Of a stretch of DNA of 64,000 bases, positions 1-64,000 are shown piece by piece. Position numbers and translations under genes: made by a program. The notes beneath the pieces were generated by a model that did not search any database, was not told the origin of the DNA, and was given only the letters and a program-made list of their open reading frames with translations. The stretch's first letter is position 1; each line of letters opens with the position of its first letter. This stretch comes from Pseudoxanthomonas spadix (GTDB lineage Bacteria > Pseudomonadota > Gammaproteobacteria > Xanthomonadales > Xanthomonadaceae). Location: the NCBI RefSeq assembly GCF_003703395.1, contig NZ_RDQN01000004.1, positions 248,001 through 312,000 on the forward strand, given 5' to 3'.

Positions 1-331
1 ATTGGATCGACACGCCGCGGCCTTCGGCGCGATAGCTTTCCAGGTCCTGTTGCACGGGCAGGGCGACCAGGTAATACAGCATCTTGCCGTCGATGAAGCG
101 GCCCATGAAATCAGGCTCGTCCGGATCGAAGAAGCCGAAGTTGTACGAGGTCGCCTGGCCGGAGTCCGGATCGGCCACCACGATCGCGTCATGGCCGAAG
201 CGCTCGAAGAACACCTGGCCCGGCTGCATGGTCATCACCCCGATGCGCGGCGCGGCGGTGGCCGCGCAGGCGAGCAGCGAGAGCAGCAGCGCGCACCCGG
301 CGCGCGCCAGCAGGCAGGACAGGCGCGGCAT
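1..331 (-). CDS. DUF4105 (Lnb N-terminal periplasmic domain) protein, 3' part cut by window edge
   Basis: The first 110 codons of a minus-strand gene are visible; the rest lies left of the window. The start ATG at 331 overlaps the corC stop codon (TGATG), so the two genes are translationally coupled. The product begins with a hydrophobic signal peptide of about 26 residues ending near ATAAP. It then shows the pattern of the DUF4105 family: a conserved HD after FERFG, then YNFGFFDP and GRFIDGKMLYYL. DUF4105 proteins are exported and resemble the N-terminal periplasmic domain of lacto-N-biosidase; their activity is largely unknown. Linkage to corC fits the family context in Xanthomonadaceae as I recall it. 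Family assignment is from motif reading. Confidence 0.72.
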   Translation of the reverse strand, partial: MPRLSCLLARAGCALLLSLLACAATAAPRIGVMTMQPGQVFFERFGHDAIVVADPDSGQATSYNFGFFDPDEPDFMGRFIDGKMLYYLVALPVQQDLESYRAEGRGVSIQ

Positions 332-1194
332 CAGCTGTCGGACAGCACGCCGACGTGGAAGGCATGCACCCGGCGCCCATCGGCACGCGCCACGCGGAAG
401 GCGAAGCGCCCCAGGGTCAGCTCCTCGCCGGTCTCGGGCAGGTGCCCCATCGCATCGGTCACCAGGCCGCCGACGGTGTCGTATTCGTCATCCGGAAAAT
501 CGGCGCCGAAACGCGCGTTGAAATCCTCGATCGGCGTCAGTGCATCGACCACGTACTGGCCATCGGCCTGGGCGGCGATCAGGTTGGCTTCGTCGTCGGC
601 CTCGTCGTGCTCGTCGTCGATCTCGCCGACGATCTGCTCCAGCACGTCCTCGATGGTGACAAGGCCGGCCACGCCGCCATATTCGTCCACCACCAGCGCC
701 ATGTGGTTGCGCGAGAGACGGAACTCCTTGAGCAGGACGTTGAGCTTCTTCGATTCCGGGATCAGCACCGCCGGACGCAGCAGTTCGCGCACCGTGCCCG
801 GGCCCTGGTCAGCGACCACCCCGCGCAGCAGGTCCTTGGCCAGCAAAATGCCCAGGATCTCGTCCTTGTTCTCGCCATGCACCGGAAAGCGCGAATGGCC
901 CGATTCGACCACCTGCCGCATCAGCTCCAGGAACGGGGTGTCCGCCGGCAGCGAGACCATCTGCGATCGCGAGATCATGACATCACCCACGGTGAGCTCG
1001 GCCACCGACATGGCTCCTTCCATCATCTTGAGCGTGTCCGGTTCGAGCAGCCCGTTGTGCTGGGCGTCGCGCAGCAGCGCGAGCAGGTCTTCGCGCGATT
1101 CGGGTTCACCGGAGAACGCATGGCTCAGGCGTTCCAACCAGCTGCGGCGTTTCTCGGGCAGTTCCGACGCGGTTGTACTGTCGTCTTCTGACAT
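331..1194 (-). CDS. corC: CorC/HlyC family CBS-domain protein (Mg2+/Co2+ efflux associated)
   Basis: The 287-residue soluble protein has a short N-terminal linker, two CBS repeats at about residues 65-190 (VGDVMISRSQM and then VDEYGGVAGLVTIEDVLEQI) and a C-terminal CorC_HlyC domain from about 205 (DALTPIEDFN, DTVGGLVTDAMGHLP). Length and domain order match gammaproteobacterial CorC, which is linked to magnesium and cobalt efflux and binds adenine nucleotides through its CBS pair. It lies in the minus-strand phoH-ybeY-corC cluster, where lnt is often the next gene; here a DUF4105 gene takes that place. Whether it acts in metal efflux or only in membrane-associated regulation cannot be read from the sequence. 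Confidence 0.93.
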   Translation of the reverse strand: MSEDDSTTASELPEKRRSWLERLSHAFSGEPESREDLLALLRDAQHNGLLEPDTLKMMEGAMSVAELTVGDVMISRSQMVSLPADTPFLELMRQVVESGHSRFPVHGENKDEILGILLAKDLLRGVVADQGPGTVRELLRPAVLIPESKKLNVLLKEFRLSRNHMALVVDEYGGVAGLVTIEDVLEQIVGEIDDEHDEADDEANLIAAQADGQYVVDALTPIEDFNARFGADFPDDEYDTVGGLVTDAMGHLPETGEELTLGRFAFRVARADGRRVHAFHVGVLSDS

Positions 1195-1272
1195 CGGGCG
1201 GTGAGCGGCACCCGGCGATCGCGGGCGTGGCCGGCAGTCTAGCAGAACGTTTTCGCAGGCTCTGCCAGGGGA

Positions 1273-1890
1273 TCAGGGCGCGGTGGCGGCCGTGGTGGCA
1301 GACGCGGTGGGCGCCGGCGCGGGATCTTCGGTGTCCAGGTTGTAGCTGCAGCCGACCAGAGTCTTGCCCGGGTGGCTGGCCACGTTGGACACGTTGAGGA
1401 TGATGGCCTGGATCAGGGTCTGGCCGCTGGCCGGATCGGTCTGCTCGGTCTGGCGCAACTGCTTGCCGAAGATGGCTTTTGCCGGCGTGTCGATGCCGGT
1501 TTCCAGGTCCAGCCGGTGGGCCAGCGGGCGCGGGTCGGGCAGGTCCAGGATGGCCATGATGCTGTCCCCGGCAAAGGCGATGTGCGAGCTGGCGTGGCCA
1601 AACACGCTGATCGGCTCGACCAGCGCGAATTCGGTCATGAACGGGTTGGCCTGCGGCAGCGGCTTCCAGCCCAGGGCCACGGCCTTGAGCGGGTCGCGCA
1701 CGGCCGGCTGCAGGGCCAGGAAATCGGGCACCTCCTTGCGGCATTCGATCAGCGCGGCCAGATCCGGCGGCGCGCTCGGCGCAGCGCCCTTGGCGGTGGC
1801 CTTGTTCGCCTCGGCCGGCGCCTGCGCAGCGGCCGTTGCGATGCAGGCCGATGCGGCGATGCCTGCCGCTGCGCGCAACATCTGCCTCAT
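1273..1890 (-). CDS. Uncharacterised periplasmic protein
   Basis: A 205-residue protein with an N-terminal signal peptide (hydrophobic residues 4-22, cleavage likely near AAAQA), an Ala/Pro-rich linker, and a globular part holding two cysteines (C50 in ALIECRKEV and C181 in LVGCSYNL) that could form a disulfide. The C-terminus is a low-complexity Ala/Thr/Pro tail. Its ATG at 1890 overlaps the ybeY stop (ATGA), so it belongs to the phoH-ybeY-corC transcription unit. I do not recognise a named family. A longer in-frame reading upstream of 1890 exists but runs through ybeY in the wrong frame, so it was not used. Confidence 0.75.
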   Translation of the reverse strand: MRQMLRAAAGIAASACIATAAAQAPAEANKATAKGAAPSAPPDLAALIECRKEVPDFLALQPAVRDPLKAVALGWKPLPQANPFMTEFALVEPISVFGHASSHIAFAGDSIMAILDLPDPRPLAHRLDLETGIDTPAKAIFGKQLRQTEQTDPASGQTLIQAIILNVSNVASHPGKTLVGCSYNLDTEDPAPAPTASATTAATAP

Positions 1891-2384
1891 GCCGGCCGCT
1901 CGGCCGCGTAGGGATCGTCGATGCCCAGCTCGGAAAGGATCTGGCGCTCCAGTTGTTCCATCGCCTCGGCCTCCTTGTCGTCGGCGTGGTCCCAACCCAG
2001 CAGATGCAGGGTGCCGTGCACGGTCAGGTGCGCGTAATGTGCGGCCAGCGCCTTGTCCTGGTCCCTGGCCTCGCGCGCGACCACCGGCGCGCAGATCACC
2101 AGATCGCCCAGCAGCGGCATGGTCACCCCCCTGGGCAGCTTGATCGTCTGGTCCAGCTGGCCGGGGAAGGACAGCACGTTGGTCGCATCGTCCTTGCCGC
2201 GGTAATGCCGGTTGAGCGCGCGGCCTTCCTTGGCATCGACCAGGCGGATGGCCAGGTCCGCCTCGCGGATCCGGCCCTTGAGCGCGGCCGCCACCCACTT
2301 GCGGAAACTCACCGCCGCCGGCAGCCCGACCCGCGGCAGCGCATAGCTCACCGCGACCTGCAGATGGATGGGACCCTGGGTCAT
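1887..2384 (-). CDS. ybeY: Endoribonuclease YbeY (rRNA maturation)
   Basis: A 165-residue zinc metalloprotein required for 16S rRNA 3'-end processing and ribosome quality control. The signature zinc site HGTLHLLGWDH, with three histidines as metal ligands, is near residues 127-137, preceded by the conserved TNVLSFP motif. The gene lies 12 bp downstream of phoH (ybeZ) and overlaps the next gene by 4 bp, the classical ybeZ-ybeY order. The length is typical. Confidence 0.96.
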   Translation of the reverse strand: MTQGPIHLQVAVSYALPRVGLPAAVSFRKWVAAALKGRIREADLAIRLVDAKEGRALNRHYRGKDDATNVLSFPGQLDQTIKLPRGVTMPLLGDLVICAPVVAREARDQDKALAAHYAHLTVHGTLHLLGWDHADDKEAEAMEQLERQILSELGIDDPYAAERPA

Positions 2385-2396
2385 GTCGAACCCAGC

Positions 2397-3380
2397 TTAC
2401 GCCGGCTTGGCATCGGCGGCCTGGTCATCGCGCGCATCGTAGGCCCGCACGATGCGCGCCACCAGCGGATGGCGGACCACGTCGCGGGCGCCGAAGAAGC
2501 TGAAGGAAATCCCGTCCACGCCGCGCAAGACCTCCAGCGCGTCGGTCAGGCCCGAGCGGATGTGCTTGGGCAGGTCGGTCTGGCTCATGTCGCCGGTGAC
2601 CACCGCGGTGCTGCCAAAGCCGATCCGGGTCAGGAACATCTTCATCTGCTCCACGGTGGTGTTCTGCGCCTCGTCCAGGATCACGAAGGCATCGTTGAGC
2701 GTGCGCCCGCGCATGTAGGCCAGCGGCGCGATCTCGATGACGTTCTTCTCCAGCAGCCTGGCGACCTTCTCCACCCCCAGCATCTCGTACAGCGCGTCGT
2801 AGAGCGGGCGCAGGTACGGGTCGACCTTCTGGCTCAGGTCACCGGGCAGAAAGCCCAGTTTTTCGCCGGCTTCCACCGCCGGGCGCACCAGGATCAGGCG
2901 CTGCACGCGTGCTTCGTTCAGGGCGTCCACGGCCATGGCCACGGCCAGGAAGGTCTTGCCGGTACCGGCCGGGCCGATGCCGAAGTTGATGTCGTGCGTG
3001 GCGATCGCGTGCAGGTAGGCCGCCTGGTTGGGGCCGCGGCCGCGCACGGTGCCGCGCTTGACCTTGATCGCCACCTCCTGCGGCGCATAGCCATCGCCGG
3101 CCAGGTGCTCGATGTTGGCCTCGTTCAGGCGCAGGTGGATCGCATCGGCATCGAACACTTCGCTGGCCGCCTCCTCGTACAGCGCACGCAGCAGCTGCTC
3201 GGTGGCCGCCGCGGCCCGGGCCGGGCCCTGCACGCGGAAGATGTTGCCGCGGTTGGAGATCTCCACGCCAAGTTTCAGTTCGATCTGGCGCAGGTGCGCG
3301 TCGAACGGCCCAGCCAGATTGGCCAGCTTCTCGGTGTCGTAGGGATCCAGGGTGAAATCGTGATGGGGGGAGGTGGTCAT
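2397..3380 (-). CDS. ybeZ: PhoH-like ATPase YbeZ
   Basis: A 327-residue cytoplasmic P-loop ATPase. The Walker A motif is GPAGTGKT at residues 136-143 and the Walker B region is FVILDEAQN. The N-terminal 100 residues hold the KH-like PhoH extension ([14 protein letters not shown]). YbeZ works with the co-transcribed YbeY in RNA metabolism. The start ATG at 3380 fits family length. Immediately upstream is a decayed gene remnant rather than a direct junction with miaB. Confidence 0.95.
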
Positions 3381-3399
3381 AGACGCTGGAGGGTAGCGC

Positions 3400-3629
3400 G
3401 CCGATCGGCAACCGGCCGTGTCGGCGCCGAACGGGATTCAGGCCAGCGCATCGGCGGTGGCGCGCGCGATCAGCCTTGGCCATGCCGCCGCTGCTGCGCA
3501 GGGCCACCTCGGTGTCGGTGGCCAGCCCGCTGCCAGCCAGCAGCGATTCTGGAAGCGCGTGCCGAAGTTGCCCGGCCGCCCCGACAGCGACATGCACAGG
3601 CGGGTGTCGCGGCTGATGCGCAGGCTCAT
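3400..3629 (-). pseudogene. Remnant of a shikimate 5-dehydrogenase-like (AroE-like) gene
   Basis: The minus-strand ATG at 3629 overlaps the miaB stop. The first 28 codons read like the N-terminus of the HI_0607-type shikimate dehydrogenase-like family (DTRLCMSLSGRPGNFGTRFQN). After that the frame becomes meaningless. A second frame then shows SSGGMAKA, the glycine-rich nucleotide-binding motif that in intact members lies about 100 residues further on, and a further shift gives ARATADALA before a stop. Only about 200 of an expected 800 bp remain, so I read this as an internally deleted, frameshifted remnant. The alternative is a 63-residue orphan peptide. The family link comes from motif memory only. 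Confidence 0.55.
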
Positions 3630-5125
3630 GCGGCGGGCGCATCGCCGGCCACGGCCAGCCGGCCGCGCAGCGAGTTGGTCAGGGCCTGGGTGATCAGCAC
3701 GTCCACGAACTGACCGATCATGCGTTTGGATCCGGGGAAGTTCACCGAGCGCATGTTCTCGGTCTTGCCGGTCAGCTCGTCGGGATTCTTGCGCGAAGGG
3801 CCTTCGACCAGCACGGTCTGCACGCTGCCGACCATCCGCTGCGAGATGCCGGCGGCATGGGCGTTGATCTGGGCCTGCAGGCGTTCCAGGCGGGCATGCT
3901 TGACCGCGGCGGGGGTGTGGTCGGGCAGGTCTGCCGCCGGGGTGCCCGGGCGGCGCGAGTAGATGAAGGAAAAGCTCTGGTCAAAGCCCACGTCCTGGAT
4001 CAGCTTCATGGTCTTGTCAAAGTCCGCATCGGTCTCGCCGGGGAAGCCGACGATGAAGTCCGAGCTGATCGAGATGTCCGGCCGGACGCTGCGCAGCTTG
4101 CGGATCCTGGACTTGAACTCCAGCGCGGTGTAGCCGCGCTTCATCGCGCTGAGGATGCGGTCGCTGCCGGACTGGACCGGCAGATGCAGGTAGTGGGCCA
4201 GCTGCGGCACGTCGCGGTAGGCATCGATCAGCGAGTCGGAAAATTCCAGCGGGTGCGAGGTGGTGAAGCGGATCCGGCCCACGCCCTGGATCTGGGCGAT
4301 GGCGCGGATCAGCATGCCCAGGTCGGCGAATTCACCTTCCTCGTCTGTCCCTTCAACCGGCGCGATGGGACCGCGATAGGCGTTGACGTTCTGGCCGAGC
4401 AGGTTGATCTCGCGCACACCCTGGGCAGCCAGTTGCGCCACTTCCACCAGCACGTCCTCGAACGGCCGGCTGACCTCGGTGCCGCGGGTGTAGGGCACCA
4501 CGCAGAAGCTGCAGTACTTGCTGCAGCCTTCCATGATCGACACGAACGCAGACGGGCCTTCGGCACGCGGTTCGGGCAGGCGGTCGAACTTCTCGATCTC
4601 CGGGAAGCTGATGTCCACCTGCGGCCTGTTCTGTTCACGCCGGGCGCGGATCAGCTCGGGCAGCCGGTGCAGGGTCTGCGGGCCAAACACCAGGTCCACA
4701 TACGGGGCGCGCTTGATGATGGCCTCACCTTCCTGCGAAGCCACGCAACCGCCGACGCCGATGATCACCTCACGGCCCTGGCCCTTGAGCCTGCTTTCCT
4801 TGAGCACGCGCCAGCGGCCGAGCTGGCTGAAGACCTTTTCCTGTGCCTTCTCGCGGATCGAGCAGGTATTGACCAGGACCACGTCGGCCTCTTCGGGGTT
4901 GTCGGTCAGCTCCAGCCCGTCGCTGGCGGCCAGCACGTCGGCCATCTTGGCCGAGTCGTACTCGTTCATCTGGCAACCGTGGGTCTTGATGTAGAGCTTT
5001 CCGCGCGCAGGCAAGCCTGCGCCGGGCTTGCCACGGGCCTGGCCGGGCGCTTGGCCCGCCACGGGCAGGGGCACAACGGGGAGCTCGCCCGGGGCGGGCG
5101 TGATGGTATCTGGCGTCCCGGTCAT
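3626..5125 (-). CDS. miaB: tRNA-2-methylthio-N6-dimethylallyladenosine synthase MiaB
   Basis: A 499-residue radical-SAM methylthiotransferase that adds the 2-methylthio group to i6A37 of tRNAs; the miaA product near the other end of the window makes its substrate. The order is an N-terminal UPF0004 domain starting at [16 protein letters not shown], a radical-SAM cluster motif [12 protein letters not shown] (CxxxCxxC), and a C-terminal TRAM domain ([16 protein letters not shown]). The ATG at 5125 gives about 48 residues of Pro/Gly-rich extension before the catalytic core. The reading frame stays open upstream of 5125, but that stretch has no family likeness. The gene diverges from the transglycosylase gene at 5266. 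Confidence 0.95.
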
Positions 5126-5265
5126 GGCGCTTAATCCAGTCGGGTGGGCGGGAAGGGTCGACCAGTTTAGCCGGTCCGTCAGGCGCAGGGGCGGGGTCTG
5201 CCGGACCCGCGAGCATCCCGGGGCTTGCTTGTTAAGCCATTGACAAGCTGGGACACTGGGCGCCA

Positions 5266-6168
5266 ATGAAGGGGCTGCTGCGACTGGGGATGTTCGCCGC
5301 AACGCTGGTCGCGCTGCCGGCCAGCGCCGGCACGCTGTACAAGTGCGTGGGCGCCGATGCCGTCACCGCCTATGTCAGCAAGCGCCTGCCAGGCGCCAGC
5401 TGTTCGGTGGTGAGCCGCTACAGGCCTGCCCCCAGCCGCCGCCCGGCCCACCCGCCGCTCGCACCGGCAGCGGCGGCTCCGCCGCAGACCGTGGCGGTGG
5501 CCGAAAAGCGTCCCATCAGCGCGGTCTCCCCGGCCGCCGCAGTTGCCTTGCCCACGCCCGGGCCGGTCGCATCACCGCCACGGCGGGTGGTCAGTGGCCA
5601 GGTTTATTCCTTCATCAAGGACGGGGTGCGCAACTACACCAGCGTACGGCCGCGCGGCATGGACGTGGCCAGCGTGCGCACCATCAAGTACAGCTATCTC
5701 CAGACCTGCTTCGCGTGCGGAAATCCCAAGCTGAACTTCGGCGCGGTGCGCCTGAACACGCTGGCCTACGGAAGCGAAATTGCCGCGGCCGCGCGCGAAT
5801 TCGGCGTCGAGGAAGCCATCGTCCGCGCCATCATCCATGCCGAATCCTCGTACAACCCGGTCGCGCTGTCCCGCGCCGGGGCGATGGGCCTGATGCAGCT
5901 GATGCCGGCCACCGCGCGCCGCTTCGGCGTGGCCGATGCCTATGACGCGGCCCAGAACATCCGCGGTGGCGTGCAGTACCTGGCATTTCTGCTCAAGCGC
6001 TACCAAGGCGACCTGACCCTGGCCGCAGCCGGCTACAACGCCGGCGAAGGCGCCGTGGACCGCAATGGCGGCGTGCCACCCTACGCCGAAACCCAGCGCT
6101 ACGTGCAGCGCGTGGGGGTGCTGGCCGAGCGCTACCGCGCCAGCGTCGGGGCAATCGGTGCTCGCTGA
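5266..6168 (+). CDS. Lytic transglycosylase with N-terminal DUF4124-like region
   Basis: A 300-residue exported protein with a signal peptide at residues 1-21 (cleavage near ASAG), a short cysteine-containing domain resembling DUF4124 ([14 protein letters not shown]), a Pro/Ala-rich linker, and an SLT domain from about residue 165. The SLT catalytic glutamate is in HAESSYNP, followed by [18 protein letters not shown] and the typical [11 protein letters not shown]. It cleaves peptidoglycan glycan strands non-hydrolytically. It stands alone between divergent miaB and the bc1 operon, so it is probably monocistronic. Confidence 0.92.
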
Positions 6169-6356
6169 ACCGATGCTGCACTGCAATACCGGAAACGACC
6201 CTCCCATCGATCTGCAACCCATTGATCGAAAAGGGATTGTTGTGGTGAAAAATTTTATTCAGTTAGACTCGGCCGTGCGCTCAAGGGTGAGCCCCGCTTA
6301 CAGGGGCCGCCCAGGCAGCCATGCAGCTACCTCAAGATGTCCCAGCGGAGTTACGG

Positions 6357-6977
6357 ATGGCCAATGACGAGGTCACAATGCCCGTGGATGCGGGGCGCCG
6401 CCGGTTCCTGACGGCCACCACCGCAGTTGTCGGTGCCGTGGGTGCAGGCTTCCTGGCTGTCCCGTTCATCAAGTCCTGGAATCCCAGCACCCGTGCCAAG
6501 CTGGCCGGTGCCCCGGTCACTGCGGACATCACCGGATTGCAGGAAGGCCAGCGCCTGGTGCTGGAATGGCGCGGACAACCGATCTGGGTGGTCAAGCGCT
6601 CCAAGGCGATCCTCGACGCCCTGCCCAGCCTGGATGGCCGCCTGCGCGACCCCAACAGCGAGAACGAGGACCAGCAGCCGGCCTACGTGCTCAAGGGCAA
6701 CCCGGAGCTGCGCTCGATCAAGCCGGAGATCTCGGTGCTGGTCGGGCTGTGCACGCACTTGGGCTGTTCGCCGGAAATCGTCGCCGAGATCCGGCCCGAG
6801 CCGTTCGATCCGGAGTGGAAGGGCGGCTACTTCTGCCCTTGCCACAAGTCGCGCTTCGACATGTCCGGACGGGTGTTCCAGGGCGTGCCGGCGCCAACCA
6901 ACCTGCTGGTGCCGCCGCACCATTACCAGGATGACAACACCATCATCATCGGCGTCGATCCGGAAGGGGCTGCCTGA
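6357..6977 (+). CDS. petA: Ubiquinol-cytochrome c reductase iron-sulfur (Rieske) subunit
   Basis: A 206-residue Rieske protein of the cytochrome bc1 complex, carrying electrons from ubiquinol to cytochrome c1. The N-terminus has a Tat-type pattern (GRRRFL) and one membrane anchor. The 2Fe-2S ligands are in CTHLGC (C132, H134, with C137 in the disulfide) and CPCHKS (C160, C162, H163). I chose ATG 6357 over 6321 because GGAG at 6347-6350 sits 6 nt upstream and the extra 12 residues from 6321 would precede the Tat motif without purpose. Its stop overlaps the petB start (TGATG). Confidence 0.95.
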   Translation: MANDEVTMPVDAGRRRFLTATTAVVGAVGAGFLAVPFIKSWNPSTRAKLAGAPVTADITGLQEGQRLVLEWRGQPIWVVKRSKAILDALPSLDGRLRDPNSENEDQQPAYVLKGNPELRSIKPEISVLVGLCTHLGCSPEIVAEIRPEPFDPEWKGGYFCPCHKSRFDMSGRVFQGVPAPTNLLVPPHHYQDDNTIIIGVDPEGAA

Positions 6978-8242
6978 TGTCGAACGTGATCACCCGCGCC
7001 GCGACCGGCGCCTTCGATTGGCTCAATGCGCGTGCGCCGGGCCTGATGCCCATGTACCGCAAGCACATGAGCGAGTACTACGCGCCGAAGAATTTCAACT
7101 TCTGGTACTACATGGGCTCGCTGGCCCTGCTGGTCCTGGTCAACCAGATCGTCACCGGCATCTTCCTGACGATGAACTACAAGACCAGCGCGGCCGAGGC
7201 CTTCGCCTCGGTCGAGTACATCATGCGCGACGTGGAATGGGGCTGGCTGATCCGGTACATGCACAGCACCGGCGCCTCGCTGTTCTTCATCGTGGTCTAC
7301 CTGCACATGTTCCGCGGCCTGATGTACGGCAGCTACCAGAAGCCGCGCGAGCTGGTGTGGATCCTCGGCATGCTGATCTACCTGGTGCTGATGGCCGAGG
7401 CCTTCATGGGTTACGTGCTGCCCTGGGGCCAGATGTCCTTCTGGGGCGCCAAGGTGATCATCTCCCTGTTCGGTGCAATCCCGGTGATCGGGCAGGGGCT
7501 GACCGAGTGGATCATGGGCGACTACCTGCCCAGCGACGCCACCCTCAACCGCTTCTTCGCCCTGCACGTGATCGCGCTGCCGCTGGTGCTGCTGCTGCTG
7601 GTGGTGCTGCACCTGGGGGCGCTACACGAGGTCGGTTCCAACAATCCCGAAGGCGTGGACACCAAGCGCGGGCCCAAGGGCAACCGCTGGAGCAAGACCG
7701 CGCCGGCCGATACCATCCCGTTCCACCCGTACTACACGGTCAAGGACCTGGTGGGCGTGGGCTTCCTGTTGATCATCGGGGCGTTCGTGATCTTCTTCGC
7801 GCCGGCCTTCGGCGGGCTGTTCCTGGAGCACGACAACTTCACCGAGGCCAACCGCCTGGTGACGCCCGCGCACATCAAGCCGGTCTGGTACTACACCCCG
7901 TACTACGCGATGTTGCGGGTGGTGCCCGACAAGCTCGGTGGCGTGCTGGTGATGTTCTCGGCGATCGCGGTGCTGTTCACCGTGCCGTGGCTGGACCGCG
8001 GCAAGGTGCGCTCGATCAAGTACCGCGGGCTGAGCTACAAGATCGCGCTGGGCATCTTTGCCTTCAGCTTCATCTACCTGGGCAAGATCGGCTCGGGCCC
8101 GGGCACCGACCAGACCGAGACCTACATCGGCCGTGTGCTGACGGTCTGCTACTTCGGGTTCTTCGTCTTCCTGTGGGTCTATACGTTCTTCGGACTGGAA
8201 CGCACCAAGCCGGTGCCCGAGCGGGTGAGCACGCATGACTAA
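6977..8242 (+). CDS. petB: Cytochrome b subunit of the bc1 complex
   Basis: A 421-residue integral membrane protein with eight or more hydrophobic helices. It shows the conserved haem-ligand helices (HSTGASLFFIVVYLHMFRG and later FALHVIALPLVLLLLVVLHL) and the quinol-oxidation PEWY-type region is represented by KPVWYYTPYYAML. The family's G-W/L-ML patterns (VLPWGQMSFWGA) are present. It is translationally coupled to petA upstream and overlaps petC by 8 bp downstream. Confidence 0.96.
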   Translation: MSNVITRAATGAFDWLNARAPGLMPMYRKHMSEYYAPKNFNFWYYMGSLALLVLVNQIVTGIFLTMNYKTSAAEAFASVEYIMRDVEWGWLIRYMHSTGASLFFIVVYLHMFRGLMYGSYQKPRELVWILGMLIYLVLMAEAFMGYVLPWGQMSFWGAKVIISLFGAIPVIGQGLTEWIMGDYLPSDATLNRFFALHVIALPLVLLLLVVLHLGALHEVGSNNPEGVDTKRGPKGNRWSKTAPADTIPFHPYYTVKDLVGVGFLLIIGAFVIFFAPAFGGLFLEHDNFTEANRLVTPAHIKPVWYYTPYYAMLRVVPDKLGGVLVMFSAIAVLFTVPWLDRGKVRSIKYRGLSYKIALGIFAFSFIYLGKIGSGPGTDQTETYIGRVLTVCYFGFFVFLWVYTFFGLERTKPVPERVSTHD

Positions 8243-8999
8243 GCGCCTGTCTTCCATCAGGTGCGTGCTGCCGCGCCTGGCCGTGTTCGCCGCCGGGCTG
8301 ATCCTGAGTGGGTCCCTGCAGGCGGCCGAAGGTGGCGCCATCCTGCAGGCGGGCAACGACCTGTCGGACAAGGCTTCGCTGCAGCGCGGCGCCAAGCTGT
8401 TCATGGGCTACTGCTCGGGTTGCCATTCGCTCAAGTACCTGCGTTATTCACGCATGGCCGAAGACCTGGGTCTGAGCGAAGAAGACGTCATGGCCAACCT
8501 CAACTTCACCGGCGCGGCGGTGGGCGAGCAGATCCAGGTGGCGATGCCGGACGAGGCGGCCACCAAGTGGTTTGGCAAGGCACCCCCGGACCTGAGCCTG
8601 ATCGCGCGCGTGCGCGGCCCGGACTGGATCTATACCTACCTGAAGTCGTTCTACCTGGACGAGACGCGGCCGGTGGGCTGGAACAACACCCTGTTTCCCA
8701 ATGCGTCCATGCCCAATCCGCTGTGGGAGCTGCAGGGCCTGCAGCACGCCGAATACGGCCCGCCGGACCCGGCAACCAAGGACAAGACCGTCGCTGCGCT
8801 CAAGCTGGCCACGCCCGGCGCCGAGAGCCCGGTCGAGTTCGACCGCTCGGTGCGCGACATCACCAATTTCCTCGAGTACGCCAGCGAACCGGCCGCGCTC
8901 AAGCGTCAGAGCATGGGCGTGTGGGTGCTGCTGTTCCTGGCGTTTTTCACCTTCCTGGCGTTCCTGCTGAAAAAAGAGTTCTGGAAGGACGTTCACTGA
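8235..8999 (+). CDS. petC: Cytochrome c1 subunit of the bc1 complex
   Basis: A 254-residue protein with an N-terminal signal peptide (about 25 residues, ending near LQAAEGG), the haem c motif CSGCHS at about residue 58, the axial-ligand region with a methionine further on, and a C-terminal membrane anchor (WVLLFLAFFTFLAFLLKKEFW). It completes the petABC operon by overlap with petB. Size and topology match three-subunit bacterial bc1 complexes. Confidence 0.95.
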   Translation: MTKRLSSIRCVLPRLAVFAAGLILSGSLQAAEGGAILQAGNDLSDKASLQRGAKLFMGYCSGCHSLKYLRYSRMAEDLGLSEEDVMANLNFTGAAVGEQIQVAMPDEAATKWFGKAPPDLSLIARVRGPDWIYTYLKSFYLDETRPVGWNNTLFPNASMPNPLWELQGLQHAEYGPPDPATKDKTVAALKLATPGAESPVEFDRSVRDITNFLEYASEPAALKRQSMGVWVLLFLAFFTFLAFLLKKEFWKDVH

Positions 9000-9168
9000 C
9001 CCAGGTGACCTCCGGCAGGGGTGCGCAAAGCGGCGGCCAGCTGCTATGTTCATCCTCGCCGCCCTGTTCATCTAGCCCACATGGCGGCCAGGCCAGAGGC
9101 CTGTGCGAGTTGGCGCAACCGGCAGGCCCCGGTTGCTTGATCAGACCGATAAGGTGACGAGTGCCCGC

Positions 9169-9786
9169 ATGCGAAACACCCTGACGCTGTTTTCTTCCGT
9201 TGACGATGTGCTGTGCCACCGCGTGCGGCTGGTGCTCGCCGCCAAGGGCGTCAGCTATGACCTGGTGCCGGTCGATCCGCAGAATCCGCCGGAAGACCTG
9301 ATCGATCTCAACCCCTACCATTCGGTGCCCACCCTGGTGGAGCGCGACCTGACCCTGTATGCGGCCTCGGTGGTCAGCGAATATCTGGACGAGCGCTACC
9401 CGCATCCGCCACTGATGCCGGTCGATCCGCTTTCCCGTGCACGCCTGCGCCTGGCGATGCTGCGCATCGAGGTGGACTGGGTGCCGCAGGTCCAAGCCAT
9501 CCAGCTGGGCAACAAGGCCCAGGCCGATGCCGGCCGCAAGCGCCTGAAGGAGCTGCTGACTGCCTCGGTGCCATTGTTCAAGGCCAGCAAGTTTTTCCTC
9601 AATCCCGAGATGAGCCTGGCCGACTGCGCCATGGCTCCGATCATCTGGCGCCTGCAATGGCTGGACGTGGGCCTGCCCAAGGACGGCAAGTCGATCGAGG
9701 ACTACGGCAACCGCATCTTCCGCAACCCGGGCTTCGTGCGCAGCCTGACCGAGCAGGAAAAGAAGCTGCGCGAGCTGCCGGCCTGA
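9169..9786 (+). CDS. sspA: Stringent starvation protein A (GST-fold, RNA polymerase associated)
   Basis: A 205-residue glutathione S-transferase-fold protein. It has an N-terminal thioredoxin-like domain (LTLFSSVDDVLCHRVRLVL, then NPYHSVPTLV) and an all-helical C-terminal domain (MSLADCAMAPIIWRL). SspA binds RNA polymerase and affects stress and stationary-phase transcription. The ATG at 9169 begins at the family N-terminus; a GTG at 9161 is out of frame and the upstream in-frame ATG at 9103 adds 22 unlike residues. The position after petABC and before sspB is the usual order. Confidence 0.93.
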   Translation: MRNTLTLFSSVDDVLCHRVRLVLAAKGVSYDLVPVDPQNPPEDLIDLNPYHSVPTLVERDLTLYAASVVSEYLDERYPHPPLMPVDPLSRARLRLAMLRIEVDWVPQVQAIQLGNKAQADAGRKRLKELLTASVPLFKASKFFLNPEMSLADCAMAPIIWRLQWLDVGLPKDGKSIEDYGNRIFRNPGFVRSLTEQEKKLRELPA

Positions 9787-9821
9787 GCCTGTTGCAGGGC
9801 CGGGCTGGTGCGGGCAAGCCG

Positions 9822-9842
9822 GCATTGGCCTTCAGCCAATGC
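9822..9842. other. Perfect inverted repeat between sspA and sspB
   Basis: An 8-bp perfect stem (GCATTGGC / GCCAATGC) with a 5-nt loop. No T-run follows on either strand, so it is not a classical intrinsic terminator. It might stabilise the sspA message or belong to a dispersed palindrome family. Confidence 0.5.
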
Positions 9843-9880
9843 ACGGCCGCCAGCTGCGCCGGCCGGTTAGACTGGCACAC

Positions 9881-10330
9881 ATGACAGATGACGTGCCACC
9901 GATGACCAGCCACCGCCCGTACCTGCTGCGGGCGCTGGCCGAATGGATCGCCGACAACGACATGACCCCGCACCTGCTGGTGGACGCCACCCAGGCCGGG
10001 GTGCAGGTCCCGGCCAGCGCGGTCAAGGAAGGCCGGGTGGTGCTGAACATCGCCACCCGCGCGGTGGCCCACCTGGTGATCGACAACCTGACGGTGAGTT
10101 TCAGCGCCCGCTTCGGCGGGGTCAGCTACCCGGTCAACGTGCCGATCTCGGCGGTGCTGGCGATCTACGCGCGCGAGACTGGGCAGGGCATGGCCCTGCC
10201 GGAAGACATCGGGACCGGCACGGGCCCCGGTCCGCATGACGACAACGAGCCGCCTTCGCCCGACGCCCCGACCCCGCACGAACCCGCGCCGCCGCCGTCC
10301 AGGCGCCCGCACCTGCGGGTGGTGAAGTAG
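9881..10330 (+). CDS. sspB: ClpXP adaptor SspB
   Basis: A 149-residue adaptor that binds ssrA-tagged proteins and hands them to ClpXP. The N-terminal fold begins with the conserved SHRPYLLRALAEW and continues through TPHLLVDAT and YARETGQGM. A flexible Pro/Asp-rich linker follows and ends in the short ClpX-binding peptide LRVVK. ATG 9881 and ATG 9902 are both possible starts; 9881 gives a short acidic lead. It lies about 95 bp after sspA and is likely in the same transcript. Confidence 0.92.
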   Translation: MTDDVPPMTSHRPYLLRALAEWIADNDMTPHLLVDATQAGVQVPASAVKEGRVVLNIATRAVAHLVIDNLTVSFSARFGGVSYPVNVPISAVLAIYARETGQGMALPEDIGTGTGPGPHDDNEPPSPDAPTPHEPAPPPSRRPHLRVVK

Positions 10331-11126
10331 GCGCCCTCGCCCCGTAGTGACCGGGCGCCATCGCACAGCGAGCATGTGAGCAGGACTCGTGCTTGGCGGC
10401 TGTGTCCTCTTCTCCCCCGCGTACGGGGGAGAAGATGCCCGAAGGGCAGATGAGGGGGGCTTTGCGCTTCAAGGAAGCACGGCCGGCGGCCAACCCAGCC
10501 TGGCCAGGCAACAGCAACGGCACACTCGCTGCGCGCGTTCCCCCTCATCGACCCTTCGGGTCACTTCTCCCCCGCAAGCGGGGGAGAAGGAGCAGCCCAG
10601 CGCCCGGCAGTCTTGCTGCGACAAGACGCGCAGCTGTGTCCTCTTCTCCCCCGCGTGCGGGGAGAAGATGCCGGCCCGCAGGGCAGTGACCGGGCGCCAT
10701 CGCAAAGCGAGCACGTGAGCATGACGCGCGCTTGGCAGCTGTGTCCCCTTCTCCCCCGCACCCGGGGGAGAAGATGCCCGAAGGGCAGATGAGGGGGCTT
10801 TGCGCAAGGGCAGATGAGGGGGGCTTTGCGCTTCAAAGAAAGCACGGCCGGCGCGGCCAACCCAGCCTGGCCAGGCAACAGCAACGGCACACTCGCTGCG
10901 CTCGTTCCCCCTCATCGACCCCCGGATCGAGTCCGGGGCAGGCTCTTCGGGTCACTTCTCCCCCGCAAGCGGGGGAGAAGGAGCGGCGCCGTGCGCCGCA
11001 GTCCTCCTGCGACAAGGCGCGCGGCTGTGTCCCCTTCTCCCCCGCAAGCGGGGGGGAAGGAGCAGCGCCGTGCCGCGCAGTCCTCCTGTGACCCCGTAAT
11101 CCTCCTGCGACAGGGCGCAAGCGGCA
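10331..11126. repeat. Gene-free array of palindromic C-tract/G-tract repeats
   Basis: About 800 bp without a plausible gene. It contains at least six copies of an inverted repeat whose arms are CTTCTCCCCC and GGGGGAGAAG with a short variable loop, at about 10409-10434, 10564-10589, 10643-10667, 10748-10773, 10955-10980 and 11034-11059. Two longer direct copies of a unit containing AACCCAGCCTGGCCAGGCAA lie near 10490-10555 and 10855-10920. Short pieces with GAAGGGCAGATGAGGGGG and CCTCATCGACCC recur. Reading frames through it overlap on both strands and look like repeat translations. A smaller relative of the palindrome is near 14516-14539. Confidence 0.85.
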
Positions 11127-11450
11127 TCAGTGCAGCGAAACGATCGGGTCCGGCCTGGTCGGTCCGGCCAGGGACACCAGCCGTGCACCGTGCAGGACCA
11201 GCTTGCCGGTATGGCGCTGGACGCCATCGTAGGAATAGTCGAAGCGGAAGCTGCGCTCGAAACCCAACCGGCCCTGGTCATCGCGGCGCAGGCGCAGGCC
11301 GGTGGCCTGCACGCTCTGGTCCAGCCAGATCACGCCGGCTGCCTCGCAGGCGTTGCGGCCGAGCTGGGTCGCACGTTCGGCCGCGGCACGGGCGGCGTTC
11401 CACCAGAAGAACACGGCGGCGCCGGCAATCAGGAGCAGGATCGGAGTCAT
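11127..11450 (-). CDS. DUF3301 family protein
   Basis: A 107-residue protein with one N-terminal membrane helix (residues 2-20, ending FFWW) and a basic, probably cytoplasmic domain containing the DUF3301 hallmarks AWERATQ-like ERATQLGRNAC, VIWLDQSV and FDYSYDGVQRHTGKL. The function of the family is unknown. It is at the 3' end of a minus-strand group and its stop adjoins the repeat array. Confidence 0.85.
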   Translation of the reverse strand: MTPILLLIAGAAVFFWWNAARAAAERATQLGRNACEAAGVIWLDQSVQATGLRLRRDDQGRLGFERSFRFDYSYDGVQRHTGKLVLHGARLVSLAGPTRPDPIVSLH

Positions 11451-11508
11451 GGTGCGACTGTAGCGGCAAGCGCGGCGGGGCGGCAGGCGTGGATGCGCCT
11501 GTGCCTTT

Positions 11509-12624
11509 TCAAGGCCCTGGGCGGGGCGGGGCGGCGCCGGACTCGGCTGGCACGGCGGCCTCGGCAGCTGGCAGGGGCACAGGCACCTGTGTTGGCGCTG
11601 GGGGCTGCAAGCCGGTGCCGGAAGGCGTTGGCGTCAACGCAGCCGGCATCGGCGGCAGTCCCGGCGCAGGCACACCGATCGGCGGTGCCGGTGCCGCGGG
11701 CAACGCCGGCAGCGGCCCGGTCGCCTGCAGTTTCAGCAGCACGGCCCAGTCCTGGCGGTTGAAATCGCACAGGTCCTGCTGCGCCGGCGTGCACTCGCGC
11801 CCCGGGTCATTGCCATCTTGCCCCTCCTCTGCGAGGGCGCTGGGAACCGGCAGCAGCACGTGGCCGCTGCGGTCCAGGTCCAGCTGGCGCATGGTCACCG
11901 CATTGAGCACGTTGCCGCCGATCAGATGCAGGGTGCGATCGCCACCGACGTTGGCGGCCACCACGATGTCGCAGTGCGACTCTTTCGGGATGCGGCCCGA
12001 TCCGGTCAGGCTCGACGTCAGCCCCGCATGGCCCAGCACCTGGTCGCGGTTGCGGATGTAGCAGAGCAGGTCGCCCGGTGCGGGCTTTTCCACCGCAGGG
12101 TCGGCGTAGCGATAGGGACCGCCGTTGCCGCCGTCCTTCCAGGCCGCGCGGATGTAGTCGATGTGCCGCGGCGAACGCTGGAAACCCACGATGCCCGCCC
12201 TGGCCATCACCCACGAGACGAACGCGGCCGACCATGGGGTATCAATGATGAAGGCGCGGCAGTCGCTGTCGGTGTAGCGATTGCCCGGTGGCACCAGGCA
12301 GCTGCTGGCGCCGGGTTCGTCCCCGACCATGACCAGCGTCCCGCTGTCGCGCCAGTACATGGCCACCCGCTGCCAGGGCACCAGGCCGTGGTCGGCCAGG
12401 TTGCCGCTTTCGGCCTCGGTCACCCGCAGGCTGGCCAGGCGGCCGCGTCGGTCGATGAAAGGCCGCATCCATTGCCGGTGTTCTTCGCAGGCAGTGCGCA
12501 CGATGGCGATGGCGGCCGGGCTCAGGCCAAAGCGCGGCGGCGCATCGCAGACCTCGATGGCGTGGGCCTTGAAGGCCAGGCTCGACAACGCCACCCCGAG
12601 GGCGAACAACCAGCGGATCGGCAT
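11509..12624 (-). CDS. DUF2272 domain protein, exported, with Pro-rich tail
   Basis: A 371-residue protein with a signal peptide (residues 1-23, cleavage near AHAIE). The DUF2272 region covers about residues 120-250, including SAAFVSWVMARAGI and PAPGDLLCY, and then histidine-containing segments (VLGHAGL, ESHCDIVV). This pattern recalls NlpC/P60-like or CHAP-like papain folds with Cys/His residues, so a cell-wall hydrolase role is possible but unproven. The last 85 residues are a Pro/Ala/Gly-rich low-complexity tail. The ATG at 12624 is the first one giving a signal peptide; the frame is open far upstream only because it shadows nadC. Confidence 0.8.
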   Translation of the reverse strand: MPIRWLFALGVALSSLAFKAHAIEVCDAPPRFGLSPAAIAIVRTACEEHRQWMRPFIDRRGRLASLRVTEAESGNLADHGLVPWQRVAMYWRDSGTLVMVGDEPGASSCLVPPGNRYTDSDCRAFIIDTPWSAAFVSWVMARAGIVGFQRSPRHIDYIRAAWKDGGNGGPYRYADPAVEKPAPGDLLCYIRNRDQVLGHAGLTSSLTGSGRIPKESHCDIVVAANVGGDRTLHLIGGNVLNAVTMRQLDLDRSGHVLLPVPSALAEEGQDGNDPGRECTPAQQDLCDFNRQDWAVLLKLQATGPLPALPAAPAPPIGVPAPGLPPMPAALTPTPSGTGLQPPAPTQVPVPLPAAEAAVPAESGAAPPRPGP

Positions 12625-12695
12625 CTGCAGCGTGTTCCTGTGGGGGCAAGGACAGGGTTGCACGCTGGCAGAGCCGGCGGCCAGGGCCCGTGAAA

Positions 12696-13550
12696 TCAGC
12701 CTGGCGGCGCGCCCAGCTTGAGCGAGACGTCCACCGCGTGCACGTGCTTGGTCAGCGCGCCGATGGAGATGCAGGCCACGCCGTCCTCGGCCACCGCGCG
12801 CACGCTGGACAGATCGACCATGCCGGAAACCTCCAGCGGCACCCGGCCGGCGGCGATGCGCGCGGCTTCCCGGCGCATCACCGGGTCGAAGTTGTCGAGC
12901 ATGATCCGGGTGCAATCCAGCGCCAGCGCCTGGCGCAGTTCGTCCAGGGTTTCCACTTCCACCACCAGCGGCAGCTCGGGATGCAGCGCCCGTGCGGCAG
13001 CCATCGCCGCGGCGATGCCGCCGGCGGCGCGGATATGGTTTTCCTTGAGCAAAACCATGTCGAACAGGCCGATGCGGTGATTTTCGCCGCCGCCGCAGCG
13101 CACCGCGTACTTCTGCGCCAGGCGCAGGCCGGGCAGGGTCTTGCGCGTATCCAGGATCCGCGCGCCGGTGCCGCGCACGGCCTGGACGTAGGCGGCGGTG
13201 ATGGTGGCCGTACCGCTCAGGGTCTGCAGGAAATTGAGCGAGGTACGCTCGGCGCTGACCAGGCTGCGGGCGCGCCCGGACAGGGTGGCCAGCACGGTGC
13301 CGGCGCCCACGCGCTGGCCTTCGCTCACCCGCCAGTCGATGGCCACCTCCGGGTCCAGGGCCCGGTGGCAGGCGTCGAACCACGGCCGCCCGCACACCAC
13401 CACCTGATCCTGCTTGCACAGCAGGTAGGCGGTGTCGGCCACGTCCGGCAGCAGGGCTGCGCTGACATCGCCGCTGCCGATGTCCTCGGCCAGGGCGCGG
13501 TGCACGTCCTCGCGCACGGCCGATGCCGGCGGCAGGGGGGCGCTGGTCAC
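12696..13550 (-). CDS. nadC: Nicotinate-nucleotide pyrophosphorylase (carboxylating), quinolinate phosphoribosyltransferase
   Basis: A 284-residue enzyme of de novo NAD synthesis that converts quinolinate and PRPP to nicotinate mononucleotide and CO2. Visible family motifs are ERTSLNFLQTLSGTAT, the substrate-binding ILDTRKTLPGLR with the following KYAVRCGGGENHR, and the C-terminal EVSGMVDL and GVACISIGALT loops. Length is typical. The start overlaps the end of the Trm112-like gene upstream on the minus strand by 4 bp, so the two are probably co-transcribed. Confidence 0.96.
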   Translation of the reverse strand: MTSAPLPPASAVREDVHRALAEDIGSGDVSAALLPDVADTAYLLCKQDQVVVCGRPWFDACHRALDPEVAIDWRVSEGQRVGAGTVLATLSGRARSLVSAERTSLNFLQTLSGTATITAAYVQAVRGTGARILDTRKTLPGLRLAQKYAVRCGGGENHRIGLFDMVLLKENHIRAAGGIAAAMAAARALHPELPLVVEVETLDELRQALALDCTRIMLDNFDPVMRREAARIAAGRVPLEVSGMVDLSSVRAVAEDGVACISIGALTKHVHAVDVSLKLGAPPG

Positions 13551-13813
13551 GTCGGGAAGTCGGCGACCTGCACGGTGGCAATGCCTTCTTCGGCCAGCAG
13601 TACCGGGATGCCGTCATCGATGCGGTAGACGATCTTGCGGTCGCGGGTTACCAGGGCTTCCTTGAGCGGCTCGACCTGCACGGTGTCGTCGACGCGCTTG
13701 AGCGTGCCGGCGGCGATGGCACGGTTGAGCGCCTCCAGGCCGCGGGCCTCCAGCGGCCCAAGCGGCTGGCGCGAGACCGGGCAGCACAGGATGTCGAGCA
13801 GTTTGCGGTCCAT
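13547..13813 (-). CDS. Trm112 family zinc-ribbon-like protein
   Basis: An 88-residue protein with the Trm112/YcaR N-terminal pattern MDRKLLDILCCPVSRQPL and the C-terminal RIVYRIDDGIPVLL. Bacterial members are small proteins of uncertain role, sometimes paired with methyltransferases or LpxK. Only one CC pair is present, so full zinc binding is doubtful. The ATG at 13813 was chosen because the longer open frame upstream runs antisense into purE. Confidence 0.85.
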   Translation of the reverse strand: MDRKLLDILCCPVSRQPLGPLEARGLEALNRAIAAGTLKRVDDTVQVEPLKEALVTRDRKIVYRIDDGIPVLLAEEGIATVQVADFPT

Positions 13814-13882
13814 GGAAGGTCCGTTGGCAATCAAGATCGCTAGAATATCGTTTTGTGCAAGAGCACGCTCTAGGGACGGCCA

Positions 13883-14386
13883 GTGACCGCCAATCTCCAA
13901 ACCCCGTGCGTGGGCATCGTGATGGGCTCGCGCTCCGACTGGGAGACCATGCAGCACGCCGCGCAGAAGCTCGACGCCCTGGGCGTGGCCTACGAAGTCA
14001 AGGTCGTCTCGGCCCATCGCACGCCCGACGTGCTGTTTGCCTATGCCGAACAGGCCCTCGGCCGCGGCCTGCGCGCGATCATCGCTGGCGCCGGCGGCGC
14101 GGCCCACCTGCCGGGGATGATCGCCGCCAAGACCGCGGTGCCGGTGCTCGGCGTGCCGGTCCAGTCCAAGGCGCTCAACGGCATGGATTCGCTGCTGTCG
14201 ATCGTGCAGATGCCGGCGGGCATTCCGGTGGCCACCTTCGCCATCGGCAATGCCGGTGCGGCCAATGCGGCGCTGTTCGCCGCGGCGATGCTGGCCCTGG
14301 GCGATCCGGCCATCGCTGCGGCGCTGGGTGAGTTCCGCGCCCGGCAGACCCGGGAGGTGATGGACCGGGACGATCCGCGCCAATGA
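13883..14386 (+). CDS. purE: N5-carboxyaminoimidazole ribonucleotide mutase
   Basis: A 167-residue class I PurE that moves the carboxyl group of N5-CAIR to C4 in purine synthesis. Diagnostic segments are [22 protein letters not shown] and [10 protein letters not shown], followed by the [13 protein letters not shown] loop. It diverges from the Trm112-like gene. purK follows after a 214-bp gap instead of the tight overlap seen in many bacteria. Confidence 0.96.
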
Positions 14387-14600
14387 CCACGGCCGGTATC
14401 GGCAAGCCTGCGTTGGGCGCAGGCCTGGCTCCCTCACCGCATCCACGCCCCGGCCCGGCGCAGCGCGCCGGGCGTTCGGTCAACCTGTGCGGCAATGCCG
14501 CGCAAGCAGGTTGCCCTCACCCCGCAGGCGGGAGAGGGCCAGCTGGTGCCATGCGGGTTTGTGCTGGCGGGCACGACGCGTTTGCGGAGCAGGCCGGGGC
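14387..14600. other. purE-purK spacer with hairpins
   Basis: This 214-bp spacer holds a perfect 7-bp stem with 5-nt loop at 14406-14424 (GCCTGCG / CGCAGGC) and a G/C palindrome near 14516-14539 (CCTCACCCCGC with GCGGGAGAGG) related to the repeats of 10331-11126. No credible gene was seen. It looks like an intergenic repeat insertion that separated two otherwise adjacent purine genes. Confidence 0.5.
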
Positions 14601-15761
14601 ATGACCACCGTCGGTATTTTGGGCGGCGGTCAACTGGCCCGCATGCTGGCCTTGGCCGGTGTGCCGCTGGGGCTGCGGTTTCTGGTGCTGGACCCGTCGG
14701 CAGACGCCTGCGCCGGCCAGTGTGCACCGCTGCAGGTCGGCGCGTTCGATGACCAGGCCGCACTGGCGCGTTTTGCCGACCAGGTGGACGTGGTGACCTT
14801 CGATTTCGAGAACGTGCCGGCCGCCAGCGCGCAGTGGCTGGCGCAGCGCGTGCCGGTGTTTCCCGGTCCGCGCGCGCTGGCCATCGCCCAGGACCGCCTG
14901 TCGGAGAAGTCGCTGTTCGGCGAGCTGGGCATCCCGGTGCCGGCGTTCCAAGCCGTGTCCACCCGCGCGCAGCTCGATGCCGCGCTGGCCAGGATCGGCG
15001 TGCCCTGCATCATGAAGACCCGCCGCTTCGGCTACGACGGCAAGGGCCAGTTCCGGATCAGGTCGCTGGCCGATGCCGAGGCGGCCTGGGACGCGCTGGG
15101 CGCGCAGGCCGCCTCGGTAGGTCTGATCGTCGAAGGTTTCGTCGCCTTCGACCGCGAACTCTCGGTGGTGGCCGCACGCAGCCGCGATGGGCAGTTCAAG
15201 GCCTTCCCGCTGACCGAAAACTGGCATGTCGACGGCGTGCTCTCGGCCAGCCTGGCGCCGGCGCGGGCTTCGCAGGCGCTGCGGGCCCAGGCGATCGACT
15301 ACGCACGTCGCGTGGCCGAAGCAACCGACTATGTCGGCGTGTTCGCGCTGGAGCTGTTCTGCCAGGGTCAAACGCTGCTGGCCAACGAAATGGCCCCGCG
15401 CGTGCACAACTCCGGGCATTGGACCATCGAAGGGGCGGAGATTTCGCAGTTCGAGAACCACCTGCGTGCCGTGCTCGGGCTGCCGCTGGGCGAACCGGCC
15501 ATGCGCGGCATGGCCTGCATGCTCAACTGGCTGGGCCAGATGCCCGATGCGACGGCCGTGCTGTCGCAGGCCGGCGGACATTGGCACGACTACGGCAAAT
15601 CCGCGCGCGCCGGGCGCAAGGTCGGCCACGCCACCCTGCGGGCTGAGGAGGCGACGGCGCTGTCCTGCGCGTTGGCCGACGTGGGGGCGGCGCTGTCGCG
15701 GCCGGATCAGGTGCAGCCGGTGATCGCCCGCTTGAATGAAAACGGGGTCGGCGGCGATTGA
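14601..15761 (+). CDS. purK: N5-carboxyaminoimidazole ribonucleotide synthetase
   Basis: A 386-residue ATP-grasp enzyme that makes N5-CAIR from AIR, bicarbonate and ATP and feeds PurE. The N-terminal start MTTVGILGGGQLARML is the family signature. The ATP-grasp core shows MKTRRFGYDGKGQ, then FALELFCQ and NEMAPRVHNSGHWT. ATG 14601 is at the family N-terminus. Confidence 0.96.
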   Translation: MTTVGILGGGQLARMLALAGVPLGLRFLVLDPSADACAGQCAPLQVGAFDDQAALARFADQVDVVTFDFENVPAASAQWLAQRVPVFPGPRALAIAQDRLSEKSLFGELGIPVPAFQAVSTRAQLDAALARIGVPCIMKTRRFGYDGKGQFRIRSLADAEAAWDALGAQAASVGLIVEGFVAFDRELSVVAARSRDGQFKAFPLTENWHVDGVLSASLAPARASQALRAQAIDYARRVAEATDYVGVFALELFCQGQTLLANEMAPRVHNSGHWTIEGAEISQFENHLRAVLGLPLGEPAMRGMACMLNWLGQMPDATAVLSQAGGHWHDYGKSARAGRKVGHATLRAEEATALSCALADVGAALSRPDQVQPVIARLNENGVGGD

Positions 15762-15900
15762 CCTGGTGAAACTTCTTGCCGGTGAAACCGTGCGCGGCCC
15801 TTGCCGGCGATGGCCAGCGGCGCGGCACGAGAAAGCGGCGTGGCGCCTGCCGATCCAGGCAAACGTGCCTGGCGTTCGCTGGGTGCGTCAGGTTAAGAGG

Positions 15901-15926
15901 AAACGGGGCCGCCAGGCCCCGTTTTT
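15901..15926. terminator. Intrinsic terminator between convergent purK and a small minus-strand gene
   Basis: A strong stem (AACGGGGCC / GGCCCCGTT) with a 4-nt loop and a T-run (GTTTTT) on the plus strand. It lies 140 bp after purK and 27 bp after the convergent gene ending at 15953, and could serve both. Confidence 0.8.
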
Positions 15927-15952
15927 ACAGGTACCGGCCGAGGCCAGGATCT

Positions 15953-16378
15953 TCAGGGGCAGCGCCCGAACCGGTCCGGCGAGGCACCAGGGCCGCCGCG
16001 CCAGCCAGGCGGATTTTCCCAGTTGGTGCCGCGGCTTCCGGCAGGGCCCGGTGGGTTGTCGTCGATATCCATCCAGCAGCGGCGCGCCTGGTTCCACAGG
16101 CCGTAACGTGGATGCCAGTAGCCGTAGCGGGGGCTGTAGTAATAGCCGCCATCGACGATCTTGAACTCGTAACGCACGCCGTCGTGGCGGTAGTAGCGTC
16201 GGTCGGGCGAGGCGCCGGGGCCGCCGCGCCAGCCCGGCGGATTTTCCCAGTTGGTGCCTGGCCCGCCAGCGGGGCCAGGACGGTTGTGGTCCCGATCGCG
16301 GTGCTGGGCTGCGACATTGCCGGTGACGACCAAGGCAGGCAGCAGCATGGGTACGATCCAGCGTGCGGCTTTGTGCAT
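15953..16378 (-). CDS. Uncharacterised exported protein with a duplicated NWENPPGWRGGPGASPD segment
   Basis: A 141-residue protein with a signal peptide (hydrophobic residues 8-23, cleavage near VAAQH). It contains the same 19-residue segment twice (GTNWENPPGWRGGPGASPD), once near residues 41-59 and once near 116-134. Between them is an aromatic stretch rich in Tyr, Arg and Trp (YYRHDGVRYEFKIVDGG). Two cysteines are present, in RRCWMD and at the very C-terminus. I do not recognise the family. It has its own terminator and lies between purK and sodB without operon links. Confidence 0.72.
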   Translation of the reverse strand: MHKAARWIVPMLLPALVVTGNVAAQHRDRDHNRPGPAGGPGTNWENPPGWRGGPGASPDRRYYRHDGVRYEFKIVDGGYYYSPRYGYWHPRYGLWNQARRCWMDIDDNPPGPAGSRGTNWENPPGWRGGPGASPDRFGRCP

Positions 16379-16516
16379 AGCGGACTCCGGGGGTGGGCTC
16401 GGACGTCAAGATGCCACGGACCGCCCCATTGGTGGCCCCGGCCTTGCCCTGTCGGGTCGCTTTCGTTCGGCTGAAAGTCAGCCACCCAATGGACGAGCGC
16501 TCGATCGGACGAGCAA

Positions 16517-16546
16517 CAAAAAAGGCCGGCTTGCGCCGACCTCTTT
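16517..16546 (-). terminator. Intrinsic terminator of sodB
   Basis: On the minus strand, a stem of about 8 bp (AGGTCGGC / GCCGGCCT, one G-T pair) around GCAA is followed by TTTTTT. It lies 20 bp after the sodB stop, so it is a convincing Rho-independent terminator. Confidence 0.85.
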
Positions 16547-16565
16547 TGCGCGCCTGCGTGGAAGA

Positions 16566-17144
16566 TCAGGCCAGGTTCTTGGCCACGAAGTCCCAGTTGA
16601 CCAGCGACCAGAAGGACTCGACGTACTTCGGCCGGGCGTTGCGGTAATCGATGTAGTAGGCGTGCTCCCACACGTCGATGGTCAGCAGCGGGGTGTCCTC
16701 GCCGGTCAGCGGGGTGGCGGCGTTGGAGGTGCTCACCAGGCCCAGGCTGCCGTCCTTCTTCTGCACCAGCCAGCCCCAGCCCGAGCCGAAGGTGCCGACG
16801 GCGGTCTTGGTGAACTCTTCCTTGAACTTGTCGAAATCGCCGAAGGCGGCGTTGATCAGCTCGGCCAGCTTGCCGGTCGGCGCACCGCCGCCCTTGGGCG
16901 AAAGGCCGTTCCAGTAGAAGGTGTGGTTCCAGACCTGGGCGGCGTTGTTGAACATGCCACCCTGGGACTTCCTGATGATCTCCTCCAGCGACAGCGCGGC
17001 GAACTCGGTGCCCTCGATCAGCTTGTTGAGGTTGTCCACGTAGGTCTTGTGGTGCTTGCCGTAGTGGTAATCGATGGTCTCGCCGGAGATGTGCGGTTCC
17101 AGTGCGGTGCGGTCGTAGGGCAGGGCGGGCAGTTCGATGGCCAT
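16566..17144 (-). CDS. sodB: Superoxide dismutase, Fe/Mn family (Fe type)
   Basis: A 192-residue cytoplasmic enzyme that converts superoxide to hydrogen peroxide and oxygen. Metal-ligand regions are visible: [24 protein letters not shown] and [13 protein letters not shown] (Asp and His ligands). Length and the N-terminal [11 protein letters not shown] favour the iron enzyme SodB, though Fe and Mn types are hard to separate by reading. It diverges from grxD, another redox gene. Confidence 0.95.
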
Positions 17145-17285
17145 GGCAATTCCTCGGGCTTGGCGTGATGTCGGTGCCGGCGCAGCGGCGCGAAGCTTTA
17201 CAATTGCGCGTTGCCGGCGGCGATGGAGAGCGCCGGAAGTTTACTCGACGACGGTTTGCATCCCGTCAAGGCAGGAGAACGCAAC

Positions 17286-17606
17286 ATGTTGGTGCTGGAA
17301 CGTATCCAAGCTGAACTGGACGCCCATCCGATGGTGCTCTTCATGAAGGGCACGCCGGAATATCCGATGTGCGGCTATTCCAGCCAGGCCGTGCACGCCC
17401 TGCTTGCAGCCGGCGCCGACGGCCTGCGCGCGATCAACGTGCTGGAAGAGCCGGAGATCCGCGCCAATCTGCCGCGCTTTTCCAACTGGCCGACCTTCCC
17501 GCAGCTTTTCATCCATGGCGAGCTGATCGGCGGCTGCGACATCACGCTGGAACTGCACGAATCGGGCGAGCTGGCGCGGATCGTGGCCGAGGCCCTGCCG
17601 AAGTGA
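17286..17606 (+). CDS. grxD: Monothiol glutaredoxin, Grx4 family
   Basis: A 106-residue monothiol glutaredoxin that carries 2Fe-2S clusters. The active site is CGYS (usually CGFS) within KGTPEYPMCGYSSQAV; WPTFPQLFIHGELIGGCDI is the glutathione-binding region. AGGAG at 17273-17277 places the start at ATG 17286. The stop overlaps the GTG start of the next gene. Confidence 0.94.
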   Translation: MLVLERIQAELDAHPMVLFMKGTPEYPMCGYSSQAVHALLAAGADGLRAINVLEEPEIRANLPRFSNWPTFPQLFIHGELIGGCDITLELHESGELARIVAEALPK

Positions 17607-18349
17607 GCCTGCTGCAGGTCCCCGCGCGCGCGCCGCAATCGCTGGCCGCGCGGGTGGTGTTGGTCAGCGGCGCCCACGGCGGCCTGGGCCAAGCCAGTGC
17701 CCGCGCCTGCGCACAGGCTGGCGCCACGGTGGTGTTGCTGGGCCGTCGGCCGGCCAGGCTCAACCGCGTTTACGACGCCTGTGCCAGGCTCGGACCAGAA
17801 CCCTTGCTCTACCCGCTGGACCTGGAAGGCGCCGCGCCGGATGACTATGCCGAGCTGGCCCGGCGCATCGGCACCGAGGTGGGGCGCCTGGACGGCCTGC
17901 TGCACTGCGCGGCCGACTTCCGCGGCCTGACCCCGCTGGAACACACCGACCCGGCAGCGTTCGCGCGCGCCCTGCACGTCAACCTCACCGCCGCCTGGTG
18001 GCTCAGCCAGGCCTGCCTGCCATTACTCAAAGCCGCAACCGACGGCGCGCTGGTGTTCACGCTGGATGACCCGCAGCGTGTCGGCCAGCCGTACTGGGGC
18101 GGCTACGGCGTGGCCCAGCACGGGCTGCGGGCGCTGGTGCACATGCTGCATGCCGAACTTGCCAGCACCTCGGTCCGGGTCAGCGCGCTGCAGCCCGGGC
18201 CGATGCGCACCACGCTGCGCGCACGCGCCTACGCCGAAGACCCCGATCCGTCGCTGGCCGATGCGTCCGAGTACGCACGCCATTGCGTCAGCCTGCTGTC
18301 GCCTGCCGGTGCCGACCGGCGCGGACAGGTCTGGAATCCCGGCCCATGA
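17603..18349 (+). CDS. Short-chain dehydrogenase/reductase, YciK-like, catalytic Lys replaced
   Basis: A 248-residue Rossmann-fold protein similar to YciK-type SDRs. The nucleotide site is SGAHGGLGQASARA (classical TGxxxGIG variant) and a LHVNLTA segment follows. The catalytic region reads GGYGVAQHGL: the Tyr is present, but the fourth residue after it is Gln, not the usual Lys of YxxxK. This may lower or change activity. The GTG start at 17603 overlaps the grxD stop (GTGA), and the next gene overlaps its end by 4 bp (ATGA), so grxD, this gene and the MarC gene form an operon. Confidence 0.85.
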   Translation: MSLLQVPARAPQSLAARVVLVSGAHGGLGQASARACAQAGATVVLLGRRPARLNRVYDACARLGPEPLLYPLDLEGAAPDDYAELARRIGTEVGRLDGLLHCAADFRGLTPLEHTDPAAFARALHVNLTAAWWLSQACLPLLKAATDGALVFTLDDPQRVGQPYWGGYGVAQHGLRALVHMLHAELASTSVRVSALQPGPMRTTLRARAYAEDPDPSLADASEYARHCVSLLSPAGADRRGQVWNPGP

Positions 18350-18951
18350 CCATCCTGTCTGCGGCGCTGCTGCTGTTCCTGATCCTGGATCCGCTGGGCA
18401 ACATCCCGGTGTTCCTGTCGGTGCTGCGGCCGCTGCCGCCCCAGCGCCAGCGCATCGTGCTGCTGCGCGAGATGCTGATCGCGCTGGCCGTGCTGATGGG
18501 GTTCCTGTGGGGCGGCAAGTTTTTCCTGGAGTGGATGCACCTGCGCCAGGAGTCGGTGCAGATCGCTGGCGGCTTGGTCCTGTTCCTGATCGGCATCCGC
18601 ATGATCTTCCCCAGGCCTGAAGGCCTGATGGGCGAGATCCCCGGCGGCGAGCCGTTCATCGTGCCGCTGGCCATTCCACTGGTCGCAGGACCCTCCGGCA
18701 TGGCCGCGGTGATGCTGATGGGCAGCAACGAACCCGAGCGCCTGCTCGGCTGGAGCCTGGCGCTGGGCATCGCCTGGCTGGGCACCGCGGTGATCCTGTT
18801 TTCGGCCACCCTGGTCTACAAGTGGCTGGGCATGCGCACCCTGACCGCGGTCGAGCGCCTGATGGGCATGTTGCTGGTGGCCATCTCGGTGCAGATGCTG
18901 CTCGATGGCATCGGCACTTACCTGGGTGCGCTGCCGCCGCGCGGCATCTGA
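18346..18951 (+). CDS. MarC/YhgN family integral membrane protein
   Basis: A 201-residue protein with about six hydrophobic helices. It shows the MarC-family start LFLILDPLGNIPVFLSVL and a second conserved stretch FIVPLAIPLVAGPSGMAAV. The family is widespread and its transport role is unclear; the former link to multiple antibiotic resistance was withdrawn for MarC itself. It is the last gene of the grxD-SDR-MarC operon. Confidence 0.92.
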   Translation: MTILSAALLLFLILDPLGNIPVFLSVLRPLPPQRQRIVLLREMLIALAVLMGFLWGGKFFLEWMHLRQESVQIAGGLVLFLIGIRMIFPRPEGLMGEIPGGEPFIVPLAIPLVAGPSGMAAVMLMGSNEPERLLGWSLALGIAWLGTAVILFSATLVYKWLGMRTLTAVERLMGMLLVAISVQMLLDGIGTYLGALPPRGI

Positions 18952-19381
18952 GCGCCGGGGAGGGCCGTGACCGCGACGGAAGCCGCGCGTACGCACGGTC
19001 GTGGTCGCTTCACAGTGGCAGGCAGGGGTTTGCAGTGACCCATCCGCCGGCGTGAGGGCCAGGGCGCCGCTGTCACAAAGCGGGTGACAGCGGTTGCGCG
19101 GGCCCTGTTGCAAGGCTGGCCTGGGTGGCAAAAAAATCTTGCAAGTGATTGATCAATATTGATTTTATTCCGGTGTAATGTACCGCGTGCTGCATCGCGA
19201 GAAAATCGTCACGGTCCCGTCACAAAGCGCATCTACCGTGTTAACCTGTCGTTAACCCACGGCGGTCGTGCTCGTCTGGGTTCCAGGGGCACATCTTCTT
19301 AGCAAGTCCATGAGAGTCGCGCATGAAGCGCGGCCGGCCAGCACGGTTTTTTTCTGACCGCCCAACCTCGAGGCAGACGCA
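18952..19381 (+). promoter_or_regulatory. Upstream region of the TonB-dependent receptor with two palindromes
   Basis: This 430-bp gene-free region leads to the receptor gene. It contains an AT-rich tract at 19139-19182, unusual in this GC-rich DNA, with a perfect palindrome ATTGATCAAT at 19148-19157 followed by a further ATTGAT. A second imperfect inverted repeat at 19236-19262 (CCGTGTTAAC / GTTAACCCACGG) carries two GTTAAC cores. These are good candidates for promoter elements or operators, but no -35/-10 pair with standard spacing was convincing. Confidence 0.45.
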
Positions 19382-22300
19382 ATGACCCAACACCGCCGTA
19401 TCCGGACTTCCAAACTGGCCCTGGGCCTCCTGGCCGCACTGGCCGCCGCTCCCGCCATGGCGCAGAGCACCTCCGCCGGTGTCGGCGGCACCGTGATCGG
19501 CTCGGGCGGCGCGCCGGTTTCCGGCGCCGAAGTGACCATCACCCACGTCGAATCCGGCACCGTCAGCCGCGCCACCACCGACGCGTCCGGTCGCTACACC
19601 GCACGCGGCCTGCGCGTGGGTGGCCCGTACACCATCACCATTACCAAGCCCGGCGAAGGCACCAAGACCGAGGACGGCGTCTACCTCACCCTGAATCAGG
19701 TCAACACCGTCGATGCCGCCCTGACCGGCGACGTGACCAATCTGGGTCAGGTGCAGGCCATCGGCTACAGCGGCGGTTCGGAAGTGTTCAGCGCCACCAA
19801 GATGGGCTCGGGCACCAGCATCGACCAGCAGAAGATCGAAGATCTGCCCTCGGTCAACGGCAACATCCAGGACTACATGCGCCTTGACCCGCGTATAACG
19901 TTCATTGACCGGGCCTCGGGCACCATTTCGGCCGGCGGTCAGAACCCCCGCTACAACTCCATCGCCATCGACGGCGTCTCAGCCAGTGACACCTTCGGCC
20001 TGGAAGGCAACAACATGCCGACCCGCCGCCAGCCGGTGTCCATGGAGGCCATCGCCGCAATCGATATCAACCTGTCCAACTACGACGCCAGCATGGCCAG
20101 TGCCGCGGGCGCCACCGTCAACGCGGTGACCAAGTCCGGTACCAATGAGTTTCATGGCTCGGTCTACGGCTACATGCGTGACGGTGACTGGTTTGGTGAT
20201 GATCCGGAAGGCAACGAGTTCAACGGCTTTACCAAGGAAGAGACCTACGGCGCCACCATCGGCGGCCCGATCATCAAGGACAAGTTGTTCTTCTTCGCCA
20301 ACTACGAGAAGTTCAAGCAGGAGGCGCCGGGCGTGGACATCGCCAGTACCGCACTGGGCAAGCCCAATGCGTTGTACGGCATGAATGAGGTCGCGCGTGC
20401 CCAGCAGATCGCGCAGGGCTATGGGTTCGACGCCGGCGGCCTGGAAAGCGACGGCAACACCGATCTGGAAGAATACGCGCTGAAGCTGGACTGGAACATC
20501 ACCGACGCCCACCGCGCCAGCTTGCGCTACAGCAAGTTGGACCAGTCCAAGCTGCGCATCAACGGCGCCGGCAACTCCAACCAGGCTTCGCTGAGCTCGT
20601 ACTGGTACCAGCACGAGAAGACGGTGGAAAGCTATGTCGGCCAGCTGTTCTCCGACTGGACCGACAACTTCTCCACCGAGTTCAAGGCGTCCTACCGCGA
20701 CTATTCGGCTGTGCGCGTCGTGCCAACCAACGCACCCAGCATCGCCATCTACTTCGGTGGCTCCCGGGCTGCTCCGAGTGGCGACGTGCTGTATCTGGGC
20801 ACCGAGACCAACTCGCAGGGCAACATCCTCGAGACCAAGACCTGGAACTATTACGCGGCGGGCACCTGGACGCTGGGCGACCACGACCTGAAGTTCGGCG
20901 TGGACTACAGCAACAACGAGATCTACAACCTGTACGGCCGCAACACCTGGGGCGTTTACACGTTCTACGGCCTGGAAAATTTCCAGAACGGCATCTATTC
21001 CAGCTATCAGCTCAGCAAGGAAAACGCGCCGGGTTCCATTGCCGCCGATTACGAGAACAACAACCTGGGCCTGTTTGTGCAGGACACCTGGTATGCCACC
21101 CCGCAACTGACCTTGACCCTGGGCGTGCGTGGCGATCGCCCGGATGTCAGCCCGGATCCGACCTACAACCCCACCGCCTCTGCCAAGTTCGGCTATGACA
21201 ACAGCGAGGTGTTCGAAAGCGAGTTCCTGATCCAGCCGCGCTTCGGCTTCAACTACACCTTCGATCGCGAGCGCCCGACTCAGTTGCGTGGCGGCGTGGG
21301 CCTGTTCCAGGGTGATGCGCCGCAGGTGTGGATCGGCAACAGCTATTCCAACACCGGCCTGAATTATACGGCTTACAGCTTCACCTCCTATCGTCCGGAC
21401 CTGCCGTTCAGCGCTGACGGCAGCAACCAGCCGGTTCCCACTACTCCCGGCTCGGCGACCCAGTCTCCGAATTTCGTCGGCAACGACTTCAAGTTGCCGT
21501 CGCTGTGGAAGGCCAACATCGCTTTCGATCATGAGCTGCCCTGGTACGGCATCGTCGCATCGGCCGAATTGCTGGTCACCAAGGTCAAGGATGGCCTGTA
21601 TTACAAGAGCCTGAACATCGGCAAGATCAATGCGCCTGGAGAAGATCCGGCGCCTGCCTACTACGGCCCGGATGGTCGCGCGCTGTATTGGAACCCAGCG
21701 CAGACCGGCCGCGCCTGGGCAACTGGCAACAATCGGTTCAATCGCGATTTCGCCTACGGCGACGTCTACCTGATCGAGAACACCGACAAGGGCAAGACCC
21801 AGCAGTTCACCGTCAGCCTGAGCAAGCCCTGGAGCGAAACCAGCGACTGGTCGTGGGACCTGGGCTACACCTACACCCACGCCACCGAAGTGGGCCCGCT
21901 GACCAGCTCCACCGCCAGCTCGGGCTGGGGCTACCAGTACACCTTCAACGCCAACAGCGAGACCGAAAACACCTCGCGCTACGAGATCAAGGACCGCATC
22001 TCCGGCTCCTTGAACTGGAAGCACGCCTTCTTTGGCGATTACGAAACCCACGTGGGCCTGTTCTATGAAGGCCGCAGCGGCCGTCCGTACAGCTATGTCT
22101 ATGTTGGCGATGCCAATGGCGACGGCCGTAGCTACAACGACCTGCTGTATGTGCCCAAGGCACCGGGCGAGGTGCTGTTCGGTACCCTCAACTCCGCCGG
22201 CGTCTTCACTCCCAATGCGGCAGCCGAAACGGCATTTTTCGACTGGCTCAAGGCCAACCCGGAAGTTGCCCGTTATGCTGGCAGCTACGCCCCGGCCAAT

Positions 22301-22621
22301 GGCTTCCGCAGCGACTTCATCAACACCTTTGACGTCCGCATCAGCCAGCAGCTGCCGGGCTTCATGAAGGGCCACAAGTCCGAGATCTGGCTTGACGTCC
22401 AGAACGTGGGCAACCTGATCAACGAGGACTGGGGCCACATCTACGACTACGGCTTCTACGCGGATGCGTCGGTGGCGACGCTGCAGGGCATCTATCAGGG
22501 CAAGTACGTCTACAACTACAGCTACACCAGCGAGCCGACCCCGGCGAACGCCGATGCCGACGGCTTCAACGTTGGCGTGTCGCAGTGGTCGCTCAACCTG
22601 GGGTTCCGCTACGATTTTTGA
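19382..22621 (+). CDS. Oar-like TonB-dependent receptor with carboxypeptidase-regulatory-like domain
   Basis: A 1079-residue outer-membrane protein. A signal peptide (residues 1-27, ending PAMAQ) is followed by a carboxypeptidase D regulatory-like beta domain at about residues 33-110 (GGTVIGSGGAPVSGAEVTI, GRYTARGL), then a plug region with IDGVSASDTFGLEGNNMPT and ATVNAVTKSGTNEFHGSVYGYM. The remaining 800 residues alternate in the way of beta-barrel strands and the chain ends in phenylalanine (GFRYDF), as outer-membrane barrels do. Oar-type receptors take up unknown, possibly peptide or oligosaccharide, substrates using TonB. No TonB or substrate-processing gene is adjacent. A terminator follows at 22652. 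Confidence 0.9.
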   Translation: MTQHRRIRTSKLALGLLAALAAAPAMAQSTSAGVGGTVIGSGGAPVSGAEVTITHVESGTVSRATTDASGRYTARGLRVGGPYTITITKPGEGTKTEDGVYLTLNQVNTVDAALTGDVTNLGQVQAIGYSGGSEVFSATKMGSGTSIDQQKIEDLPSVNGNIQDYMRLDPRITFIDRASGTISAGGQNPRYNSIAIDGVSASDTFGLEGNNMPTRRQPVSMEAIAAIDINLSNYDASMASAAGATVNAVTKSGTNEFHGSVYGYMRDGDWFGDDPEGNEFNGFTKEETYGATIGGPIIKDKLFFFANYEKFKQEAPGVDIASTALGKPNALYGMNEVARAQQIAQGYGFDAGGLESDGNTDLEEYALKLDWNITDAHRASLRYSKLDQSKLRINGAGNSNQASLSSYWYQHEKTVESYVGQLFSDWTDNFSTEFKASYRDYSAVRVVPTNAPSIAIYFGGSRAAPSGDVLYLGTETNSQGNILETKTWNYYAAGTWTLGDHDLKFGVDYSNNEIYNLYGRNTWGVYTFYGLENFQNGIYSSYQLSKENAPGSIAADYENNNLGLFVQDTWYATPQLTLTLGVRGDRPDVSPDPTYNPTASAKFGYDNSEVFESEFLIQPRFGFNYTFDRERPTQLRGGVGLFQGDAPQVWIGNSYSNTGLNYTAYSFTSYRPDLPFSADGSNQPVPTTPGSATQSPNFVGNDFKLPSLWKANIAFDHELPWYGIVASAELLVTKVKDGLYYKSLNIGKINAPGEDPAPAYYGPDGRALYWNPAQTGRAWATGNNRFNRDFAYGDVYLIENTDKGKTQQFTVSLSKPWSETSDWSWDLGYTYTHATEVGPLTSSTASSGWGYQYTFNANSETENTSRYEIKDRISGSLNWKHAFFGDYETHVGLFYEGRSGRPYSYVYVGDANGDGRSYNDLLYVPKAPGEVLFGTLNSAGVFTPNAAAETAFFDWLKANPEVARYAGSYAPANGFRSDFINTFDVRISQQLPGFMKGHKSEIWLDVQNVGNLINEDWGHIYDYGFYADASVATLQGIYQGKYVYNYSYTSEPTPANADADGFNVGVSQWSLNLGFRYDF

Positions 22622-22651
22622 TCGCGGTTGATCCACGCAGGAGGCAACACC

Positions 22652-22685
22652 AACGGCCGGGGCAACCCGGCCGTTTGCTTTTTGT
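22652..22685 (+). terminator. Intrinsic terminator of the TonB-dependent receptor gene
   Basis: An 11-bp stem with short loop (AACGGCCGGGG / CCCGGCCGTT) is followed by TGCTTTTTG. It lies 31 bp after the receptor stop and before ppnN. Confidence 0.85.
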
Positions 22686-22762
22686 CCATGCGTCGGCATG
22701 CCCCGGCCACGCCAGCTGCGCTACAGTCTGCGGTCAAGTTGACGGACGAGCAGGAAGAAGTG

Positions 22763-24145
22763 ATGAGTGAAGTGGTAACCAGGGCGTTGCCAGTGGTCAG
22801 CACCCGCATCTATCCACGCGGCGGCCTGGATGTGCTGTCGCGCAACGAAGTGGCGCGCCTGCGCGATGCCTCGGCCGGCGGCATGCACGACCTGCTGCGC
22901 CGCTGCGCGCTGGCGGTGATGACCAGCGGCAGCGCCTCCGATGACCCGCGTGCGGCACGCGACCTGTATCCGGATTTCGACATCCAGGTGCTGCAGCGCG
23001 ACCGTGGCCTGCGCATCGAGCTGGTCAATGCGCCGGCGATGGCCTTCGTCGATGGCGAGATCATCCGCGGCGTGGCCGAACTGCTGTTCGCCGTGGTCCG
23101 CGACCTGGCCTACATGGCCATCGAGCTTGGCCCGCAATACGCGGCCGACCTGGAAACCTCGGCCGGCATCACCGATGCGGTGTTCGGCCAGCTGCGCAAC
23201 GCGCGCCTGATCAAGCCGCAGGAGCCCAACCTGGTGGTGTGCTGGGGCGGGCATTCGATCTCGCGCGAGGAGTACCTCTACACCAAGGAGGTGGGCTACG
23301 AGCTGGGCCTGCGCGGCCTGGACATCTGCACCGGCTGCGGCCCGGGCGCGATGAAGGGCCCGATGAAGGGCGCCACCATCGGCCATGCCAAGCAGCGCCA
23401 GAAGCAGGTGCGCTACATCGGGGTGACCGAGCCGGGCATCATCGCCGCCGAGTCGCCCAACCCGATCGTCAACCATCTGGTGATCATGCCGGACATCGAG
23501 AAGCGCCTGGAGGCCTTCGTCCGCATCGGCCACGGCATCATCGTGTTCCCCGGCGGCGTGGGCACGGCCGAGGAAATCCTGTACCTGCTCGGCATCCTGC
23601 TGCGCGAGGAAAACGCCCACCTGCCGTTCCCGCTGATCCTCACCGGGCCAGTCGTGGCCGCGCCGTACTTCGAGCAGATCGATCACTTCATCCGCATGAC
23701 CCTGGGCCAGGCGGCCGCCGCGCGCTACCAGATCATCATCGGCGACCCGCTGGCCGTGGCCAAGGCCATGAAGGCCGGCATCGGCCAGGTGCGCGAGCAT
23801 CGCAAGGCGGCCAAGGACGCCTACTACTTCAATTGGTCCATCGACATCCCGCTGGCCTTCCAGCAGCCGTTCCAGCCCACGCATGAGGCCATGGCCCAAC
23901 TGGACCTGCACCACGGCCGCGCCCCACATGCCATCGCCGCCGACCTGCGCCGCGCCTTCTCCGGCATCGTCGCCGGCAACGTGAAGGAAGAGGGCATGCG
24001 CCGGATCGAGCAGTTCGGCCCGTTCGAAATCAACGGCGACCCCGACATCATGGCCGCCCTGGATGCCCTGCTGCAGGCCTTCGTCGCCCAGCGCCGGATG
24101 AAGATCGCCGGGGACTACAGGCCTTGCTATCGGGTGGTGACTTGA
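22763..24145 (+). CDS. ppnN: Nucleotide 5'-monophosphate nucleosidase PpnN (YgdH/LOG family)
   Basis: A 460-residue enzyme that splits purine and pyrimidine nucleoside monophosphates into base and ribose 5-phosphate; in E. coli it is activated by (p)ppGpp. The LOG-family core shows GCGPGAMKGPMKGA and the phosphate-binding PGGVGTAEEILYLL. N- and C-terminal extensions (YgdH type) surround it, as the length requires. The start ATG at 22763 follows AGGAAGAAG. The frame is open further upstream to 22628, but that part lies within the terminator region. Confidence 0.93.
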   Translation: MSEVVTRALPVVSTRIYPRGGLDVLSRNEVARLRDASAGGMHDLLRRCALAVMTSGSASDDPRAARDLYPDFDIQVLQRDRGLRIELVNAPAMAFVDGEIIRGVAELLFAVVRDLAYMAIELGPQYAADLETSAGITDAVFGQLRNARLIKPQEPNLVVCWGGHSISREEYLYTKEVGYELGLRGLDICTGCGPGAMKGPMKGATIGHAKQRQKQVRYIGVTEPGIIAAESPNPIVNHLVIMPDIEKRLEAFVRIGHGIIVFPGGVGTAEEILYLLGILLREENAHLPFPLILTGPVVAAPYFEQIDHFIRMTLGQAAAARYQIIIGDPLAVAKAMKAGIGQVREHRKAAKDAYYFNWSIDIPLAFQQPFQPTHEAMAQLDLHHGRAPHAIAADLRRAFSGIVAGNVKEEGMRRIEQFGPFEINGDPDIMAALDALLQAFVAQRRMKIAGDYRPCYRVVT

Positions 24146-24250
24146 GCGGCCCACGGCGCTGCGCTGCGGTGCGGCGCATGCCGCGATCGCCGGTTCACCC
24201 GCGCAAGCATCCGTTGGGCGGCAAAGCCCCGGTCGCGGCCCGCGGCGCGG

Positions 24251-25294
24251 CTACAGTGGAAGCCGGATCGTCGCCAGGTAGTGCCCGTCCACGATCCGCG
24301 TTTCCAGTTCGCCGTGGCCTTGGGTCAGTGCCTGGATCCGCGCGCGCACCGAATGCTGTCCGACCTGATGGCCTGGCGTGCGTGTGGAGGCATCGGGCAC
24401 CGCGTTGCGGATGCCGATCTCGATCCAGCCGTTGACCTGGGTCACCTCGATCGCGATGCAGCCACCGGTTGGATTCGGTTCGATCCCGTGGCGGATCGCG
24501 TTCTCCACCAGCGGCTGCACCGACAACGCCGGGACCATCGCCATCGGCAAGGGCTCGGGCAATTGCCAGTCCACACGCAGGCGCGCGCCGAAGCGCAGCG
24601 CCTCGATCTCCAGATAGCGCCGGGTCAGTTCGATTTCGTCGGCCAGCGCAATTTCATGCGGCCCGGCAAGCGCTGCGCGAAACAGGTCGGCCAGGTCCAG
24701 CAGCAGCTGCTCCGCATCACCCGGGCGCAGGTGCACCAGCATCGCGCCGGTGTTGAGCGTGTTGAACAGGAAATGTGGGCGGATCCGCGCCTGCAGCGCT
24801 TCCAGTTCGGATTGCTTGGCCAATACCGCCAGCTGTCGGGTACGCCAGTGGTTCTGAAAGGCTGCGAGCCCTAGGGCGCCCACTGTCACGGCTAACGCCG
24901 TTAGCCGAACGAGCCAGCGCGTGCGCTCCGGAGCGTCCATCGGCCACAGGTCCGCCAGCAGCCAGGCGCCTGTGCCGGAGACCATCCAGGTGGAGAGGAC
25001 AAGCAGCAGCAGGGCGGCGTAGGCGACGCTGGTCGCGCGCCATGCCGACAGAGGCCGTCGCAGCGCGTACAGCAGGCCTAACGTGATCAACAGGATCCAT
25101 TGGATGGCTAGTGAAGCGATGCCGAAATGGATCCAGCGGTTGCCATCGCCGGCGGGCGCCAGCGCCAGAACCGCAGCCAGTCCTTCGCCGGCCAATAGCA
25201 CCCACACGACGACCGAAGTCTGCCAAAGGGCATCAAGAGGGGAGTTCTGGCGGAAAGATGGCATGGAGGGGCTGGGGGCGAAATCTGCACGCAT
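24251..25294 (-). CDS. LytS/AlgZ-type sensor histidine kinase
   Basis: A 347-residue membrane kinase. Four to five hydrophobic helices (residues about 25-165) precede a His_kinase domain of the LytS type: the phospho-acceptor box is RIRPHFLFNTLNT and the nucleotide-binding N-box is VENAIRHGIEP. It resembles AlgZ (FimS) of Xanthomonadaceae, which controls type IV pilus and exopolysaccharide genes, and here it diverges from a pilus operon. The start MRADFAPSPS at 25294 follows an adjacent in-frame ATG at 25297. No LytTR response regulator follows on the minus strand, where ppnN converges, so the kinase is an orphan in this window. Confidence 0.85.
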   Translation of the reverse strand: MRADFAPSPSMPSFRQNSPLDALWQTSVVVWVLLAGEGLAAVLALAPAGDGNRWIHFGIASLAIQWILLITLGLLYALRRPLSAWRATSVAYAALLLLVLSTWMVSGTGAWLLADLWPMDAPERTRWLVRLTALAVTVGALGLAAFQNHWRTRQLAVLAKQSELEALQARIRPHFLFNTLNTGAMLVHLRPGDAEQLLLDLADLFRAALAGPHEIALADEIELTRRYLEIEALRFGARLRVDWQLPEPLPMAMVPALSVQPLVENAIRHGIEPNPTGGCIAIEVTQVNGWIEIGIRNAVPDASTRTPGHQVGQHSVRARIQALTQGHGELETRIVDGHYLATIRLPL

Positions 25295-25423
25295 CATGCA
25301 TTGACACAGTCGCGAACGCAGCCAGCTGCCGCTGGCGCTCCCGCTCGGGCCGTCCATCGGTAACCCCTGGCTGGACGCGCCAGCGTGCCTTAGCGTATTC
25401 AATGGGACAAAGGGGTGTCGCGC

Positions 25424-26023
25424 ATGCGTTCGGGGAACCCAACTACGAGAGCAGGAAGGGCGCTCGCGCCAAGTCGTGTCGTGAGTGGGTCTTGGGGCTT
25501 CTCCCTAATCGAGTTGCTGACCGCGTTGACAGTCCTGGCAGTATTGGTAGCGCTGGCAATACCTAGCTTCACGGCGCTTATCAACTCCAACCGGCTCGCC
25601 GCGCAGTCCAACGAGATGGTGGCAGGACTGCAGGAAGCCCGCCTGGAGGCGCTACGCAGTAATCGACGGGTAACCGTTTGCCGGAGTACCGATGGTGCGA
25701 CCTGCAATACAGCCGCAGGTGCTCCATGGATGCGCTGGATCAGCTTCGTAGACGCAAACCGCAACGGAACTGTGGATGGAGGCGAGACCTTATTGCGCTC
25801 CAGCAGCGTTAAAACGCCATTGCAAGTAACGAGCACGAATCAGGCGCTGACCTTCCGCGCCGATGGCATGGCGCGCAACAACGCTTCGGGTGCGCTGGTC
25901 GAAAACACGTTCAATGTCTGTATCCCCACCAGCCGACCCGCCCAGAACAAACGGTCGGTCACGCTGGCAGGTGGAAGCCGTGTGGCCGTCACCACGCCGG
26001 CGGGCAACGGTGCCTGTCCATGA
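25424..26023 (+). CDS. fimT: Type IV pilus minor pseudopilin, GspH/FimT family
   Basis: A 199-residue type IV pilin-like protein. The prepilin cleavage site is G|FSLIELL, preceded by a 27-residue leader and followed by a hydrophobic helix (LTVLAVLVALAIPSF). The body has the GspH/FimT Cys pair region (VTVCRSTDG ATC) and a C-terminal Cys. ATG 25424 has AGGGG 9 nt upstream; a GTG at 25415 is possible. Its stop overlaps the pilV start. Minor pilins of this type prime pilus assembly and FimT-like proteins can bind DNA in transformation. Confidence 0.9.
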   Translation: MRSGNPTTRAGRALAPSRVVSGSWGFSLIELLTALTVLAVLVALAIPSFTALINSNRLAAQSNEMVAGLQEARLEALRSNRRVTVCRSTDGATCNTAAGAPWMRWISFVDANRNGTVDGGETLLRSSSVKTPLQVTSTNQALTFRADGMARNNASGALVENTFNVCIPTSRPAQNKRSVTLAGGSRVAVTTPAGNGACP

Positions 26024-26538
26024 GGTTGAAGATGGAACCATGTGATGTGGTGAAATTGTGTCTCCGTAGCCCCCGTTCCCAACAGGGCGCCGGACTCATT
26101 GAGGTGCTGATCGCCGTGCTCATCATGGGTATTGGCATGTTGGGCGTGGCAGCCATGCAGGCCACTGCATTGCGCAATAATCAGAGCGCCCTGGAGCGTA
26201 CCCAGGCAACCATCCAGACTTACTCGATCCTGGATGCAATGCGCGCGAACCGGCAGCGCGCGTTGGCGGGTGACTACGACGTTGCACGTACGTGTGCGGT
26301 CCCAGCGACGGGGGCGACGCTCGCGCTAAAAGACATCCACGCCTGGTTTGCAGACATGCAAAACTCCCATTCCATGGGTAATACGGCGTGCGCAAGCATC
26401 GCGAGGAACGGCAACCAGTTCGTGATCACCGTCGACTGGGACGATTCCCGTGCCAGCGACAACACCGAGACCGTCCCCGCCACCGTTCAGGATGGCGTTG
26501 CGGCGCGCAATAGGGTCATCACGGCGGTACGTCTATGA
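26020..26538 (+). CDS. pilV: Type IV pilus modification protein PilV
   Basis: A 172-residue minor pilin. The processing site QG|AGLIEVLIA with Glu at +5 is near residue 23, followed by a long hydrophobic segment (VLIMGIGMLGVAAMQ) that is typical of PilV. It overlaps fimT by 4 bp and pilW by 4 bp. PilV works with PilW, PilX and PilY1 in the initiation complex at the pilus tip. Confidence 0.9.
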   Translation: MRLKMEPCDVVKLCLRSPRSQQGAGLIEVLIAVLIMGIGMLGVAAMQATALRNNQSALERTQATIQTYSILDAMRANRQRALAGDYDVARTCAVPATGATLALKDIHAWFADMQNSHSMGNTACASIARNGNQFVITVDWDDSRASDNTETVPATVQDGVAARNRVITAVRL

Positions 26539-27560
26539 AACCTGCACGTTCTTTTCCCTGCGGCGCGCGTGCTTCCCGCGGCTTCAGCCTGATCGAGCTG
26601 ATGATCGCCCTGGTGTTGGGCCTGCTGGTGGTCGGCGCGGCGATCGGCATCTTCCTTTCCAACCGTCAGGTATTTCGTGCCACGGACAATCTCAGTTTCG
26701 TCCAGGAGAACGGCCGTGTGGCCTTTGAGCTGCTGGCGCGGGAACTGCGGCAGACGGCAGGTTCGCCTTGTTCGGCCAGCGCGCCCGTTGTCAACGTGTT
26801 GAACAATACAACCGCCTGGGGTACGGACTGGGGCGATGGTATCCGTGGCTACGATGGGCAGGCGGGCCAGGCGCTGCCATCAGTGACCACCGGTACGGCG
26901 GCACGCCAACGCATCGCAGGTACCGACGCAGTTGAGCTGCGTTCGGGCGCCAGCGGCGATGTGACCGTCGTGGATCACACGCCAAATTCGGCGCAATTCA
27001 AGGTCAATACCAATGCCCATGGGCTGGCGGACGGCGACATCGTCATGGTCTGCGATTTCATCCAAGCCGCCATTTTCCAGGTCACCAACGCGAACTCGTC
27101 CAACGTGACAATCGTTCACAACACTGGCACCGGCACGCCAGGCAATTGCACCAAGTCTTTGAAGTATCCGCGGCTGGTCCCGTGCGTGGTGAATCCTTCC
27201 GGGTACTTCTACACATATGGCCCGAACTCGGTGATCGCCAAGCTCAAGGCGACGGCCTGGTACGTTGGCGTGAGTAGCAGCGACCCGTCGCGTCGGTCCC
27301 TGTACCAGGTGATGCTGACCAGTAGCGGGGCGACACCCGCATCGACCGTCCAGGAAGTGGCGGAAGGCGTGCAGGACATGCAATTGCAGTACCTGTCCAT
27401 GGGCGGCACCGACTATCAGGACGCTACCGCGGTTGCCAATTGGGGGCGGGTCACGGCGGTCCGCGTGGTCCTGACCATGCAGAGCAATGAACGCATCGAT
27501 GGCGCGCCCGTCGTGCGCACGATCGCGCACACGGTCACTATCAGGAATCGCAACTCATGA
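26535..27560 (+). CDS. pilW: Type IV pilus assembly protein PilW
   Basis: A 341-residue minor pilin with the prepilin motif RG|FSLIELMIALVLGLLV at about residues 15-30 and the PilW-like segment FVQENGRVAFELLARELR. The C-terminal part holds the TAVRVVLTMQ motif typical of the family. Overlaps at both ends show tight co-translation in the operon. Confidence 0.92.
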   Translation: MKPARSFPCGARASRGFSLIELMIALVLGLLVVGAAIGIFLSNRQVFRATDNLSFVQENGRVAFELLARELRQTAGSPCSASAPVVNVLNNTTAWGTDWGDGIRGYDGQAGQALPSVTTGTAARQRIAGTDAVELRSGASGDVTVVDHTPNSAQFKVNTNAHGLADGDIVMVCDFIQAAIFQVTNANSSNVTIVHNTGTGTPGNCTKSLKYPRLVPCVVNPSGYFYTYGPNSVIAKLKATAWYVGVSSSDPSRRSLYQVMLTSSGATPASTVQEVAEGVQDMQLQYLSMGGTDYQDATAVANWGRVTAVRVVLTMQSNERIDGAPVVRTIAHTVTIRNRNS

Positions 27561-28141
27561 AGCAGACTGCATTCAATCTGCAGTTGCTGCGCCAGCAAGG
27601 TGCGTCCCTGGTGGTCGTGCTCATCCTGCTCCTGATCATGACCCTGCTTGGCTTGGCCGTACTGCGCACCACGCTGCTGGACGAGCGCATGAGCGCTAAT
27701 TTGTATGACCGCAGTCTGTCCTTCCAATCGGCTGAAACTGCCCTGCGCGATGCCGAGGCCGCCATTCAGGCGGCGGAGTTGACTGGCTCCATCCTCGGGT
27801 TTGACTGCTCGGCGGCGGGAGTCATCTGCCCTTCAATCCCTGTGAATGCGCTGACGGGCACGGCGGGGTGCTCTGGCGGACAGAATTGCTGGACCAACGC
27901 CACCACCAACGTACAGACGCTGGCGGCGGGCGCAGGCGCTCCGCAGTACTACATCGAGTACATGGGTGAGTACACCAACGAGGATGAGCTGGCCCAGGGC
28001 AGCAGCGCAAACAATGCGCAGTACGGGGGGGGCGGGGGCGTGCCCTTGCAGCATTTCTATCGCATCACCGGGCGTAGCCATGATCCCTCCGCAAACGACC
28101 GCGCCGTCGTGGTCCTGCAGTCCAACGTCGTAGTCAAGTGA
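27557..28141 (+). CDS. pilX: Type IV pilus assembly protein PilX
   Basis: A 194-residue minor pilin of the PilX family. The N-terminal motif QG|ASLVVVLILLLIMTLLGLA lacks the Glu at +5, which is usual for PilX. RMSANLYDRSLSFQSAETALRDAEA is the conserved PilX N-terminal domain. It overlaps pilW by 4 bp. Confidence 0.92.
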   Translation: MKQTAFNLQLLRQQGASLVVVLILLLIMTLLGLAVLRTTLLDERMSANLYDRSLSFQSAETALRDAEAAIQAAELTGSILGFDCSAAGVICPSIPVNALTGTAGCSGGQNCWTNATTNVQTLAAGAGAPQYYIEYMGEYTNEDELAQGSSANNAQYGGGGGVPLQHFYRITGRSHDPSANDRAVVVLQSNVVVK

Positions 28142-28149
28142 GGTGCGTG

Positions 28150-31100
28150 ATGACGCCTGAACCAACCCGTTCCAAGTCGACCTACGGCCGAATGCCCCTC
28201 ACACGGCCGACCTTGCGCAAGATCAGGGATCGCGCCATCTCGGTGCTCATTGGCATGGTGGCCGCGGCGAGCGTGTTCCCAGCGGGTTCGGTGGACATTT
28301 CCCAGAAGCCGCTGTCGATTGGTCGCGACGTCCCGGGTAACCTGGCGCTGGTGCCGTCGGTGGAATTCCCGACCCTGATCAGTGTTGCCAACTTCGGCGA
28401 TTACGTGCCCGCCAATACGTATGTGGGCTATTTCGACGCGGACAAGTGCTATCAATACGTCTACAGCGCCACTGAGAGTGAGCGACACTTCGCCCCCCAC
28501 TCGCGTGTGGGCGCTGCGCACAGCTGTGCAGGGGCGCTGTGGAGCGGTAACTACATGAACTGGGCAGCGACCCAGACCATCGATCCCTTCCGCTCGGCGC
28601 TGACCGGTGGTTACCGCGTCCGTGATACGACCACCCAGACATGGCTGGAGAAGGCAAAGGCCGACCGTGACGGCGGCGAGAGTACGACGGCCAACTTCCC
28701 CCGCCGTACGTATCCCGGCAGTTCGGACCCGGCCGCAGTGAATGCAGCGACCGCAGCTAGTTGGGGCACGATTCGCACGCGCATCGACGGACTGGGCAAC
28801 AAAATGCGCTTCACCAGTGGCGCCAATGCCACTGCGCTTGCGACTGATAATCCCGGGACGGGGCAGCCCGTCGCATACAATCCGGAAGTTCATTCGCTCA
28901 ACGATACCAGCATCACGGTCAACGGTGCCCAGGTCAGCCAGGCCAGCGTGGTGTTCGAGGTCAGTGTGCGGGTCGCGGTCTGCGTCGCGGGAATGTTGGA
29001 AAGCAACTGCAACGCCAACTACAGCGGTGTCGCCAAGCCGGAAGGCTTGATCCAGCAATACGCGAACAGCATCCGCTACAGCATCTTCGGCTATCTCAAC
29101 AACGGTGGTAATACCGAGCCCGACGGAGGTGTGATGCGCGCGCGGCAGAAGTTCGTTGGGCCGGCCAGCAACTTCCCCGAATCCGGAGCGCAGGGAAATC
29201 CCAATAAGGAATGGGACCCGGTGACCGGAATCCTGTATCAAAACCCGGACGAGACCGACGCGACCAACACCAACGCCAATATCATCGACAGTGGCGTCAT
29301 CAATTATCTCAACAAGTTTGGACAGATGGAAACGGGCCGCAACGCAAAGTCCTACGACAACGTCAGCGAGCTCTACTATACGGCGGTGCGCTATTTCAAA
29401 CGACAGGGCAACGTACCATCGTATTCGGTCGTGAATGGTGACCGCCAGCTGGCCGACGGCTTCCCCGTCATCACCGACTGGGATGATCCGATCCGCTATT
29501 CGTGCCAGACCAACGTTATCCTTGGAGTGGGCGACACCAACACCTGGCGCGACAAGAATCTGCCGGGTCCCACCAGCACGGTCGGCGAGAATACGACCAA
29601 GCCCGCCGAAGTTGCGGCGGATACTTCAGTGGACGTCGTCGAAACATTGAAGAAGATCTGGCGCATGGAGGGCAAAACCGACGCCGCCGCCACGGCGGCT
29701 TCCGCACCCAGCTACTTCAATGGAAATTCGCGGTACAACTCCGCCTACATCGCTGCGCTCGCATACGATGCGCATACGCGTGACATCCGGCCTGGCACAG
29801 GTCCAAATCCGGTTGCCGGCAAACAGACTGTCTCCACCTATTGGGTAGACGTCGTGGAAAACAGGGACTACAAGACGCCACTTACCAACCAGTACTGGCT
29901 GGCGGCAAAATATGGCGGCTTCACAGTACCGGCCGGATATGATCCGGACACCAATGTTGCTGCGCTGGCCGACTCGCAATGGTGGGCGACCAACCAGTAC
30001 GTCAACGGTGACACGACCTTCAAGCGTCCAGCCAACTTCTACGTCGCCGCTGAAGCTGCCAAGATGGTGGAAAGCCTCAAACAGGCCTTTGCCAAGATCG
30101 TCCAGGACATGCGCGGCTCGGGTGGTTCGTTCGCATCGAACACCACCAAGCTGGAGACTGGCGCCATGACCTACCAGGCGCAGTTTTACAGCGGCGCCTG
30201 GCGTGGCGAGCTGGTTGGCTACAACGTGAACCAGAGCACGGGTGCCCTGACCCAGGCGTGGACGGCAGGTTCGCAGTTCCCCGCCAACTATGCTGACCGG
30301 AAAATTTACATCAATAACGCCGGCGTGTTGCAGCGATTTACCCAGCTGTCCCAGGCGACGGCGCTGGGCTCGCAATCGGTGGTCGATTATATCCGCGGAG
30401 ACCGTGGTAACGAGATGCCGGCGGGCACCCTGCGTACCCGCCAGAGCGTGCTGGGCGACATCGTGAATTCGCAGCCCGTCTACGTTGGAAGGCCCAATCC
30501 GCGCCTGTTCTATGGCACCGAGTTTACTGGTGCCGGTGGTTATCCGGCGTTCGCTGCCGCGAACGCGGCGCGCACACCTGTGATCTACGTCGGGGCCAAC
30601 GATGGAATGTTGCATGGCTTCAATGCCACGACGGGCGCGGAGACCTTCGCCTTCATCCCGTCGCAGGTCGTTCCGCGCCTGGCCGCGCTGGCCGACCCCA
30701 ATTACGTCCACCAATACTATGTGGATGGCGAGATCACGGTGGCCGACGCGTATTGGGGTGGCCGGTGGCGCACGATTCTGGTTGGCACCCTGGGTCGTGG
30801 TGGACGTGGCGTTTATGCACTGGATGTGACCGATCCGACCGACGTCCAGCTGCTGTGGGAGAAGACGGCCACCGATATATCCGGCATGGGCAACGCGCTG
30901 GGCAAGCCAGTCATCGCGCAGGTAGCGGACGGCGACTGGCGGGTCTTCATTGGCAACGGTCCCAACAGTAGCGGTGGCATTGCCCAGCTGGTCACGATTC
31001 GTCTGAACAATGGCGCCGTGACAACGATGAGTACAGGCGTAGCCGGTGACAACGGCTTGTCCGGCCCGAATGTATGGAACACCGGCACAACCGATTTTGT

Positions 31101-31878
31101 GGATACGGTCTATGCTGGAGATCTGCGCGGCAACCTGTGGAAGTTCACCAACCTAGCCGGCTCCGCGACGGCCACATCAATATTCCAGGCTACCGACGGT
31201 GCCACGGCCCAGCCCATCACGGCGGCGCCTCTGGTGGCGCGCAATCCGAGTAATAACGACACCTGGGTGTATTTCGGCACCGGCAAGTATGTCAATGAGG
31301 CAGACCTGTCCGACACCAGCGTGCAGACCTGGTATGGCCTGATCGACCGCGGCACGACGATCAGCGGAAGGAGCGCGCTGCAGCATGTGGCGATTACCGG
31401 AGAGGAGACGCTGGCCAATGGGCTTGGTGCGCGCGTGATTAACTCCGTGACCACGCCGAGCGTCAACGGTTGGTATATCGATTTGATCTCGCCGGTGAGG
31501 GGGGCGGAGGGCGAGCGAATGGTGGTGCCCAACTTCTTCCAGGGCCTTGCACTGGTCGGCACGACGCGTATTCCGGATAACACGAGCGTATGTGACCCGA
31601 GTGGCCGCGGCTGGGTCATGGCGATCAATCCGTTCACCGGTGGGCGGCTGAACTCGACGTTCTTCGACCTGAACAATGATGGCAACTTCAACAACAGTGA
31701 CCTATCTGATGGCGAGGTTGTCTCAGGACTAGGGCTGCCCAGCGGCCCCAACAATCCGATCTTCGTGGGCAATGTCATGCTTACGAACATGGACAGTGCG
31801 GAAACCAATATCATCAAGACCAACTCCTCCGTTCTGGCGCCGGCACGTGTGTCTTGGCGCGAAGTGGTGGGTGATTGA
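28150..31878 (+). CDS. pilY1: Type IV pilus tip adhesin/biogenesis factor PilY1
   Basis: A 1242-residue exported protein. Residues about 25-50 form the export signal (AISVLIGMVAAASVFPAG). The C-terminal half has the PilY1 beta-propeller pattern: the region VYVGRPNPRLFYG, then YVGANDGMLHGFNATTGAE, VDGEITVADAYW and GRGGRGVYALDV. Near the C-terminus, DLNNDGNFNNSD looks like a calcium-binding loop. PilY1 counters pilus retraction and carries adhesion or surface sensing in Xanthomonadales and pseudomonads. ATG 28150 has GAGG 5 nt upstream; GTG starts at 28138 and 28147 are alternatives. Confidence 0.93.
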   Translation: MTPEPTRSKSTYGRMPLTRPTLRKIRDRAISVLIGMVAAASVFPAGSVDISQKPLSIGRDVPGNLALVPSVEFPTLISVANFGDYVPANTYVGYFDADKCYQYVYSATESERHFAPHSRVGAAHSCAGALWSGNYMNWAATQTIDPFRSALTGGYRVRDTTTQTWLEKAKADRDGGESTTANFPRRTYPGSSDPAAVNAATAASWGTIRTRIDGLGNKMRFTSGANATALATDNPGTGQPVAYNPEVHSLNDTSITVNGAQVSQASVVFEVSVRVAVCVAGMLESNCNANYSGVAKPEGLIQQYANSIRYSIFGYLNNGGNTEPDGGVMRARQKFVGPASNFPESGAQGNPNKEWDPVTGILYQNPDETDATNTNANIIDSGVINYLNKFGQMETGRNAKSYDNVSELYYTAVRYFKRQGNVPSYSVVNGDRQLADGFPVITDWDDPIRYSCQTNVILGVGDTNTWRDKNLPGPTSTVGENTTKPAEVAADTSVDVVETLKKIWRMEGKTDAAATAASAPSYFNGNSRYNSAYIAALAYDAHTRDIRPGTGPNPVAGKQTVSTYWVDVVENRDYKTPLTNQYWLAAKYGGFTVPAGYDPDTNVAALADSQWWATNQYVNGDTTFKRPANFYVAAEAAKMVESLKQAFAKIVQDMRGSGGSFASNTTKLETGAMTYQAQFYSGAWRGELVGYNVNQSTGALTQAWTAGSQFPANYADRKIYINNAGVLQRFTQLSQATALGSQSVVDYIRGDRGNEMPAGTLRTRQSVLGDIVNSQPVYVGRPNPRLFYGTEFTGAGGYPAFAAANAARTPVIYVGANDGMLHGFNATTGAETFAFIPSQVVPRLAALADPNYVHQYYVDGEITVADAYWGGRWRTILVGTLGRGGRGVYALDVTDPTDVQLLWEKTATDISGMGNALGKPVIAQVADGDWRVFIGNGPNSSGGIAQLVTIRLNNGAVTTMSTGVAGDNGLSGPNVWNTGTTDFVDTVYAGDLRGNLWKFTNLAGSATATSIFQATDGATAQPITAAPLVARNPSNNDTWVYFGTGKYVNEADLSDTSVQTWYGLIDRGTTISGRSALQHVAITGEETLANGLGARVINSVTTPSVNGWYIDLISPVRGAEGERMVVPNFFQGLALVGTTRIPDNTSVCDPSGRGWVMAINPFTGGRLNSTFFDLNNDGNFNNSDLSDGEVVSGLGLPSGPNNPIFVGNVMLTNMDSAETNIIKTNSSVLAPARVSWREVVGD

Positions 31879-31897
31879 TGCCAAGGAGAACACAGAC

Positions 31898-32329
31898 ATG
31901 AAACATCGCTGCCCGGTTAGAAGACATGGCCATGTTGCAGGATTTACCTTGATCGAATTAATGATCGTCGTGGCCATCATTGCCATCCTCGCCGCGATCG
32001 CCTTGGCGAGTTATCAATCACAAGTAGTCAAGTCACGACGCGCAGCTGCGGCGTCGTGCCTGCAGCAGGGTGCGCAGTTCATGGAACGTTACTACACGAT
32101 CAACCTGTCCTACGCCAACGCACCGCGCCCGGATTGCGATGCTGATGTCCGCGCGCACTATGCGCAACCAGACTTTGTCGGGACACCTGCGGCGAAAACC
32201 TACACGTTGCAGATCGTTCCGACCGGTGCGCAAGCATCCAAGGACACCCTGTGCGGCACCTTGTCGATCAACCAGCAAGGCGTCCGTGGAGAAGGCGGTA
32301 CGGCCACGGCTGCTGATCAGTGCTGGTGA
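31898..32329 (+). CDS. pilE: Type IV pilin PilE-like minor pilin
   Basis: A 143-residue pilin with the classical motif G|FTLIELMIVVAIIAILAAIA near residue 16. The body has the four-Cys pattern (C57 region ASCLQQG, then RPDC, DTLCG and a C-terminal DQCW). ATG 31898 follows AAGGAG at 31883-31888. It is the last gene of the fimT-pilE operon and is followed by a terminator. Its place after pilY1 is that of the PilE minor pilin rather than the major pilin PilA. Confidence 0.92.
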   Translation: MKHRCPVRRHGHVAGFTLIELMIVVAIIAILAAIALASYQSQVVKSRRAAAASCLQQGAQFMERYYTINLSYANAPRPDCDADVRAHYAQPDFVGTPAAKTYTLQIVPTGAQASKDTLCGTLSINQQGVRGEGGTATAADQCW

Positions 32330-32338
32330 TAGAGGCCA

Positions 32339-32376
32339 GCAAAAAACCCCACGCATTCTGGCGCAGGGTTTTTTGC
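32339..32376 (+). terminator. Intrinsic terminator of the minor-pilin operon
   Basis: A stem (AAAAAACCC, GCG arms) around ATTCTG is followed by TTTTTTG, 9 bp after the pilE stop. The A-rich left arm makes it able to work on the minus strand too, as the terminator of tRNA-Asn. Confidence 0.82.
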
Positions 32377-32383
32377 TCTCGTC

Positions 32384-32460
32384 TGGCGCCCGAAGTTGGA
32401 CTCGAACCAACGACCCCCTGATTAACAGTCAAGTGCTCTAACCGGCTGAGCTATTCGGGC
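32384..32460 (-). tRNA. tRNA-Asn (anticodon GTT)
   Basis: Read on the minus strand it folds as a full cloverleaf. The acceptor stem is GCCCGAA with TTCGGGC, the D arm carries AGCTCAGCCGGTTAGAGC, the anticodon stem is CTTGA / TCAGG around CTGTTAA (anticodon at plus positions 32424-32426), and the T arm has GGTTCGAGTCC. The CCA end is encoded (32384-32386). Confidence 0.96.
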
Positions 32461-32469
32461 GTGGAGCGC

Positions 32470-32499
32470 ATTGTAGCGGCGAGTCCGGGATCAGAGCAA
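32470..32499 (-). promoter_or_regulatory. Candidate promoter of tRNA-Asn
   Basis: On the minus strand TTGCTC (32499-32494) and TACAAT (32475-32470) are separated by 18 bp. The -10 box ends 9 bp before the mature tRNA 5' end and is followed by a GC-rich discriminator, as expected for a stable-RNA promoter. Confidence 0.5.
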
Positions 32500-32539
32500 G
32501 TCGTCTGGCCGATCCAGACCCCATTCGTAACGACTGCAT

Positions 32540-33127
32540 TCAAAGGTCCGTCGGACCATCGTCACAGGGCTCTGAGCCGATGGGACGCGCGCTCCGGACG
32601 CGGCCAGCGTTATTGACCACGACCAGGCCACTTATTTCCCCGTCGTAGCAGATCCGGACCGTCAGATTACTGCCCGAGCTGTAGCCACTTGGTAGATAGC
32701 GCAACTGGCGGCGACCCGTAGTGGACAGGATGCGTAATTGTGCGCTGCTGGGCGCTTGCTCATTCCTGTAGATATCGATCGCCCCATCAGGCTGATTGTT
32801 ACCGTCAGGATCCCGGAAGGTCAGCCAGTGATCACTCCAGTCGCTGTCTTGTCGACACAGGCCATCGTCCCGGCTGGGGCAGATGACGACAGGGACGTTG
32901 TGCGTGACTGCTGCGATGCGGGCGAACGCGAAATGGGACGTCAACAGATACAGCGCGGTGTCCACTCGGCTCCGCTTCGACAGCACCTCGAGGGATGGCA
33001 CCGCGATCGCCGCCAGGATGGCCGTTACCAACATTGCCACCATCATCTCAATGAGCGTGACACCTCGTGACCGGGAGGGGCACAGGCGCAAATTTTTCGA
33101 CAACGCTGACGCTGGCGTCCTTGCCAT
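32540..33127 (-). CDS. GspH/FimT-family pseudopilin (second locus, downstream gene)
   Basis: A 195-residue pilin-like protein. The prepilin site is G|VTLIEMMVAM, preceded by a basic leader, and the hydrophobic helix continues with LVTAILAAIAVPSLE. The body has the FimT pattern VVICPSRDDGLCRQDSDWSDHW and a late Cys pair. GAGGAG sits 7 nt before the ATG at 33127. It is on the opposite strand from the pilus operon, next to a second similar gene, so it may be part of a separate DNA-uptake or pilus accessory set. Confidence 0.85.
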   Translation of the reverse strand: MARTPASALSKNLRLCPSRSRGVTLIEMMVAMLVTAILAAIAVPSLEVLSKRSRVDTALYLLTSHFAFARIAAVTHNVPVVICPSRDDGLCRQDSDWSDHWLTFRDPDGNNQPDGAIDIYRNEQAPSSAQLRILSTTGRRQLRYLPSGYSSGSNLTVRICYDGEISGLVVVNNAGRVRSARPIGSEPCDDGPTDL

Positions 33128-33243
33128 TGAGCATCTCCTCGATTTAGTCGGCAAAGACAGTCTCGGCCGGCCGTTTGTGGTTGCGCTATCGGATGGGTCT
33201 GCATCCGCGTGTAGGAATTTTCCCGTCGAAGGCGCGGCCATAC

Positions 33244-33669
33244 CTACGAAGCCGTAATGTTTAACTTATATTCATGCTTCTTGGGGCGGTCCGCATCGCG
33301 GGGAGCCGCCTCCACGCGCAGCAGGTCATCGGCGTTGTCCGGGCGATGGTTGCCGTCCCCGTCTTGGAACATGATCCAGCCTTGTGTCCAGTCGCTGTCG
33401 TCCCGACATTGGTTGTGGCCGTCGTTGGGGCAGACCACGGTCGGCTTGCGGTCGGTGATGGCGGTGCTGCGCGCCGAAGCCATGAACGCGCTGGGCAGGT
33501 GGGTGGCGGCGCTTTCGCGCTGGTGCTGGAGAACGCTCGTGTAGGACGGCAGGCCGATCGCCAGCCCGATGCTGACCACGGCCATGGCCACGGTGGCCTC
33601 GATCAGGCTGAAGCCGCCGGCGCGGCGCGGGCAAATGCGGCGGTTCGAGCGGGCAGGGCGGGTGTCCAT
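33244..33669 (-). CDS. GspH/FimT-family pseudopilin (second locus, upstream gene), short
   Basis: A 141-residue pseudopilin. The site is G|FSLIEATVAMAVVSIGLAIG near residue 19, and the body resembles its neighbour (VVCPNDGHNQCRDDSDWTQGW, then FQDGDGNHRPD). AAGGAA precedes the ATG at 33669. The protein ends soon after the DGDGN segment and lacks about 50 C-terminal residues found in the downstream paralogue, including the late cysteine, so it may be truncated or a short form. Confidence 0.8.
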   Translation of the reverse strand: MDTRPARSNRRICPRRAGGFSLIEATVAMAVVSIGLAIGLPSYTSVLQHQRESAATHLPSAFMASARSTAITDRKPTVVCPNDGHNQCRDDSDWTQGWIMFQDGDGNHRPDNADDLLRVEAAPRDADRPKKHEYKLNITAS

Positions 33670-33793
33670 CGGGCATTCCTTTGTCCGGGTCAGGTGTGCC
33701 GACAGCGTGGGCGTTGGCCCGGCCCGGCGACATCGGCGGCCGCCGCGCCGCGCCGTAGGAATTCTCTGCACCGGCCGTCCTGCGCGCCGGGGC

Positions 33794-33799
33794 TATACT
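33794..33799 (+). promoter_or_regulatory. Candidate -10 element for uvrB
   Basis: TATACT followed by TTTTTT lies 25 bp before the uvrB ATG. No good -35 box is present at standard distance, and no LexA-like TTAG-N-CTAA palindrome is visible, so SOS control is not evident. Confidence 0.35.
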
Positions 33800-33824
33800 T
33801 TTTTGTGCTTTCCAGGCAGGTGCC

Positions 33825-35843
<2,019 letters not shown>

Positions 35844-35885
35844 CCGGGGCCGCACCGACCGGCAGGAAAAGAGCCGCCGGGTGAG

Positions 35886-35914
35886 TTCCCGCCGGCCGAT
35901 CCGGATGGTATGAT
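35886..35914 (+). promoter_or_regulatory. Candidate promoter of tRNA-Val
   Basis: TTCCCG (35886-35891) and TATGAT (35909-35914) are separated by 17 bp. The -10 box is followed by GCGCGCCCC, a GC-rich discriminator typical of stringently controlled stable-RNA promoters. The tRNA starts 40 bp further on. Confidence 0.5.
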
Positions 35915-35954
35915 GCGCGCCCCTCATCGAGGGCGCGGCAACCTCAGTTGCTTC

Positions 35955-36029
35955 GGGCGGTTAGCTCAGCGGTAGAGCACTACCTTGACATGGTAGGGGT
36001 CACAGGTTCGAACCCTGTACCGCCCACCA
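35955..36029 (+). tRNA. tRNA-Val (anticodon GAC)
   Basis: A full cloverleaf: acceptor GGGCGGT / ACCGCCC, D arm with AGCTCAGCGGTAGAGC, anticodon stem CTACC / GGTAG around TTGACAT (anticodon at 35987-35989), T arm with GGTTCGAACCC, and encoded CCA at 36027-36029. Confidence 0.97.
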
Positions 36030-36167
36030 CGCGGTTTCCGGCAAGGCCGGGCCGGTGGATCTGTTCCCGATTGTTTCTGCATTCTGTGCAATTGGTTCTG
36101 TCTGTGCGATGGCCGGTGACCGGTGTTTGGCTTACGATCAGGGCCTGATCGGTGAGGATGCGCCGCC

Positions 36168-36437
36168 ATGGAGTACCGCCATACCCTCCTGCAGAAGCAC
36201 GGTTATCAGGTCGTGGCTCTGACCCGCGATTCGGATCCGGCTTACGCGCCCGACGAAGTCATCGGCTATGCGGTGATCACCAATTCGGGGGCCAAGCTGC
36301 GCGAGGAACCCTCGCTGGAAGAGGCGCGCCTGTACATGGAGCAGCTGCTGGAAGACGAGCAGCCCACCCGCAATGACGATACGCGGCCACGTCGCCGCAA
36401 GTCGGTCCGCCCCAAGACGGCCAAACTGATCCGTTGA
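36168..36437 (+). CDS. Small conserved hypothetical protein
   Basis: An 89-residue soluble protein with a compact N-terminal part (MEYRHTLLQKHGYQVVAL, GYAVITNSGAKL, LEEARLYMEQLLE) and a very basic C-terminus (RPRRRKSVRPKTAKLIR) that could bind nucleic acid. No family recognised. It lies between tRNA-Val and the T4SS gene virD4; the 46-bp gap to virD4 leaves co-transcription open. Confidence 0.7.
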   Translation: MEYRHTLLQKHGYQVVALTRDSDPAYAPDEVIGYAVITNSGAKLREEPSLEEARLYMEQLLEDEQPTRNDDTRPRRRKSVRPKTAKLIR

Positions 36438-36483
36438 TGTTCGCCTCGCGCCCGACTTGGCGCGGCTTCAGGGAGGAATGCGC

Positions 36484-38166
36484 TTGACCAAGGGGAAGAT
36501 TGCGTTCGTCTTCGTTGTGACGGTGTTGGCGCTGGTGGCAGGGCTGTACCTGTCCGGCTATTCGACGATGGCGCTGCTCGGGGTGAAGGCGCCGTTGCAC
36601 TGGGACCTCTACCTCGATTATGTCCGGGCGCTAGGCGATCCACGGTATGTGCCATTCGCCAAGAAGATCAAGGCGGGCGGCTTCATCGGCTTTGGCGTGG
36701 TTCTGGTGGTCTACATCCTGCTGACGGCGCTGATACTCAAGCCCAAGAAGAAATCCCTGCACGGTGATGCGCGCTTTGCCACCGCGGGTGACCTCAACAA
36801 GCACAACATGCTCAAGCCGGCCAACGACGGCATCATCGTCGGCAAGTTCGGCGGCAAGCTGGTGCGCCTGCCGGGGCAGCAGTTCGTGATCCTGGCCGCG
36901 CCGACCCGCTCGGGCAAGGGCGTGGGCATCGTGATTCCCAACCTGCTCGAATACGCCGAGTCGGTGGTGGCGCTGGACATCAAGCAGGAAAACTTCGAGC
37001 TCACCAGCGGCTGGCGCAAATCGCAGGGACAGGAGGTTTTCCTGTTCAATCCATTTGCCGAAGACCGCCGCACCCATCGCTGGAATCCGCTGAGCTACGT
37101 CTCGACCGATCCGGCCTTCCGCGTGTCCGACCTCATGAGCATCGCCGCGATGCTGTACCCGGATGGCTCGGACGACCAGAAGTTCTGGGTCAGCCAGGCG
37201 CGCAACGCGTTCATGGCTTTCGCGCTGTTCCTGTTCGAGAACCGAGACGACGAGGTCAAGACCGGCTTTCCGTTCTCCTCGGGCGCGCCGACCCTGGGCA
37301 AGATCTACCGCCTGTCCTCCGGCGACGGCACCGAGCTGAAGGTGTATCTGCGCGGCCTGGCCTCGCGCAAATTCCTCAGCGACAACGCGCGATCGGCCTT
37401 CTCCAACTTGCTCTCCCAGGCCGATGAGACATTCGCTTCGATCATGGGGACGCTGAAGGAGCCATTGAACGCATGGATCAACCCGGTGCTGGATGCGGCC
37501 ACCTCGGCGGACGACTTCCTGCTGACCGACCTGCGCAAGAAGAAGATGAGCATCTACGTCGGCATCCAGCCCAACAAGCTGGCAGAGAGTCGGTTGATCA
37601 TCAACCTGTTCTTCAGCCAGGTCATCAACCTCAACACGCGTGAGCTGCCCAGGACCAACCCAGAGTTGAAGTACCAGTGCCTGCTGCTGATGGACGAGTT
37701 CACCGCCATCGGCAAGGTCGACATCATCGCTTCGGCCGTGTCCTACATGGCCGGCTACAACATCCGCCTGTTGCCGATCATCCAGTCGATGGCCCAACTT
37801 GATGCCACTTACGGCAAGGATGTCTCGCGCACCATCATCACCAACCACGCCCTGCAGGTCATCTACGCCCCGCGCGAGCAGCAGGACGCCAACGACTACT
37901 CGGAGATGCTGGGCTACACCACCTTCAAGAGGCGCAACGTCACGCGGGGCAGGGACGTGACCCGCAGCATCTCCGAAGAACGACGCGCCCTGATGCTGCC
38001 CCAGGAACTCAAGGCCATGGGCTTCGACCAGGAAGTCTTTCTCTATGAGGGCATCGCACACCCGGTGAAGTGCGAAAAGATCAAGTACTACAAGGAGCGC
38101 TACTTCACTGCACGCCTATTACCCAAGGCTGAAATCAGACCCATCTCGGTCTCAGGGAAAATGTGA
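36484..38166 (+). CDS. virD4: T4SS coupling protein VirD4
   Basis: A 560-residue inner-membrane ATPase that recruits XVIPCD-bearing effectors to the secretion channel. Two N-terminal membrane helices (about residues 6-28 and 64-84) precede the motor domain. Walker A is APTRSGKG (K145) and Walker B is LLLMDEF (D403, E404). SLHGDARFA begins the TraG/VirD4 signature. I favour the TTG at 36484 because GGAGG at 36472-36476 lies 7 nt upstream; the ATG at 36478 is only 1 nt from it. It is separated from the virB genes by a 420-bp gap, but the system type (no relaxase) is that of bacterial-killing X-T4SS. Confidence 0.93.
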   Translation: MTKGKIAFVFVVTVLALVAGLYLSGYSTMALLGVKAPLHWDLYLDYVRALGDPRYVPFAKKIKAGGFIGFGVVLVVYILLTALILKPKKKSLHGDARFATAGDLNKHNMLKPANDGIIVGKFGGKLVRLPGQQFVILAAPTRSGKGVGIVIPNLLEYAESVVALDIKQENFELTSGWRKSQGQEVFLFNPFAEDRRTHRWNPLSYVSTDPAFRVSDLMSIAAMLYPDGSDDQKFWVSQARNAFMAFALFLFENRDDEVKTGFPFSSGAPTLGKIYRLSSGDGTELKVYLRGLASRKFLSDNARSAFSNLLSQADETFASIMGTLKEPLNAWINPVLDAATSADDFLLTDLRKKKMSIYVGIQPNKLAESRLIINLFFSQVINLNTRELPRTNPELKYQCLLLMDEFTAIGKVDIIASAVSYMAGYNIRLLPIIQSMAQLDATYGKDVSRTIITNHALQVIYAPREQQDANDYSEMLGYTTFKRRNVTRGRDVTRSISEERRALMLPQELKAMGFDQEVFLYEGIAHPVKCEKIKYYKERYFTARLLPKAEIRPISVSGKM

Positions 38167-38589
38167 CGGGGTGCGCGCACCTGCTTCTGGTCGAGCAGTA
38201 GTGAACAATTAAGATTCGTGACCCGGCGCTGAATGCTTGACCGAACTTGGCGCAGCGCGGTAGGTTTGTAACGACCGCGCTCGATCATGTTCTCGTCGCG
38301 CATGGCCAGTCACAGAAAGATGCAGGTCGAGCAGGAAGTGTGCCAGCCAGGAGGGCGTCAACGCTTGAGAAAACAGCAGGTGGGCAGCCTCATCAAGCCG
38401 CGAAGTGGCTCGACATCAATTCGTCGTCGGCAATCGCGCGCGTGGCCCGTGTGTCCGCTCGGGGCCTGCTTCAGTTTTCCGGCAGCCGCCGGCGGCCGAC
38501 CAGCCAAGTTTCGAATAACGCTAGTTCAGCAGGCAGGGGCATGTCGCCTGCGGGTAGCTTTTTTTGATTTTCTGAAGGAGCAGTGGCGC
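38167..38589 (+). promoter_or_regulatory. Spacer between virD4 and virB7, likely promoter region of the virB operon
   Basis: A 423-bp region without a credible gene. TTGACC (38237-38242) with TAGGTT (38261-38266) after 18 bp is a possible promoter. A 6-bp hairpin (GCAGGC / GCCTGC, 38529-38551) and a T-run at 38559-38565 precede the virB7 ribosome site. I saw no tandem GTAAA boxes of the CpxR type known to control this system in Xanthomonas. Confidence 0.35.
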
Positions 38590-39012
38590 GTGAGTCAGCC
38601 GAACATCGTCAACACATCCTTGATGCTCGCGCTGGGCGCGTTGCTGTCCGCCTGCGGCACCACGCCGCCGCCGGATTACGGTGGAAAATGGCGGCCAGTC
38701 AACAATTACTCGGAGACGCCGATCGAGATTCCCTTGGCGACCGCATACATCTTCCAGGCCTCGCCGATGGATGGCACGTTGAAAACGATGCTTACACGCT
38801 GGGCGAAGGACTCGAATATGTCATTGGACTATCGGTTCGGCTCTGACTTCACGCTTTATGGCGCGGTCTCGAAGATTGATACCACCAGCATCCAGGATGC
38901 GACGTCGCAACTGACTTCGGCTTACGCCGCGCAGGGTGTGGCGGTGACCGTGCAGGGCAAGAAAATCATTGTTGCTCCTGCAGTTTCCCGACCCGCCAGC
39001 GCGTCGCTTTGA
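38590..39012 (+). CDS. virB7: T4SS outer-membrane lipoprotein VirB7 with C-terminal N0-like domain
   Basis: A 140-residue lipoprotein. The signal peptide ends in the lipobox LLSAC (lipidated Cys near residue 23). Unlike short conjugation VirB7 proteins it carries an extra C-terminal globular domain of about 80 residues (YIFQASPMDGTLKTML to KKIIVAPA), which fits the N0 domain described for Xanthomonas VirB7. It forms the core complex with VirB9 and VirB10. GTG 38590 has AAGGAG 9 nt upstream; the longer frame upstream has no family likeness. Confidence 0.87.
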   Translation: MSQPNIVNTSLMLALGALLSACGTTPPPDYGGKWRPVNNYSETPIEIPLATAYIFQASPMDGTLKTMLTRWAKDSNMSLDYRFGSDFTLYGAVSKIDTTSIQDATSQLTSAYAAQGVAVTVQGKKIIVAPAVSRPASASL

Positions 39013-39084
39013 AAATCAGTTGGCAGAAACCACGGGATTTTTGGCAAATAATGATCTTCTTCCGACCTTACCGGCCAAGTACGC

Positions 39085-39969
39085 ATGATGTTGCGCAATA
39101 AAGAAGAGACGCCCAAGGTGAAGGGGGCGATCGCCAAGGGGGTGAATTACGAGCTGACGATCGCCGACATGGCCAAGCGCAGCGAAAAGCGCGCGTGGCA
39201 GGTTGCAGTTGGCGCCCTGGTGCTATGCGGAGTGCTGGCAGGGGGGTATTTCTTCCTTCTTCCATTGAAGGAACGAACGCCTTTCCTGGTGTTGGTTGAT
39301 CCCTATTCTGGAAACGTCCAGACCAGTCGGCTGGTGCCGAGCGTGCTAGATCAGACCATCACCAAGAGCGAGGCGGTGACTCGCGCCAATGTGCAGCGCT
39401 TCGTGCTTGCTCGCGAATCCTATGACTGGGACACGCTCGGACGCCGCTATGGTGATTGGCAAACCGCTTATCTGATGTCCAGTTCCGCCGTTGGAGTCCA
39501 GATGCGTGAGGAATACGACCGCAAAAATCCGGACAGTCCAATCAATCTCTATGGCAAGACCGATGCCGTCCGAATACAGATACTGAGTACCACCATCATC
39601 GGTAGTGGACGCGGTAGGAATACCGGTACTGCCACCGTGCGCTTCCAGCGTTCGCTCTTCAACAAGCCAAGCGGCAAAGTCAATTTCCTTGACAACAAAA
39701 TAGCGACGCTGACTTTCAGATACAACGATAATCTGCGTCTTAATGACGAGCAGAGAGTAATAAATCCCCTTGGGTTCCAGGTGGTCAGTTACAAGGTGGA
39801 CAACGATTATGTGGCTTCGCCGCGGTCGATACCTATGGACGCCGCAGGGACGGAGTCTGCGGGAGGGGTGCCGGCAACAGCGCCCGCTGGTGTGCCGGGT
39901 CCAGCATCTTCCGCACCACCCGTTGATGGCGAGTCCAATTCCGGCGGCAATGGAGAAAGCCAGAAATGA
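39085..39969 (+). CDS. virB8: T4SS inner-membrane protein VirB8
   Basis: A 294-residue bitopic protein: short cytoplasmic N-terminus, one membrane helix at about residues 38-60 (VAVGALVLCGVLAGGYFFLLP) and a periplasmic NTF2-like domain (VQRFVLARESYDW, then RFQRSLFNKPSG). The C-terminal 45 residues are Pro/Ala/Ser-rich, a tail beyond the usual VirB8 length. It overlaps virB9 by 4 bp. Confidence 0.93.
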   Translation: MMLRNKEETPKVKGAIAKGVNYELTIADMAKRSEKRAWQVAVGALVLCGVLAGGYFFLLPLKERTPFLVLVDPYSGNVQTSRLVPSVLDQTITKSEAVTRANVQRFVLARESYDWDTLGRRYGDWQTAYLMSSSAVGVQMREEYDRKNPDSPINLYGKTDAVRIQILSTTIIGSGRGRNTGTATVRFQRSLFNKPSGKVNFLDNKIATLTFRYNDNLRLNDEQRVINPLGFQVVSYKVDNDYVASPRSIPMDAAGTESAGGVPATAPAGVPGPASSAPPVDGESNSGGNGESQK

Positions 39970-40760
39970 AAGTTGAAGTCCGCAACCTCGTGTTGGCAGT
40001 GGTACTGCTGGCGGTTTGCGTGGCGCGCGCGCCCGCTGTGGAGCAGGCGGTGGATCGCTATCAGTATGCGGAAGATGCGATCTACCAGATTCGCACAGGA
40101 CTGGGTATTACCACCCAGATCGAGCTTGATCCGAACGAGCATATTCTTGACTACAGCACGGGATTTTCCAGTGGCTGGGAGCTGACCAGGCGTGGAAGCG
40201 TTTTTTATCTGAAGCCCAAGAATGTCGACGTGGACACCAACATGATGGTGCGCACGGAGACCCATTCCTACATCTTTGAATTGAAGGTCGTGGCCACGGA
40301 CTGGCGTTCTCTTAGCCAGGCCAGGGCGGCGGGGGTGCAGTACAAGGTAACTTTCAGTTATCCGCCTGATGCGCAGTTCTCGACGGCGCAGGATAAGCAA
40401 CAAGCCACGCCGGCCGCACCCGGAAAGCCTTCAGTGCCTGCCCAGTTGGATACCTCCTTCGACAAGAACAGGCGCTACTACTACGACTATTCATACGCGA
40501 CGCGGAGCAAGGCGCAATGGCTGATTCCGGCGACTGTGTACGATGATGGTCAGTTCACCTACGTGAAGCTGAACGACGGGATCAGTTTCCCTACGGGAAA
40601 CTTTCCCACGATCTACGGGCGCCAGAGGGAGCGTGGTGAGGACTTCGTCGTCAATACGACCGTGGAGCAGAACACCATCGTGGTGCACGGCACCTACCCG
40701 TATTTGGTGCTGCGTCATGGAGAGAACGTCGTCGGGTTGCGGAGGAACCAGCAGAAATGA
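39966..40760 (+). CDS. virB9: T4SS core complex protein VirB9
   Basis: A 264-residue periplasmic protein with a signal peptide ending near ARAPA. The N-terminal domain contains YQIRTGLGITTQIELDP and the C-terminal VirB7-binding domain has VYDDGQFTYVKLNDGI with a terminal NTTVEQNTIVVHGTYPYLVLRHG. It overlaps virB8 and virB10 by 4 bp each. Confidence 0.94.
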   Translation: MKVEVRNLVLAVVLLAVCVARAPAVEQAVDRYQYAEDAIYQIRTGLGITTQIELDPNEHILDYSTGFSSGWELTRRGSVFYLKPKNVDVDTNMMVRTETHSYIFELKVVATDWRSLSQARAAGVQYKVTFSYPPDAQFSTAQDKQQATPAAPGKPSVPAQLDTSFDKNRRYYYDYSYATRSKAQWLIPATVYDDGQFTYVKLNDGISFPTGNFPTIYGRQRERGEDFVVNTTVEQNTIVVHGTYPYLVLRHGENVVGLRRNQQK

Positions 40761-41998
40761 GCCAGAACATCCCCCCCGAGAACGGCGACCCGCGGGCTGA
40801 CCACTCCAATCCGGATTCGAATCCGAATCCGAATCCCTACTACAACAGCCTGGGCGGCGCGCCTGATCTGGATGCCGGGGCACCCGAGTTGCGCGACGAG
40901 GAATCCCAGAGAGTCAACCGCAAGGCACTGTTGTTCCTTGCTGCCATCGTGGTATTGGTGATCCTGATGGGGGTGATGCTGCTGGCAAAGCTGCGTTCGG
41001 ACGACGCTCCCCGTGCCAAGGCGCCGAGGGAGGAGAAGCCCTATGTGCCGGATGTGCCCGGTGGATTGCCTTCCGCTCCGCTACCGCCTCCTGAGCAGAC
41101 CGCAAGCACCCCGGCCGCGGCGCCGATCCCCACGTTACCGACACCTCCTCTCCCTCAGCAAGGGCCAAGCCAGCGCGACGGCGCACCACGTGGCCCCTCG
41201 CTGATGGAGCGCCGCATGGGCAGCGTGGGTGGTATGGGAGGATCGGGTGCCGCTGAGCAGTCACCGGAGATGGCGGCTGCCTACGCCAGGCGAAACCAGA
41301 TGAAACAGCAGCAGCAACAGTTGTTGCTCGGGCAGGGGAACAGTGACGACAATAGTGCTCCCGGCGAACTCCAGATGGCACCAACGACGCTGGCGTCCTA
41401 CTTGCGCAAGCCTGACACCCTGCTGCTGCGTGGCACCTACCTGCGGTGTGTCCTGGAGACTCACATCGTGACCGATGTTCCTGGCTTCACTTCTTGCGTG
41501 GTCACCGAGCCAGTCTATTCGGTCAACGGCAAGCGATTGCTGCTACCCAAGGGCTCCAAGCTTTCCGGTACGTATGGCGGCGGCACCAACGGTCCCCGCG
41601 TGGCCGTGGTGTGGGATCGTATCACCACGCCCACGGGCTTGGACATCACGATGTCCAGCCCTGGTGTGGATAACCTTGGCGGGGCTGGACATCCCGGCGA
41701 TTACAGCGCTCATTGGGGCAGCCGCATCGCGTCCTCGTTGATGATCAGCCTGCTGGCTGACGCCTTCAAGTACGCGGCCGCCGAGAACGGTCCGGAATCC
41801 ACTTCCATCAGCTACTCTGGAACCGTCGTCACCGAGCCCTATGAGAGTGCGACCGCCAGAACCATGGAACGCCTGGCGAACCGGGCATTGGAGCAGGCCA
41901 TGAGTCGTCCACCGACGGTCACGATCAATCAGGGGACGGTGTTGAATGTTTACGTTGCCAAGGATGTGGACTTCTCGGCAGTGCTGCCGGGCCAATAG
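40757..41998 (+). CDS. virB10: T4SS core complex protein VirB10
   Basis: A 413-residue protein that spans both membranes. An acidic N-terminus with an Asn/Pro repeat (SNPDSNPNPNP) precedes one membrane helix at about residues 54-76 (FLAAIVVLVILMGVMLLAKL), then a Pro-rich periplasmic stretch, and a conserved C-terminal barrel (YLRKPDTLLLRGTYLRCVLET, GFTSCVVTEPVY, LLLPKGSKLSG). VirB10 couples inner-membrane energy to the outer-membrane pore. Confidence 0.95.
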   Translation: MSQNIPPENGDPRADHSNPDSNPNPNPYYNSLGGAPDLDAGAPELRDEESQRVNRKALLFLAAIVVLVILMGVMLLAKLRSDDAPRAKAPREEKPYVPDVPGGLPSAPLPPPEQTASTPAAAPIPTLPTPPLPQQGPSQRDGAPRGPSLMERRMGSVGGMGGSGAAEQSPEMAAAYARRNQMKQQQQQLLLGQGNSDDNSAPGELQMAPTTLASYLRKPDTLLLRGTYLRCVLETHIVTDVPGFTSCVVTEPVYSVNGKRLLLPKGSKLSGTYGGGTNGPRVAVVWDRITTPTGLDITMSSPGVDNLGGAGHPGDYSAHWGSRIASSLMISLLADAFKYAAAENGPESTSISYSGTVVTEPYESATARTMERLANRALEQAMSRPPTVTINQGTVLNVYVAKDVDFSAVLPGQ

Positions 41999-42042
41999 GC
42001 GCTGCTGCTGAACGGACCCGCTTCTGGACCGAAAGGATGCCA

Positions 42043-43098
42043 ATGACCAGGCCACGCTTGACAGTGATCGACGATTCCTCTGTTGCCGACATCTCGGACG
42101 ACTTCCTGAACTACCAGTACGACGTGCTGGGCATTCGGGAATACATGAGCTCGACGGAGGTGACGGAAATCTGCGTCAACCGCCCGGGTGAGTTGTACCT
42201 GGAAGGTCGGGGAGGCTGGCGCCGGGTTGAAGTGCCGTCGTTGAGCTTCGAGCGTGCTCGCCAGTTCTGTACCGCGGTGGTGAACGAGAGCAACACCGGG
42301 CAACGGATCACCGACGCGGATCCGATGGTGTCGCTGACCTTCCCGACTGGCCAGCGCGCGCAGTTCGTGATCCCGCCGGCTTGCGATCCAGGCAAAGTCT
42401 CGATCACCATTCGCTTGCCGTCGCACCAGACGCGAACGCTCGACCAGTATCAGCAGGAGGGCTTTTTTGCCCAGATACTGGAGGAGAACCAGGCGCTGAC
42501 GCCGCATGATGAGGAATTGTTGGAGCTTCGCAGCAAGCGCGAGTACGCCGAGTTCTTTCGAAAGGCCGTGTTATACAAAAAGAATGTCGTCGTGGCGGGC
42601 GCCACGGGCAGCGGCAAGACCACTTTCATGAAATCCCTGGTTCACCACATCCCGCGCGACGAACGGCTGGTGACCATCGAGGATGCACGCGAACTGTTCA
42701 TTGAACAGCCCAACGTGGTGCATCTGCTGTATTCCAAGGGCGGCCAAAGCATGAGCAATGTCACTGCCAAGACCTGCATGGAAGCGTGCCTGCGTATGAA
42801 GCCTGATCGCATCATCCTGGCGGAGTTGCGTGGTGACGAGTCCTTCTATTTCATCCGCAATTGCGCTTCTGGTCATCCGGGATCCATTACCAGCTGCCAC
42901 GCCGGGAACATCAACCAGACCTGGGATCAGCTGGCATTGATGGTCAAGGCCTCGGCTGAAGGGGCTGGTCTGGAGTTCTCCGTCATCAAGCGTCTGCTGA
43001 TGATGACGATCGACATCGTGGTGCATATCAAGGCGCACGCCGGCAGCCGCTACATCACGGGCATTGACTTCACGCCCGATAGAAGTTTTCAAGAGTGA
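42043..43098 (+). CDS. virB11: T4SS ATPase VirB11
   Basis: A 351-residue hexameric ATPase. Walker A is GATGSGKT (from residue 186), the Asp box is VTIEDARELF, the Walker B region is RIILAELRGDE and the His box is SITSCHAGN. AAAGG at 42032-42036 favours ATG 42043 over ATG 42037. It energises pilus formation and substrate export with VirB4 and VirD4. Confidence 0.95.
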   Translation: MTRPRLTVIDDSSVADISDDFLNYQYDVLGIREYMSSTEVTEICVNRPGELYLEGRGGWRRVEVPSLSFERARQFCTAVVNESNTGQRITDADPMVSLTFPTGQRAQFVIPPACDPGKVSITIRLPSHQTRTLDQYQQEGFFAQILEENQALTPHDEELLELRSKREYAEFFRKAVLYKKNVVVAGATGSGKTTFMKSLVHHIPRDERLVTIEDARELFIEQPNVVHLLYSKGGQSMSNVTAKTCMEACLRMKPDRIILAELRGDESFYFIRNCASGHPGSITSCHAGNINQTWDQLALMVKASAEGAGLEFSVIKRLLMMTIDIVVHIKAHAGSRYITGIDFTPDRSFQE

Positions 43099-43225
43099 GC
43101 CGACGTACAGCCTCTCCGGCCTTCAGGTCGTACTCGCGCGCTGTCCTCCCGCTGGCGCTTGGGTTCAATCCAGCGGCTCCGTTGTGCGATGCGGCGAAAA
43201 TGTGACGTAATTCCTCATGAACGAA

Positions 43226-43278
43226 TTGACAATGCCAGCCGAGTCACCAACTATGATCTTGCCGGACCGGAATCCGGC
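43226..43278 (+). promoter_or_regulatory. Candidate second promoter of the virB operon, before virB1
   Basis: The 236-bp gap between virB11 and virB1 contains TTGACA (43226-43231) and TATGAT (43252-43257), both near consensus but 20 bp apart, longer than the usual 16-18. Directly after it is a perfect 6-bp hairpin (GCCGGA / TCCGGC, 43261-43278) that would lie in the leader RNA. This gap would split the operon into B7-B11 and B1-B6 parts. Confidence 0.4.
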
Positions 43279-43334
43279 GTAGCGCGTAACGCCTTCACGG
43301 TTCAACTAGGGACCAGCGACAGGGAGCATTTTCA

Positions 43335-44219
43335 ATGCTGTCAGCAATTGAAATGGCGCAGTGCCCGAATCTGGAAGTTCCCATCCAGGTGATGCGACAT
43401 GTCGTGGAAGTGGAGTCATCCTTCAATCCGTATGCCATCGGCGTCGTGGGTGGCGCGCTCGTTCGCCAGCCTGAAAACCTTGCCGAGGCGGTCGCGACGG
43501 CAAGGGATCTGGAGCAGCGCGGTTACAACTTTTCCGTGGGGCTGGCGCAGGTCAACCGTCATAATCTGGTCAAATATGGCCTGTCATCCTACGAGCAGGC
43601 GTTTTCCGTATGCTCCAATCTTCGGGCCGGTACCCGGATCCTCGCGGAGTGTCATAGCCGCGCCTCCGGCGATTGGGGCAAGGCATTCAGTTGCTACTAC
43701 TCCGGAAACTTCAGCACCGGCTATCAGAACGGATACGTGGACAAGGTTTTCGCGTCCATGCAAGCGGACAATCGCTCGCCCACTGGCGCAGGACTGGCCA
43801 TTGCCATGGCCCCGCCGCCCCGACGCCCGGATCGGCAAGATTCCCGTGCGATCAGCAAGAAGGAGTCGGTCTCCGAAGCGGACCTGACCTCTCAGGAGGT
43901 CGAGCGCCTCATCGATCCAGCGTTTGTCGGTGCGGCGGTTACGGGTCCCGCATTGTCTCAGACGGCCACGCCCGCGCTGCCGAACTCGGATCGGGTCCCC
44001 GCCGATCCGGTGTATCCACCCCCGTCTGGCAACGCGGGTACTGATGGCGTCGCCTCCGGGTCGGTTGCGGGCACACGGGATGATGGCCCAGTGGTTCTCG
44101 CTGCTGCGGTGCCCGCAAAGTCATTACCTCGGTCTGAAGCCATTGAAAGTAAAGCCGAGGTGGAAAGTTCTGCATCACCGCCTTCTCCGCCGGCGGTGGA
44201 TCAGGCGTTCGTGTTTTAA
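43335..44219 (+). CDS. virB1: T4SS lytic transglycosylase VirB1
   Basis: A 294-residue protein with an SLT domain in its first 140 residues (catalytic Glu27 in EVESSFNP, then NFSVGLAQVNRHNL and CYYSGNF). It opens peptidoglycan for channel assembly. The rest is a Pro/Ala/Ser-rich low-complexity tail. No clear signal peptide is visible at this start; an earlier start was not found. Confidence 0.88.
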   Translation: MLSAIEMAQCPNLEVPIQVMRHVVEVESSFNPYAIGVVGGALVRQPENLAEAVATARDLEQRGYNFSVGLAQVNRHNLVKYGLSSYEQAFSVCSNLRAGTRILAECHSRASGDWGKAFSCYYSGNFSTGYQNGYVDKVFASMQADNRSPTGAGLAIAMAPPPRRPDRQDSRAISKKESVSEADLTSQEVERLIDPAFVGAAVTGPALSQTATPALPNSDRVPADPVYPPPSGNAGTDGVASGSVAGTRDDGPVVLAAAVPAKSLPRSEAIESKAEVESSASPPSPPAVDQAFVF

Positions 44220-44310
44220 GAAGGCGGTCCGACGAGTTGTTTAAACCCATCGTGCGCAGCGCCCGGTCCCTGGACCGTCCTGCCGCATCATTTGATCGAG
44301 GAAACGACCC

Positions 44311-44733
44311 ATGAAAAATCGATTTTATTCGCAGGAACGGGCTGGCCAGGCCAGGACACTGGTTTCCGGCATGGGTATGGCAGTAACGTTTGTCGGTGCA
44401 TTGTTACTACCTGGGCTGGCCTTGGCCCAGAGTGAAGGCGGGGATTTCACCGCGACTGGTGAGACGGTTTGCGGATTCTTTGAAAACGTAAATGGTCTGC
44501 TCAATATCGCATCCATCGCCGTGGTGACGATCGCAGTGATATTTTCCGGCTATCAGATTGCGTTCAACCACAAGCGTGTCGGCGAAGTGGCCACCATCTT
44601 GATCGGAGGAGTGTTGATCGGGGCTGCAGGCCAGATTGCGCGGATGCTGCTGGGAGATGAGGGGGAGTCTTGCGGTTCAACAGGCGCCGACGCGCCGGCA
44701 GGCCTCGTTCTTTTTGTGCCTTGGCTGACGTAA
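44311..44733 (+). CDS. virB2: T4SS major pilin VirB2
   Basis: A 140-residue pilin precursor. A long signal peptide ends at LALAQS, and the mature part has two hydrophobic helices around NHKRVGE (IAVVTIAVIFSGYQIAF and ILIGGVLIGAAGQIA). It is followed by virB3 at 46 bp. Confidence 0.88.
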   Translation: MKNRFYSQERAGQARTLVSGMGMAVTFVGALLLPGLALAQSEGGDFTATGETVCGFFENVNGLLNIASIAVVTIAVIFSGYQIAFNHKRVGEVATILIGGVLIGAAGQIARMLLGDEGESCGSTGADAPAGLVLFVPWLT

Positions 44734-44778
44734 TCGTTGGTGCGTCGCGTCATAGGCAACAGGGCGTAGGGTGCGCAC

Positions 44779-45093
44779 ATGAACAAGAACGTCATGTTCC
44801 GTGGTTGTACTCGCCCGGCGATGTTCATGGGCGTGCCCTATGTTCCGTTCTTCATCGGGGCGGGTGGGTGCTTGTTGCTTGCGATGTACACCAACCTGTT
44901 TTACCTGCTGCTGATGCCTGTTGTCATCGGCATCATGCGGCAGATGGCCAGGCGCGACGAAATGATCTTCCGGCTCCTGGGATTGCGCCTGCAGATGCGC
45001 CTGCGGGTTCGCAATCTGAGGGAGCACCGAGGGGCATGGGTCTTCACTCCCAATTCCTACCGCAGTAAGCCTGCCGGGAGGGCCAGAAAATGA
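44779..45093 (+). CDS. virB3: T4SS protein VirB3
   Basis: A 104-residue inner-membrane protein with the family opening FRGCTRPAMFMGVPYVPF and two membrane helices, followed by a basic C-terminus (LRLQMRLRVRNLREHRG). It acts with VirB4. A 170-bp gap, unusually long for this pair, follows before virB4. Confidence 0.9.
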   Translation: MNKNVMFRGCTRPAMFMGVPYVPFFIGAGGCLLLAMYTNLFYLLLMPVVIGIMRQMARRDEMIFRLLGLRLQMRLRVRNLREHRGAWVFTPNSYRSKPAGRARK

Positions 45094-45263
45094 TGGGCTT
45101 CCGCGCATGGCGCCCTGGTCGCTCAACGGCCACCCGGGACTGAGTGGCCGGGCTGTCAAGCGGTGCGCACAGAGCAGCGCGTTCGCTTGCTCTGGCCACA
45201 CCAGAGCCAAAGCATGGCCGGCATCCCGGGCTATGCCGGACGGTTCAATCCTAGCGAGACGTT

Positions 45264-47735
45264 ATGTTCACTCCCGACACTGCCATTGGCGAATTTGTGC
45301 CCTATTCAAGCCATGTTGCGAGCTCCGTGGTCAAAACGACCGGCGGCGATTACATGCTGATCTGGCATCTGGAAGGACTGCCGTTCGTCGGTCGCGAGGA
45401 GTGGGAGCTCGAGCACAAGCACAACACATTCAACCGCATGCTGCAAACCTTGCGGGCTCCGGATTTCGTCAATGTCGCTTTCTGGGTGCATGACGTGCGG
45501 CGTCGCGGCCGCATCGGCACGCATAGCAAGTTCAAGCATCGCTTCAACCAGGAGTTGTCCGACGGCTATTTCGGGCAGTTGTCTTCGCAGAAGATCATGC
45601 GGAACGAGTTGTACCTGACATTGGTCTACCGACCGGTCGTGGGCGGCAAGGCCTTCGTGGAGAAGACGGCCAATACCGACCGCCTCAAGCTCATGCAGGA
45701 CCAGGCGGTGGCCAAGGTGCTGGAGCTTGCGAGCAATGTGGAGGCCGTGCTCAAGGACTACGCCCCTTATCGACTGGGAATGTACGAGGCCGCCAATGGC
45801 GTGGTCTTTTCAGAAACCCTGGAGTTCCTGGGCTACCTGCTCAACCGCGTCAATGAGCCGGTCCCGGTACTGCCCGCCTCGGTCAACGCCTATTTGCCGG
45901 TGAGCAAGCACACGTTCTCGTCCAAGACCGGCGACTACCTGATCACCACGCCCGACGGTATCAACCACTACGGTGCCATTCTCAACATCAAGGAGTATCC
46001 GGAGGGCACCTACCCCGGCATTCTCAATGGGTTGAAATACCTGGATTTCGAATACGTCGTGACCCATTCGTTCAGTCCGATGGGGCGCCAGGACGCATTG
46101 CGCGTGCTCGACCGCACCAAGGGCATGATGATCTCTTCCGGCGACAAGGCGGTCAGCCAGATCGTTGAACTCGATTACGCGATGGACCAGCTGTCCTCCG
46201 GCAACTTTGTCCTGGGCGAATACCACTTCATCATCGCCCTGTACGCCGACAGCCAGCCCCAGCTGCAGCAGCACATCGCCATTGCCCGCGCGGAACTGTC
46301 CAACGCCGGCTTCGTCTCGGCCAAGGAGGACCTGGCCGTCGCGGCCTCGTTCTATTCCCAGTTGCCCGCCAACTGGAAGTTCCGCACCCGCCAGGCGAAC
46401 GTGAGTTCGCTGAACTTCCTGGGCCTTTCGCCCCTGCACAATTTTGCTACCGGCAAGAAGGAAAACAACCCCTGGGGTGAATGCGTCACGACCCTGCAGA
46501 CCACCAACGGGCAGCCCTACTATTTCAATTTTCACGCCACCCACCCGGCGGAAAACTCGCTGGGTGAGAAGGCCATTGCCAATACCATGGTCATCGGCAA
46601 GTCGGGCACGGGCAAGACCGCGTTGATCAACTTCCTGCTCAGTCAGGTGCAGAAGTTCGAGCCGTCACCCACCATTTTTTTCTTCGACAAGGACCGCGGT
46701 GCGGAGATCTTCGTGCGCGCCTGCGGGGGCAACTATCTGGCGCTGGAAAATGGCCGCCCGACCGGCTTCAACCCCTTCCAGTGCGAGCGCAGCGAGGGCA
46801 ACATCCAGTTTCTGGCCGAGTTGGTCAAGCTGCTTGCGGCCAAGCGCTTTTACACGGCGCGCGAGGAGGAAGATATTTTTCGTGCGGTGGAAAACATCCT
46901 GGATACCCCGCCGCACCTGCGCACCATGACCAATTTCCAGAGAAGCCTGCCCAATATGGGTGATGACGGGCTGTACGCGCGCATACGGAAGTGGACTGCG
47001 GGCAATTCCCTGGGCTGGGTGTTCGATAACCCCATGGACATCATCGACCTGCAGAAGGCCAACATCATCGGGTTCGACTACACCGACTTGATCGACAATG
47101 CCGAGGTGCGGGCTCCTGTCATAAACTACCTCCTGCATCGCCTGGAGGAATTGATCGATGGCCGCCCGCTGATCTATGTGATGGATGAGTTCTGGAAGAT
47201 CCTCGACGGTGCTGGCGGTTTGAAGGAGTTTGCCAAGAACAAGCAAAAGACCATCCGCAAGCAGAATGGCCTGGGTATCTTCGCCACCCAGAGCCCCGAG
47301 GATGCGCTGTCCAGCGATATTTCGGCCGCGCTCATCGAGCAAACCGCCACCTTGATTCTGCTACCCAATCCCAACGCCAGCCGCGAGGACTACATGCAAG
47401 GCCTCAAACTGACCGAAGCTGAATACCAAGTGGTCGTCAGCCTCGACGAGCGCTCGCGCTGCTTCCTGGTCAAGCAGGGCCATGGCTCAGTCGTGTGTCA
47501 GCTCAACTTGCGCGGTCTGGACGATGCCCTGTCGGTCATCTCTGCGTCCACCGACAACATCGAGATCATGCATCGCGTCCTGGAGGAGCAGGCCGCCATC
47601 CACGGCGTGGCGCAGAGCGAGCTGACCCCCGAGCAGTGGCTGGACGCCTTCTACGAGAACCGCAAGGGCTCGGGCAAAGGCGGGTTGAAGTCTTCTGGCC
47701 GCCGTGGGGGGGCGTCGGTGAGGATGGCCTCGTAG
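45264..47735 (+). CDS. virB4: T4SS ATPase VirB4
   Basis: An 823-residue ATPase. The N-terminal CagE/TrbE-like domain contains HLEGLPFVGREEWELEH; the motor domain carries Walker A GKSGTGKT (G445-T452) and Walker B YVMDEFWKILD (near residue 640). FATQSPEDAL is the conserved Gln motif. It powers assembly of the inner-membrane complex and pilus biogenesis. Confidence 0.95.
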   Translation: MFTPDTAIGEFVPYSSHVASSVVKTTGGDYMLIWHLEGLPFVGREEWELEHKHNTFNRMLQTLRAPDFVNVAFWVHDVRRRGRIGTHSKFKHRFNQELSDGYFGQLSSQKIMRNELYLTLVYRPVVGGKAFVEKTANTDRLKLMQDQAVAKVLELASNVEAVLKDYAPYRLGMYEAANGVVFSETLEFLGYLLNRVNEPVPVLPASVNAYLPVSKHTFSSKTGDYLITTPDGINHYGAILNIKEYPEGTYPGILNGLKYLDFEYVVTHSFSPMGRQDALRVLDRTKGMMISSGDKAVSQIVELDYAMDQLSSGNFVLGEYHFIIALYADSQPQLQQHIAIARAELSNAGFVSAKEDLAVAASFYSQLPANWKFRTRQANVSSLNFLGLSPLHNFATGKKENNPWGECVTTLQTTNGQPYYFNFHATHPAENSLGEKAIANTMVIGKSGTGKTALINFLLSQVQKFEPSPTIFFFDKDRGAEIFVRACGGNYLALENGRPTGFNPFQCERSEGNIQFLAELVKLLAAKRFYTAREEEDIFRAVENILDTPPHLRTMTNFQRSLPNMGDDGLYARIRKWTAGNSLGWVFDNPMDIIDLQKANIIGFDYTDLIDNAEVRAPVINYLLHRLEELIDGRPLIYVMDEFWKILDGAGGLKEFAKNKQKTIRKQNGLGIFATQSPEDALSSDISAALIEQTATLILLPNPNASREDYMQGLKLTEAEYQVVVSLDERSRCFLVKQGHGSVVCQLNLRGLDDALSVISASTDNIEIMHRVLEEQAAIHGVAQSELTPEQWLDAFYENRKGSGKGGLKSSGRRGGASVRMAS

Positions 47736-47840
47736 GCAAGCACCTGTGCAGCGGCCGCCTTGGGGCTGTTCGGGTCGAGACGTTCCGGTTCGTCATCACG
47801 CAAATCCGGAATTCATTGAAGACATGAAGGAAAGTCAACC

Positions 47841-48653
47841 GTGAACATCAAAGATACAAAGCGGCTGGATCGCAAGCCCCTCCTCTTGCTGCTCCTGGCG
47901 TCCTTGGCGACGCTCGCCCCCGCTGCCAGTGCGCAAGTGATCGTGTCGGACCCCGTGACGGAGGACGCTACCACCAGCAGCTTCGCAGGGGAGCTTGGGG
48001 AATACGCCGAGACCGCCGACCGCTACATGCGGCAAGTCGAGGAGTATCAGAAGCAATTGGAGCGCTATACCAGCACGATCAGTGACCTGACCAGTCTCAC
48101 AGAAAATCTCAACGGCCTCGGTCTGCCCTCTGGGCAGAAGCTCGAAAAAGTCGACGAAAGCGCGGGCGTTGCCAGCGCCTGCAATATCAGCACCGGAATT
48201 ACGGACCTGTTTTCATTCCAGAATTTGACCAAGGCGCTGGGGATCGGTGAGGAGAGTGGACTGGATGAGCAGAAGACAATCTGCGCCATGCGCGTCACCA
48301 TGCAGAACCGCAAGTACAACGAGTCGGTCGATTTCATGAATGAGACGATGCCATCGATCCAGAACACCATGAAAGAGTTGATAGCCAGCATCAAGGGTAA
48401 GGGCGAGACTCCCGGCGCCCAGGATCAGCACCAGACCGACACGCCGGCCATCGATGCCGACACCCAGAAGAAGATCGAAGAGTTTCGTTCCCGGCAGGAC
48501 CAATACAATGCCCTGATCTCGGCGCTGAACGATCGGCAAGTCATTCTCGCCCAGCAGCTGATGCGAGGGAAAAGCAAGAGCATCACTGGCGAGGTCATCG
48601 GCGTGGTGGTGCAGAGCGCCGCACTCGAGGCCGCTTTGCACTACAACAAGTAA
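47841..48653 (+). CDS. virB5: T4SS minor pilin VirB5
   Basis: A 270-residue exported protein: signal peptide of about 31 residues (LLLLLLASLATLAPAASAQ), then mostly helical sequence (EYAETADRYMRQVEEYQKQLERY) typical of VirB5, two Cys residues (SACNIS, TICAM) and a C-terminal helix. The VirB5 call rests on position and helical pattern. Confidence 0.83.
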   Translation: MNIKDTKRLDRKPLLLLLLASLATLAPAASAQVIVSDPVTEDATTSSFAGELGEYAETADRYMRQVEEYQKQLERYTSTISDLTSLTENLNGLGLPSGQKLEKVDESAGVASACNISTGITDLFSFQNLTKALGIGEESGLDEQKTICAMRVTMQNRKYNESVDFMNETMPSIQNTMKELIASIKGKGETPGAQDQHQTDTPAIDADTQKKIEEFRSRQDQYNALISALNDRQVILAQQLMRGKSKSITGEVIGVVVQSAALEAALHYNK

Positions 48654-48787
48654 TCGGAAAACCTGAGGCCTCGGGGTGATCGGCGTGGGTTGGCTGGCCA
48701 GATCTATGAAGAACCAGGAAGCGGTGGCGGGGTGACCGCCTGCCTCGAACGCAGGCCGGAGCCGCACCAAGGGAACAACCCGAGGGA

Positions 48788-49945
48788 ATGATTGACATGC
48801 TGACTTTCGCGACAATGGGTGTGTTGGACGGACTTGGGAGTTGGTTCCGTCCCCAGGCGTCGCTGGGGGAGTTCTACTTTTTCCATGCGATCCTCGATTA
48901 CCTGACCGAGGCGATCAGCGATTTCGGCTACGGCATGATGGGGCGGATGATGGATTGGGTGGGCGCGATCGTCCTGACCCTGTTGACGCTCTGGGTGCTG
49001 ATTCAAGGCTTCCGCATCGTGACCGGCCAGTCGCGCGATTCGATGATGGTGCTGGTGGCCAACGCAGCCAAGGCGACGCTGATCGTGTCGGTGGCGGTGT
49101 CGATGGGGATTTTTGGCGCGGACATGCACCAGTGGCTGACCCAGAAGCTACCGGACGAGATCACCGCGCAGGTGACGGGCGAGGACGAGTCGGCGGCCGA
49201 TCAGATCGACGAGAACATGGCGTGGATGTCGGTGGCGCTGACGACGATCAACGCGGTGGACGTGGTGGACAACCCGACGCTGGCCGATGAGAAGACCCGG
49301 GCGATGATCTTCGCCGGGATCGGGACCGGCGGTCCGGCGCTGGTGGCCGGAGCGATGCTGTTGCTGTACCAGGTGGCGATCGCTTTGTTCGTGGGCCTGG
49401 GCCCGTTGTTCATCCTGTGCCTGCTGTTCGACGTCACCAAGTCGCTGTTCCAGAAGTGGCTGTTCTATGGGCTCGGGACGATGTTCTCGATGGCGGTACT
49501 GGCGGCGATGACGAGCATCGCGCTGAAGATGGTGACGGCGGTGTCCGAGGCGTTCTGGGGTGCTGCGCTGGTGGGCAGCTTCCTGGACATGGATGCAGTG
49601 GACGGCATCAGCAGCCAGGCGATGCAGCAGGGCGGGCTGGGACTGCTGCTGACGACGTTGATCATCACCGCCCCGCCGATGGCAGCGATGTTCTTCCAGG
49701 GGACGCTGGGGCAGTTTGCAGCGTACTCGACGATGGGCCCGCACCTGGCCCAGCAAGGGGGCGGCGGCGCGCCGGGCGGGCACCCGGGCAATGTGGGTGG
49801 CGGGTATGCACAGCAGCCGGAACGAAATACGACTGGTCCGGGAGTTGGCGCAATACCGAGCCGAATTGCAGGTGCCCCAGCGACTCCCAGCGCTTCCGAA
49901 GGTCAAGGCACATTCGGTGCAGCAAACAAGCTGGACAGGGGATGA
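48788..49945 (+). CDS. virB6: T4SS polytopic inner-membrane protein VirB6
   Basis: A 385-residue TrbL/VirB6 protein with five to six hydrophobic helices (IVLTLLTLWVLIQGF, LVAGAMLLLYQVAIALFVGL, PLFILCLLFDVTKSLF, MAVLAAMTSIALKM). A Gly/Pro/Gln-rich tail (about residues 315-385) follows. Its 3' two-thirds, from 49189 on, is repeated almost exactly at 52437-53068. It ends the set of core channel genes. Confidence 0.93.
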   Translation: MIDMLTFATMGVLDGLGSWFRPQASLGEFYFFHAILDYLTEAISDFGYGMMGRMMDWVGAIVLTLLTLWVLIQGFRIVTGQSRDSMMVLVANAAKATLIVSVAVSMGIFGADMHQWLTQKLPDEITAQVTGEDESAADQIDENMAWMSVALTTINAVDVVDNPTLADEKTRAMIFAGIGTGGPALVAGAMLLLYQVAIALFVGLGPLFILCLLFDVTKSLFQKWLFYGLGTMFSMAVLAAMTSIALKMVTAVSEAFWGAALVGSFLDMDAVDGISSQAMQQGGLGLLLTTLIITAPPMAAMFFQGTLGQFAAYSTMGPHLAQQGGGGAPGGHPGNVGGGYAQQPERNTTGPGVGAIPSRIAGAPATPSASEGQGTFGAANKLDRG

Positions 49946-49998
49946 TGGAAACTTCGGATAAGGGGATGAACGTGTCAGCCAACCTGAGTGGAGGTTCC

Positions 49999-50529
49999 AT
50001 GAAATTGCGAATGGCATTGGCGTGCGGGCTGTTGCTGAGCAGTGATTGGGGGTTGGCGCAGAACCAGGCCCAGCGGAACCTGCAGCAACAGCAGTGGCAA
50101 CTGGAGCAGACGCGTCGAGGCTATCAGGCACAGCAGGATGCTTATGCAGCGGCAGCGCAGCAGCAGCTGCCGCCCCCGCCACGCCCCACGGGAAAGTGGA
50201 TCAAGACATGGGGGGCGATTGCGGCGAACGATAAAGGCGATGGTGGTGTTGCCATAGGCAAGCTCACAAAGAAAGAAGCTGAGGCAGAAGCAGTGCGACA
50301 GTGCCTCACCTGGGGGGGTGGGGGCTGCAAGCCGACGTTGGTCTATCAAAATCAGTGCGCCGCGGGTGCAGTTCCCAACGCTGGTTCATCAAATGGCAGA
50401 GCAGCGTCCGCATCCTCACCCGACCTGGCTAAACAGGTCGCGTTAAAGGCATGCAGTGACGTCAATGGCGGAGCCACCTGCAAAATCATTTACTCCGCCT
50501 GCAGCGACCCGATCTTCAGGCATTACTGA
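49999..50529 (+). CDS. DUF4189 family exported protein (unit A)
   Basis: A 176-residue protein with a signal peptide (MKLRMALACGLLLSSDWGLAQ), a Gln-rich linker and a DUF4189 domain: KTWGAIAANDKGDGGVAIG, AVRQCLTWGGGGC, LVYQNQCAAGAV, then ALKACSDVNGGATCKIIY and C-terminal CSDPIFRHY. The regular Cys pairs suggest disulfides in the periplasm. GGAGG 5 nt upstream sets ATG 49999; ATG 49966 is a weaker option. Its function is unknown; it lies between virB6 and a toxin-immunity pair and is duplicated with them. Confidence 0.83.
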   Translation: MKLRMALACGLLLSSDWGLAQNQAQRNLQQQQWQLEQTRRGYQAQQDAYAAAAQQQLPPPPRPTGKWIKTWGAIAANDKGDGGVAIGKLTKKEAEAEAVRQCLTWGGGGCKPTLVYQNQCAAGAVPNAGSSNGRAASASSPDLAKQVALKACSDVNGGATCKIIYSACSDPIFRHY

Positions 50530-50593
50530 TGGTAGGTTGTAGGCCGAGCTCGGGTTGGCCGTGCAGGATGCAGTGAGTGAGGAGGCGTTGGAC

Positions 50594-51346
50594 ATGGCAG
50601 TAAAGGTAGTGCGCCGATGCTGGTGCTGGCTTGCCGGCCTGTATGTGCTGGTGATACTGGGCGGGTGCGGACGGCAGGTTGGCTCCGAAGCTGCTGGAGA
50701 ACATACTGTGGCGCCGGCTTCGGCCGGTTCGGCAACCTCGGAGCAAGACGGCGCCACGGCGCCATCGCCGCCGAAAGCAGTGGACAGTCGAAGCGGACTT
50801 GCGGAAGGGACAAGCGTGGCGCCGCAGGAAGTGGCAGGCTTGGTTGCCCAGGACGATCAGGTGGTGGCGCAAGCCAATGAGGATCTGGATGGCGACGGAG
50901 CCGTCGATGCAGTTCTCATCGTGCGTCACCAATCCACCGAGAGCGGAGCCAATCCGTGCGAGTTGCTCGTCTTGCAGCGCCAAGCGGGGCGACTGGCTGT
51001 TTCCGCCCGAAGCGGCCATGTCGTTGAGTGCCTCTACAACACTGTGGCCCGCAATGCCGCGAGCTTGCAAGACAATTTAAAGGTAGCCCGAGGGGAGATC
51101 ATCTACAGCAACCAGCGTGAAAAAGGGACTTCAATCTACCGATTCGATTATGACCAGGCCAAGCAGGCATGGTTTCTCAGCGAGGCAATCAATTCGTATC
51201 CACAGTACAACGAGGCCGCTGACAAGGTCGATCTTGTGCGCGAGGCCGTGAGTTATCCAAAGGATGTTGGCTGGACGACACTGGACCTGTTCGATCCTGA
51301 CGCCCTCGAAGAGGCGTTCGCGAAGAACAGGAAGATCATGGAGTGA
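50594..51346 (+). CDS. Lipoprotein, putative immunity protein for the GH19-like effector (unit A)
   Basis: A 250-residue lipoprotein with lipobox ILGGC (Cys near residue 25), a Ser/Ala/Pro linker and a domain with a calcium-loop-like motif DLDGDGAVDAVLIV near residue 103. This architecture and its position just before the effector recall periplasmic X-T4SS immunity lipoproteins such as XAC2610, which block lysozyme-like effectors. The inference is positional. GGAGG at 50581 sets ATG 50594. The effector follows after 15 bp. Confidence 0.72.
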   Translation: MAVKVVRRCWCWLAGLYVLVILGGCGRQVGSEAAGEHTVAPASAGSATSEQDGATAPSPPKAVDSRSGLAEGTSVAPQEVAGLVAQDDQVVAQANEDLDGDGAVDAVLIVRHQSTESGANPCELLVLQRQAGRLAVSARSGHVVECLYNTVARNAASLQDNLKVARGEIIYSNQREKGTSIYRFDYDQAKQAWFLSEAINSYPQYNEAADKVDLVREAVSYPKDVGWTTLDLFDPDALEEAFAKNRKIME

Positions 51347-51361
51347 ACAGGAGAAAGCGCA

Positions 51362-52252
51362 ATGCCGCAATTCAATGAAAGCTCTGCGTTGTTGTTCACG
51401 ACGGCAGTGGACTCGGGAATCTGCTCGCCGGAGGAGTTGGCCAACCTCATGGGGAACGCGACGGTGGAAACAGGGCGCTTCCGGCGCATGCACGAGAGCT
51501 TTGCCTATTCGTCGGCTGACAATGTGATTGCGGCGGTTGCGTCTGCCGATGACCGTTTCACGTGGCAAGAGGTCGAGGCGGCGGTGGCCAGCGGGGACCC
51601 CAAGCAGATTGCCAAAGTGATGTACGAGAATCGTGCAGATCTTGGAAATGCCGAGCTGGGGGACGGTTGGAGGTTCCACGGCCGCGGCTATTTGCAGTAC
51701 ACCGGTCGGGATAACTACGAGCGCTATGGCGAGCGTTTTGGCGTGGATCTTGCCAATAATCCTGACTTGGCAGCCGATCCGCAGACCGCGGCCCGGTTGG
51801 CCGTCGCCTATTGGCAGGATCGGGTGCCGGAGGCCAGCCGGACGGATCCGGTGGCAGCCGGACGCATCATCAATGGCGGTGACAACGGCAAGGATGCGCG
51901 CGTGGCGGCTTCGCGGGACTGGATCGGGACGATCACGCCGGAACTGGTCGAAGACGTGCGGACCGGCAGGGTGACGCTGGAGCAGCTTGCGACGCTGGGG
52001 AGCAATGTGCGCAACCCCACGGGGATGAGGCAGGTGGACAGCGTGCTGGCGCGCCCGGACGGCCAGGGCTTGTTTGCGGTGCAAGGGCAACTGGGGGACC
52101 CGGCTTCGCAGCGGGTGTACGTGGACCGGGCGCAGGCGGTGGGCCAGGACGTGCAGGCCAGCACCCGGCAGCTGGAGGCGCTGGCGCAAGTGCAGGACCC
52201 GGTGCTGGCCCAAGCGCAAGCCCAAGCCCAAGCCCAGCAGCCGACGCGCTGA
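51362..52252 (+). CDS. X-T4SS effector: GH19-like muramidase/chitinase fold with partial XVIPCD
   Basis: A 296-residue protein without signal peptide, as expected for a T4SS substrate. The first 200 residues form a GH19/lysozyme-like domain: catalytic Glu36 in NATVETGRF, then GWRFHGRGYLQYTGRDNY and GRIINGGDNGKD. From Met222 to the end, 75 residues match the C-terminal part of the XVIPCD secretion domain of the unit B effector (GMRQVDSVLARPDGQGLF, LGDPASQRVYVDRAQ) with a Gln/Ala repeat tail. The first 50 or so XVIPCD residues, with the DPxHPxH-type motif, are missing. Its likely target is peptidoglycan of rival bacteria; whether the short signal suffices for VirD4 binding is uncertain. Confidence 0.82.
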   Translation: MPQFNESSALLFTTAVDSGICSPEELANLMGNATVETGRFRRMHESFAYSSADNVIAAVASADDRFTWQEVEAAVASGDPKQIAKVMYENRADLGNAELGDGWRFHGRGYLQYTGRDNYERYGERFGVDLANNPDLAADPQTAARLAVAYWQDRVPEASRTDPVAAGRIINGGDNGKDARVAASRDWIGTITPELVEDVRTGRVTLEQLATLGSNVRNPTGMRQVDSVLARPDGQGLFAVQGQLGDPASQRVYVDRAQAVGQDVQASTRQLEALAQVQDPVLAQAQAQAQAQQPTR

Positions 52253-52436
52253 GCGAGGACATCAGGACGATGAAGATGGCAGGGACATGGGTGCCACAGG
52301 CCAAATGTCGGCGGTCGCGCCGAATGCGGCGTGCGGGCGCAGGATCGGCCATGTACCGTTCTGCCCCGACGGTGCGCGGCTGCCGGCCAGTTCATGCCCG
52401 CGGCAGGTCCTGTCGTCGGTGTGCGATGTGGCGTTG

Positions 52437-53205
52437 GTCGGCGGCCGATCAGATCGACGAGAACATGGCGTGGATGTCGGTGGCGCTGACGACGATCAAC
52501 GCGGTGGACGTGGTGGACAACCCGACGCTGGCCGATGAGAAGACCCGGGCGATGATCTTCGCCGGGATCGGGACCGGCGGTCCGGCGCTGGTGGCCGGAG
52601 CGATGCTGTTGCTGTACCAAGTGGCGATCGCTTTGTTCGTGGGCCTGGGCCCGTTGTTCATCCTGTGCCTGCTGTTCGACGTCACCAAGTCGCTGTTCCA
52701 GAAGTGGCTGTTCTATGGGCTCGGGACGATGTTCTCGATGGCGGTACTGGCGGCGATGACGAGCATCGCGCTGAAGATGATGACGGCGGTGTCCGAGGCG
52801 TTCTGGGGTGCTGCGCTGGTGGGCAGCTTCCTGGACATGGATGCAGTGGACGGCATCAGCAGCCAGGCGATGCAGCAGGGCGGGCTGGGACTGCTGCTGA
52901 CGACGTTGATCATCACCGCCCCGCCGATGGCAGCGATGTTCTTCCAGGGGACGCTGGGGCAGTTTGCAGCGTAATCGACGATGGGCCCGCACCTGGCCCA
53001 GCAAGGGGGCGGCGACGCGCCGGGCGGGCACCCGGGCAATGTGGGTGGCGGGTATGCACAGCAGCAGCCAGGAAGGGATGTGGCTGGGCCAGGGATCAGG
53101 ACAGACTCAGCGGGTGGGGCGAGAATATTGGGTGTTCCGGCGAATCCCAGCGCCTCCGAAGGTCAGGGCACGTTCGGTGCAGCAAACAAGCCGAACAGGG
53201 GATGA
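52437..53205 (+). pseudogene. Partial virB6 copy with a premature stop (unit B)
   Basis: This is a near-exact copy of the last two-thirds of virB6, lacking the first 134 codons. TAC (Tyr) at the matching place in virB6 is TAA at 52972-52974, which ends the frame before the Gly/Pro tail; the tail itself remains readable up to a stop at 53203-53205. An ATG at 52270 opens a chimeric 234-codon frame into the fragment, so a membrane fragment with several helices might still be made. The lack of the N-terminus and the nonsense codon argue for a non-functional by-product of duplication. Confidence 0.88.
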
Positions 53206-53258
53206 GGGGAACTTCGGATCAGGGGATGAACGTGTCAGGCAACCTGAGCGGAGGTTCC

Positions 53259-53768
53259 ATGAAATTGCGGATGGCATTGATATCCGTGTTGCTAGCTGCT
53301 GGTGCAGGCGATGCGCTGGGCCAGCAGCGTCCTGGAGGCAACGGACCGTTGCCGGGTGATCCTGGTTATGGCGGGGGCGCGAGGCAGCAGCAGATGCCGC
53401 CCCCGCCACGCCTCACAGGAGGGTGGGTCACGAACTGGGGGGCGATCGCGCAGGGAACCAACGGACTGGGTGGTGTTGCGGAAGGGCAGCTTTTCAGGGT
53501 GACCGCGGAGAATGAGGCGGTGAGTCAATGCACCCGAGGGGGAGGAATGAACTGCAAGTTAATTTTCACATATTCCAATCAGTGCGTTGCCTTGGCTCAC
53601 CCGGGAGGTAGGGCAACGGCGGATTCTATAGGGCTGGCGGAAGAGCGGGCTAAAAATGTGTGCAATGAGAGAAATTCTGCCGGTACTTGCCGAATCGTCT
53701 ACTCCGCCTGCAGCCTCCCGTACTTCGCGCGTGCTGTTCTCCCATTGGAAAGACCTGGGGGGCGATAG
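53259..53768 (+). CDS. DUF4189 family exported protein (unit B), divergent
   Basis: A 169-residue protein whose leader MKLRMAL and ribosome site match unit A, but whose body differs: signal peptide ending GDALGQ, Pro-rich linker, then DUF4189 motifs NWGAIAQGTNGLGGVAEG, AVSQCTRGGGMNC, TYSNQCVALA and CRIVYSACSLPYF. It then reads on into 16 extra residues of foreign character (ARAVLPLERPGGR) before TAG, where sequence of an older DUF4189 copy starts, so the natural end may be lost. Function unknown. Confidence 0.78.
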   Translation: MKLRMALISVLLAAGAGDALGQQRPGGNGPLPGDPGYGGGARQQQMPPPPRLTGGWVTNWGAIAQGTNGLGGVAEGQLFRVTAENEAVSQCTRGGGMNCKLIFTYSNQCVALAHPGGRATADSIGLAEERAKNVCNERNSAGTCRIVYSACSLPYFARAVLPLERPGGR

Positions 53769-53875
53769 AGCTGGCTAAAGAGGTCGCGTTAAAATCATGC
53801 AGTGACGTCAATGGCGGAGCCGCCTGCAAAATCATCTACTCCGACTGCAGCGACCCGATCTTCAGGCATTACTGA
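53747..53875 (+). pseudogene. Deletion remnant of a second DUF4189 gene
   Basis: In a different frame from the preceding gene, 42 codons read GKTWGAI joined directly to ELAKEVALKSCSDVNGG and ending CSDPIFRHY. In unit A the same two pieces are separated by about 70 residues. This is therefore an internally deleted relic of a unit-A-type DUF4189 gene, left behind when the divergent DUF4189 gene replaced it. Confidence 0.8.
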
Positions 53876-53932
53876 TGGCAGGTTGCAGGCTGAGCCCGGG
53901 TTGGCCGTGCAGGATGCAGTGAGGAAATGGCG

Positions 53933-54784
53933 ATGGATAGAACAAAAAAGGTAGTGCGCCGAAGCCGATACTGGCTTGCCGGGGCTTGTGGACTGGCACT
54001 GTTGGCTGGGTGCAATCAGTCCCCTTCCGATGGAACGGCGGAGCCGGTTGCGGTGAGCGACGGCGGATCACCGGTTGCGGCACAGACCAGCACGCCGGAC
54101 AAGACGACACAGCCGCTGCCGGCTGCTGATTCCCCCGCCGTGCAGGCGGCAATCAATGGGTTGATGAATGCCGCGTACGGCGCGGCGCATTACGATGCCG
54201 ACCGGGCATGCTGGATGCTCTCGTTCGAGACGCCCAACGATACGCTTGACTACTGCATGAAGCCTGCATCCCCGCAGGTGGTCGCCAGCGAAGACGGCCC
54301 GCAAGTCTATGTGCTGGCCTACAGCGATCCGGATGCCGGGGTGTATTCGCAGGTCGATCCGGGGCTGATGGGATTGCTGGCGGCATCACTGAAGACCGAT
54401 GGCAGCTGGGCAGTCCTGGCTTCCAGTCCGGCCATCGATGCGGGGCAGTCTGGGGATTGTGCCTGCCGCGATGCCCGTCTTCTCCAGGTGGGTCCATCCC
54501 GATATGGCTGGGTGTCGACCGAAGGCGGCGTCTGGCAGGGGGTGGCTGTCCAGAATTATGTGATCCAGGTTCCTGTGTATGGAGTGTTTCGTAATGTTTC
54601 GAGAATTCCAAGGATCACGGAAGGAAAACAGGACGAGATCAACATCATCGACGTAGACCGTCAGGGTAATGCTGTGGCGGGCATGTACCCATTGAGGGTG
54701 ACCCGCAAGCGCGGCGATGCCGTGGTGGAGACCAGAACCGTGATGTTTGACGCCGGGACCGGTACCTATCCATGGAGGCCGTGA
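53933..54784 (+). CDS. Lipoprotein, putative immunity protein for the lysozyme-like effector (unit B)
   Basis: A 283-residue lipoprotein with lipobox LLAGC. The leader (KVVRR, then YWLAG) matches the unit A lipoprotein, but after the lipid anchor the sequence is unrelated: no DxDGDG motif, a paired Cys (GDCACRDA) and a C-terminal beta-rich region with ending TYPWRP. Position before the second effector and periplasmic anchoring suggest immunity against it. ATG 53933 is 8 nt after GAGG; ATG 53927 is too close. No family recognised. Confidence 0.72.
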   Translation: MDRTKKVVRRSRYWLAGACGLALLAGCNQSPSDGTAEPVAVSDGGSPVAAQTSTPDKTTQPLPAADSPAVQAAINGLMNAAYGAAHYDADRACWMLSFETPNDTLDYCMKPASPQVVASEDGPQVYVLAYSDPDAGVYSQVDPGLMGLLAASLKTDGSWAVLASSPAIDAGQSGDCACRDARLLQVGPSRYGWVSTEGGVWQGVAVQNYVIQVPVYGVFRNVSRIPRITEGKQDEINIIDVDRQGNAVAGMYPLRVTRKRGDAVVETRTVMFDAGTGTYPWRP

Positions 54785-54831
54785 GACCACGGCCCCACTC
54801 ACTGGACTTCTGGACTTAAGGGAACAAGCAC

Positions 54832-56202
54832 ATGGCAAGGATTGACGAGCGCTGGAATGGGCACCGCGAAGAGTTGGAGGCTGCCGCGCGAACGGCGGGC
54901 ATCGACGTGGGCGTCATGGTCAAGATCGCGGGGTTCGAATCCGGCTTCAACCCTGGCGCCCGGCCGATCGCGGTGAGCCATCCCGAGAACAATACGGTGC
55001 GGCAGTTTGACGGGACGATGGCGGTGTCTTCGGCTTACGGGTACGGCCAGTTTCTGGATGGCACCTGGCAGGAGATGATCAACAGGTATGGGGAGAAGTA
55101 TGACGTAGCGGGAGCGGCAGACATGACCCGCACTCAGGCCAATGCGCCAGAACTTCGCCAGGACACGCGCCTGCAGGCGGCGATGCTGGCTGAGTTCACG
55201 CGCGAGAACATTGCGCGCGCGTCGCAGATCGGCGGCAGTGACGTGGCGGCCAATGTCTATGCGATGCACAACCTGGGCACTGGCGACGGGCCCAGGTTCC
55301 TGGAGGCATTGCGCGACAATCCGGATGCGCGCGTGGGCAGTGTGCTGAGCGACAGGGTGATTTCCGGGAACCCCGCGCTCTATGGGGATGGAAGCAGGAC
55401 CATCGCGCAGGCCTATGCGGCAATGGGCGAGAAGATGAATCAGTACGAGCCCTATGCCCAGGAGGCGGTGCAGGGACTCCCCAGCGGTACCTTGAGTGCC
55501 GGTGGGCCAACGGCCCCGGTACGCAACCCCATGGCCGACGGCATGCTGGTGCAGAAGGAGCACGGCCAAGCGGTCAAGTCGATGCAGGAAAAGCTGTCCG
55601 GTCTGGGTTACGTCGGCACGGACGGCAAGCCACTGGTTACGGACGGCGACTTCGGCCCAAGCACGCGGCAGGCGGTGGAACAGTTCCAGCGCGACCAAGG
55701 GCTGACGGTGGACGGCAAGGCCGGGCCGAAGACCCTGGAAGCGCTGGCGGCGGCGGTGCAGGCCAGAGAGCCGGCCACCATGGCCGACACACCCGCAGCG
55801 CCGAGCATGGCCGACCCGGGGCATCCGGACCATGCCCGCTACCGCGACGTGCTGGAGAAGCTGCAGACCCTGGAACAGCAGCGCAATCAGGGCGGATTGC
55901 CGGCGCTGTTTGCCGACCGCCAGCAGCTGGAGAACGCGGCCGGGCAGGTGGTGTTCGAGTCCAGGGTCTCGGGCATGAGGCAGGTGGACAGCGTGCTGGC
56001 GCGGCCGGACGGCCAGGGCCTGTTCGCGGTGCAGGGGCAACTGGGGGACCCGGCCGCGCAGCGGGTGTACGTGGACCGGGCGCAGGCGGTGGGCCAGGAC
56101 GTTCAGGCCAGCACCCGGCAGCTGGAGGCGCTGGCGCAAGTGCAGGACCCGGTGCTGGCCCAGGCCCAAGCCCAAGCCCAAGCCCAGCAGCCGACGCGCT
56201 GA
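54832..56202 (+). CDS. X-T4SS effector: lysozyme-like + peptidoglycan-binding + complete XVIPCD
   Basis: A 456-residue protein without signal peptide. Residues 20-200 form a lysozyme/transglycosylase-like domain (putative catalytic Glu36 in AGFESGFNPGA; AYGYGQFLDGTW; NVYAMHNLG). Residues about 240-310 are a PG_binding_1 domain (VKSMQEKLSGLGYVG, GDFGPSTRQAVEQFQRDQGL). From D328 on lies a full XVIPCD: DPGHPDHARYRDVL, GQGLFAVQGQLGDPAAQ and the Ala/Gln repeat tail. This is the classical build of an antibacterial X-T4SS effector, recruited by VirD4 through the XVIPCD. The gene is 47 bp after its putative immunity gene. Confidence 0.92.
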   Translation: MARIDERWNGHREELEAAARTAGIDVGVMVKIAGFESGFNPGARPIAVSHPENNTVRQFDGTMAVSSAYGYGQFLDGTWQEMINRYGEKYDVAGAADMTRTQANAPELRQDTRLQAAMLAEFTRENIARASQIGGSDVAANVYAMHNLGTGDGPRFLEALRDNPDARVGSVLSDRVISGNPALYGDGSRTIAQAYAAMGEKMNQYEPYAQEAVQGLPSGTLSAGGPTAPVRNPMADGMLVQKEHGQAVKSMQEKLSGLGYVGTDGKPLVTDGDFGPSTRQAVEQFQRDQGLTVDGKAGPKTLEALAAAVQAREPATMADTPAAPSMADPGHPDHARYRDVLEKLQTLEQQRNQGGLPALFADRQQLENAAGQVVFESRVSGMRQVDSVLARPDGQGLFAVQGQLGDPAAQRVYVDRAQAVGQDVQASTRQLEALAQVQDPVLAQAQAQAQAQQPTR

Positions 56203-56451
56203 GCCGGGACATCAGGAGCATGAGGATGCCGGGGTGCAGCAGGCGGGATGTCCGCCGTCGCGCCGGATGCGGCGTGCGGGCGCAGGATCGGCCATGGTCC
56301 GTCCTGTCTGGACTGGAGCTGACCTGTCTGCTTTCGGGCATCTACGTCCTGCAGGTCCGCCGGGTTGGGTCACTGGCTCGGCAGGATAATGCTTCAAGTT
56401 GCGTGATAAAAACGAAACATTTTTCGCGTATCTCGACAAATGGAGACGGAC

Positions 56452-56784
56452 ATGAAAGAAGGGTTTGCAATTCAGAAGGGTTTGATCGCCGGACTAGTGG
56501 CCGCGACGGGGCTTTTCGGCGTCGGTTCTGCGTGCGCGCAGGACGTCGCTGGGCCCTGCGTGGCGGTGCTGTGCCTGGCGGGGAAAATGGAAGGTGGCGA
56601 TGGCGGGCCGGGCTGTGTGCCGGCGGAGCAGGCCTACTTCAATATCAGGGTATTCGATCCCCATTATGACCCAGGCGCGACATCTGCGGCCAGGATGGCG
56701 TATCTGCAGGGATGTGCCACGGAACAGCTAGGGCAGAAGGAGATGGTCAACGCAATGTACGGGAGGTGGTTTTCCGGGCCTTGA
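56452..56784 (+). CDS. TrbM/KikA/MpfK-family protein
   Basis: A 110-residue exported protein: signal peptide ending SACAQ, then a TrbM-like pattern GPCVAVLCLAGKMEGGDGGPGC, AEQAYFNIRVFDPHYDP and RMAYLQGC. TrbM/KikA proteins are small periplasmic factors of conjugative T4SS whose role is unclear. ATG 56452 has GGAG 6 nt upstream; ATG 56440 is an alternative. It is the last gene before a likely terminator, so it belongs to the T4SS locus. Confidence 0.75.
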   Translation: MKEGFAIQKGLIAGLVAATGLFGVGSACAQDVAGPCVAVLCLAGKMEGGDGGPGCVPAEQAYFNIRVFDPHYDPGATSAARMAYLQGCATEQLGQKEMVNAMYGRWFSGP

Positions 56785-56812
56785 GCATGGACTCGGTGGC
56801 CCGCGATTTTTT
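56775..56812 (+). terminator. Likely terminator at the end of the T4SS locus
   Basis: A 6-bp G/C stem (CGGGCC / GGCCCG) with a 17-nt loop is followed by CGATTTTTT. The left arm overlaps the stop region of the TrbM-like gene. The loop is long, so strength is uncertain. Confidence 0.5.
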
Positions 56813-57099
56813 GAAGCGAAGATTCAATGCCGTGACATCTCTGCTCTGGCCGATAACGAAGTCGCGTCGTTGCGCTGGCGCTACTTTTTTAGCGCGACGT
56901 ATGGTCGGCGATTGCTGCATGGGGTGGAATGCGTGCGGGAGGGCGCGCACTGCCCGCCTCGTCATTTACTTCTTCAGCGGGGCTCGCGCGCCGATTGCTG
57001 TAGTTGAAGCTGGCTCACGGCTGCCGGCGGCGGGACTGCCCATCGGCTCTTTCCGCCTTTGATGGCGCGCTCGTGCAGACATGTGTTCCCCGGGCGAGT
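56813..57099. other. Gene-free stretch between T4SS locus and LAB_N gene
   Basis: No credible gene on either strand. A 9-bp imperfect hairpin (CGTTGCGCT / AGCGCGACG, 56868-56899) with a T-rich loop is the only structure noticed. Confidence 0.4.
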
Positions 57100-57441
57100 T
57101 CAGTGTTCGGCCCGGTCCCGCTTCCAGCCGCGGTGCTTGATGTCAAGGTACAGGCTGTAGGCGGCGGTGAAGGCGGGGAAGAGGTTTTGCAGGACGCCGA
57201 CGGAGTCCTGTTTGGCCGAGAACACGAAATAGCTGAGGGTCATGGCGCTGCCGATGACGCTCATGTACCAGAACAGGCGCGGGATCACCGGCTTGCCGGC
57301 GCGTTTGGAAGCCACGAACTGGACCAGCCAGCGGCCGCCGAACATCAGCGCGCCGGTGTAGCCGATAATCTTCCAGCCGGTGACATGCAGGCCGGTCCAG
57401 TACAGTGCTTCGATCGGCTGGTCCAGCCAGTGGATCTCCAT
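57100..57441 (-). CDS. LAB_N domain membrane protein (lipid A biosynthesis N-terminal-like)
   Basis: A 113-residue protein with three hydrophobic helices and the LAB_N pattern IGYTGALMFGGRWLVQFVASKRAGKPVIPRLFWYMS. LAB_N proteins are linked to lipid A or polyprenyl-phosphate sugar modification and are often adjacent to a GT2 glycosyltransferase, as here. ATG 57441 begins 3 nt after the glycosyltransferase stop; a TTG at 57447 that overlaps it is also possible. Both genes likely act together in glycolipid modification. Confidence 0.85.
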   Translation of the reverse strand: MEIHWLDQPIEALYWTGLHVTGWKIIGYTGALMFGGRWLVQFVASKRAGKPVIPRLFWYMSVIGSAMTLSYFVFSAKQDSVGVLQNLFPAFTAAYSLYLDIKHRGWKRDRAEH

Positions 57442-57443
57442 GC

Positions 57444-58166
57444 TCAAAGCTCCCGCACTGCCGTGCGCTTGCTGCGCACGATCAGCCAGGCCACGCCCAT
57501 CAGGTCGCGGATGCCGACCAGGGCGCGCTGCAGGTTGTTGTACTTGGACACTCCGGCGCCACGCGGGCGATGGTTGACCGGGATGCTGATCGTCTTCCAG
57601 CCCGAGCGCTGCATCAGCGCCGGCAGGTAGCGATGCATGTGGTCGAAATAAGGCAGGTCCAGGAACGCCTCGCGTTCGAACAGCTTGGTGCCGCAGCCGG
57701 TATCGGGCGTGTCATCGTGGAGCATGCGGGCGCGGATGGCGTTGGCGCACTTGGAGGCCCAGCGCTTGCTGCCGCTGTCCTGGCGGTTGACGCGCCAGCC
57801 CGCATACAGTTTGACCGATGGATCGGCACTGTCGCGGGCTGTCAACAACCTGGGCAGGTCGGCCGGGTCGTTCTGGCCGTCGCCATCGAGGGTGGCAATC
57901 CATGCACCGCGCGCGGCCTTGACGCCGGTGCGGATGGCGGTGCTCTGCCCGCTTTGGATCGCGTGCTGGAGGATGCGCAACTCCGGGGTGGCGGCCTTGA
58001 GCGACTGCAGGACGGCGGCGGTGTCATCGCGCGACTGGTCATCGACGTAGACGATTTCGAAGGCCGTCACCCCCCGCAGGGCGGCGAGGATCTCGGAAAT
58101 CAGGGGGGCGACATTGTCACGCTCGTTGAAGACCGGGACGACAACGGACAGGGCTGGGTTCTGCAT
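57444..58166 (-). CDS. Family 2 glycosyltransferase, polyprenyl-phosphate sugar synthase type
   Basis: A 240-residue GT-A enzyme with SVVVPVFNERDNV, VDDQSRDDT and the metal-binding LDGDGQNDP, and later TGCGTKLFEREAF and SKYNNLQRA. It resembles dolichol-phosphate mannosyltransferase and ArnC-type enzymes, which load a sugar onto a polyprenyl phosphate. There is no C-terminal membrane helix pair, unlike ArnC/GtrB; the adjacent LAB_N membrane protein may provide the membrane link. The sugar is not identifiable. Confidence 0.88.
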   Translation of the reverse strand: MQNPALSVVVPVFNERDNVAPLISEILAALRGVTAFEIVYVDDQSRDDTAAVLQSLKAATPELRILQHAIQSGQSTAIRTGVKAARGAWIATLDGDGQNDPADLPRLLTARDSADPSVKLYAGWRVNRQDSGSKRWASKCANAIRARMLHDDTPDTGCGTKLFEREAFLDLPYFDHMHRYLPALMQRSGWKTISIPVNHRPRGAGVSKYNNLQRALVGIRDLMGVAWLIVRSKRTAVREL

Positions 58167-58390
58167 AGGCGCGCATTATCCGATGTTTCGGTTCAGGTGA
58201 ACGAGGGCAAGCCAGATGTGGAGTCGCCGATCACTCCGCGTGGGAGTCCTCGCTGGCACGACAAAAACCTCGGCATTGGGCCGGGGTCGGGGTCGGAATG
58301 TCGTAGGAGGCCGGCCGGAGGCGCTGATGCTGCCTGCCAGCCGGCGCCGGGTGAAGTCGGCGTCGGCTGGCTCGCCAGCGCAAGCCGGCA

Positions 58391-58428
58391 GCCAATGCCC
58401 GCTGCATCAGCCAATGCCCGCTGCATCA
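58391..58428. repeat. Exact 19-bp tandem repeat
   Basis: GCCAATGCCCGCTGCATCA occurs twice back to back in the 270-bp gene-free spacer between the glycosyltransferase and etf-QO genes, 12 bp from the end of the latter. No function is evident. Confidence 0.8.
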
Positions 58429-58439
58429 ACAGCGTGGCG

Positions 58440-60122
58440 TCACATCCCCGCGTAGTTCGGCCCGCCGCCGCCCTGCGGGGCCACCCAGACGATGTTCTGG
58501 GTGGGGTCCTTGATGTCGCAGGTCTTGCAGTGCACGCAGTTCTGGGCATTGATCTGCAGGCGCGTGGCCTGGCCTTCGCCGATGAACTCGTACACCCCGG
58601 CCGGGCAGTAGCGCGCCTCGGGCCCGGCGTAGGTGGCCAGGTTGATGTTCACCGGCACCGACGGGTCCTTGAGGGTCAGGTGCGCCGGCTGGTCTTCGGC
58701 GTGGTTGGTGCTGGACAGGAATACCGAGGACAGCCGGTCGAAGGTCAGCTGCCCGTCCGGCTTGGGGTAGGCGATCTTCTGGTGCCGGTCGGCCGGCTCC
58801 AGGCAGGCATGATCCGGCGTGGTGCGGTGGATCGTCCAGGGCGGATTGCGCATGCCCAGCTTGGGCAGCAGCCATTGCTCGATGCCGGTCATCAGCGTGG
58901 CCAGGCGGCGGCCCTTCTTGAACCACTGCTTGAAGTTCTTGGATTGCTCGAGCTCGGCGTGCAGCCAGCTGGCTTCGAATGCGGCGGGGTAGGCAGTGAG
59001 CTCGTCGCCGCTGCGGCCCTCGCCCAGGGCCTGGAAGGCGGCCTCGGCTGCCAGCATGCCGGTCTTGATCGCGGCATGGCTGCCCTTGATCCGGCTGGCG
59101 TTGAGCGTGCCGGCCTCGCAGCCAACCAGCGCCCCGCCGGGGAAGACCAGCTTGGGCAGCGAGAGCAGGCCGCCGGCGGTGATCGAACGGGCGCCGTAAC
59201 CGATGCGCGTGCCGCCTTCCAGATGCTTGCGGATGGCCGGATGGGTCTTGAAGCGCTGGAATTCCTCGAACGGGCTCAGCCAGGGGTTCCTGTAATCCAG
59301 CCCCACGACCAGGCCGATGGCGATCTTGCCGTCCTCGGCGTGGTAGATGAACGAGCCACCGTAGGTATCGTCATCCAGCGGCCAGCCGGCGGTGTGCACC
59401 ACCAGGCCAGGCTGATGCCTGGCCGGATCGGCCTGCCACAGCTCCTTGATCCCCAGGCCGTAGGCCTGCGGATCCTTGCCGGCATCCAGCGAATACTTGG
59501 CGACGAGCTGGCGACCGAGCTGGCCGCGCGAGCCTTCGGCGAAGAGCGTGTATTTGGCGTGCAGCTCCATGCCCAGCTGGAACTCGGCGGTCGGCTCGCC
59601 GTCCTTGCCTAGGCCCAGGTTGCCGGTGGCCACCCCGCGCACCGCACCGGTGTCCGAATACAGAAGCTCGGCCGCGGCAAAGCCCGGGAAGATCTCCACG
59701 CCCAGGCTTTCGGCCTGCTGCGCCAGCCAGCGGGTCAGCGCGCCCAGGCTGATGATGTAGTTGCCGTGGTTCTGGAAGCACTCGGGCAGCAATACATGCG
59801 GGGTCGCCCTGGCGCCGGTTTCGCTCAGGAACAGGAACTGATCTTCGGTCACGGCCTGCTTGAGCGGGGCGCCGAGTTCCTTCCAATCGGGGAACAGCTC
59901 GGTCAGCGCGCGCGGATCCATGATCGCCCCGGACAGGATGTGCGCGCCGGGCTCGGAGCCCTTCTCCAGCACGCACACCGACACCTCGCGACCGGCCCCG
60001 GCGGCCAGCTGCTTGAGGCGGATGGCGCTGGCCAGGCCGCCCGGGCCGGCGCCCACCACCACCACGTCGTACTCCATCGATTCACGAGGGCCGTATTGGT
60101 TCAACAGCGCTTCCGGGGTCAT
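58440..60122 (-). CDS. Electron-transfer flavoprotein:ubiquinone oxidoreductase
   Basis: A 560-residue membrane-associated flavoprotein that passes electrons from ETF to ubiquinone, linking fatty-acid and amino-acid oxidation to the respiratory chain (and so to the bc1 complex). FAD binding is seen at VVVVGAGPGGLASAIRL (about residue 20), with GAHILSGAIMDP after it; the C-terminal 4Fe-4S ferredoxin domain has CVHCKTCDIKDPTQNI. ATG 60122 was chosen as GGAG lies 8 nt upstream and the longer form has no family N-terminus. Confidence 0.96.
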   Translation of the reverse strand: MTPEALLNQYGPRESMEYDVVVVGAGPGGLASAIRLKQLAAGAGREVSVCVLEKGSEPGAHILSGAIMDPRALTELFPDWKELGAPLKQAVTEDQFLFLSETGARATPHVLLPECFQNHGNYIISLGALTRWLAQQAESLGVEIFPGFAAAELLYSDTGAVRGVATGNLGLGKDGEPTAEFQLGMELHAKYTLFAEGSRGQLGRQLVAKYSLDAGKDPQAYGLGIKELWQADPARHQPGLVVHTAGWPLDDDTYGGSFIYHAEDGKIAIGLVVGLDYRNPWLSPFEEFQRFKTHPAIRKHLEGGTRIGYGARSITAGGLLSLPKLVFPGGALVGCEAGTLNASRIKGSHAAIKTGMLAAEAAFQALGEGRSGDELTAYPAAFEASWLHAELEQSKNFKQWFKKGRRLATLMTGIEQWLLPKLGMRNPPWTIHRTTPDHACLEPADRHQKIAYPKPDGQLTFDRLSSVFLSSTNHAEDQPAHLTLKDPSVPVNINLATYAGPEARYCPAGVYEFIGEGQATRLQINAQNCVHCKTCDIKDPTQNIVWVAPQGGGGPNYAGM

Positions 60123-60275
60123 GGGCTGGCTCCGCGATGGGGTAACAGAAGGGCATTCCATGATACCGGACGGCGCCGTATGGGCCAGGTCGGCGCAGGC
60201 GCTCACGTCGGGTTGACATGGCCGGCGCGGTGCGGCGCTAGCATTTCAGGCCCCTCTGCAGCATCAGGGCCGCCC

Positions 60276-61727
60276 GTGTCCCAGCACATCACCAACGTCC
60301 GTCCGGCGCCGGACCAGGTCATGGTCGACATTGCCGATTACGTGCTCGACTACCAGATCGACTCGGCCCTGGCGTTCGAGACCGCCAGTTACTGCCTGAT
60401 CGATACCCTCGGCTGCGGGCTGGAGGCGCTGGAGTATCCGGCCTGTACCAAGCTGCTCGGGCCGATCGTGCCCGGCACCGTGGTGCCCAACGGGGCCAGG
60501 GTGCCAGGCACCCCCTACCAGCTGGACCCGGTCCAGGCCGCCTTCAACCTGGGCGCGATGATCCGCTGGCTGGATTTCAACGATACCTGGCTGGCGGCCG
60601 AATGGGGCCATCCCTCCGACAACCTGGGTGGCATCCTGGCCACCGCCGACTGGCTCAGCCGCACGGCCGTGGCCCAGGGCCGGCCGCCGCTGCCCATGCG
60701 TGCGGTGCTGAATGCAATGATCAAGGCGCACGAGATCCAGGGCTGCATCGCGCTGGAGAATTCCTTCAACCAGGTCGGCCTGGACCACGTGGTGCTGGTC
60801 AAGGCCGCCACCACGGCGGTGGTGGGCCAGCTGCTGGGCCTGGACCGCGCGCAGCTCATCAATGCCATCTCGCTGGTCTGGGTGGACGGGCAAAGCCTGC
60901 GCACCTATCGGCATGCGCCCAATACCGGCAGCCGCAAGAGCTGGGCCGCCGGCGATGCCACCAGCCGCGGGGTGCGGTTGGCGCTGATCGCCGCCACCGG
61001 CGAGATGGGCTATCCGTCGGCGCTGACCGCCAAGACCTGGGGTTTTTACGATGTCTCCTTCAAGGGCCAGCCGTTCCGCTTCCAGCGGCCCTATGGCAGT
61101 TACGTGATGGAGAACGTGCTGTTCAAGATCAGCTTTCCGGCCGAATTCCACGCCCAGACCGCCGTGGAGGCGGCGATGACGCTGCATGCGCAGCTGGCCG
61201 CGCTGGGGCGCAGCGTGGAGGACATCGCCGCGATCACCATCCGCACCCACGCCGCCTGCATCCGCATCATCGACAAGCAGGGGCCGCTGAACAATCCGGC
61301 CGATCGCGACCACTGTGTCCAGTACATGGTCGCCGTGCCGTTGATCTTCGGCCGGCTGACCGCGGCCGACTACGAAGACGCGGTGGCGGCCGACCCGCGC
61401 ATCGACGCGCTGCGGGCGAAGATCACCTGCGTCGAAGATCCGCAGTTCACCGCCGACTACCACGACCCGGACAAGCGCAGCATTCCCAACGCGCTGATGG
61501 TGGTGTTCAACGATGGCAGCCGGCTGGACGAGGTGGTGGTCGAGTACCCGATCGGTCATCGCCGCCGCCGTGCCGAAGGCATGCCGCTGCTGGTGGAGAA
61601 GTTCAAGGCCAATCTGGCGCGGCGCTTTGGCCGCGAGCAGCAGCAGAAGATCCTGGATGCGTCGCTGGACCGGCCTGCGCTGGAAGCCATGGCCGTGCAC
61701 GATTACGTGGATCTGTACGTGCCGTAG
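60276..61727 (+). CDS. prpD: 2-methylcitrate dehydratase PrpD (MmgE/PrpD family)
   Basis: A 483-residue enzyme, the same length as enterobacterial PrpD, which dehydrates 2-methylcitrate to 2-methyl-cis-aconitate in propionate breakdown. Characteristic sequence includes [33 protein letters not shown] and [20 protein letters not shown] 60276 is the start consistent with the family N-terminus. No prpB, prpC or acnD gene is beside it; it stands alone upstream of miaA. Confidence 0.9.
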
Positions 61728-61774
61728 GACCTGCCGCGCTTGGCGGCAGATGCAGCGGCGGCCACACTGCCGCC

Positions 61775-62728
61775 ATGTCCAACCTGCTGTTGCCGCCGGC
61801 CATTGCCCTGCTCGGGCCCACCGCCTCGGGCAAGTCCGCGCTGGCGCTGGAATGGGCCCAGCGCCTGGGCGGGGAGATCGTCAGCGTCGATTCGGCCCTG
61901 GTCTACCGGCACCTGGACATCGGCGCGGCCAAGCCCTCGCGCGATGAACTGGCGCAGGTGCCACATCATCTGATCGACGTGCGCGATCCGTGGCAGGTCT
62001 ATTCGGCGGCCGAATTCGCCGCCGCCGCGCGCCTGGCCATCGAACAGATCCTTGCCCGCGGCCGCATCCCGATCCTGGCCGGCGGCACCGGCCTGTATTT
62101 CCAGGCGCTGAGCCAGGGCTTGGCCGAGATGCCAGAAGCCGATCCCGGCCTGCGTGCCGAAATCACCGCCAATGCCGCCGTGCGCGGCTGGCCGGCGCTG
62201 CATGCCGAGCTGGCCCGGGTCGATCCGGTGGCCGCGGCCAGGATCAAGCCGACCGACCCGCAGCGCATCCAGCGCGCGCTGGAAGTGTTCCGGCTCAGCG
62301 GCCGTCCCATCAGCGCCTGGCAACGCGCGCCGCTGCGCCAGCGCCTGCCGGTGCGGCTGCTCAAGCTGGTGCTGGCGCCGGCCGACCGCGCGGTGCTGCA
62401 CCAACGCATCGCCCGACGTTTCGAGGCGATGCTCGCCGCTGGCTTTCTGGATGAAGTGCGGGCGCTGCGCGCGATGCCGCAGATGCAGGCGGTGGCCGCG
62501 CCGCTGGACCTGCCCGCCGTGCGCGCGGTCGGCTACCGGCAGGCCTGGGAATGGCTGGACGGGCAGGGCGATGCGGCGGCCTTTCGCGAGCGCGCCATCG
62601 CCGCCACCCGCCAGCTGGCCAAGCGCCAGCTGACCTGGCTGCGCGGGCGGCCCGATCTGCGCTGGTTCGACCCCGTCAGCCAGCGCGCCGGACTGGAGCA
62701 GGCGCTGGCGCTGTTCCTGGGCCGCTGA
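61775..62728 (+). CDS. miaA: tRNA dimethylallyltransferase MiaA
   Basis: A 317-residue enzyme that adds the isopentenyl group to A37 of tRNAs reading UNN codons; the miaB product at the left of the window then thiomethylates it. P-loop [14 protein letters not shown] (about residue 12), [19 protein letters not shown] and [12 protein letters not shown] are present. It precedes hfq, the conserved order. Confidence 0.96.
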
Positions 62729-62768
62729 AAACCGCGACGGCGTGGCTGGTCAATCCGCGTTGCTTGTG

Positions 62769-62774
62769 TAATAT
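62769..62774 (+). promoter_or_regulatory. Candidate -10 element for hfq
   Basis: TAATAT lies 88 bp before the hfq ATG in the miaA-hfq gap. The -35 position at 17 bp spacing has only a poor match, so the element is weak evidence for a separate hfq promoter. Confidence 0.33.
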
Positions 62775-62861
62775 CGGTTCACCGGCGCGGTTCGGGGAAA
62801 CGGTGGCCGCGCCGGCCCATTAGAAGAACAGTCCCATCGAAGAATGGGCAGGAGTTTTTGC

Positions 62862-63146
62862 ATGTCCAAGGGGCAATCCCTGCAGGATCCTTTCCTCAAC
62901 GCGCTGCGGCGCGAGCGGGTGCCGGTCTCGGTCTACCTGGTCAACGGCATCAAGCTGCAGGGCACGATCGAGTCGTTCGACCAGTTCGTGGTGCTGCTGC
63001 GCAATACCGTCAGCCAGATGGTCTACAAGCACGCCATTTCCACCGTGGTCCCGGCGCGCAACGTGCGCGTGGGCCCGGGCGGCGGCTATGTCCAGAACGC
63101 CGATGGCGGTGAAAGCGGCCCTGACGAGGCCGAAGACGACGACTGA
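62862..63146 (+). CDS. hfq: RNA chaperone Hfq
   Basis: A 94-residue Sm-like protein that pairs small RNAs with mRNAs. [16 protein letters not shown] starts the chain, [19 protein letters not shown] is Sm1 and [11 protein letters not shown] is Sm2. The tail is acidic and Gly/Asp/Glu-rich, as in Xanthomonadaceae. CAGGAG precedes the ATG at 62862. miaA and hflX flank it. Confidence 0.97.
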
Positions 63147-63165
63147 GCGTCGCTGCCGGCGCGCG

Positions 63166-63190
63166 CAAACGCCCATTGGTTGCGTTTTTC
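63166..63190 (+). terminator. Possible weak terminator after hfq
   Basis: A short stem (CGCAA / TTGCG) with an 11-nt loop followed by TTTTT lies about 20 bp after hfq. The stem is only 5 bp, so readthrough into hflX is likely. Confidence 0.4.
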
Positions 63191-63262
63191 CGCGGCCGGG
63201 CGGTTGAACCCGGGTCTTGCCGTCACCATGCTGGTGGGACGTATTTACCGACCCCGTGAAAG

Positions 63263-64000
63263 ATGCCGACCGAGTTGTTCGAACGTTCCCGCAAGGGTGA
63301 GCACGCCTTGCTGATCCAGCCCGTGCGCGGTGGCGCCGCCGCCGTGACCGGCGATGAGGACGCCGCCGAGGAGTTCACCGAGCTTGCCCGCTCCGCCGGT
63401 GCGAGCATCGCCGCGCTGGTCACCGCCCGGACCGACAAGCCCAGCCCGTCGACCTTCATCGGCAGCGGCAAGCTGGACGAGGTCAAGGCCGCGGCCGACG
63501 CCACCGGCGCCGATCTGATCCTGGTCAATCATGCGCTGACCCCGGGCCAGGAACGCAACCTGGAAAAAGCCCTGGAGCGGCGCGTGCTGGACCGCACCGG
63601 GCTGATCCTGGACATCTTCGCCCAGCGCGCCCGCAGCCATGAGGGCAAGCTGCAGGTCGAACTGGCCCAGCTGCGGCACATGGCCACCCGCCTGGTCCGC
63701 GGCTGGACCCACCTGGAGCGCCAGCGCGGCGGTTCCATCGGCCTGCGCGGTCCGGGTGAAACCCAGCTGGAAACCGACCGCCGGCTGCTGCAAAAGCGTG
63801 TGGACCAGCTGCAGAAGCGGCTGGAGAAGGTCGAGGTGCAGCACACCCAGATGCGCCGCGCGCGCGTGCGCAGCGAGCTGCCGCGGGTGGCCCTGGTGGG
63901 CTACACCAATGCCGGCAAGTCGACCCTGTTCAACGCCCTCACCGGCGCCCAGGCCTATGCGGCCGACCAGCTGTTCGCCACCCTGGACCCGACCGTGCGC
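63263..64000 (+). CDS. hflX: GTPase HflX, 5' part (cut by window edge)
   Basis: The first 246 codons of a ribosome-associated GTPase that rescues stalled ribosomes. The N-terminal domain shows [13 protein letters not shown] and [14 protein letters not shown], then a coiled segment with [14 protein letters not shown], and the G1 motif of the GTPase domain, GYTNAGKS, near residue 213. ATG 63263 is the start; the frame continues past the window. Confidence 0.95.

What the first reader, a model, noticed from the sequence alone, without database searches (positions are those of the whole stretch)
49189..56310. Tandem duplication that varies toxin-immunity pairs between constant flanks in a bacterial-killing T4SS
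Two adjacent units share virB6 3' DNA, a DUF4189 gene start, the lipoprotein leader, the XVIPCD end of the effector and 3' flank. The lipoprotein bodies and toxin domains in between differ completely (GH19-like against lysozyme-like plus peptidoglycan-binding). This looks like a recombination cassette: constant DNA on both sides would let toxin-immunity cores be exchanged by homologous recombination. The near-identity of the virB6 parts (about four or five mismatches in 630 bp) suggests a recent event.
Basis: partly seen in the sequence, partly recalled or inferred. Interest (0 to 1): 0.82.

Follow-up and report, generated by a model that had tools for sequence, protein, structure and literature searches.

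The report
Displaced virB6–DUF4189 arrays in killing T4SS
In bacteria that kill neighbours with a type IV secretion system, new variants of a small exported protein (DUF4189) appear to be inserted again and again behind the channel gene virB6 while older ones are kept further along with a broken piece of virB6, which makes this protein a testable candidate for the unknown factor that stops sister cells killing each other.

Summary
In detail: 49189-52436 and 52437-56313 are two units with near-identical virB6 3' DNA (620 of 624 bases), similar ends and unrelated lipoprotein/effector cores. Comparison with 100 other loci shows that the recurrent unit is not the toxin-immunity pair but [virB6 3' end + variable VirB6 tail + DUF4189 gene]. 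Thirty of 101 loci carry displaced virB6 fragments: 53 interior 3' pieces against one 5' piece. Within a locus the virB6 pieces match (median 94% DNA), whereas the DUF4189 genes are as different as genes of different loci (65% against 66%). In 10 of 21 close locus pairs, the DUF4189 next to intact virB6 in one sits at a displaced place in the other. Displaced copies are mostly intact (117 of 144) and conserved (dN/dS about 0.15). I infer an array built like orphan CDI/Rhs or T6SS immunity arrays, but on a channel gene. I propose, untested, that DUF4189 is a self-exclusion factor; protection from fratricide here is reported as uncharacterised (Oka 2024, passages). Extra virB6 copies are in print, the link to DUF4189 not in what I saw.

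The parts
48788..49945 (+). virB6, full length (385 aa); constant core to about 49812, variable C-terminal tail after it
   Evidence: PF04610 95.2 bits; HMM core 48863-49762, 60-aa tail
49999..50529 (+). DUF4189 gene no. 1 (176 aa), exported by signal-peptide-like start
50594..51346 (+). lipoprotein 1, presumed immunity protein of effector 1
   Evidence: position upstream of the effector; lipobox-like leader (read from sequence, motif recalled); three proteins found in the database search; no Pfam family over cut-off
51362..52252 (+). effector 1: GH19 domain + C-terminal half of XVIPCD
   Evidence: PF00182 34.0 bits, PF20410 47.4 bits at model 48-101
52253..52436 (+). 3' flank of unit 1; 52285-52370 similar to the flank of unit 2, 52371-52436 without a match beyond 13 bases in the window; junction 52436/52437
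52437..53205 (+). displaced virB6 3' piece (pseudogene: first third missing, premature stop)
   Evidence: 620 of 624 bases identical to 49189-49812; one stop inside
53259..53768 (+). DUF4189 gene no. 2 (169 aa)
   Evidence: PF13827 56.9 bits
53768..53875 (+). leftover 3' end of a DUF4189 no. 1-like gene
   Evidence: within the stretch 93% identical to 50422-50577; HMM match to model 84-117
53927..54784 (+). lipoprotein 2, presumed immunity protein of effector 2
   Evidence: 18 proteins found, 11 of the 12 with a source name from Xanthomonadaceae genera; beta-rich model, pLDDT 78.9, no specific structural match
54832..56202 (+). effector 2: SLT-like + PG_binding_1 + full XVIPCD
   Evidence: SLT_4 below its cut-off
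56203..56313 (+). 3' flank of unit 2
36457..48653 (+). rest of the T4SS (virD4, virB8-11, virB1-5 by order and by matches in other loci)
   Evidence: profiles grown from eight of these ORFs match genes in other loci; names by order, recalled; virB2, virB3 and virB7 not tested

Best explanation
SHOWN: downstream of virB6 lies a displacement array whose repeating unit is [virB6 3' piece - variable VirB6 tail - DUF4189 gene], and the window holds two such units that happen to carry a lipoprotein/effector pair each. INFERRED MECHANISM: incoming DNA of another strain recombines homologously in the virB6 core, and its other end joins, usually by illegitimate recombination, inside the resident virB6. 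The incoming tail and DUF4189 become the active ones beside a complete virB6; the old tail and DUF4189 are pushed downstream behind a virB6 remnant. INFERRED FUNCTION: DUF4189, exported to the periplasm, protects the cell against T4SS attack by kin with the matching VirB6 type (exclusion), and old DUF4189 genes are kept because kin with the old type are still around. Confidence about 0.85 in array and displacement, about 0.35 in exclusion; 0.5 for the whole.
For: Fragments: 53 interior 3' virB6 pieces against one 5' piece in 101 loci; virB4, virB8, virB9, virB10 and virB11 show no partial copy away from a locus edge (virB5 six, virB1 22 scored partial). 49 of 52 3' pieces and 88 of 97 full copies with enough sequence behind them are followed by DUF4189 within 1 kb. 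virB6 pieces best match their own locus (45 of 55) while DUF4189 of multi-copy loci best match another locus (129 of 183). In 38 in-locus unit pairs, virB6 median 93.6% DNA, DUF4189 65.2%, random between-locus DUF4189 66.4%. In 21 close locus pairs median identity is 0.92 in the last 300 bases of the VirB6 core, 0.45 in the tail, 0.50 after it; the two first DUF4189 genes have no blastn match over 80% of their length in 18 of 21, and in 10 of these 18 the first DUF4189 of one sits displaced in the other (four independent groups). L099's active 1375-base unit is L098's fourth, displaced unit (93.5%). Tail and DUF4189 travel together: the four pairs with DUF4189 at least 0.9 identical have tails 0.77-1.00 identical, while 90 pairs with core at least 0.90 but DUF4189 below 0.6 have median tail identity 0.31. 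Displaced DUF4189 intact in 117 of 144, dN/dS 0.15. DUF4189 co-occurs with virB6: 27 of 27 against 0 of 11 genomes in the genus, counting the weak virB6 match of G012 as absent; 165 both, 26 virB6 only, 10 DUF4189 only, 194 neither in the family. Oka 2024 (PMC10933484, passages): X-Tfi proteins are not needed against attack by sister cells and the protection is uncharacterised. A VirB6-type protein is the exclusion target in F (TraG-TraS; passage of PMC12624023).
Against: No experiment. A Xanthomonas genome paper reports two truncated virB6 copies in X. [quoted passage not shown] that genome was not among my loci. My reading of hydropathy and loop charges places the VirB6 tail on the cytosolic side, as the review reports for A. 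tumefaciens and B. suis (passage), whereas DUF4189 is exported; the R388 structure shows only two VirB6 helices in the membrane and was built to residue 272 (passages), so the side is open. Of nine full virB6 copies without DUF4189, seven keep an ordinary tail, so the tail does not need DUF4189. Tail-DUF4189 coupling may be linkage only. 26 virB6 genomes lack DUF4189 and 10 have DUF4189 without virB6; one DUF4189 trio lies on a Rhizobium plasmid with no T4SS gene annotated within 12 kb, though the plasmid is typed as conjugative, MPF_T. Remnant identity to the intact gene does not fall steadily with distance, so the order of insertion is not simply readable. 13 of 51 remnants share their start with another of the same locus, so some units were copied or added by homologous recombination. 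Purifying selection does not single out DUF4189: virB6 pieces against their own full gene give a similar dN/dS (0.16; full against full 0.05).
Confidence: 0.5

Rival explanations
1. Silent-cassette library: displaced virB6 3' pieces with other tails are donors for switching the VirB6 tail and DUF4189, by gene conversion or by deletion between the virB6 repeats, as proposed for orphan cdiA-CT modules. DUF4189 would be an exposed, variable T4SS accessory rather than an immunity protein.
For: Direct virB6 repeats, many at 90-99% identity, sit ready for recombination; several pieces keep an open tail; reloading from orphan modules is discussed for CDI (PMC3150448, passages).
Against: A number of tail pieces are frameshifted or lost, the window's piece has a premature stop, and many loci hold more DUF4189 genes than virB6 copies and pieces, which fits retention of DUF4189 better than retention of tails.
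Confidence: 0.2
2. Positional accident: virB6 is the last T4SS gene before a variable island, so any recombination that renews the island uses virB6 as its left arm; tail and DUF4189 are hitchhiking first residents without a joint function.
For: virB6 is followed by variable genes in the loci examined; tail-DUF4189 coupling is expected from linkage alone.
Against: Arbitrary cargo would be expected after remnants, yet 49 of 52 are followed by DUF4189; DUF4189 keeps a low dN/dS also where displaced and is largely confined to virB6-positive genomes.
Confidence: 0.2
3. DUF4189 is an immunity protein against a secreted effector encoded elsewhere, and arrays are ordinary orphan effector immunity as in T6SS.
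For: Array form and retention match V. cholerae T6SS immunity arrays (PMC5361080, abstract and section 13).
Against: Known X-T4SS immunity genes usually sit upstream of their effector (PMC6536674 section 14); here DUF4189 is tied to virB6, and the lipoprotein holds the immunity place; immunity proteins were not needed against sister attack in X. citri.
Confidence: 0.15
4. One reading: a toxin-immunity cassette exchanged by homologous recombination between two constant flanks.
For: True of the window and two other loci (L045, L127); effector 1 is joined to the middle of an XVIPCD, a direct sign of core exchange; L097 and L098 share 3' flanks of several hundred bases.
Against: Only 3 of 53 gaps between a DUF4189 and the next virB6 3' piece hold an effector; 3' flanks are shared in only 45 of 295 unit pairs.
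Confidence: 0.2

Closest known systems
Orphan cdiA-CT/cdiI and rhs-CT/rhsI modules (PMC3150448, passages)
   Same: [quoted passage not shown] pieces match the local gene upstream of the variable part and foreign genes after it.
   Different: The variable gene here encodes a T4SS channel protein, not a toxin; the variable part is a short tail; no toxicity or immunity shown.
T6SS effector-immunity displacement arrays of Vibrio cholerae (PMC5361080, abstract and section 13)
   Same: Successive insertion with retention of old partner genes downstream; array members resemble other strains' genes; homology-facilitated illegitimate recombination proposed.
   Different: There the displaced gene is the effector; here it is the 3' end of a structural secretion gene, and the retained gene is DUF4189.
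Entry exclusion in conjugative T4SS: TraG-TraS of F (passage of PMC12624023); ConG-YddJ of ICEBs1 (pairing recalled; the passages do not state it)
   Same: A VirB6-type protein of the donor is the partner of a protein in the recipient that blocks transfer to like cells.
   Different: Known cases concern DNA transfer; DUF4189 is not an exclusion family known to me, and no interaction is shown here.
X-T4SS locus of Xanthomonas citri: virB6-xac2611-xac2610-xac2609 in one transcript (PMC7286519, passages)
   Same: Same gene order as window unit 1: virB6, small gene, immunity gene, effector (GH19 per PMC6536674 section 15).
   Different: No displaced copy described in the passages read; that xac2611 is DUF4189 was not checked by sequence here.
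Extra virB6 copies noted in genome papers: truncated copies in X. fuscans 4834-R and X. citri 306 (PMC3826837), four copies in the X. euvesicatoria 85-10 cluster (PMC10432156), duplicates in Lysobacter (PMC4657364); passages only
   Same: Multiplied or truncated virB6 in the same group of bacteria.
   Different: Those passages name neither DUF4189 nor an array; one reads its copies as duplication and decay, and the X. citri pieces are said to be N-terminal.
Rv1813c of Mycobacterium tuberculosis (PMC10269737, passages; PDB 7nhz)
   Different: No T4SS link in the passages read; function there concerns host mitochondria.

Membership tests
X-T4SS effector/immunity pair (X-Tfe/X-Tfi) | effector with C-terminal XVIPCD | tested here: met
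   PF20410 over cut-off in both effectors; effector 1 only model 48-101
X-T4SS effector/immunity pair (X-Tfe/X-Tfi) | lipoprotein gene directly upstream | tested here: met
   positions 50594-51346 and 53927-54784; lipobox read from sequence, motif recalled
X-T4SS effector/immunity pair (X-Tfe/X-Tfi) | lipoprotein neutralises the effector | not testable with these tools
   no assay; structure of lipoprotein 2 gave no specific match
Displaced orphan-module array (CDI/Rhs/T6SS type) | 3' pieces of the active gene downstream, 5' pieces absent or rare | tested here: met
   53 against 1 interior pieces in 101 loci; a paper reports N-terminal pieces in X. citri 306, not in my set
Displaced orphan-module array (CDI/Rhs/T6SS type) | array members resemble genes of other strains rather than each other | tested here: met
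   129 of 183 DUF4189; 10 of 21 close pairs with the first gene displaced in the partner
Displaced orphan-module array (CDI/Rhs/T6SS type) | variable part is toxic and the partner gene gives immunity | not testable with these tools
   VirB6 tails are short and low in complexity by eye; no toxin domain in the Pfam scan of the window's VirB6
T4SS entry-exclusion system | partner gene next to a VirB6-type gene and type-matched to it | tested here: inconclusive
   adjacency met (88 of 97); type matching seen but linkage could explain it
T4SS entry-exclusion system | protein in the recipient blocks transfer from like donors | not testable with these tools
   needs competition assays
DUF4189 (PF13827) | profile score over curated cut-off and the Rv1813c fold | tested here: met
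   [not shown]
Integron-like cassette array | integrase and attachment sites between cassettes | not tested
   no search for an integrase or attC sites was made; 38 of 51 remnants begin at a virB6 position not shared in their locus, which does not suggest a fixed site

The most novel reading that the evidence does not exclude
VirB6's hypervariable tail and DUF4189 form a polymorphic self-recognition pair of the bacteria-killing T4SS. DUF4189 in the recipient's periplasm recognises the attacking machine (its VirB6 type) and blocks delivery of all effectors at once, and displaced DUF4189 genes are an inherited list of lineages the cell is protected from. This would be the uncharacterised protection against fratricide in X-T4SS bacteria.
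Probability: 0.3. Interest if true: 0.93.

Novelty: new variant of a known kind. Interest (0 to 1): 0.77.

Why it matters
X. citri cells lacking many effector/immunity pairs are still not killed by sister cells, and the authors call the protection still to be characterised (PMC10933484, passages). The arrays point to one small gene next to virB6 as a candidate, so the question becomes a simple knock-out and competition test. It would also be the first case known to me (recalled knowledge) of an orphan-type array on a structural channel gene rather than a toxin gene, linking conjugative exclusion and bacterial warfare. On print: the library searches gave no title or abstract start that describes virB6 pieces with DUF4189, and the three papers that name DUF4189 do so outside this setting in the passages seen. 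Extra or truncated virB6 copies themselves are in print (passages). Most listed papers were not read in full, and most subscription papers and all bioRxiv preprints are outside the library.

Tried and rejected
Tandem duplication followed by divergence: rejected because virB6 pieces stay at a median of 94% while DUF4189 sits at the between-locus level. The protein-identity column is unreliable (zeros from a poor alignment setting) and was not used; one of its 38 pairs (L102, 15322) had no alignable DUF4189 and counts as 0; the one pair against the trend is L058.

Limits: named loci are the 80 best VirB6 matches of 230 confirmed stretches, so they lean to close relatives; five duplicate loci were dropped before counting; loci are counted, not genomes, and a few genomes give two; many assemblies are drafts, though L081 is a complete sequence; close pairs are not independent (six of 21 come from four Stenotrophomonas loci; the ten displacement pairs fall in four groups); at the script's own 88% line, the first DUF4189 was the same in one of 21 pairs and different in 20, and two of those 20 are 78% and 87% identical; a DUF4189 has far more chances to match another locus than its own; the co-occurrence test is not corrected for phylogeny; dN/dS is a simple pairwise count and displaced copies may have spent part of their history beside virB6.
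Full report
WHAT IS IN THE WINDOW. The window is 248001-312000 of contig 21 of a 3.37 Mb draft genome. A T4SS cluster runs from 36457 to 49945 and ends with virB6. Behind it lie two units. Unit 1: DUF4189 no. 1, lipoprotein 1, effector 1 (GH19 + half XVIPCD). Unit 2: a virB6 3' piece, DUF4189 no. 2, a leftover DUF4189 3' end, lipoprotein 2, effector 2 (SLT-like + PG-binding + XVIPCD). The two units form a mosaic: virB6 core 620 of 624 bases, tail middle 56%, tail end to DUF4189 start 90%, DUF4189 proteins 75 of 176 residues, DUF4189 3' end 93%, lipoprotein and effector cores unrelated, XVIPCD end 94%.

THE COMPARISON. I fetched 27 regions downstream of virB6 from same-genus genomes and 78 named loci with up to 10 kb on each side, and ran profile HMMs grown from the window's proteins over all of them. 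After dropping five duplicate loci, 101 loci remain, the window included. DUF4189 follows 88 of the 97 full virB6 copies with enough sequence behind them. Thirty of 101 loci carry one or more displaced virB6 pieces: 53 interior 3' pieces, three internal pieces and one 5' piece; virB4, virB8, virB9, virB10 and virB11 show no partial copy away from a locus edge (virB5 shows six and virB1 twenty-two matches scored as partial, which I read as sequence divergence, untested; virD4 was not tallied). 49 of 52 testable 3' pieces are again followed by DUF4189. Xanthomonas floridensis (L102) has the most virB6 pieces seen, and the complete sequence of S. maltophilia D457 (L081) also has an array, so draft assembly is not the cause. 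The median distance from a DUF4189 to the next virB6 3' piece is 210 bases; only the window, L045 and L127 have effectors in that gap, while L089 and L107 have one before a further full-length virB6. The general unit is thus virB6 3' end plus DUF4189; the window is a rare, richer form.

WHY IT IS NOT DUPLICATION PLUS DRIFT. In 38 in-locus unit pairs the virB6 DNA is alike (median 93.6%) but the DUF4189 DNA is at 65.2%, the level of random pairs from different loci (66.4%). virB6 pieces find their best match in their own locus (45 of 55), DUF4189 genes of multi-copy loci in another locus (129 of 183). Between close loci (virB6 at least 88% identical, 21 pairs) median identity is 0.92 in the last 300 bases of the core and 0.45 in the next 140. 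The two first DUF4189 genes have no blastn match over 80% of their length in 18 pairs and are 78-91% identical in three; in ten of the 18 the first DUF4189 of one locus stands at a displaced place in the other, at 91-99% identity. L099 carries at its active place a 1375-base stretch that is the fourth unit of L098 (93.5%); L085 (S. pennii) carries at its active place a 1772-base stretch that is displaced in L087 (S. chelatiphaga; 87.9%, DUF4189 97%), although the full virB6 genes of these two are only 72% alike. This is the signature of successive insertion in front with retention of the old.

HOW IT PROBABLY FORMS. Left end: homologous recombination in the virB6 core (indicated by the constant arm). 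Right end: 38 of 51 remnants start at a virB6 position not shared with another remnant of the locus, as expected for illegitimate joining; 13 share it. Homology-facilitated illegitimate recombination, proposed for V. cholerae T6SS arrays (PMC5361080, section 13), gives this pattern; it is inferred here. Later units can be added or shuffled by ordinary recombination through the repeats, as L097 and L098 with shared 3' flanks suggest. In the window, the leftover DUF4189 3' end and the half XVIPCD are two more junctions of this sort.

THE TAIL. After the VirB6 core comes a tail, about 30-70 residues long in most loci and rich in small and polar residues by eye, that differs from unit to unit. Among 123 units of 85 loci, the four pairs with nearly identical DUF4189 (0.9 or more) have tails 0.77-1.00 identical, even where the virB6 core differs (L087/L085: tail 1.00, DUF4189 0.98, last 394 core bases 0.87); the 90 pairs with core at least 0.90 but DUF4189 below 0.6 have a median tail identity of 0.31, random pairs 0.20. 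Tail and DUF4189 are thus inherited as one block. Linkage alone could do this; seven of nine DUF4189-free full VirB6 proteins keep a tail.

ARE THE DISPLACED GENES ALIVE? 117 of 144 displaced DUF4189 genes are intact against 89 of 89 in first place. Pooled dN/dS is 0.15 for 14 pairs both displaced, 0.11 for 15 pairs with one displaced, and 0.14 for four pairs in first place; virB6 pieces against their own full gene give 0.16, against 0.05 between full genes, so a low value alone does not prove that a displaced gene is in use. 206 of 212 DUF4189 proteins begin like a Sec signal peptide by a simple score of my own. The family largely goes with this virB6: 27 of 27 against 0 of 11 genomes in the genus (one of the 11, G012, has a weak virB6 match at E 8.5e-4), and 165 both, 26 virB6 only, 10 DUF4189 only, 194 neither in 395 genomes of the family.

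WHAT IS IN PRINT. Truncated and extra virB6 copies have been noted: a truncated and a complete copy in X. fuscans 4834-R and two truncated copies in X. citri 306 said to be N-terminal (PMC3826837, passage), four copies in the X. euvesicatoria 85-10 cluster (PMC10432156, passage), duplicates in Lysobacter (PMC4657364, figure legend passage). These passages mention no DUF4189 and no displacement. The N-terminal report runs against my 3'-piece count and should be checked in that genome.

VERDICT. Real and recurrent; reader partly right. By form it belongs with displaced orphan-module arrays (CDI/Rhs, T6SS), in a variant built on a secretion-channel gene. Whether it is an exclusion system is open and directly testable.

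Noticed in passing
window 51362-52252: Effector 1 carries only the second half of the XVIPCD (model 48-101) joined straight to the GH19 domain; whether this suffices for secretion is unknown.
   Followed up: partly
window 56440-56784: Small exported-looking gene with a weak TrbM match (18.7 bits, cut-off 21) directly after the array.
   Followed up: no
L141 10572-12354 (Rhizobium plasmid pMK-2, CP041205): Three DUF4189 genes in a row, the best 47.5% identical to the window's, with no T4SS gene annotated within 12 kb; the plasmid is typed conjugative, MPF_T.
   Followed up: partly
L054 2004-4268 (G030 contig 4): A second virB6 in this genome has a 461-residue C-terminal extension and no DUF4189 within 1 kb behind it.
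   Followed up: no
G360 contig 1, 2252140-2275969; also G288 and G297: Several full-length virB6 genes a few kb apart in one locus, possibly the same process with whole genes instead of pieces.
   Followed up: no
L071, L078, L085 and L107: Minus-strand genes next to the virB6 locus: L071, L078 and L107 have two or three diverged DUF4189 copies, L085 two effectors, on the minus strand.
   Followed up: no
protein P0004 (98% to lipoprotein 2): Near-identical lipoprotein in an assembly labelled Sphingobium MAG, probably mis-binned DNA of a relative of this host.
   Followed up: no
own genome, seven XVIPCD places: Five further XVIPCD places outside this locus, on contigs 14, 20 (two), 23 and 25; the one on contig 14 lies in an open frame of only 142 aa.
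   Followed up: no
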